From positions 1-27,420 of the forward strand of contig JAISCU010000113.1 in the NCBI GenBank assembly GCA_031265345.1: DNA of 27,420 nucleotides. Direction: 5' to 3'. A program made the translations under genes and the position numbers. This stretch comes from Bifidobacteriaceae bacterium. Lineage in GTDB: Bacteria > Actinomycetota > Actinomycetes > Actinomycetales > WQXJ01. The notes below the pieces were generated by a model. It had not been told where the DNA came from, did no database searches, and saw only the letters and a list, made by a program, of their open reading frames with translations. Each line of letters starts with the position of its first letter. Position 1 is the stretch's first letter. Positions 1 to 27,420 of this stretch are shown one piece after another.

Positions 1-533
1 CAATGGACGGTGTCGCTGAGCTCGCTGTCGGTGACCGAGTTCATGACGTAGTGGATGATCTTGGCTTTCGGGGCCACGCCCTTAGGCCCAGGTGTGCCGC
101 CGACGCTGGCGCCGTTGCCTACCAGCAGCGCCGTCATGGTGGTCCCGTGGCGCAGGCTGGCCAGGGAGTCGGCTGGGGCGTTTGCGACCAGCTGCTCGCG
201 GGTGGAGCCGCCTGGTCCTGGCCCGTTCGGGTCCAGGCCCTCCAGTCCGGGCGGGTAGTCGCAGACCGACCGGACCTCGATGTCCGCGTCGGCGAACACC
301 GCCAAGCCGGTGTCGATCGGCCCGTCCAGCACGGCGATGGTCAAACCGCGGCCGTCGAAGCCGTCCGCGACCACCTCGGCCACGCCGGTCTGGTCGTAGT
401 ACCAGTTCAACCCGTCGGCGGCGCGGGCCGGAGCCACACTGCCAGCCAGCGCCGACCAACCAGTCAACCCAACGGCCAGCGCGCCGACCAGCACGGCCCG
501 CAGCCGTCTCGAAACCAACCGAACCGCGCGCAT
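1..533 (-). CDS. Mycosin-like S8 serine protease, second tandem copy (partial, runs off left edge)
   Basis: N-terminal 177 residues of a subtilisin-family (S8) protease of the type VII-associated mycosin kind; the 3' end lies beyond the window. The start is the ATG at 533-531; an upstream in-frame stop rules out a longer form, and a GAGG-type ribosome site lies about 8-10 bases ahead. Residues 1-39 form a signal peptide (Arg-rich start, hydrophobic core, APARAA before the mature region). The catalytic Asp is D70 in AVLDGPID and the catalytic His is H129 in RHGTTMTALL; the Ser lies off the edge. It starts 34 bases after the stop of the upstream paralogue at 568-1929 and is therefore co-transcribed with it. 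Its N-terminal half is almost identical to that paralogue, so it is a recent tandem duplicate. Whether the rest is intact cannot be seen. Confidence 0.85.
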   Translation of the reverse strand, partial: MRAVRLVSRRLRAVLVGALAVGLTGWSALAGSVAPARAADGLNWYYDQTGVAEVVADGFDGRGLTIAVLDGPIDTGLAVFADADIEVRSVCDYPPGLEGLDPNGPGPGGSTREQLVANAPADSLASLRHGTTMTALLVGNGASVGGTPGPKGVAPKAKIIHYVMNSVTDSELSDTVH

Positions 534-567
534 CACGCGGCCCTCGGCTCTCCAAGTGCTGCCATGG

Positions 568-1929
568 TCAAACCTGCTTTCCGAATCGTTTTCTCTTGGT
601 GACTATCAGTGCCGCGGCGACGAACCCTCCCGCGACCACCACGGCGGCGGCGAGCGAGACCCAGAACCGGCTGGACTGGTCGCGGCGGTCCTCGGGCTGG
701 GCTGCGACTGTCTGCGTGGGACTCGGCTCGGCGGTTGCGGGTTCGCTGGGCGGCGAGGAATCCTCGGAAGTCGGCTTGGGGCTCGGTGCAGCAGTGGTGG
801 GGGTCTCGTTGATGACGCCCAGCGTGCTGGTCAACGGGTTGGCGTCGGGGTATTGGGTCGGATCGACCGAGAACAGGTGGGGGACGTCCACCGGACCCCA
901 ACCCCAAGTGGTGGTGTAGTGGGGTTCGTGGTCGAACTCGATGGTGTTGCGGACCAGGGATTGGAGGAGTTGGTTGCTGGTGGCGTCGGGATATTTGACC
1001 CACAGGTCGGCCATGATTCCGGCCAGGATCGGGGTGGCGGCGGAGTTGCCGCCCATCTCCTCGACCACCCACCCGTCCGGTGTGAGGGTGAGCCCGGCCG
1101 AGTCGGTCCCGCCTGGCGCGACCACCGTGGTCAGCGGCTCCTCGAAGTGCAGCCGTTCCGGCAGTTCCCCGTCCGGCTGGGACCCGCGCACGTACACCAG
1201 GCCCGGATGGAAGTCGGGGGACATAACCCCGTCGATTCCCTCCTGCGAGTTCCGCAGCGCTTGGAAGCCGAGCATCCCGGATACCTCGAAATCGACCGCC
1301 TTGTCCTCCAATTCGCCGCCCATCGATGTCGTGACGATGTCGGCGCCGGAGGTGTTCAGGGTCGGCAGCGTCTCCAGAATCCCGACACCGCCCAGGTCGT
1401 TCCCGTCCCTGAGGCAACTGGCGACCGAGTCGTGCAAGCCGGAGCCGGTCACGTAGTGGATGATCTTGGCTTTCGGGGCGACGCCTTTCGGCCCTGGTGT
1501 GCCGTTGACGCTGGCGCCGTTGCCGACCAGCAGAGCGGTCACGGTGGTGCCGTGCGACAACGCGTTGAGCGAGTCGGACGGGGCGTCGGCGATCAGTTGG
1601 TCGCGCGTGGAGTCCCCTGGTCCTGGCCCGTTGGGGTCCAGGCCCTCCAGTCCGGGCGGGTAGCCGCAGACCGACCGGACCTCGATGTCCGCGTCGGCGA
1701 ACACCGCCAACCCGGTGTCGATCGGTCCGTCCAGCACCGCGATGGTCAGACCGCGCCCGTCGAAGCCGTCCGCGACCACCTCGGCCACGCCGGTCTGGTC
1801 GTAGTACCAGTTCAAGGCATCGGCAGCGCGCGCCGGGGCCACACCACCCGCCAGCACCGACCAACCAGCCAACCCAACCGCCAGCACGGCCCGCGACCGG
1901 CCCGAAACCCACCGAACCGCACCCATCAT
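568..1929 (-). CDS. Mycosin-like membrane-anchored S8 serine protease
   Basis: A 453-residue subtilisin-like protease, probably exported and anchored by its C-terminus facing outward. The start at 1929 is set by a perfect AGGAGG six bases upstream and by the signal peptide that follows (residues 1-36, ending APARAA); the frame stays open further upstream but without such support. Catalytic residues seen are D67 (AVLDGPID), H126 (SHGTTVTALL) and S296 (GGNSAATP). The place where S8 enzymes have the oxyanion Asn (AAGN) aligns by my reading with VRGS, so Asn is probably Ser250. Residues about 375-420 are a Pro/Thr/Ser/Glu-rich linker, followed by one membrane helix (about 422-443) and a basic tail (TKRKR). 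It follows the EspC-like gene after a 390-base gap and precedes a near-copy. It could process ESX substrates or machine parts, or act as a weakly active or non-catalytic relative. Confidence 0.9.
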   Translation of the reverse strand: MMGAVRWVSGRSRAVLAVGLAGWSVLAGGVAPARAADALNWYYDQTGVAEVVADGFDGRGLTIAVLDGPIDTGLAVFADADIEVRSVCGYPPGLEGLDPNGPGPGDSTRDQLIADAPSDSLNALSHGTTVTALLVGNGASVNGTPGPKGVAPKAKIIHYVTGSGLHDSVASCLRDGNDLGGVGILETLPTLNTSGADIVTTSMGGELEDKAVDFEVSGMLGFQALRNSQEGIDGVMSPDFHPGLVYVRGSQPDGELPERLHFEEPLTTVVAPGGTDSAGLTLTPDGWVVEEMGGNSAATPILAGIMADLWVKYPDATSNQLLQSLVRNTIEFDHEPHYTTTWGWGPVDVPHLFSVDPTQYPDANPLTSTLGVINETPTTAAPSPKPTSEDSSPPSEPATAEPSPTQTVAAQPEDRRDQSSRFWVSLAAAVVVAGGFVAAALIVTKRKRFGKQV

Positions 1930-2028
1930 GTTGTTCCTCCTAGTCTTGACTTGCGAAAACGCAGCAGCGGATAGCGCGTCAGCGACGGTCTGGTTGCCCC
2001 TGGGCCAGGAGGCGACCGAGGCCGAACC

Positions 2029-2045
2029 CGAGCGGAATCCGCTCG
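2029..2045. promoter_or_regulatory. 7+3+7 inverted repeat, possible operator
   Basis: The arms CGAGCGG and CCGCTCG are perfectly complementary around a central AAT. The element sits 100 bases upstream of the protease start at 1929 (minus strand) and next to the direct repeats at 2051 onward. It could be a protein-binding palindrome or a small hairpin. No U-rich tract follows on either strand, so a terminator is unlikely. Confidence 0.35.
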
Positions 2046-2050
2046 ATAGT

Positions 2051-2122
2051 TGCCGGAGCATCACCGTCACCGGTTCCTCTCATCCTCAGTGCGCACGGGT
2101 CACCATCAAGAGGGCCCACGCC
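2051..2122. repeat. Imperfect direct repeat, copy A
   Basis: The block at 2051-2070 matches 2158-2177 at 18 of 20 positions, and the block at 2101-2122 matches 2207-2228 at 18 of 22 positions. The two blocks are separated by about 30 less similar bases in both copies. The pairing of two conserved blocks at the same spacing argues against chance. Confidence 0.5.
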
Positions 2123-2157
2123 GGACAAGAAGGGACGCCCGGCGCCTGTTCAAGGAC

Positions 2158-2228
2158 TGACGGAGCATCAGCGTCACCCGTGTGTCGTGTGCCGAACGGC
2201 CACGATCATCACCAAGAGCGCCCATGCC
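2158..2228. repeat. Imperfect direct repeat, copy B
   Basis: Partner of 2051-2122, displaced by about 107 bases. The conserved blocks are 2158-2177 and 2207-2228. Both copies lie in the leader of the tandem protease genes, so they may be duplicated binding sites or remnants of an older duplication. Confidence 0.5.
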
Positions 2229-2319
2229 CCACGGCCAAGGCCGCCGGGGACCACGCGTGTGTTGGCGGCGTCTGCGGACGTTGACGCGTCCCATTGCTGG
2301 CGGTCGCGGCGATTGTGCC

Positions 2320-2742
2320 CTAGGCAGTTTGCCTTGGGGCGCCTGCCGTGAATTCGTCGCGTTGCATGGGGGCTTCAGCATCGGGCGCAGCCGTGACCGG
2401 GCCCTCAGTCTGCTCGAGTTCTTGGCCATAGCGGCGCAGGTCGTCGATGATGGCTTGTTCCTCGGCGGTCAACGACTCGACAAAGCCGGCGTAGAAATCA
2501 GCCAGCTTCAGCATGTCCCGGACGCACTGGCTCAGGACCTCGTTGATCTTGGAGAAGGCGGCGTTGGCGGCCGCGCGAGCTGGCGCGGTGGTGCTGGAAC
2601 CGCCGAACACGCGCCCCCAGTTCCCTTGGGCCGAGCCAAGGTGGCTCTGCCGAATCTGGCGGACGGTCTCGACGTGGTCGCCCAGAGCCGTGATCCGGCT
2701 GCGGGCGATCGCCGGATCGACAGCTATTGCGTTAGTAGGCAC
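2320..2742 (-). CDS. EspC-like small helical ESX-associated protein
   Basis: A 140-residue protein with no signal peptide or membrane helix, predicted mostly alpha-helical. The opening VDPAIARSRITALGDHV resembles EspC/WXG100-like type VII secreted proteins, which begin VDPxxLRxxAxxL. A tryptophan-glycine turn (NWGRVFGG, W42) sits where a helical hairpin would bend, but it is not a strict WXG. The helical part ends near residue 117 and is followed by a disordered tail. The start is GTG at 2742 with AAGGG upstream at a rather long spacing, so the start is less certain than most. It is third in the WXG100 operon, behind a strong hairpin (2772-2811). It is likely a secreted substrate or substrate partner of the ESX system encoded alongside; no YxxxD/E signal is evident. 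The family assignment is by pattern only. Confidence 0.75.
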   Translation of the reverse strand: MPTNAIAVDPAIARSRITALGDHVETVRQIRQSHLGSAQGNWGRVFGGSSTTAPARAAANAAFSKINEVLSQCVRDMLKLADFYAGFVESLTAEEQAIIDDLRRYGQELEQTEGPVTAAPDAEAPMQRDEFTAGAPRQTA

Positions 2743-2771
2743 GCTGGTCCATTCCCTTCTGGACTGGGGCA

Positions 2772-2811
2772 GTCGGCGGGTGGCGCGACCAGTGCCGCCC
2801 CACCCGCCGAC
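2772..2811. other. Perfect 12-bp stem-loop between WXG100 and EspC-like genes
   Basis: The arms at 2772-2783 and 2800-2811 (GTCGGCGGGTGG and its exact complement) flank a 16-base loop. It lies just after the stop of the WXG100 gene (2818) and before the EspC-like start (2742) on the minus strand. No T-run follows, so it is more likely an mRNA-stabilising or partial-attenuation element than a full terminator. Confidence 0.6.
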
Positions 2812-2817
2812 CGAGCC

Positions 2818-3108
2818 CTAGAACTGGGCCGCCGCCCGCGAGTCGAAGGTGGTGTAGCCCTGGGAGATCTGGCTGGTGGCCTGGGAGATCCGGGTGGCCA
2901 GCTCCTGGAGGCGGTGGGCCTCGGTGGTCCACTGGCGTTGGGCCACTTGGTAGGCCTGCTTGGCTTGGCCGTCCCAGCTGCCCTGGAGGGTCGCGATCTG
3001 CGCCTCCAGGTCCTCCAGGATCGACAGGATCGAATTGGCCCGGGACCGCAAGGATTCGGACAGGCCCGTGACTTGGGCCGTTTTGACTGACATTGATTGA
3101 CTTGACAT
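2818..3108 (-). CDS. WXG100 family ESX protein carrying a YxxxD secretion signal
   Basis: A 96-residue helical-hairpin protein of the EsxA/EsxB family. The WXG motif is W45-D46-G47 in SWDGQAKQAY, in the middle of the protein as is usual. The C-terminal helix ends with Y85-T-T-F-D89, which matches the YxxxD/E general signal for type VII secretion in actinobacteria. Length and layout are typical of the family (about 100 residues). The start at 3108 is favoured by GAGG seven bases upstream; a second Met at residue 6 has no such support. It is preceded by another WXG100 gene (3291-3602), and such pairs usually form a secreted heterodimer. Being the YxxxD-bearing partner, it most likely delivers the pair to EccC (inference from the family). 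Confidence 0.93.
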   Translation of the reverse strand: MSSQSMSVKTAQVTGLSESLRSRANSILSILEDLEAQIATLQGSWDGQAKQAYQVAQRQWTTEAHRLQELATRISQATSQISQGYTTFDSRAAAQF

Positions 3109-3150
3109 TGCAGTACCTCACTGACGAGATGAACGAGTTTGATTTGGTGT

Positions 3151-3185
3151 CCCCGTCCAGGCGGCCGTGGCCGGCCGGGACGGGG
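3151..3185. other. GC-rich hairpin in the gap between the two WXG100 genes
   Basis: The outer arms 3151-3158 and 3178-3185 (CCCCGTCC and GGACGGGG) are exactly complementary. The inside continues with GGC-rich pairing around a GT turn, with about one mismatch and one bulge. It lies in the 182-base space between the two WXG100 genes. No poly-T follows on the minus strand. It may protect the upstream transcript's 3' end or tune the ratio of the two proteins. Confidence 0.5.
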
Positions 3186-3205
3186 CATGACGGAGCGCCA
3201 GCCTG

Positions 3206-3228
3206 CTTTCCCGGGGTCCCCGCGAAAG
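3206..3228. other. Second short hairpin in the WXG100 gap
   Basis: The arms CTTTCCCGGGG and CCCCGCGAAAG pair with a single mismatch around one central base (the real loop would be larger). A further copy of the CTTTCCCGGGG string occurs near 3274, just before the stop of the upstream WXG100 gene. The function is unknown. Confidence 0.35.
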
Positions 3229-3290
3229 GTCCGGCCGCAGCGAAGCGAGGGCGGAGATTTGCGTGGCGAGCTACTTTCCCGGGGGTTTTC

Positions 3291-3602
3291 CTAGATGCTG
3301 CCCTGCAGACGGGCCGCCCAATCCAGGTGCTCGGCCTCGGTGGCCTGCTGGGAGCGGTCGGTCGCGCGGAGTTTGTCCTCCAGCTGCAACAGGACGTTGT
3401 TGAGCTTCTGCGAGTGCTCGGTGAACTGGTTCTGCATGTTGGTGTACGCCAACGCTGCCGGTCCGGTCCAGTAGCCGCGCAGCTCCTCGACCAGGCCGCC
3501 GATTCCTCTCAGCTCCGAGTCGGTGCGCTCTTTCGCGTCATGCACGGCTTCGGCTCCTCTGCGCAGCGCGCCTTCCAATACGGAAATTTGCGATTCAGGC
3601 AT
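3291..3602 (-). CDS. WXG100 family ESX protein (first gene of the minus-strand operon)
   Basis: A 103-residue helical-hairpin protein with W45-T46-G47 (YWTGPAALAY) at its centre, as in EsxA/EsxB. The second helix runs through NMQNQFTEHSQKLNNVLLQLEDKL. No C-terminal YxxxD/E is present, so in a heterodimer this would be the partner without the export signal. The start at 3602 has AGAGGAAG ending seven bases upstream, a strong ribosome site. It heads the operon that runs left from the divergent control region shared with eccD. The adjacent WXG100 gene is the probable partner. Confidence 0.93.
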   Translation of the reverse strand: MPESQISVLEGALRRGAEAVHDAKERTDSELRGIGGLVEELRGYWTGPAALAYTNMQNQFTEHSQKLNNVLLQLEDKLRATDRSQQATEAEHLDWAARLQGSI

Positions 3603-3820
3603 TGAATCTTCCTCTCAAGGGTTTTTGGGCAAACATTGGAACGCGAGACGCTTGTCCGCCCCGCCTTCTGACAAGCGACACCCCAGACTGGGAACGACAA
3701 CCGTCAAAGGCGATCGGCACCGGTCTGTGAGCCGTCTCCCACCGGGACCACACATCATTGTGAGGACACTGCAGCCAAAGACAGCGGATGTCTCCGTAGG
3801 CCCGAAGGCCCACGGTATCA

Positions 3821-3854
3821 CCTGATCATCGACTAGCTGATTACCACGATCAGG
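3821..3854. promoter_or_regulatory. Inverted repeat, candidate operator
   Basis: CCTGATC (3821-3827) and its exact complement GATCAGG (3848-3854) lie 20 bases apart in the divergent region. The right arm overlaps the spacer of the proposed eccD promoter. Two half-sites about 27 bases apart centre to centre would allow a dimer, or two dimers, to bind and block the promoter. The identity of the regulator is unknown. Confidence 0.35.
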
Positions 3855-3870
3855 CGACAGAGACTAGGCT
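3841..3870 (+). promoter_or_regulatory. Candidate sigma-70-type promoter for eccD
   Basis: TTACCA (3841-3846) and TAGGCT (3865-3870) are separated by 18 bases, a reasonable housekeeping promoter. It would give a leader of roughly 45 bases before the eccD ATG at 3924. The assignment rests on consensus similarity only. Confidence 0.35.
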
Positions 3871-3923
3871 AACACAGTAAAAACACTACGCAAACCACAA
3901 CCCGAAAGCGCGACTCCAATCCC

Positions 3924-5267
3924 ATGACCACATCCCTCACGGCGCCAGCCCAAACCAGCGGCGACTTGGCGCGCATCACTGTCAACTGCCAGGCCAAACG
4001 GCTCGACCTGTCGGTACCGGTCAACCTGCCGGTGGTCGAGGCGCTCCCAGGGATAGTGCGCTACTTGGGCCAGCTGAGCCCGGAGCACTCCTACGCCGGT
4101 TACGGACTGCTCCGAGGCGACGGCCAGGAACTGGCGCCGGAACTGACTTTCGCGGCTCAAAACGTGGCGGACGGCGACGAATTCTCGCTCCGGCTGGGCT
4201 CGGAGGCGGAACCGGCCAAGGTCTACGACGACATCGTGGAGGCCGTCGGGGACGCCGTGGCCACCACCTCGGCGCCGTGGTCCCCGGCCGATGCCGCCGC
4301 CACCGCCCAGGGCGCCACCGTCACCATGCTGGCCGTCACGGCCGTGCTGTTGGCCCTGGGCCAGCCGTCCGTGCCCGCGCTGACGCTGGCGGCCTGCGGG
4401 ACCGGCCTGGTCGCAGCCGCCGCGGCCGTGCTGGGACGCCTCGGCATGACGCGCGGCGCCGGCGCCATGGCACTGACCGCGGCCCTCTACGGCGCCGTGC
4501 TGGGACGCATGCTGGGGGAACTGTTCGCCCCCGGCTGGGAATGGACCATGGCCTGCGCCGGTCTGTTCGGCGCGGGCGCGATCTGCCTGGCGACGTTGAC
4601 ACGGGCGCGAGAGGTGACGCTGGTGCCGATCACAGTCGGGATAGGCCTGGGCGGCGCGACCCTCGCCCTCCAATTGGTGGAGTTGCCGACCTACGGGGTC
4701 TTCGCCATCACCGCCGCCGTGGCTGGCACCTTGACCAACGCGATCCCTTGGCTGGCCATGTCCGCCATGCGGATCAAGGCCGAGACGCCGCTCTCCAACA
4801 GCGAGATCAGGCGCGGCGGGACGCCGGTCGACGGGGCGGCCGTACGGCGGCGCTTCGGCCAAGGCCAACGGGTCGCCATCGCCCTGCGGGCCGCCGCCAT
4901 GGTGATCGCCCTGGTCTGCGTGCCGTTCATGGTCCGGGGAGGAGTCGCGGCCTCAGCCGAGGCCGTCGCGTTGTTCTTGGGCCTGATGCTGTCCTCGCGG
5001 CAGGCCTACAGCCGCCTCGAAGTCGGCCTGGTCGGCGTGGTGTCCATAGTCGGCCTGGGGCTGACCGCTTTCTTCGCCGGTCAGGCCCACCCCGAGTGGC
5101 GCGTCACGCTGGCGGTGGCACTGGCGCTGGCGGCGGCCGCGACAGCTGCCCTGACGTTGTTCGGGCGCACGGCCGGGGCGGCCCTGCGCCGGATCGCCGA
5201 CGGAGTCAGCATTTTGGCGCTGGTCAGCTTGCTGCCACTGGCCATCGTGGTCGCCGGATTGGCGTGA
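3924..5267 (+). CDS. eccD: EccD, type VII secretion integral membrane channel component
   Basis: A 447-residue inner-membrane protein. Residues about 15-95 form the ubiquitin-like (YukD) cytosolic domain (ARITVNCQAKRLDLSVPVN ... GDEFSLRL). From about residue 130 there follow roughly eleven hydrophobic helices, with the characteristic cytosolic loop after the sixth (NAIPWLAMSAMRI, then a charged stretch with TPLSNSEIRRGG). This is the usual EccD architecture and length (about 450-500). EccD lines the ESX membrane complex and contacts EccC and EccB. The ribosome site ahead of ATG 3924 is weak. The stop is four bases before the EccB-mycosin start, so the two are co-translated. A second, diverged EccD-like protein is encoded at 8680-9876. 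Confidence 0.92.
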   Translation: MTTSLTAPAQTSGDLARITVNCQAKRLDLSVPVNLPVVEALPGIVRYLGQLSPEHSYAGYGLLRGDGQELAPELTFAAQNVADGDEFSLRLGSEAEPAKVYDDIVEAVGDAVATTSAPWSPADAAATAQGATVTMLAVTAVLLALGQPSVPALTLAACGTGLVAAAAAVLGRLGMTRGAGAMALTAALYGAVLGRMLGELFAPGWEWTMACAGLFGAGAICLATLTRAREVTLVPITVGIGLGGATLALQLVELPTYGVFAITAAVAGTLTNAIPWLAMSAMRIKAETPLSNSEIRRGGTPVDGAAVRRRFGQGQRVAIALRAAAMVIALVCVPFMVRGGVAASAEAVALFLGLMLSSRQAYSRLEVGLVGVVSIVGLGLTAFFAGQAHPEWRVTLAVALALAAAATAALTLFGRTAGAALRRIADGVSILALVSLLPLAIVVAGLA

Positions 5268-5271
5268 GCCC

Positions 5272-7950
5272 ATGGCCACCAAGAAAGAACTGGTCCAAGC
5301 CCAGGGGTTCGCCCGGCGCCGCCTGTTGACCGCCTTCACCTCCGGCATCCCGGACGGCAAAGAACTCGAACCGGCCAAGCCGATGCGCGCCGTGATAGCC
5401 GGGATCGCCCTGTCGGTGCTGGTGGTGCTGGGCGGACTGGGCTTCGGGCTGCTGTCGCCGTCGCTGCCGGAAGGCTGGCAGAACAACCACTTGATCGTGG
5501 TCAAGGACTCCGGCTCGCGCTACATCTCCGCCGAAGGCATCCTCTACCCGGTCTTGAACACCGCCAGCGCCCGGTTGGCCATCCCGGCAGGGTCCTTCCA
5601 ATCGGTGACCGTCAAGTCCAAGCAACTCGACGGGATTGAGCGCGGCCCGGCCATCGGCATTGTCGGCGCGCCGGACGAATTGCCGCCTTCCGAGCGGCTG
5701 GTGGGAGCGCCCTGGACGGCCTGCCTGGTGGCGAACGGTTCCGCCACTGCGGCGGTGGCCACCTACCTGGCGGCTGGCGAGCCGGTCGCCAGCGCCGCCG
5801 AGGCGACCGCGTTGGTCCACGTCGAGGACGAGCCCGGCGTCGATTGGCTGATCGCCTCCGGCCGTCGCTATCCGGTGGACAGCGCCGCCGTCTCCGGGGT
5901 GACCAGGGCGTTGGCGCTGACCAGCCAGCCGTCCCTGGCCGTGCCCGCGGCCTGGCTGAACCTGTTCGCGCCCGGCGCCAAGCTGGAGCCGTTCGCCTTC
6001 GCGGACGCGGGCGGCGCGGTGGCGGTGCCGGTGCGGGCCGGGGGCCGCGACCTGGTGATCGGCTCGGCCCTGACCATCAGTTCGGGCGGCCAACGCCAAG
6101 CCTATGTGGTGACCGACAAGTCCGAGTTGGCCCAACTGACGCCGGTGGCGGCGGCGATGTACGAATTCGGGCTGGCGGCGAACCCGGCGTTGGCGCCTGT
6201 CGAGGTGGCGGCATCGGAGGTGGCGGCGCTCAAGAACTCGACCGAGCTGCCGTACCCGGCTGACTGGCCGGCCGAGGTGGGCGACCTGCTGGACGCCTCC
6301 ACCAGCGCTTGCGCCATCACCACCGGCGAAGGCGAGCCCGGCCGCGCGACGGTCCTGGCGGCGGCGCCGGCCGAGCGGGACCTGACCCCTGGCGTGGCCG
6401 TGACACGGGGGCACGGCGCCCTGGCGCTGCCGACCGACTCGGCCGCTGGCGACCCCTCCTACCCGTATCTGATCGACCAGTCGGGAACCGCCTACGGGCT
6501 GCCGAAATCGGCTGGCACGGTGCTGGCGCAGTTGGGTTACGAGCCCCAGGACGCCACGCCGGTGCCGCGCGCCTGGATCGCCCTGTTCCCGCCCGGCCCG
6601 GCCTTGGACCCGGCCCAGGCCGTGCTGGCGGTGGACCCAGCCGCGCCCAGTCCCGGTCCCGCAGCGCCAGCCGCCGACCCAGCCGCCGACCCAGCGACCG
6701 CCGCAGCCGATGCCGACATCTCCGGCGAGTGCGCGGGCGGCGACCTGATCGCGCCGGTCCCCCCGGCCTATCGCCTGGTCCAGGGCCCGGCGGCGGCCCG
6801 CCTCGCGAGTGGCCGGGGCATCCGGGTGGCCGTGGTCGATTCGGGCGTGGCCGTGGGTGGCGCCCATTTCGACGATGCCGTCCAAGACGGCTGGGACTTC
6901 CGTCACCAGGGCGGCGCGCCACCGGACGAAGAAGTCGACCGACCGCCCGAAGGACAGGTCGACAGCCCGGTCGGGAAGGTGGACCTGGTCGGTCACGGCA
7001 CGGCTGTGGCCGGTCTGATCGCGGCCCGGCCGGTCCAGGGCTCCGGCCTGGTCGGCATAGCTCCCGAGGCCACGATCATCCCGATCCGGGTCTTCGTCTC
7101 AGAATCGGAGGAGGCCGCCGCCGTGGGCCACGCGCCGACGGCTGGCAACCTGGCCAACGGCATCGCGGCGGCGGCGGCGATGGGCGCCGAGATAATCAAC
7201 GTCTCGATGTCGACCGAGGAGGACAGCCCGGCCTTGCGCGAGGCCGTGGCCGAGGCCCAAGCCGCTGGTGCCTTGATCGTGGCCGCCGCCGGAAACCTGG
7301 CCGACCTGACGCAGGACTCCAGCGGCGTCACCCAGGGCCGCGACGGATCGGTCCGCCAGGTCCGCTATCCGGCCGCCTATCCCGGGGTGGTGGGCGTGGC
7401 GGCCGTCGCCACCGAGGACGGGTCGGCTGGCGCTGGCGCGCTGGGCGGACCGCAGGTGGACTTGGCGGCGCCGGGCACCTCGATCGTCTCGACCTACCTG
7501 AACGGAGGCGACTGCCTGCTGAACGGCACCGACACGGCATCGTCCTCCTTCGCCACCGCTTACGTCTCCGGCGCCGCTGCCCTGGTCGCCTCGTTGTGGC
7601 CGGACGCCGGCCCCGACTACTGGGCCCACCGGCTGGCGGCCACCGCCGTCAGACCGCGCGGTGCCTACGCCGACGAGTCGCTGGGCTGGGGGGTCCTGCA
7701 AGTCCATGACGCCTTGACGGCCTCCCTCGACGCCTCCGTGCCCGGCCCCGTGGCTCCGGTCGAACCGTCCAGTTCGGCCTCGGGTGAGAGCGGTCCCACG
7801 ACCGGGGGCGGAGCTCAGCCGGCCTTTCGGTCCTCCGGCGAGCAACCGCTATCCAGCCAGTCGCGGCGGATCATCCTGCCAGCGGCGGTCCTGGCGGTGA
7901 CGGCGATCCTGGCGACCCTGATGCTCAAGGTTCGGCGGTCGCGGCGGTGA
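5272..7950 (+). CDS. EccB-MycP fusion: ESX core component joined to mycosin protease
   Basis: An 892-residue single frame. Residues 1-460 are EccB: cytosolic start (MATKKELVQAQGFARRRLL), one membrane helix (about 38-61), then the repeated extracytoplasmic domain (WTACLVANG, YVVTDKSELAQL, IDQSGTAYGLP). Residues about 475-505 are an Ala/Pro/Asp linker. Residues about 510-815 are a mycosin S8 domain without a signal peptide: D523 (AVVDSGVAV), H575 (GHGTAVAGL), oxyanion N675 (AAAGNLAD) and S759 (SSSFATAYVSG). The consensus GTS is SSS and the following Pro is Ala. A Ser/Gly/Pro linker and a C-terminal membrane helix (about 866-886) with a basic tail close the protein. The topology fits, because the EccB C-terminus is already outside. 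In other ESX systems EccB and MycP are separate proteins, and MycP is needed to stabilise the complex. The 3' end overlaps the convergent RDD gene by 26 bases. Confidence 0.92.
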   Translation: MATKKELVQAQGFARRRLLTAFTSGIPDGKELEPAKPMRAVIAGIALSVLVVLGGLGFGLLSPSLPEGWQNNHLIVVKDSGSRYISAEGILYPVLNTASARLAIPAGSFQSVTVKSKQLDGIERGPAIGIVGAPDELPPSERLVGAPWTACLVANGSATAAVATYLAAGEPVASAAEATALVHVEDEPGVDWLIASGRRYPVDSAAVSGVTRALALTSQPSLAVPAAWLNLFAPGAKLEPFAFADAGGAVAVPVRAGGRDLVIGSALTISSGGQRQAYVVTDKSELAQLTPVAAAMYEFGLAANPALAPVEVAASEVAALKNSTELPYPADWPAEVGDLLDASTSACAITTGEGEPGRATVLAAAPAERDLTPGVAVTRGHGALALPTDSAAGDPSYPYLIDQSGTAYGLPKSAGTVLAQLGYEPQDATPVPRAWIALFPPGPALDPAQAVLAVDPAAPSPGPAAPAADPAADPATAAADADISGECAGGDLIAPVPPAYRLVQGPAAARLASGRGIRVAVVDSGVAVGGAHFDDAVQDGWDFRHQGGAPPDEEVDRPPEGQVDSPVGKVDLVGHGTAVAGLIAARPVQGSGLVGIAPEATIIPIRVFVSESEEAAAVGHAPTAGNLANGIAAAAAMGAEIINVSMSTEEDSPALREAVAEAQAAGALIVAAAGNLADLTQDSSGVTQGRDGSVRQVRYPAAYPGVVGVAAVATEDGSAGAGALGGPQVDLAAPGTSIVSTYLNGGDCLLNGTDTASSSFATAYVSGAAALVASLWPDAGPDYWAHRLAATAVRPRGAYADESLGWGVLQVHDALTASLDASVPGPVAPVEPSSSASGESGPTTGGGAQPAFRSSGEQPLSSQSRRIILPAAVLAVTAILATLMLKVRRSRR

Positions 7951-8683
7951 CGGAGCCGGGCGCGGTGTCCGCAGGGGCCGCAGCGTCTGCGGGGGCCACG
8001 CCGGACGCGGGGGCTGCGCCGGACGCGGGCACCACCGAGGTGACGGCGGGCGGGGCGTAGGCCGCGTCGCGCTCCGGGCCGGCCGCCGCTGCGGCGTCGG
8101 GGCCGGAACCCCGCGCCCAGGGGACCACTTTGACCCCGGCCAACCGGTCCTCCCAGGTGCGGCCCTGACGGCGCGGGTCCCAGGCGCTGGACAACGGCAC
8201 CAACCACAGCGAAGCGCCCGCCAAGACCAGGGCTGGGCAGTCGATCAGGCGGGCCAACAACGCTCGCGCGCCCGCTGGCAGGCCGTCCGCGCGGACCGTC
8301 CGGGAACGAGTCAACGCCCGGCCCAGGGTCAGGCCCGTCCGTCCCTCCCAGAGCGACATCGCCAGGAGCGCCTCGAACACCAGGGCCGCGGCGAGCCAGG
8401 CGCCGCCAGCCAGCCAGCCGCCAACCCCCAAGGCCGCCACCGCCGACCAATCGGCCACTGCGGCGAGGAGCCGGCGGCCCCGGCCCACCACCAGGGCAGC
8501 GGCGGAGGCGCTCGGAGCGACCACCGCGAGGGCCGGTTCGACGCGGGCCGCGGTCGCCGTGCGGACCAGGGCGTCAGAGCGCCGCGGCGTGCCACAGCCG
8601 GGGCAGATCGCAGTGGCGGGGTACAACTCGAGCCCGCACCCGGTGCAGAAACGTTGGACCCGCACGGCCGGTGCCCCAGTCAT
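7925..8683 (-). CDS. Zinc-ribbon RDD-family membrane protein
   Basis: A 252-residue protein. Its N-terminus has a double-CxxC zinc ribbon, C13/C16 and C27/C30 (FCTGCGLELYPATAICPGCG), then a low-complexity linker. An RDD domain (about 68-188) follows with RGRRLLAAVADW at the first helix, about three or four membrane helices, and the typical ending GRTWEDRLAGVKVV. An Ala/Pro-rich tail follows. The start is the ATG at 8683, which overlaps the stop of the EccD-like gene (ATGA); a longer frame reading upstream is not needed. RDD proteins are poorly characterised and some act in ion transport. Similar zinc-ribbon/RDD proteins occur near actinobacterial ESX genes (from memory), so an accessory role is possible but unproven. 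Confidence 0.85.
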   Translation of the reverse strand: MTGAPAVRVQRFCTGCGLELYPATAICPGCGTPRRSDALVRTATAARVEPALAVVAPSASAAALVVGRGRRLLAAVADWSAVAALGVGGWLAGGAWLAAALVFEALLAMSLWEGRTGLTLGRALTRSRTVRADGLPAGARALLARLIDCPALVLAGASLWLVPLSSAWDPRRQGRTWEDRLAGVKVVPWARGSGPDAAAAAGPERDAAYAPPAVTSVVPASGAAPASGVAPADAAAPADTAPGSVTAATAEP

Positions 8684-9876
8684 GAGACGCTCGCCCGCAG
8701 CAGGTCCAGCCAACCAGCGCCGACCAAGGCGCAGGCCGGGGCCAAGACCAAAGCCAACGCCTCCAGCCAATCGCCCAGTCGCGACAGGCCGACCGAGCGG
8801 ACCCCCCGCGAGGCCAGCATGGAGGCGCCGAAGAGCACCGCCGCCAAACCGAACCCCGCCGCGGCGGTCGCCGGTCCAAGGCTGAGGCGCGACCCGACGG
8901 CGACCACCACCTCGATGGCCACCGCCGCGCTGGCGTAGCGGGCAGCCCTGCGGACCAGCCGATCAGTGGCGGATCGCGGCACCAGTGCCAGTCCCACCGC
9001 CGCCAGCGAGCCAGCCACCGGGGCCAGGAAACTGAGGTTCCCGCCGCGCGGCCACGCGCCCAAGAGCGCGGGCGTCAGAGCGACCGTCGCCGCGCAGACG
9101 CAGATCGCCGTGGAGCGCAATCGCAGTTCGGCCGTGCGCATCAGGTGATCCACGGCGGCGGTCCGGATGGGCCGGGGCGCGCCGGTCATCGACCCGCGCA
9201 CAGTCCATTTGGCGGTGGCGTTGGCGGCCACATCGACCAGTTGCTCCACCGGCACCTTCAAGGCTATGCCGGGACTCATCCGCAACGCCAAAGGGCCGAA
9301 CCCGGCAGCCGCCGCGACCACGGCCGCGGGCCAGCCGGCCACCGCCGCCACCGTCCAACCGGCCGCCAGCACGCAGACCGTCGCCGTGACCGGCCACGCC
9401 ACTGGCCGCCAGCGAGCCGGACCGGCCGTCGACACCAGCACGCCGACAGCCGCAGCCGTCAGGGCGGCTAGGGCCAAGACCAAAGTGTGGCCGCGCCAGG
9501 GGCCGGGCCAGGAGTCGGTCACCAGCCAGCCCGCCACCGCCGCCACCGCCAGACCGGCCGCCACAACCAGCCCGATCCGGTCGGCGCGGCGCCCCGCCAC
9601 CGGATCGGCGCCCCGCGGGCGACGGCCAGTGGTCGGCGCGCCTGGGATGGCGCCGGAAGCGGCGACCACCGCCAAGACCTCGCCATCTTCCAGAACGTCC
9701 CCGACCAGCGATGTCAGGTCGAGGCGCTGGCCATCGGAATCGAGCACCAAGGTGGTCAGGCCGTCCGCCCGCAATCCCATGGCGCCCAGTCCAACATGTA
9801 AAGGAACGTCTTTGGGCAGCGCCACGTCGAGCCGCCCGCCCGGCGCACAGACCGTCAATCGGCAGTGATCCGCCAT
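8680..9876 (-). CDS. Second, diverged EccD-like membrane protein
   Basis: 398 residues. The start at 9876 is set by an AGGGGGG ribosome site seven bases upstream and by the domain that begins there; the frame is open further up without support. Residues about 1-75 look like the ubiquitin-like domain of EccD (CRLTVCAPGGRLDVALPKDVP ... LEDGEVLAVV). A basic linker (GRRPRGADPVAGRRADR) leads to about nine or ten hydrophobic helices. The loop after the fourth helix (LALRMSPGIAL, then KVPVEQLVDVAANA) resembles the loop in the canonical EccD at 3924-5267. It is shorter than usual EccD. It is transcribed divergently from eccC and coupled by ATGA to the RDD gene. It may pair with the other EccD or serve a separate accessory function; the family call is by architecture. 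Confidence 0.75.
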   Translation of the reverse strand: MADHCRLTVCAPGGRLDVALPKDVPLHVGLGAMGLRADGLTTLVLDSDGQRLDLTSLVGDVLEDGEVLAVVAASGAIPGAPTTGRRPRGADPVAGRRADRIGLVVAAGLAVAAVAGWLVTDSWPGPWRGHTLVLALAALTAAAVGVLVSTAGPARWRPVAWPVTATVCVLAAGWTVAAVAGWPAAVVAAAAGFGPLALRMSPGIALKVPVEQLVDVAANATAKWTVRGSMTGAPRPIRTAAVDHLMRTAELRLRSTAICVCAATVALTPALLGAWPRGGNLSFLAPVAGSLAAVGLALVPRSATDRLVRRAARYASAAVAIEVVVAVGSRLSLGPATAAAGFGLAAVLFGASMLASRGVRSVGLSRLGDWLEALALVLAPACALVGAGWLDLLRASVS

Positions 9877-10088
9877 CCTCGTACCCCCCCTGAAGCCGCG
9901 CTGATCAACCACTTTGATGAAACCACACGGCTGTGTCTCCCCGAAATCCGCTGTCCGCCTGGGCCGGTCCCGGACCACCGGGGGCTCGCGGTGACCGGCG
10001 AGGGCGTCAGCCCTTGATAGCCTAGTACCCATCGGGGTTCGGTCACGCCATCGGCCGGGCCCATTGGGGGCGGACACAAGGGGGCGGT
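9877..10088. promoter_or_regulatory. Divergent intergenic region between EccD-like gene and eccC
   Basis: 212 bases that must hold promoters for both directions. On the plus strand, TAGCCT (10018-10023) and the overlapping TAGTAC (10023-10028) could be -10 elements, but I see no well-spaced -35. The G-rich stretch just before 10089 serves as the eccC ribosome site, and the C-run near 9884 is the ribosome site of the minus-strand gene. Confidence 0.4.
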
Positions 10089-13000
10089 ATGGTGGCGTCG
10101 GCAATCGGGCGCGCGCCTTCGCGCCTCGCGCCCCCATCCCCGCCGCGCGGCGAGATCAATCTTGAGGTTCCGCCTGAGTTGACCGCCTCCGACGGCTCGT
10201 CTTCCCTGCTGACCAGCCTGTTGCCGATGCTCGGATCGATCGGGGCGGTCGTGATGGTGGCGTTGACGGGCTCTGGCAAGGGAAGCTACATAGCCGCCGG
10301 GATGTTCCTGCTGTCCTCGATCGGGTTTGTCGGCATCAACGGCTGGCGGCAACGTTCGCAGGCCCAGGCGGCGTTGCTGGCCCAGCGCCGGGAGTACCTG
10401 GTCTACCTGACCGACCTGCGCGAGACCGTCCGCACAGCCGGGCGCGCCCAGCGCCGGTTCGGCCTGTGGCAGGCGCCAGTTCCCGAATCCTTGGTCTACC
10501 TGGCGGAGGAACAAGCCAGGCTGGGCGAACGGAACAACACCGAACCGGATTTCCTGTTCGCCCGCTGCGGCACCGGGGACCAGCCCTTGAGCCTGGAGCT
10601 GGTCGAACCGGAGATCCCCACCCTGGCCCAGGTCGATCCGATCGCCGCCTCGGCCTGCCACCGGTTCATCACCGCCCACCGCCTCCAGCACGATCTGCCC
10701 GTCAACGTGGATGTCCGCGAGCACTCCCGGATCGAGATTGTGGGACCGGCCGGACAGCCGGCGCAGTCGCTGGCCCGAGCCATGATCTGCAACCTCGCTG
10801 TCTTCCACAGCGCCGAGGACCTGCAGATCGCCATTCTGGCCGAACCGGACAACCTGGCGGACTGGGAGTGGGCCAAATGGCTGCCGCACGTCCAATCGAC
10901 CCATGTCAAGGACGGCATCGGCACGGCCCGAATGATCGCGCCGGTGCTGACCGAGATCGCCGACATGCTGCCGCCCGAGCTGGCGGACAGGCCCCGGTTC
11001 AGCCCCGACGGCGACATCCAGACGCCGCACCTGCTGGTGGTCTTGGACGGCTGCGAATTGCCGCCGGACAGCGCTTTGGTCGGCTCCGATGGCGCGCTCG
11101 GCGTGACGTTCCTGGCGCTGCCGAGCCGGTGGGGCCAACTCGAGGCCGCCTCGACCCTGCGGATCGAACTGCGCCGCAGCGCCGATGCCGCTCCTGGGCG
11201 AGTGTCCGCGGGGCTGGTCCGAAAGGGGCGCGAGAACGTCTTCTGCCTGGCCGACCAGTTGAGCGTGGCGGAGGCGGAGGCCACGGCCCGGCGTCTGGCC
11301 AAGTCAGCGGCCGCCGGAACGTCGGGCGGATCAGACGCGCCCGGCCGGAGTTCGGCCGAGATCACCGACCTGCTGCGCCTGGGCGACATCCGCGACCTCG
11401 ATCCAGCGCAGGCCTGGCGTCCGCGCGCGGCCCGTGACCGCCTGCGCGTGCCGATCGGTCTGACGCCCGAGGGACGGCCCATCGCGCTCGACATCAAAGA
11501 GGCCGCCCAGCAGGGCATGGGGCCGCATGGCCTGATAATCGGCGCGACCGGCTCCGGCAAGTCGGAGGTCCTGCGCACGCTGGTGCTGGCGCTGGCGCTC
11601 ACCCATTCGCCGGAAGCCCTCAACTTTGTGCTGGCGGACTTCAAGGGTGGCTCGGCCTTCAACGACTGGGAGGATGTGCCGCACGTCTCCGCCATCATCA
11701 CCAACCTGGAGAAGGAGCTGCCGTTGGTGGACCGCATGCAGGACGCTCTGCGGGGCGAGCTGAAGCGGCGCCAGGAGCTCTTGCGGGAAGCCGGCAACTT
11801 CGCCAACGTCTCCGAGTACAACAAGGCCAGGGCCACCGAGCGCCCGGACCTCGCCCCGCTGCCGGCTTTGCTGATCGTGGTCGACGAGTTCTCCGAGATG
11901 CTCTCCTCGAAGCCCGATTTCGCGGACACCTTCGTTCAGATCGGACGGCTCGGGCGATCCCTGGAAGTGCACCTGCTGTTGGCCTCGCAGGTCCTCGAGG
12001 AGGGCAAACTGAAGGGCTTGGAGTCCCACCTGTCGTATCGGATCGGCCTCAAGACGCTGTCCGCCGCCGATTCGCGGACCATCCTGGGCGTGCCGGACGC
12101 CTACGAGTTGCCCAACCAGCCCGGGGTGGGCTATCTCAAGCCCGACCCGAGCACCCTCATCAGGTTCAGGGCCGCGTACGTCTCGGGTCCGCCGCCGCGC
12201 CGTCGCCGGGCCAGGCCGCAGGGGCGCGGCGCCGACCCGCAAGGCCAGGTCGAGTACTTCACGGCCGCTCCGGTGGCGGCCGCCGCCAGGCCCGTCGAAC
12301 CGGAGCCCGATGCCGCCGACCAGACTCCCGAGGAAGTCGAGACTCGGTCGACCTTCAAGTTGGCAGTCGGCCGGATGTCCAGCCACGGGCCCCAGGCCCA
12401 TCGCATCTGGCTGCCACCGCTGGTGGTCCCGGCCACGCTCGATCAATTGATGCCGGACCTGGCGGTCGACCCCCACGGCGGCCTGCTCTCGCTGCGCTGG
12501 CGCGGAGCGGGCGAATTCACCATCCCGGTGGGAGTGGTGGACCGTCCGGCCGATCAGCGCCAGGACACCCTGTCGCTGTCGCTGTCCGGCGGCGGCGGCC
12601 ACCTGGCCCTGGTCGGCGCGCCCAGGAGCGGCAAATCGACTTTCCTGCGAACCATTGTCTGCGGCATCGCGCTCACCCACACCCCGCTCGAGGCGCAGTT
12701 CTACGTCCTCGACTTTGGCGGCGGCGCTTTCACGCCGTTGGCCCACCTGGCCCATGTCGCCGGGGTGGCGGCCCGCACCGACGCGGAAGCGGTCCGCCGG
12801 ACGGTGGCGGAGATCAAATCGATTCTGAACGCCCGCGAACTGTTCTTCCGCGAGCACGGGATCGACTCGATCGAGACCTACCGGTTGCGGCGTTCGCGCG
12901 GCCAGGCCGATGACGGCTACGGCGACATCTTCTTGGTCGTGGACGGCTGGGGCACGCTGCACTCGGAGTTCGAATTGCTCGAGGACGCCGTCACCGACAT

Positions 13001-14093
13001 CACCGCCCGCGGCCTGACCTATGGCATCCATGTCATTGTCTCGGCCGCCCGGTGGCTGGAGATCAGGCAGAACGTCCGCGACTTGCTCGGCTCGAAGGTC
13101 GAACTGCGCCTGGGTGAGACGAGCGACTCGGTCATCGACCGCAAGGAGGCTCAGAACGTCCCCCTGTCGGTCCCTGGGCGCGGCCTTGAATCGGGGCGCC
13201 ATCACATGCTGGGCGCACTGCCGCGAATCGACTCCCAAACCGATGTCGCCTCGCTGGCCGATGGCGTGGACGCGCTGATCGCGGCGGTGGGCGGAGCCTG
13301 GACCGGACCGGCTGGCCCGAAGCTGAAACGGTTGCCGACCTTGTTGCCGTTGGCCGAGCTCCAAGCCGCCGCCGACCCGTCGGACCGGCAGATCCTGCTC
13401 GGCTTGGACGAGGACGAACTGGCGCCGACCGGGCTGGACCCTCGCAAAGAGGCGCTGCTCTACCTGTACGGAGACTCCGGATCCGGCAAATCGACCATGC
13501 TGCGAGCCTTCGCCCACGAGGTCATGCGCCTGTATTCGCCCAGCGAGGCCCAAATCGTCGTGGTCGACTACCGCCGGTCGCTCCTGGGCGACCTGCCGAA
13601 GGAGTATCTGAGCGCCTACCTGACCACCCGCGACCAGGCCAGCCAGGAACTCGCCGGGCTGGCCCAATTCTGCAACAGCCGCCTGCCCGGCCCAGACGTC
13701 ACCCCGACCCAGCTGGACCAGCGCTCCTGGTGGACGGGCGCGGAAGTGTTCGTGCTGGTGGACGACTACGACCTCGTGGCCACCACCCAGGGGAACCCGC
13801 TCGCCGCGCTGGCCCCAGCCCTGGATCAGGCGGCCGACGTGGGCCTGCATCTAGCACTGACCAGGCGCTCCGGCGGCGCCGCCCGAGCCAGTTTCGATCC
13901 CATCATCCAAAAGCTGACCGACCTCAGCGCTACCGGCATCCTGTTGTCCGGCAGCCCCGACGAGGGCCAACTGATCGGCCGGGTCAAAGCCGAACCCGCC
14001 ATCCCCGGGCGGGCCAAAGTCATCAGCCGGGCGCGGGGCCTGTTCGCGGCGCAGTTGGCTTTCCAGCCCAAGGCGAGGCTGGGAGATGAGTAA
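10089..14093 (+). CDS. eccC: EccC, three-domain FtsK/SpoIIIE-type ATPase of the ESX secretion system
   Basis: 1334 residues, a fused EccCa/EccCb form. Two membrane helices (about 40-90) are followed by a stalk domain, then three ATPase domains. Domain 1 has Walker A GATGSGKS (485-492) and Walker B IVVDE (D599, E600), so it looks catalytically competent. Domain 2 has GAPRSGKS (843-850), with VVDG at D952 and no catalytic Glu. Domain 3 has GDSGSGKS (1128-1135), with LVDDYD at D1225. In studied EccC proteins the first domain powers transport and the last ones bind substrate signal sequences, which agrees with this pattern. The start ATG follows a GGGGGCGG ribosome site. The gene overlaps the giant Ig/Fn3 gene by eight bases, which indicates translational coupling. 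It is the motor that would recognise the YxxxD-bearing WXG100 pair. Confidence 0.96.
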   Translation: MVASAIGRAPSRLAPPSPPRGEINLEVPPELTASDGSSSLLTSLLPMLGSIGAVVMVALTGSGKGSYIAAGMFLLSSIGFVGINGWRQRSQAQAALLAQRREYLVYLTDLRETVRTAGRAQRRFGLWQAPVPESLVYLAEEQARLGERNNTEPDFLFARCGTGDQPLSLELVEPEIPTLAQVDPIAASACHRFITAHRLQHDLPVNVDVREHSRIEIVGPAGQPAQSLARAMICNLAVFHSAEDLQIAILAEPDNLADWEWAKWLPHVQSTHVKDGIGTARMIAPVLTEIADMLPPELADRPRFSPDGDIQTPHLLVVLDGCELPPDSALVGSDGALGVTFLALPSRWGQLEAASTLRIELRRSADAAPGRVSAGLVRKGRENVFCLADQLSVAEAEATARRLAKSAAAGTSGGSDAPGRSSAEITDLLRLGDIRDLDPAQAWRPRAARDRLRVPIGLTPEGRPIALDIKEAAQQGMGPHGLIIGATGSGKSEVLRTLVLALALTHSPEALNFVLADFKGGSAFNDWEDVPHVSAIITNLEKELPLVDRMQDALRGELKRRQELLREAGNFANVSEYNKARATERPDLAPLPALLIVVDEFSEMLSSKPDFADTFVQIGRLGRSLEVHLLLASQVLEEGKLKGLESHLSYRIGLKTLSAADSRTILGVPDAYELPNQPGVGYLKPDPSTLIRFRAAYVSGPPPRRRRARPQGRGADPQGQVEYFTAAPVAAAARPVEPEPDAADQTPEEVETRSTFKLAVGRMSSHGPQAHRIWLPPLVVPATLDQLMPDLAVDPHGGLLSLRWRGAGEFTIPVGVVDRPADQRQDTLSLSLSGGGGHLALVGAPRSGKSTFLRTIVCGIALTHTPLEAQFYVLDFGGGAFTPLAHLAHVAGVAARTDAEAVRRTVAEIKSILNARELFFREHGIDSIETYRLRRSRGQADDGYGDIFLVVDGWGTLHSEFELLEDAVTDITARGLTYGIHVIVSAARWLEIRQNVRDLLGSKVELRLGETSDSVIDRKEAQNVPLSVPGRGLESGRHHMLGALPRIDSQTDVASLADGVDALIAAVGGAWTGPAGPKLKRLPTLLPLAELQAAADPSDRQILLGLDEDELAPTGLDPRKEALLYLYGDSGSGKSTMLRAFAHEVMRLYSPSEAQIVVVDYRRSLLGDLPKEYLSAYLTTRDQASQELAGLAQFCNSRLPGPDVTPTQLDQRSWWTGAEVFVLVDDYDLVATTQGNPLAALAPALDQAADVGLHLALTRRSGGAARASFDPIIQKLTDLSATGILLSGSPDEGQLIGRVKAEPAIPGRAKVISRARGLFAAQLAFQPKARLGDE

Positions 14094-17000
14094 CCGGCGG
14101 GCCGGGACCAGCCAAACCAGGCGGGCCAGCGGAAAGCGGAAGGGCGGCATCGTGCAACGGCTGGGTGGCCGGAAAATCCTCCGCTTCTGGCCTATCGCCC
14201 TGCCGCTGGCGCTGGTGGCGGCGGCCATAGTAGACGACGGTTTCCCGGTCAAACAGGTGGACCTCCACGACGCCTCGGTCTGGATCACCAACACCGCCGC
14301 CGGCCAAGGGGCGATCGGCCGGTTCAACGCGCCGATCGCGGAACTGACCGGCGGGGTCCGCAACGAGGTCGCGGCGCTCGACGTGCTGCAGGCCGGCAAC
14401 CAGATCCTGTCCGTGAACCCGACCAGTCTGAGCGGGCTCGACCCGGTGGCGGTCGCCTTGGACACCGCCGTCGGTCTGCCAGCCGACACCATGACCGCTA
14501 TAGGCGGCGGCCAAGTCGCGGTCCTGGCGCCCGCCCATGGCGACCTCTGGGTCAGGCCGTTCGAGCAGATCGCGGCCCTGAGCACGGGCGAGGACGAACC
14601 CGACCTGAGCCTCGGGGCAGGGGCCATGATGGCGGTCGGCCCGGACGGATCGGTGTTCGGCGTCACCGCCTCCGGCCAAGGCCACGTCTTGACACCCGGC
14701 CGCGCTCCCGGCCAGGACCAGGTGACCGAACCACTGCCGGACCTCACCGGTCGGCTCGAACAGGCCACCGTGGTCGGCTCGACGGTCTACGTGCTGGCCG
14801 GGACAACGCTGGCCTGGCCGGGCGGTTCGGTCGACCTCGGCGGACACGGCGACGCCTTCCAACTCCAACAGCCCGGCACTGGCGGAGGCGACGGGGGCGG
14901 CCAGGTCGATGGAGACGGGGGCGGACCCGGCGGCAGCGGGAGTGGCGGCGTGCTGGTGGCCTCGAACCGTCAGCTGCTGCGGGCCGGACCGGACGGCGTC
15001 GAAGTGGTGGCCGAGCCAGGTGGGCAGGAAGGCGGCGGCGGGCAGAGCGGACAGGGCGCGGCGGCCCAACCGGTCGGCATCGGCGGCTGTGTCTACGCGG
15101 CCTGGGCCTCGCCGGAGCAGAACTACGTCAAGACTTGCTCCGGGGGCGAACCGGAAGTGCTCACCCTGGAAGGCGTGAACCAGACCAGCCGCCTGGTCTT
15201 CCGCGTCAACCGTGACGTGGTGGTGCTGAACGACACCGTCGACGGGCGCGTCTGGCAGCCCGACGAGTCGCCCAAAGTGATCGTGCCGAACTGGGACCTG
15301 CTGGACCAGGGCGAGGATGAGGACGACCCGCAAGACGATCAGGACCCCGACTTCGCCGAAGAGCTCGACTGCGACAACCAGGCCGGTTCGCCCACCGCCG
15401 TGGACGATTCCTACGGCATCCGGCCCGGCGCCACGGCGATTCTGCCGGTGCTGGAGAACGATTCGACACCGAGCTGCGGGGCGTTGTCGATCGAGTCGAT
15501 TGTGCAGGTGGCGGAGAGTTTCGGGGAGGCCTTGGTGATTGCTGAGGGGAGGGCCGTCCAATTCACGGCCGCCCCGGACGCCACTGGGACGGCCGAATTC
15601 GAGTACTCCGTGTCCGACGGCTCGGTGGCGGGCGCCCCGGCGACGGGTCATGTCGCGATCGCGATCCAAGCGGAGGGCGTCAACGGCGCCCCGGCGGCCC
15701 TGGCGGACGCGACGGCGACCATCGAGCAAGGCGCCGAGACGACCATCGACGTGGCGCAGAACTTCCGCGACCCCGACCTCGACCCATTGACGCTGGTCGC
15801 GGCCGTCCCCGGTGAGGGCTTGAGCGTCCGGGCCGATCCGTCGGGACGGGTCACCGTCGCGGCCGAGGGTCTGCCGGGCAACCGCACCGTCCAAGTGACC
15901 ATGTCTGACGGCCTGGCCAGCGCGGAGGGACTGATCCGGGTCTCGGTCATGCCCCCGCGCAGCCTCACGCCGCGAATGGCGCCGATCAAAGTCAACGCCT
16001 ACGCCGGGCAGCGGGCCACCATCAACGTGCTCGAATCGGTTCGCACCGGCACCGTCGAGGCGGTCAAATTGGCGGCTGTCCCGGAGGTGGTCGGGTTGGA
16101 CATGACCGCTGATCTGGAGTCCTCGACCATCGAAGTCGCCAGCTCCACGCCGGGGACCTACAACGTGGCGTACACGGTGGTGGCGGGAGCGAAACAAGGC
16201 CAGGGCGTGGCCCGTGTCGATGTGCTGGCCTATCCGACAACGCCGCCCAAGCCGGTGGCGGTCCTGGACGTCGCCTACGCGACGGCCGGGGCCGAGACCA
16301 CTGTCGCGCCGTTGGCCAACGATGTCGCGCCGACCGAATCGGTCAAACTGCTGGGCGCGGTCTGGGCGGCGGACGGCGCCGACGTCTCGGGCCTCAAGCT
16401 GGCCACCGTCCACCACCAAGCCCTTCAGCTCCTGCCGAACCAGGAGATCACCGAGCCGATCACGCTGCACTACAACCTGGTCGTGGACGGACAGGTGGTG
16501 CCCGGCTCGATCCGCCTGCTGGGGGCGGCGCAGGGTCTGGGGCAGCCCCCCACGGTCGAAGACATGACCGTCACTGTGCGCACCGAAGGCGTGGTGTCGG
16601 TGCCGGTCCTGGACCACGCCGTCGATCCGGAGGGCCAACCGCTGAGCGTCGATCCGGAATTGGCCGGCTGCGCGAATGAGGGCGAGGGCCTCGCCTTCGT
16701 GGCCGGGAACCTGGTCCGCTACCAGGCCCCCGCCCAGGCGGTCTCCGTCCAGTGCGTCTTCACCGTGCGCGATCCCGACGGCAACGCCGCCTCCGCCGCG
16801 TTGACCATCAACGCCCGGCCCTCGGCGGGCTTGGACAAGGAGCCCCCGGCGCCGCAGGATCTGTCCGGGCGCGTCATCGCGGGCGAGAAGACCCGCATCG
16901 CGGTGCCGCTGACCGGGATCGACCCGGACGGCGACGGGGTGCTGCTGCAAGGGTTGGCCAGCGCTCCGGAGAAGGGGCGCATCACGGCGGTCGGGGCGGA

Positions 17001-20000
17001 CTTCCTCGAATACGAGGCGTTGCCCGGCGAGGAGGGCACCGACACGTTCACCTATGCGGTCGAGGACTGGGTCGGGTTGCGCTCCACCGCCACGGTCAGG
17101 GTCGGCATTGGGCCGGAATCGTCCGACGAAGTCTCGGTGATGGCGCGCGACGACCAGGTCACGCTGCGTCCGGGCACGGCCTTGAGAGCCGATGTCCTGG
17201 CCAACGACTTGGAGACGAACGGTGCGCCGCTGTCGCTCTGCGGCGAGCCGGTGGTCGGGGACCTCGGGCTCGAAGTCGCCTTCGTGGACCAGGCGATCGA
17301 CTTGGCCGCGCCCGCCGAGCCAGGCGCCTACGCGATCGGCTACACCGCTTGCAACGAGTTCGGCCAGGAATCGAGCGCCGCCCTGAGCGTGATAGTCGAT
17401 CCGGAGGCCCCGATACTGGCGCCGGTCGCCAAAGACTCGGTCGTCTCGCCGAAGGAGACGCGGAACAAGAGCGCGGTCACGGTCGAAGTGTTGGAGAAGG
17501 TGTCGAACCCATCCGGTCCGCTGTCCGACCTCGCCGTCGAACTGCTGGACGCGGACTTGGACGCTGACCTGGGCGCGGGCTCGGGCGCGGGTCCAGGCGC
17601 TGGCTCGGACGTGGCCAGCGTGACCGCCGATTCCTCGATCCGAGTCAACCTGGGCGACGAGCCCAGGACCCTGGCTTTCCGGGTCACCAACGTGGCGCCC
17701 GAAGCGGAAGGCGTCCACTCCTATGCCTTCGTCTACGTGCCTCGGGAAGGGACTTTCCCGCCGGTGCTGCGCCCCCGCGCGGACGGTTTGGAGGTGCGCG
17801 CGGGCGTGCCCCAAACCATCGAGCTGGCCTCGATTGTCCAAGTCGGTCCCGGCAAGGAGCCGTGGCTGATCAACCCCGACTCGATCAGCGCCACCAAATC
17901 GGACGGTTCTGCCCTGCACAAGGACGATTCCCAGACCTTGGTCTACACAGCCCGGCCGGACTACGCCGGTCCCGCCTCGATCACCTTCGAGGTGACCGAC
18001 GGCGAGACGCCGACCGACCCGAACGGCATCCGCTCGACTCTGACCCTGCTGGTCAACGTGGTGGGACAGGACCAGCAGCCGCCAAAGCTGAAAACGGCGA
18101 TCCTGCGCTGCGCTCTGGACGAAGAGGCCGCCACAGTGGACCTGGCGCCGCTCGCCTCGGTTCCCGGAGTGCCGAACCCCCAGGGTCTGACCTTTGAGCG
18201 GGCCTCCGCCAGTCCCGAGGGTTTCGACGTCTCCCTGGAAGGTTCGGTGCTCCGGGCCCAAGCTGTCAAGGGCGCCGAAGTGGGCCTGGGCGCCTCGATC
18301 GCGATCAACGTCTCCTACCTCGGCGTGACCGGCCAGGGAAGCGTCAATCTGCAGGTGGTGGCCTCGCGCCGACCCCTGCTGGTGTTGGCCCAGATGCCGC
18401 CTCAGCGATCGACCGGCGAACCGGTCAGCGTCGACGTCCTGGCCGGCGCCGCCAACCCGGTGCCGAACCTGGGGCCGCTAAGCGTGGTCACGGGCGCGGG
18501 CGGACCGGCCGTGATGCCGGACACGGCGGCGGAGGTGTCAACCGACGGCTCGGTCATTACCGTGACGCCCCGAGCCGGGTTCAGCGGCACCGCGCGGGTC
18601 GTCTACAGCGCCAATGACGCGCTCGACTTGCCGGAGCGGATCGCCCGCGGGAGCTTCGACCTGGTGGTCGTGGGCCTGCCCGAACCGCCGGGGCGCCCGC
18701 GGGCGATCGGCACCGTGTTCGACGGCAAGGTCGACCTGCAATGGGACACGCCTCGATCCAACAACGCCGACATCGACCATTACCTGGTCGAATGGAGCGG
18801 CGGCCGCCAACAGTGCGCGGCTTCGCCCTGCACCATAGTCGACCTGCCGATGGGCGTGCGCTACACCTTCTTGGTCAAAGCCCATAACGAGGTCGGCTAT
18901 TCGCAGCCCAGCGAAGTGTCGGTGCCGGTGCTGGTCGACGTCCCGCCAGCCGCGCCGCCGTCTCTGAGCGTCGAAGTCTCCGACCGCCAAGCGGTCCTCC
19001 AATGGACCCAAGCGGCCAGCCAAGGCTCGCCGGTGACCAGCTACAGCCTTCAGATCGCCACCGACGCGGGCCAGATCGACACCATCACCGTGGCCGGGAG
19101 CGCGCTCAGCCACGCCCTGAGCGATCTGGTCAACGGGCGCACCTACACGGCCCGTCTGCAGGCCCACAACACTTCCGACAGCCCCGGTCCCTGGAGCGAT
19201 TCGGTCTCCTTCGTGCCGTTCGGGCCGCCCGGCGCGCCCGGACTCGAATTGGTCCACGCAGCCGGCGCGGGCAGTGTCGCCGTCAGCTGGACGGCGGGGG
19301 TGGCGAACGGATCGGACGCCGTCGCCACCACGGTTGTCCTGGAGGACACCACGGGCGGGGCGTCCACCACCTTGGCCGAGGACGACACCCGCGGCTCGGG
19401 GAGTTCCGAAGCGGCGGCCGCGGCCGGTCACACCTATCGGGTGCGTGCCACCAGCTCCGCCTCCGGCCAGGCCGGTCCGGAGCAGTCGGCCACTTTGACC
19501 ATGTGGGACGCGCCCGATCAGCCGACCATCGAAAGAGTCCCCGACGGCCAGCGGCAGACCTCCGTCGATTCCGGGAACGTCGAATTGAAGTGGGGCGGCG
19601 GTTCCCCCGGCTGGCTCGGGTCCACTGACTACGGGCTCGCCTACCGGGTGACGGTGGCCAACGCCGCGGCGCCCGGCACGGTTCTGATGGAACGGACCAG
19701 CTCGGAGCCCGCGGCCCAGGCCTTCGGGTTGGACGCTCCCGGGACCTATCAGGCCCAGGTGACGGCGTGCTTGACCGGTCTGCCGGGCGGCGCCGGCGCC
19801 TCGGACGCCAATTCGTGCGCCTCGAAGTCGATCTCGTTCGTCCTGGAGGCCCCGCCGGAGCCGCCGGCGCCGCCGACCCCGCCGGTCGAACCGACGCCGG
19901 ACCCGACGCCGGATCCCCCTGGCGAAGGCGATCCGCCGCAGTCCTCGGCCGGGCTGTCCGCGCGCGCGGGTGCCTGGGTAGTGGAGCGCGGCGCCCCACC

Positions 20001-20082
20001 AGGGCTCGCATCGCCGTGGTGGTACCGGCCGGAACGGCGCGATTTCTGGCCAGATTTCAGATTGAAAGGACTATTGCGGTGA
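14086..20082 (+). CDS. Giant membrane-tethered Ig-like / fibronectin type III surface protein
   Basis: 1998 residues. A basic start and one membrane helix (about 31-49) give an N-in, C-out anchor. Residues about 60-400 look like a beta-propeller-like module interrupted by Gly-rich loops (266-290). An Asp/Glu-rich linker (405-430) follows. Residues about 438-1530 hold roughly ten to twelve cadherin/Ig-like repeats with motifs such as VDDSYGIRPGATAILPVLEND and DVLANDLETNG. Four Fn3-like domains come next (about 1531-1622, 1623-1712, 1713-1807, 1808-1922), the first with a clear core (GKVDLQW, GVRYTFLVKAHNEVG). A Pro-rich stretch and an aromatic, basic end (SPWWYRPERRDFWPDF) finish it; there is no LPXTG sorting motif. 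GAGG lies seven bases before the ATG. In Bifidobacterium an Fn3 protein with the same neighbours (MoxR, DUF58, transglutaminase) forms the PFNA cluster. An adhesin or cell-envelope scaffold linked to the ESX complex is the likely role. Confidence 0.9.
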   Translation: MSNRRAGTSQTRRASGKRKGGIVQRLGGRKILRFWPIALPLALVAAAIVDDGFPVKQVDLHDASVWITNTAAGQGAIGRFNAPIAELTGGVRNEVAALDVLQAGNQILSVNPTSLSGLDPVAVALDTAVGLPADTMTAIGGGQVAVLAPAHGDLWVRPFEQIAALSTGEDEPDLSLGAGAMMAVGPDGSVFGVTASGQGHVLTPGRAPGQDQVTEPLPDLTGRLEQATVVGSTVYVLAGTTLAWPGGSVDLGGHGDAFQLQQPGTGGGDGGGQVDGDGGGPGGSGSGGVLVASNRQLLRAGPDGVEVVAEPGGQEGGGGQSGQGAAAQPVGIGGCVYAAWASPEQNYVKTCSGGEPEVLTLEGVNQTSRLVFRVNRDVVVLNDTVDGRVWQPDESPKVIVPNWDLLDQGEDEDDPQDDQDPDFAEELDCDNQAGSPTAVDDSYGIRPGATAILPVLENDSTPSCGALSIESIVQVAESFGEALVIAEGRAVQFTAAPDATGTAEFEYSVSDGSVAGAPATGHVAIAIQAEGVNGAPAALADATATIEQGAETTIDVAQNFRDPDLDPLTLVAAVPGEGLSVRADPSGRVTVAAEGLPGNRTVQVTMSDGLASAEGLIRVSVMPPRSLTPRMAPIKVNAYAGQRATINVLESVRTGTVEAVKLAAVPEVVGLDMTADLESSTIEVASSTPGTYNVAYTVVAGAKQGQGVARVDVLAYPTTPPKPVAVLDVAYATAGAETTVAPLANDVAPTESVKLLGAVWAADGADVSGLKLATVHHQALQLLPNQEITEPITLHYNLVVDGQVVPGSIRLLGAAQGLGQPPTVEDMTVTVRTEGVVSVPVLDHAVDPEGQPLSVDPELAGCANEGEGLAFVAGNLVRYQAPAQAVSVQCVFTVRDPDGNAASAALTINARPSAGLDKEPPAPQDLSGRVIAGEKTRIAVPLTGIDPDGDGVLLQGLASAPEKGRITAVGADFLEYEALPGEEGTDTFTYAVEDWVGLRSTATVRVGIGPESSDEVSVMARDDQVTLRPGTALRADVLANDLETNGAPLSLCGEPVVGDLGLEVAFVDQAIDLAAPAEPGAYAIGYTACNEFGQESSAALSVIVDPEAPILAPVAKDSVVSPKETRNKSAVTVEVLEKVSNPSGPLSDLAVELLDADLDADLGAGSGAGPGAGSDVASVTADSSIRVNLGDEPRTLAFRVTNVAPEAEGVHSYAFVYVPREGTFPPVLRPRADGLEVRAGVPQTIELASIVQVGPGKEPWLINPDSISATKSDGSALHKDDSQTLVYTARPDYAGPASITFEVTDGETPTDPNGIRSTLTLLVNVVGQDQQPPKLKTAILRCALDEEAATVDLAPLASVPGVPNPQGLTFERASASPEGFDVSLEGSVLRAQAVKGAEVGLGASIAINVSYLGVTGQGSVNLQVVASRRPLLVLAQMPPQRSTGEPVSVDVLAGAANPVPNLGPLSVVTGAGGPAVMPDTAAEVSTDGSVITVTPRAGFSGTARVVYSANDALDLPERIARGSFDLVVVGLPEPPGRPRAIGTVFDGKVDLQWDTPRSNNADIDHYLVEWSGGRQQCAASPCTIVDLPMGVRYTFLVKAHNEVGYSQPSEVSVPVLVDVPPAAPPSLSVEVSDRQAVLQWTQAASQGSPVTSYSLQIATDAGQIDTITVAGSALSHALSDLVNGRTYTARLQAHNTSDSPGPWSDSVSFVPFGPPGAPGLELVHAAGAGSVAVSWTAGVANGSDAVATTVVLEDTTGGASTTLAEDDTRGSGSSEAAAAAGHTYRVRATSSASGQAGPEQSATLTMWDAPDQPTIERVPDGQRQTSVDSGNVELKWGGGSPGWLGSTDYGLAYRVTVANAAAPGTVLMERTSSEPAAQAFGLDAPGTYQAQVTACLTGLPGGAGASDANSCASKSISFVLEAPPEPPAPPTPPVEPTPDPTPDPPGEGDPPQSSAGLSARAGAWVVERGAPPGLASPWWYRPERRDFWPDFRLKGLLR

Positions 20083-21047
20083 TCCCATCCCAAGTAGGCG
20101 CGTTCACGGCGGCTTTCCGGGCTTTGTCCGATGCCGTCGGCACAGTCATCCTGGGACGGCCGCAGGCCATTCGCCTGGTCGCGGTCGCCCTGCTGGCTCG
20201 CGGCCATGTGCTCCTCGAGGACGCGCCCGGGACCGGCAAGACCCAGCTCGCCAGATCGATCTCCGCCGTGGTCTCCGGTGTCCACAACCGGATCCAGTTC
20301 ACGCCCGACCTGCTGCCGTCCGACCTGCTGGGCGTCAACGCCTACGATCCGCGCGACGCTAGTTTCCAGTTCCGTCCCGGCCCGGTGTTCTGCAACATCC
20401 TCTTGGCGGACGAGATCAACCGGGCCTCCCCGAAGACCCAGTCGGCTTTGCTGCAAGTCATGGAGGAGGGGCGGGTCACCATCGACGGCGAGACCCGGCC
20501 AGTGCCGGCGCCGTTCTTGGTGATCGCCACCCAGAACCAGCATGAGAAGCAACTCGGCGGCGTCTACGAGCTGCCAGCCGCCCAAATGGATCGCTTCTTG
20601 ATCAAGACCTCGATCGGCTATCCCGGCCATGAGGCGGCCATGGCCATCCTCGAGCAATCCGGCGAGATGGACCGCTCGGCCCGGTTGGCGCCCTTGATGA
20701 CGACCGATCAGATCAGCGAGCTGGCCGAGGCGGCCGCCACCGTGGCGGTCGACAAGTCCGTGATCGACTACGCGCTGCGCCTGTGCGAGCTGACTCGCGA
20801 AGACCCCAAGCTGGCCGTCGGCGTGTCCGTCCGAGGCACCTTGGCCCTGGTCCGCGCCGCCAAAGTGTGGGCGCTCAGCGCGGGGCGCCCGTTCGTCATC
20901 CCCGACGACATCAAGCAGCTGGTCAAGCCCGTTCTTGCGCACCGGGTCATCCTGGAACAGGACGAGGCCTTCGGGGACACCACGGCTGAACAAGTCTTGG
21001 CGGACATCCTCGAGCGGACCGCTCCTCCGGCGGACCGTGGCGCCTAG
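20079..21047 (+). CDS. MoxR-family AAA+ ATPase
   Basis: 322 residues. The GTG at 20079 overlaps the stop of the Ig/Fn3 gene (GTGA), and AAAGGA lies eight bases upstream; the longer open frame upstream is inside the fn3 gene and is discarded. Walker A is APGTGKT (K54), Walker B is LLADEINR (D111, E112), sensor 1 is VIATQN, and the C-terminal lid (VSVRGTLALVRAAKVWAL) is typical of MoxR. MoxR proteins work as chaperone-like ATPases, usually with VWA or DUF58 partners; a DUF58 gene follows directly. Here it may help assemble or activate the giant surface protein or the membrane complex (inference). Confidence 0.95.
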   Translation: MIPSQVGAFTAAFRALSDAVGTVILGRPQAIRLVAVALLARGHVLLEDAPGTGKTQLARSISAVVSGVHNRIQFTPDLLPSDLLGVNAYDPRDASFQFRPGPVFCNILLADEINRASPKTQSALLQVMEEGRVTIDGETRPVPAPFLVIATQNQHEKQLGGVYELPAAQMDRFLIKTSIGYPGHEAAMAILEQSGEMDRSARLAPLMTTDQISELAEAAATVAVDKSVIDYALRLCELTREDPKLAVGVSVRGTLALVRAAKVWALSAGRPFVIPDDIKQLVKPVLAHRVILEQDEAFGDTTAEQVLADILERTAPPADRGA

Positions 21048-21066
21048 CCGGAGCCGGAAGCCGATC

Positions 21067-22305
21067 ATGGAGGCGCGGGCAAAGGCACCGCCGAGGGCGT
21101 TTGGGAGAGCGCTGGGGAGAGCGCTTGGCGGAACCTTCTGGGGGACGCTCCGCGGCGCCGTCAGCCCCTTCGGTTGGACAGTCCTGATCCTGGCCGGCGT
21201 GCTGGGCGTCTTGGGCTGGTGGTTCGACTGGCCCGAACTGCTGATCCCGGCGGCCGGGCTGGGCGCCGCTTTCCTGGTCGGAGTGGTGGCTTGTCTGGGC
21301 GAGTCGAGTTTCCGGGTGACGATCCATCTGAGCCGCGACCGCGTCACCGTTGGCCAGCCGGCCGAGGGCTTGGTCCGGGTGGTCAACGAGCGCCGGCGCC
21401 GGAGTCTGCCCGCCGCGCTCGAACTGCCGGTCGGGAACCGCCGTCCAGTTTGGACCGTGCCGTCGCTTCGGGGCGGCGGGGTGTTCGAGCGGCGGTTCGA
21501 GGTCGACACCAGTCGGCGGGCGCTGGTCGAGGTGGGGCCGGCGCGGTCCGTCAGAGGTGATCCGTTGGGCTTGGTGACGCGGTCGGCCCGGTGGTGCGAT
21601 CCGGTCGGGCTGTACGTGCGACCGGCCACCGTGCCGCCACGCAACATGGGCGCCGGCCTGTTGCGGGATCTGGAGGGACAGGCTACCCGCGACCGAGCCG
21701 ATTCCGACCTGTCCTTCCACACCGTGCGCGAGTACCGGGCCGGCGACGACAGACGGCACATCGCCTGGAAGCCAACCGCCAGACTGGGGTCTCTGATGGT
21801 CCGCGAGTTCGAGGACACCCGCCTGACCCAACTGGGCCTGGCCCTGGCGACCGATCTTGAATCCTACAGCCGCTGGCGGGACTTCGAGTTGGCGGTCAGC
21901 GTGCTGGCCTCGCTCGGGCTGTTCGGCCTGCAGGCCGGATTCGAGGTTCGCGCGTTGGCCGGGGCCGCCGAACTGCGGGCCGGGCGCAAGCAGACCATGC
22001 TGGACGACTGCTGCCCTTTGGAGGCCTCGACCAGTGGTTGGACCGCCCCCAAGATGGTGGCGCGGCTGGCCCAGAGGATGCCCGCCGCCACTTTGACCGC
22101 CGTGATCGCCGGGCGCGAGGCTGACTCAGCCGCCGTCCGGGCTGCCGCGCGTTCGCGGCCGACGGGCGCCCGCAGCCTGATCGTCACGGCGAGCGACGGC
22201 GCGCCCGGCCAGGCCCGAGCGCTGGGCGCCTTGTCTGCGGTGACGATCGGGCGGCTGGAGGACCTCCCGCGTCTGCTGGCGGCGGCGGTGAGTCATGGCG
22301 GCTAA
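21067..22305 (+). CDS. DUF58 domain membrane protein
   Basis: 412 residues from ATG 21067, which has GGAAG six bases upstream; an in-frame GTG at 21037, overlapping the moxR stop, would add ten residues and cannot be excluded. Two membrane helices (about 37-51 and 57-77) are followed by a beta-rich domain and the DUF58 signature TVREYRAGDDRRHIAWKPTA (219-238). A VWA-like fold makes up the rest. The common signature reads IHW where this protein reads IAW. DUF58 proteins are typical partners of MoxR ATPases. The gene overlaps the next one by eleven bases. Its role in the cell envelope is presumed from context. Confidence 0.92.
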   Translation: MEARAKAPPRAFGRALGRALGGTFWGTLRGAVSPFGWTVLILAGVLGVLGWWFDWPELLIPAAGLGAAFLVGVVACLGESSFRVTIHLSRDRVTVGQPAEGLVRVVNERRRRSLPAALELPVGNRRPVWTVPSLRGGGVFERRFEVDTSRRALVEVGPARSVRGDPLGLVTRSARWCDPVGLYVRPATVPPRNMGAGLLRDLEGQATRDRADSDLSFHTVREYRAGDDRRHIAWKPTARLGSLMVREFEDTRLTQLGLALATDLESYSRWRDFELAVSVLASLGLFGLQAGFEVRALAGAAELRAGRKQTMLDDCCPLEASTSGWTAPKMVARLAQRMPAATLTAVIAGREADSAAVRAAARSRPTGARSLIVTASDGAPGQARALGALSAVTIGRLEDLPRLLAAAVSHGG

Positions 22306-24571
22306 GACCGCGCCGAGGCCTGCAGCCCTGGTCGGCGACCTGGCGGCGATCGGCTTGCTGATCGCGCTGGCGACAACCCCTTTGGTGCCGGTGTTCGGAC
22401 TGGCGGTCCTGCTCCGGGCCGTGGTCGGCGGCATCGTCGGAGCCTTGGTGGTAACCCTGGCCATCTCCTGGCTGCGCTGGCGGCTACCGGCTGGGCTGGC
22501 GGCGATCGCCTGCGGTTATGTGCTGGCGGGCACGCCAGCCGCCGTCCCGGCCGCCGCCGCTTGGCAGGTTCTGCCGACCTGGACGTCGCTGCGTCTGCTG
22601 GTCCGGGGCCTGGCCTCGTCGTGGAAGGACATCCTGACGGTGCCGGTGCCGATCGGCGCGGGCGGCGGTTTCGCGGTGGCGCCCTTCGCCCTGAGCTACT
22701 TGGCGGTTGCCGCCGCCTGGCTGATGCTGACGCGATTCTCGCAGGCTCGGCGGCCCCTGGCCGGATTGGTGCCGGTGGTGGTGGCGGCGATCTGCCTGGT
22801 CCTGCGCGCGCAGCCGTCTTTCCAGGCTGTGGCCGCAGGCCTCGCGGCCACGATCGGCGCGCTGGTCTGGGTGGCGCACCGGCGCGGCAGTTTCCAACGG
22901 CGGCGGGTCGTGGCCGGCCTGGTCATGGTCGCGGTGATCGCGGCGGCCGGGGTCGGGGCTGATCGCTGGCGGGCGCGGTCCGCGCCGGAGCGCCTGGTGG
23001 TCCGCGAGCACGTCGTCCCGCCGTTCGACCCGTCCGCCTTGGCCAGTCCGTTGGCGGCCTACCGGCACTATGTGCGCGACCTGGACCAGGCCGAGTTGGC
23101 CACGGCCCAGGGTCTGCCAGCGGATCAACCGCTCCGTCTGGCGACCATGGACGCCTTCGACGGGATCGTCTGGAACGTCGCCGGGCCGGAGTCGTCGGGT
23201 TCGGGCGAGTTCGTGCGACCGGCCGCGGCGGATGTTCCAGAGCCGGGCGGTGATCGCGTGGATGTCACCATCACGGCCGCCGGTCTGGGCGGCGTTTGGC
23301 TGCCCACGGTGGGCCGGCCGTCCCGGATCGAGTTGATCGACCAGGACCCGGCGCTGACCGACTCGGTGCGCGTCAATTCGCAGACCAATGCCGCCGCGCT
23401 GCCCGGCGGCCTGCCCGACCAGCTCAGCTATCGGCAGTCCGGCTGGGCGCCGCCGCCCGACGCGTCCCAGGTGATGCTGGCCGGTCCGGGGCGCGCGCTG
23501 GTTCCGCAGGCCGAATCCATTCCCGATCCGGTCCTGGCCGCGGCCTCGACCTACACGGCCGACACGGCGACCGCTGGCGAAGCCGCCCTGGCCCTGGCTG
23601 AGGGCTTGCGCCGCGACGGTTACTTCGCGGACGGCTCCGCGACCGCTGGCCCGGCGGTCTCGATGGCCGGCCACGGTTCGGCTCGGATCGACACCCTGTT
23701 CCTGCAGGAACCGATGGTGGGCAATTCCGAACAGTACGCCTCCGCCATGGCGCTGATGGCGCGCAGTCTGGGCCTGGGGTCGCGCGTCGTGCTGGGCTTC
23801 CCGCCGGCTGAGCTGGGGGACGATGCCGCTCAGTCGGCCCCGCGACCGGGCGCGGCCGAGGGCTCGGTCGTCTTCACCGGTGCCGACTTGACCGCTTGGG
23901 TCGAGATCGACCTGGCGGGCCTGGGCTGGGTGTCCTTCTATCCCACTCCCGACAAGAACAAGACGCCCGAGCAGGTCAGTGAGACCAAACAGAGCCAGCC
24001 GCAGCCGCAACAGCTGCCTCCGCCCCTGCCCAATCCGCCGCCTGCCGCCCCGCCCGAATCGGACACGGCCGGCTCCTCCCTGGGCGGCTCGGACGCCGCC
24101 GATGACCAGCCCGTTGGTCCCTGGTCCAGGCTGGTCGCCCTGGTGGGCGGTCTGTCTTTGGCTGTGCTGATCATGGTGATGACCCCGATCGCCATGATCG
24201 GGCTGTGGAAGCGCCGGCGACGGCGACGCCGCGAACACGCGCCCGATCCGCGACGCCGCCTGATGGGCGGCTGGGACGAGGTCGTCGACCTGCTGGTCGA
24301 TCTGCGGGCGCCGCCCGCGCCCCGAAAGACCCGTCTGGAGCAGGCCGACCAGGCCGGCCAGGCGCTGGGCGGCGAAGCGCACGGAATGCTGGTCCTCCTG
24401 GCGACCGCCTCCAACGAGGCCCACTTCGCTCCCTATGAGCCGTCCGAAGCTGTCGCCAAGACTTATTGGTCGTCGCTGCGTCAGGTCGAGCGGACGGTCA
24501 CAGCCGGGCGTTCGCGGCGTCAGCGCTGGCGCGCGCGGTTGTCGACCCGCTCGCTGCGTCGCCGGCCCTGA
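22295..24571 (+). CDS. Transglutaminase-like membrane protein with degenerate catalytic triad
   Basis: 758 residues. The N-terminus has about six membrane helices (10-225), followed by an extracytoplasmic region with the transglutaminase-like core, a Gln/Pro-rich linker (about 565-600), one more membrane helix (about 612-636) and a basic cytosolic tail. In the usual family the active Cys sits in GxCEQ(F/Y)A and the His in HAWVE, with the Asp in DPTP. Here these read GNSEQYA (Ser478), TAWVE (Thr533) and YPTP (Tyr549), so all three appear replaced. The fold is otherwise well kept (SAMALMARSLGLGSRVVLGF, GLGWVSFYPTP). It may be a non-catalytic binding protein. It ends the eccC-fn3-moxR-duf58 operon, with an eleven-base overlap with DUF58. 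Related Bifidobacterium clusters have a transglutaminase gene (tgm) in this place. Confidence 0.88.
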   Translation: MAAKTAPRPAALVGDLAAIGLLIALATTPLVPVFGLAVLLRAVVGGIVGALVVTLAISWLRWRLPAGLAAIACGYVLAGTPAAVPAAAAWQVLPTWTSLRLLVRGLASSWKDILTVPVPIGAGGGFAVAPFALSYLAVAAAWLMLTRFSQARRPLAGLVPVVVAAICLVLRAQPSFQAVAAGLAATIGALVWVAHRRGSFQRRRVVAGLVMVAVIAAAGVGADRWRARSAPERLVVREHVVPPFDPSALASPLAAYRHYVRDLDQAELATAQGLPADQPLRLATMDAFDGIVWNVAGPESSGSGEFVRPAAADVPEPGGDRVDVTITAAGLGGVWLPTVGRPSRIELIDQDPALTDSVRVNSQTNAAALPGGLPDQLSYRQSGWAPPPDASQVMLAGPGRALVPQAESIPDPVLAAASTYTADTATAGEAALALAEGLRRDGYFADGSATAGPAVSMAGHGSARIDTLFLQEPMVGNSEQYASAMALMARSLGLGSRVVLGFPPAELGDDAAQSAPRPGAAEGSVVFTGADLTAWVEIDLAGLGWVSFYPTPDKNKTPEQVSETKQSQPQPQQLPPPLPNPPPAAPPESDTAGSSLGGSDAADDQPVGPWSRLVALVGGLSLAVLIMVMTPIAMIGLWKRRRRRRREHAPDPRRRLMGGWDEVVDLLVDLRAPPAPRKTRLEQADQAGQALGGEAHGMLVLLATASNEAHFAPYEPSEAVAKTYWSSLRQVERTVTAGRSRRQRWRARLSTRSLRRRP

Positions 24572-24582
24572 CTCGGCTGTCA

Positions 24583-24615
24583 CGCTAGTGCGCTAGATTA
24601 GATAGCGACATAGCG
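24583..24615. promoter_or_regulatory. Nested palindromic operator upstream of the toxin-antitoxin genes
   Basis: Two CGCTA half-sites (24583-24587, 24591-24595) face two TAGCG half-sites (24603-24607, 24611-24615). The spacings are exactly symmetric about position 24599, with eight-base periodicity on each side. This is what a cooperative antitoxin or toxin-antitoxin autorepressor site looks like. It lies 21 bases before the antitoxin ATG. Confidence 0.65.
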
Positions 24616-24636
24616 CGACAATAGGGAGAGATTGAT

Positions 24637-24909
24637 ATGTCGATGGTTGTCGGCGTGGCCCAGGCCCATAACCGCCTATCTGAGCTGATTGATCAGGCGT
24701 TGTCTGGCACCGACGTGATGATCGCCAGACGCGGTGAGCCAGCGGTCAAGCTGGTGCCGGTGTCGGCGGCCAGCGAGGCTTTGCCGAGCGGCGCCGCGAT
24801 CGCCGCAAGGATGGCGGATCGACTTGCCGATCGGTCCGGCGCGGCGCACGCGGTGACGGAGGACGATCTTGCCGCGCACATTGAACGCGAACGGGAGTCG
24901 TGGCAGTGA
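24637..24909 (+). CDS. Type II antitoxin, Phd/YefM family
   Basis: 90 residues. The N-terminal half has the Phd/YefM DNA-binding fold pattern: VVGVAQAHNRLSELIDQAL, then a strand-turn VMIARRGEPAVKLVPV. The C-terminal half is charged (EDDLAAHIERERESWQ) and would wrap around the toxin. GGGAGAG lies six bases before ATG 24637. It overlaps the PIN toxin gene by four bases (GTGA). It most likely neutralises the toxin and represses its own promoter through the palindrome at 24583-24615. Confidence 0.9.
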   Translation: MSMVVGVAQAHNRLSELIDQALSGTDVMIARRGEPAVKLVPVSAASEALPSGAAIAARMADRLADRSGAAHAVTEDDLAAHIERERESWQ

Positions 24910-25310
24910 TCTACCTCGATGCTTGCTTCCTGATTTACGCTGTCGAAGGAATCGGGCCCAGGGGCGATGCGGCCCGCCGGGCGCTGGGCGGTGCCGCGTC
25001 CGGCCAACGCTTCGCGATCAGCCCGCTGGTTGCGATGGAGTGCCTGGTCAAGCCATTCCGCCAGGCGGACCTGCGGCTGGAAGATGATTACCGAGCGGCC
25101 TTCACGGATTTCGAGATGCTGACGATTCCGCCAACGGTCTTCGAGCGGGCCGCCCGGTTGCGTGCCAGTGCCCGGATCAAGACGCCCGACGCGTTGCACT
25201 GGGCGATCGCCCACTCGGCCGGGTGTCGGCGGCTGTGGACCGGTGACGCCGGCCTCGCCGCCGCAGCAAAGGGCTTCGCGATCGACCCATTTGTCGACGT
25301 GAGCCCGTGA
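24906..25310 (+). CDS. vapC: PIN-domain toxin, VapC type ribonuclease
   Basis: 134 residues from GTG 24906, which overlaps the antitoxin stop and has GGGAG eight bases upstream; a GTG at 24900 is too close to that site. The PIN-domain acidic residues are present: D5 (IYLDACFLIY), E45 (LVAMECL), D95 (KTPDALH) and D114 (WTGDAGL), so it should be an active Mg-dependent RNase that cleaves specific RNA. It ends one base away from the convergent gatD stop, with no room for a terminator. Confidence 0.92.
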   Translation: MIYLDACFLIYAVEGIGPRGDAARRALGGAASGQRFAISPLVAMECLVKPFRQADLRLEDDYRAAFTDFEMLTIPPTVFERAARLRASARIKTPDALHWAIAHSAGCRRLWTGDAGLAAAAKGFAIDPFVDVSP

Positions 25311-25311
25311 A

Positions 25312-26124
25312 TCACCGCCGGGTGCGCGCCGATTCGGCGGACAATTTGCCGGAGCGCGCGTACTCCTGGCGCTCGGCCCGCAAGTCGGCCACGAAGCGCG
25401 CCTCCAGCGGCGGCAGTTCGGCGCCCAGCGCCATCGCCAGCAGTTGGTCGGCCAGCGCCGGGTTGCGGGCCAACACCGGGCCGTGCAGGTAGGTGGCCAC
25501 GATCCGGCCCTGGATGGCGCCCTCGGTGCCGTCGCCGGATGGCCCGCCAGCCCCGTTCCCGATCCCGGAGATCACCTTCGCCAAGGGTTCCGCCGCTGGT
25601 CCCAGCGCTGTGCCGCCGCCGTGGTTCTCGTAACCGGTCAGCAGCGGCGAGCCGTCGAACGGTTCCGCCAGCACCTCGCCGACCGCGCGCGGCGAGCGCC
25701 GCCTGGTCGTCGCGTCGAGCAGCCCCAGCCCCGGTTCGACCTCCCCGCCGGAGACCTCGAAATCGTGCCCCAGCACCTGCAGCCCGGCGCAGACCGCGAA
25801 CACCGCCGCGCCGCGTTCCGCCGCCCGGATCAGAGCCCCGGATCGGCGCAGCTCGCGCGCCGCCGCGACTTGCGAGGCGTCCTCCCCGCCGCCGAGCACA
25901 TACAGTTCGGCCCGCTCCGGCACCGGCTGGCCCAGCCCCACGGTCACCACGCGCGCCCCGATCCCGCGCGCCTCCAACCGTCGCGCCAGCACCTTCAAGT
26001 TCCCGCCGTCGCCGTAGGTGCCCATCGCCGTTGGATACAGATGGACGATGCCGACCTCTCCTCCCCGCCGCAGACCCACCAGGCCGCCAGTGGTCGTGTC
26101 AGCACCCATTTCGGAATCTGTCAT
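25312..26124 (-). CDS. gatD: GatD, glutamine amidotransferase subunit of lipid II isoglutaminyl synthase
   Basis: 270 residues. The protein releases ammonia from glutamine and passes it to MurT, which amidates D-glutamate in the lipid II stem peptide. The fold is that of CobQ-like class I amidotransferases: VGIVHLYPTAMGTYGDGGN at the start, the nucleophile C112 in FAVCAGLQVLGH, and the catalytic H214 in TYLHGPVLARNP. GYENHGG precedes it, as is usual. The start at 26124 overlaps the murT stop (ATGA). Length is near the family norm (about 240-270). A longer open frame upstream is inside murT and is discarded. Confidence 0.95.
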   Translation of the reverse strand: MTDSEMGADTTTGGLVGLRRGGEVGIVHLYPTAMGTYGDGGNLKVLARRLEARGIGARVVTVGLGQPVPERAELYVLGGGEDASQVAAARELRRSGALIRAAERGAAVFAVCAGLQVLGHDFEVSGGEVEPGLGLLDATTRRRSPRAVGEVLAEPFDGSPLLTGYENHGGGTALGPAAEPLAKVISGIGNGAGGPSGDGTEGAIQGRIVATYLHGPVLARNPALADQLLAMALGAELPPLEARFVADLRAERQEYARSGKLSAESARTRR

Positions 26125-27365
26125 TTCGCCACCCGCGCTCTCAGTTCTTGGAAGGCTGTGTAATTGGCGACAATGTCGAGGGCTTGACCCTCTCCCGCCT
26201 CGGCCGCCGCGGCCAACGGGTCGAGGCTGACGCCCAGGACGTCCAAGCCCGCGGTGTCCAGCCGCACCGCCAGGTCGAAACGTCGTTCGCCCGCCACCCA
26301 GCAGGGCCGTCCGGCCCATTCCTCGAAGGGCACGTCCCAGATCCAAGACGGGTCGCGCCCGTCGGCGCCGCGAGCGTTCAGCACCGCCACCAACAGGGCC
26401 GGGGAACTGGCCACCAATTGCATCATCTCGGTCCAACTGGCGGGGTTCTTGCCCAACAGCAAGCGGGTCTCGTGGCCCTCGACGCTGGCCCTCACGTAAC
26501 GGCCATCCACGTCGCTGACCTTGGAGAACGCCTCCAAAGCGGCGTCCAGCGCGACGCCGCGGGCGGACACCGCCGCCAGGGCCATGGCGGCGTTGGAGAC
26601 ATTGAACCGGCCGGGCAAAGCCAACCGGGGGCGGACTGGACCGAACGGCGTGACTATGTCGGCGGCATCGTGCGTCAAATGCCAGGCGGTCTGCGGGCGG
26701 GCCAAACCACACTCGGGGCAGGACCAACCGGCCTCGCGGCGTTCCAAGTTGCCGCCGCAGCGGGGACAGAGGGCGGAATCCTCGGTCCACCATTGACCGC
26801 AGCCCACCCAGGTGACGTTGGGCGCGGCGCTGGCGGCCCAAGCGACCATCGGATCGTCGGCGTTGGCGATCACCTGGACAGTTGACGTGAGCCCTGTCGC
26901 CATGGTCCGCCAGCGCTCGGTCAGCATCCTGACCTCGGAGCCGCGGTCCAATTGGTCGCGGCTCAGATTCATCAGCACCAGCTGCGACGCGCCGGTGGCC
27001 GTGGCCACTGCGGGCAGATGGGCTTCGTCCACCTCGAGGGCCGCGAACTCGGCGTCGCGGTTGGCGGCCAGGGCTGTGGCGACGCCCGCCGCCATGTTCG
27101 CGCCGGTCAGGTTGTGCGCCACCGGGCCGAGCGTGCGAAGAGCTTCGGCGATCATGCGGGTGGTGGTGGACTTGCCATTGGTGGCGCTGACGGCGGTGAC
27201 CTGCATGGGCGCGGCCAGCCGCTGGAGCAGCGCGGAGTCGATCCTCAGCATGACCCGGCCGCCGATCACCTGGCCCCTGCCCCGGCCGATGGCCCTGGAC
27301 GCGGCGGCGGCGGCTCTGCCAGCGGCGATCGCCATTCGGGAGCGCAAGGGCAGCGGCTTGGACAC
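26121..27365 (-). CDS. murT: MurT, ligase subunit of lipid II isoglutaminyl synthase
   Basis: 414 residues, a Mur-ligase relative that activates D-glutamate of lipid II with ATP. The P-loop is SATNGKSTTT (K65). A zinc ribbon typical of MurT is inserted in the central domain (C200/C203 and C216/C219). The substrate region reads LLLGKNPASWTEMM, and the C-terminal DUF1727 domain has DPSWIWDVPFE, where D344 matches the conserved Asp. The start is uncertain: GTG 27365 has AGAAGG only one base upstream, and ATG 27335 (residue 11) has no clear ribosome site. It is followed by gatD in a coupled pair. Amidation affects cross-linking and lysozyme resistance. Confidence 0.95.
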   Translation of the reverse strand: MSKPLPLRSRMAIAAGRAAAAASRAIGRGRGQVIGGRVMLRIDSALLQRLAAPMQVTAVSATNGKSTTTRMIAEALRTLGPVAHNLTGANMAAGVATALAANRDAEFAALEVDEAHLPAVATATGASQLVLMNLSRDQLDRGSEVRMLTERWRTMATGLTSTVQVIANADDPMVAWAASAAPNVTWVGCGQWWTEDSALCPRCGGNLERREAGWSCPECGLARPQTAWHLTHDAADIVTPFGPVRPRLALPGRFNVSNAAMALAAVSARGVALDAALEAFSKVSDVDGRYVRASVEGHETRLLLGKNPASWTEMMQLVASSPALLVAVLNARGADGRDPSWIWDVPFEEWAGRPCWVAGERRFDLAVRLDTAGLDVLGVSLDPLAAAAEAGEGQALDIVANYTAFQELRARVAK

Positions 27366-27420
27366 GCCTTCTAGCCTGCCATTAACTCTGTGCCCCCGCC
27401 GCCCGGCCTCGCGACCACGC

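Follow-up and report, generated by a model that had tools for sequence, protein, structure and literature searches.

The stretch analysed here, called the window throughout, comprises 27,420 nucleotides of contig JAISCU010000113.1 from a Bifidobacteriaceae bacterium. Read from the order of its ESX genes, it holds a type VII secretion (T7SSa) cluster first and then the motor gene of that cluster heading a set of PFNA-like genes, with the following features.

568..2070, minus strand: mycosin-like S8 protease (PF00082 52 bits; TIGR03921 53 bits, below its cut-off)
2818..3108, minus strand: WXG100 protein (TIGR03930 60 bits)
3291..3602, minus strand: WXG100 protein (TIGR03930 48 bits, cut-off 44.85)
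3924..5267, plus strand: EccD (PF19053 70.5 bits, cut-off 30; PF08817; TIGR03920 64 bits, below its cut-off of 95)
5272..7950, plus strand: EccB fused to a mycosin-like subtilase (PF05108 228 bits; PF00082 114 bits; TIGR03919 195 bits, cut-off 154)
7925..8770, minus strand, start uncertain: zinc-ribbon and RDD membrane protein (PF06271 30.3 bits, cut-off 24.1)
8680..9876, minus strand, start uncertain: YukD/EccD-like multi-span membrane protein (PF08817 21.6 bits, below its cut-off of 27)
9877..10088: divergent intergenic stretch upstream of eccC
10089..14093, plus strand: eccC, fused EccCa and EccCb motor ATPase of ESX (T7SSa) (TIGR03924 888 bits, cut-off 509; TIGR03925 814 bits, cut-off 347)
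14086..20082, plus strand: fn3, Ig/Fn3 protein of 1,998 residues (Pfam, AlphaFold2 model, Foldseek, hydrophobicity)
20079..21047, plus strand: moxR, MoxR-family AAA+ ATPase (AAA_3/MoxR; PF07726 182 bits, PF17863)
21067..22305, plus strand: duf58, DUF58 protein with two N-terminal hydrophobic stretches (PF01882 34.2 bits, cut-off 23.4)
22295..24571, plus strand: tgm, predicted TgpA-like membrane protein, ectodomain about residues 250-556, Ser at the catalytic Cys position (Transglut_core and TgpA_N)

The last five genes form one tightly packed plus-strand unit behind the ESX cluster. The end of eccC (14093) overlaps the ATG of fn3 (14086) by 8 bases, the end of fn3 (20082) overlaps the GTG of moxR (20079) by 4 bases (GTGA), and the end of duf58 (22305) overlaps the ATG of tgm (22295) by 11 bases, while 19 bases separate the end of moxR (21047) from the putative ATG of duf58 (21067), which lies in a reading frame open from 20935. 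These coordinates agree with the three overlaps reported by the first-pass annotation, which had also read the PFNA-like order fn3-moxR-duf58-tgm here and noted the absence of a kinase and a phosphatase; the order is indeed present, and kinase, PP2C and FHA queries gave no match in the window at E 1e-3. A pattern scan found no terminator-like site on the plus strand at the eccC-fn3 junction. The promoter of the eccC-to-tgm unit probably lies in the stretch 9877-10088, where a promoter scan found no consensus promoter. Overall, the PFNA-like module of this genome appears to be transcribed together with the ESX motor gene eccC, presumably as a single transcript. Rfam and tRNA scans of the window were empty.

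In common with T7SSa and ESX-4-like systems, the window has EccB, EccC, EccD, mycosin-like proteases and two WXG100 proteins; EccC (both domains), EccB and both WXG100 proteins score above their cut-offs, and EccD lies above the Pfam and below the NCBIfam cut-off. It differs from these systems in the fn3 module behind EccC and in the EccB-mycosin fusion, whose subtilase domain is clear and whose mycosin (TIGR03921) score of 209 bits is below the cut-off of 279. The window EccC has two hydrophobic stretches near its N-terminus, as judged by hydrophobicity, and gave no FHA match. EccE gave no match among the window ORFs scanned, and some ESX-4 variants are described in PMC11217815 as lacking EccE. 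A homologue of the YukD/EccD-like protein adjoins EccC at locus L110, in a second Bifidobacteriaceae-like genome (G100), and at others, and homologues of the zinc-ribbon and RDD protein likewise adjoin EccC in other genomes. EccB and mycosin also share one frame in L111 (G100) and occupy different frames in L118, L127 and L141. Additional to the fused mycosin are the two adjoining mycosin-like S8 proteases at 3..536 and 568..2070 (minus strand), which are 82% identical over the 177 residues available of the first, cut by the window end. Beside the WXG100 genes lies a 140-residue ORF without a family match (2320..2742, minus strand), possibly a divergent ESX substrate.

The giant Ig/Fn3 protein begins with basic residues followed by a single hydrophobic stretch at residues 30-50, an arrangement like that of a Sec-dependent membrane anchor. 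A predicted beta-propeller-like domain occupies about residues 64-400 (AlphaFold2 model and Foldseek, with modest TM-scores by query of 0.24-0.48 among the matches listed), and Big_9/cadherin-like and Fn3 repeats follow; hydrophobicity revealed no C-terminal hydrophobic stretch. Its nearest relatives, at 65% (P0006) and 50% identity, are encoded in Bifidobacteriaceae metagenome genomes, followed by proteins of named Cellulomonas and Actinotalea at 36-38%, and a PDB sequence search returned Fn3-containing proteins such as titin. Export of this protein as a substrate of the ESX system is very improbable: adjacency to the motor gene speaks for it, whereas the N-terminus resembles that of a Sec-dependent anchor and the protein also occurs in genomes without a detected T7SS ATPase. 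The whole giant gene is often tandemly duplicated (L032, L035, L051, L057, L064, L071), with four consecutive copies in G272:C19.

The MoxR-DUF58-TgpA triad is common elsewhere. The TGM protein by itself brought no useful match in a PDB sequence search; the tgm family profile found TgpA of Pseudomonas aeruginosa (6g49). The tgm ectodomain is predicted to have the TgpA fold. Unlike TgpA, the tgm family has no Cys in the column that we take to hold the catalytic Cys of TgpA, just ahead of the point where the profile alignment begins. All 88 sequences compared (84 distinct, window included) lack it, with D in 48, G in 20, S in 11, A in 6 and E in 3, and the window carries Ser. An active transglutaminase is therefore rejected, and the name that the first reading had adopted for this gene, and that PFNA tgm bears generally, is misleading.

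The PFNA cluster comprises pkb2-fn3-aaa-atp-duf58-tgm, with prpC and fha in some cases, and is described in PMC8430577 as a host-signal operon and discussed there as a sensor of host immunity; neither 'secretion' nor 'eccC' appears in the main text of that source on PFNA. The window shares the order fn3-moxR-duf58-tgm with Bifidobacterium PFNA, and its giant protein is 32-34% identical to those of five Bifidobacterium loci. In these five a kinase lies upstream of fn3, whereas in the window eccC occupies the place of pkb2 and genes for kinase, PP2C and FHA proteins are lacking. Downstream sequence of 6 kb or more is available for 64 of the 79 fn3 loci of named genomes, and moxR, duf58 and tgm are all kept in 59 of these 64; in the remaining five, moxR is missing at that place in three and fn3 stands without the others in two. 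The latter are Arthrobacter fn3 homologues (L053, L067) that share a different neighbourhood.

The eccC-fn3 junction recurs beyond this genome. In L110, eccC is followed by fn3, moxR, duf58 and tgm, with eccC and fn3 spaced by -11 to +67 bases according to which start codon is taken, and a neighbouring stretch of the same genome carries genes for YukD-like, RDD, fused EccB-mycosin and EccD proteins. EccC and fn3 of L110 are 68% and 50% identical to those of the window, and an accident of one genome or a mis-assembly is rejected. Queries for kinase, PP2C and PFNA-type FHA gave no match on the G100 contig carrying eccC-fn3 (all but its first 2.1 kb). G100 also holds a second operon (L149), ordered kinase-fn3-moxR-duf58-tgm, whose MoxR falls among other members of that family in the tree, so that the ESX-linked operon is a separate paralogue in G100. 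Next after the window and L110 in the EccC tree (98*) comes G231, where a PFNA-type Ser/Thr kinase with a Pkinase domain (L131, 7838..9706) overlaps eccC by four bases and is closest, among the proteins compared, to the Actinotalea and Cellulomonas kinases encoded ahead of fn3, at 45-47% across roughly 270 residues. No fn3 lies in the 243 bases remaining behind this kinase, and with the kinase overlapping eccC, the idea that G231 has an EccC free of PFNA genes was dropped.

Further afield, fn3 is next after eccC in two Microbacterium loci (L044, L052), at 186 and about 216 bp from likely starts. The gaps contain inverted repeats (18 nt perfect and 43 nt at 91%), so eccC and fn3 are neighbours there rather than overlapping genes. 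Asked whether the junction was limited to this genome, the neighbourhood data thus answer no, on the strength of L110, L044 and L052. Across the 79 named fn3 loci, EccC lies in the flank of four: L038, L044, L052 and, in convergent orientation, L007. G012 has 6 kb between eccC and fn3 and holds two modules, one beside EccC without FtsK-C and another with FtsK-C, and in Actinotalea solisilvae (L125, L007; G003) a complete fn3 module converges on an EccC gene that lies about 2 kb away from tgm.

Direct eccC-fn3 order is nevertheless rare. The order to which G001 belongs was sampled with 198 genomes, of which 13 have the window's kind of EccC (EccC-A, at least 55% identity), 82 have fn3 and seven have both, and the two lay close together in only one of these seven, G100; EccC as the universal partner of fn3 is rejected on this count. 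Co-occurrence of fn3 with any EccC did not exceed chance (19/63/25/91, p 0.86). The commonest T7SS motor partner of fn3 found was instead FtsK-C1, an EssC-like protein of about 1,480 residues with an FHA domain at about residues 109-196 and FtsK domains. Its scores, 546 bits for the EssC model (cut-off 778) and 343 and 284 bits for the EccC models (cut-offs 509 and 347), fall below every cut-off, and it thus passes neither the EssC nor the EccC models; in the ATPase tree it forms a branch of its own, apart from all EccC rows and from the TsdC-like branch of a T7SSd-like cluster of Bifidobacterium. With the family defined at 42% identity or more plus split fragments, a cut set by eye, FtsK-C1 occurs in 55 genomes of the order sample, 42 of them with fn3 (counts 42/40/13/103, odds ratio 8.3, p 8e-10, not corrected for kinship).

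FtsK-C1 lies within 25 kb of fn3 in 24 of the 42 genomes, in all 24 on the same strand and about 10-19 kb downstream, against an expectation of at most 0.74; in the other 18 the two are on different contigs (10) or further apart on the same contig (8). The linked genomes are related and therefore not independent. Past the kinase, in Pseudarthrobacter (L147) and in the second fn3 operon of Microbacterium sp. ASV81 (L142, L143), the operon continues to FtsK-C1, and a small gene behind FtsK-C1 in L142 has a WXG100 score of 22.5, below the cut-off of 27.3. The 12 FtsK-C1 loci read all have fn3, moxR, duf58, tgm, PP2C, FHA and kinase genes. Nine are ordered fn3-moxR-duf58-tgm-(RDD)-PP2C-FHA-kinase-small FHA-like-ATPase; in three (L171-L173 with L227-L229), the order is PP2C-FHA-kinase-small FHA-like-fn3-moxR-duf58-tgm-ATPase, and these were rejected as minimal clusters without kinase and PP2C, since PP2C, FHA and kinase precede fn3 in L227-L229. 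The tgm and ATPase genes of L171 share four bases, and behind them come two WXG100 genes that score above the cut-off. Genes of the relatives were called by a codon scorer, which makes their starts uncertain and which performed poorly on L145 and L153; the tgm of L173, missed by the scorer, was found by tblastn.

This recurrent signalling set raises the question of whether the clustering reflects one signalling circuit rather than one machine, with kinase, PP2C and FHA proteins serving both the T7SS and an envelope module. Such a purely regulatory link is a live rival because every one of the 12 loci read has the kinase set, nine of them behind tgm and ahead of the ATPase and the other three ahead of fn3; the FHA domain within FtsK-C1 and the kinase overlapping eccC in G231 are further points in its favour. 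Even so, it is improbable overall: eccC and fn3 stay together in the window and on the G100 contig, which gave no match for these proteins over the scopes given above, the window EccC gave no FHA match, and in L171 it is tgm itself that overlaps the ATPase gene.

A different explanation, namely an independent cell-envelope apparatus, such as an adhesin or wall-maintenance device, with its own MoxR, DUF58 and TgpA-like helpers and with adjacency conferring shared expression only, draws on genomes in which the module stands apart from secretion. In the order sample, no T7SS ATPase was detected, at the thresholds used, in 17 of the 82 fn3 genomes. A same-strand T7SS ATPase lies within 25 kb of fn3 in 26 (24 FtsK-C1, one C2, one EccC-A), so that 56 of the 82 are without such a link, and in four more (G112, G168, G129, G221) a T7SS ATPase lies within 25 kb on the other strand. 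This linkage count leaves out second pieces of one fn3 gene; C2 rows were typed for 34 genomes and EccC-B rows for 21 of 31, those with fn3 all included. The Bifidobacterium and Cellulomonas loci read gave no EccC-like match in a 10 kb flank, a reach that an ATPase 17 kb downstream would escape, and the inverted repeats of L044 and L052 separate eccC from fn3. PFNA FN3 is also reported, in the main text of PMC8430577, to bind TNF-alpha and to act in adhesion. Taken with the evidence on the other side, this explanation is unlikely while keeping a real share of the probability: the 24 FtsK-C1 linkages are uniform in strand and direction, two gene orders in Microbacterium connect the module to ESX genes, and the joins in the window clade and in Microbacterium are separate.

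The Microbacterium evidence comes from 198 genomes of the genus. EccC was found at E 1e-250 or better in 50, was of the window's kind in 49 of these and was accompanied by fn3 in 26 of the 49. The two genes are at most 32 kb apart in 12 of the 26, all 12 on the same strand, against an expectation of 0.74; fn3 is upstream of EccC in nine and 3.4-6 kb downstream in three. The four of the nine that were read (L210-L215, L221-L226) run fn3-moxR-duf58-tgm-RDD-PP2C-FHA-kinase-FHA and, after 76-130 bp, eccD-eccB-mycP; beyond these lie additional genes, two of which are on the opposite strand, and then eccC with two WXG100 genes. The nine have one layout in common and could stem from a small number of events. 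A supported pair in the MoxR trees unites the window with L110, far from the Microbacterium rows, and at least two changes of EccC adjacency are forced by starred branches. Among the labelled rows, a minimum of four changes is required to account for the three joined states, in trees built by FastTree without bootstrap in which rows marked 'other' often end before linkage can be read. Linkage to T7SS genes is conserved in three arrangements.

T7SSd is among the closest published systems. Garrett et al. (2024) define types T7SSc to T7SSj, of which T7SSd of Olsenella and Bifidobacterium has a giant Ig-like protein, TsdI, and a kinase (PMC11217815, main text); MoxR, DUF58, transglutaminase, fibronectin, Arthrobacter, Microbacter- and Micrococc- have no occurrences in the main text of that source. 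The likeness lies in a single cluster that combines a T7SS ATPase with a kinase and a large envelope protein of Ig-like type, yet the window EccC differs in having no N-terminal FHA domain, and the window fn3 protein is unrelated in sequence to the TsdI-like protein of L145, itself assigned by gene order, and differs in topology, being without a C-terminal hydrophobic stretch. Homology between fn3 and TsdI was rejected at an hhalign probability of 0.6% against that L145 protein, and FtsK-C1 likewise stands on a branch separate from the TsdC-like row. The text of PMC5720513 mentions esx genes for Actinotignum, and literature searches limited to open-licence papers brought up none joining PFNA genes with a T7SS.

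The module is joined repeatedly, with consistent strand, to T7SS motors of two classes, and the gene orders number at least three; such a record would be difficult to account for if type VII secretion drew no benefit from the module. The reading preferred here, with a probability of about 0.53, is therefore that the PFNA-like fn3-moxR-duf58-tgm module is an accessory apparatus of type VII secretion, of which the window represents the ESX-motor version. An obligate joint machine is disfavoured by the 17 fn3 genomes without a detected T7SS ATPase and the 56 without a same-strand link. Of the joint machine proposed by the first-pass annotation for eccC and the downstream genes, the association of the module with T7SS stands on neighbourhood data; the machine as such is conjectural, given the rarity of direct eccC-fn3 order and the retention of the module in genomes without a detected T7SS ATPase. 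The picture is best matched by an accessory apparatus that certain lineages operate in the absence of a T7SS, PFNA in gut bifidobacteria being a possible case.

Accounts of how type VII secretion gets across the thick cell wall of monoderm Actinobacteria lack an outer part, for which a conserved cluster joining T7SS motors to a giant Ig/Fn3 protein with MoxR helpers offers a concrete candidate. As an accessory apparatus, the Ig/Fn3 protein would be held in the membrane by its N-terminal helix, with its propeller-like domain on the outer face and its long rod of Ig/Fn3 domains passing through the cell wall; the rod could guide or dock cargo from the EccB/C/D/mycosin pore, taking the place proposed for EsaA or TsdI in other T7SS types. 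MoxR, the membrane-bound DUF58 protein and the TgpA-like protein might act as chaperones that assemble or remodel the rod or its physical contact with the pore, and the kinase, PP2C phosphatase and FHA proteins beside the module in most relatives read probably regulate it. In a stronger form, to which somewhat less than even odds are given, the module would be a true component of an undescribed actinobacterial T7SS group, in which MoxR, DUF58 and an inactive TgpA homologue build an Ig/Fn3 rod that spans the wall, with either an ESX EccC or an EssC-like motor bearing FHA as the drive; bifidobacterial PFNA would be its remnant or orphan. The PFNA operon also gains a testable link to secretion.

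Directly behind tgm lies a gene pair resembling a Phd/YefM antitoxin and a PIN toxin (24637..25310), and beside the eccC-to-tgm operon, on the minus strand at 25312..27419, lie GatD and MurT-like genes (lipid II amidation).
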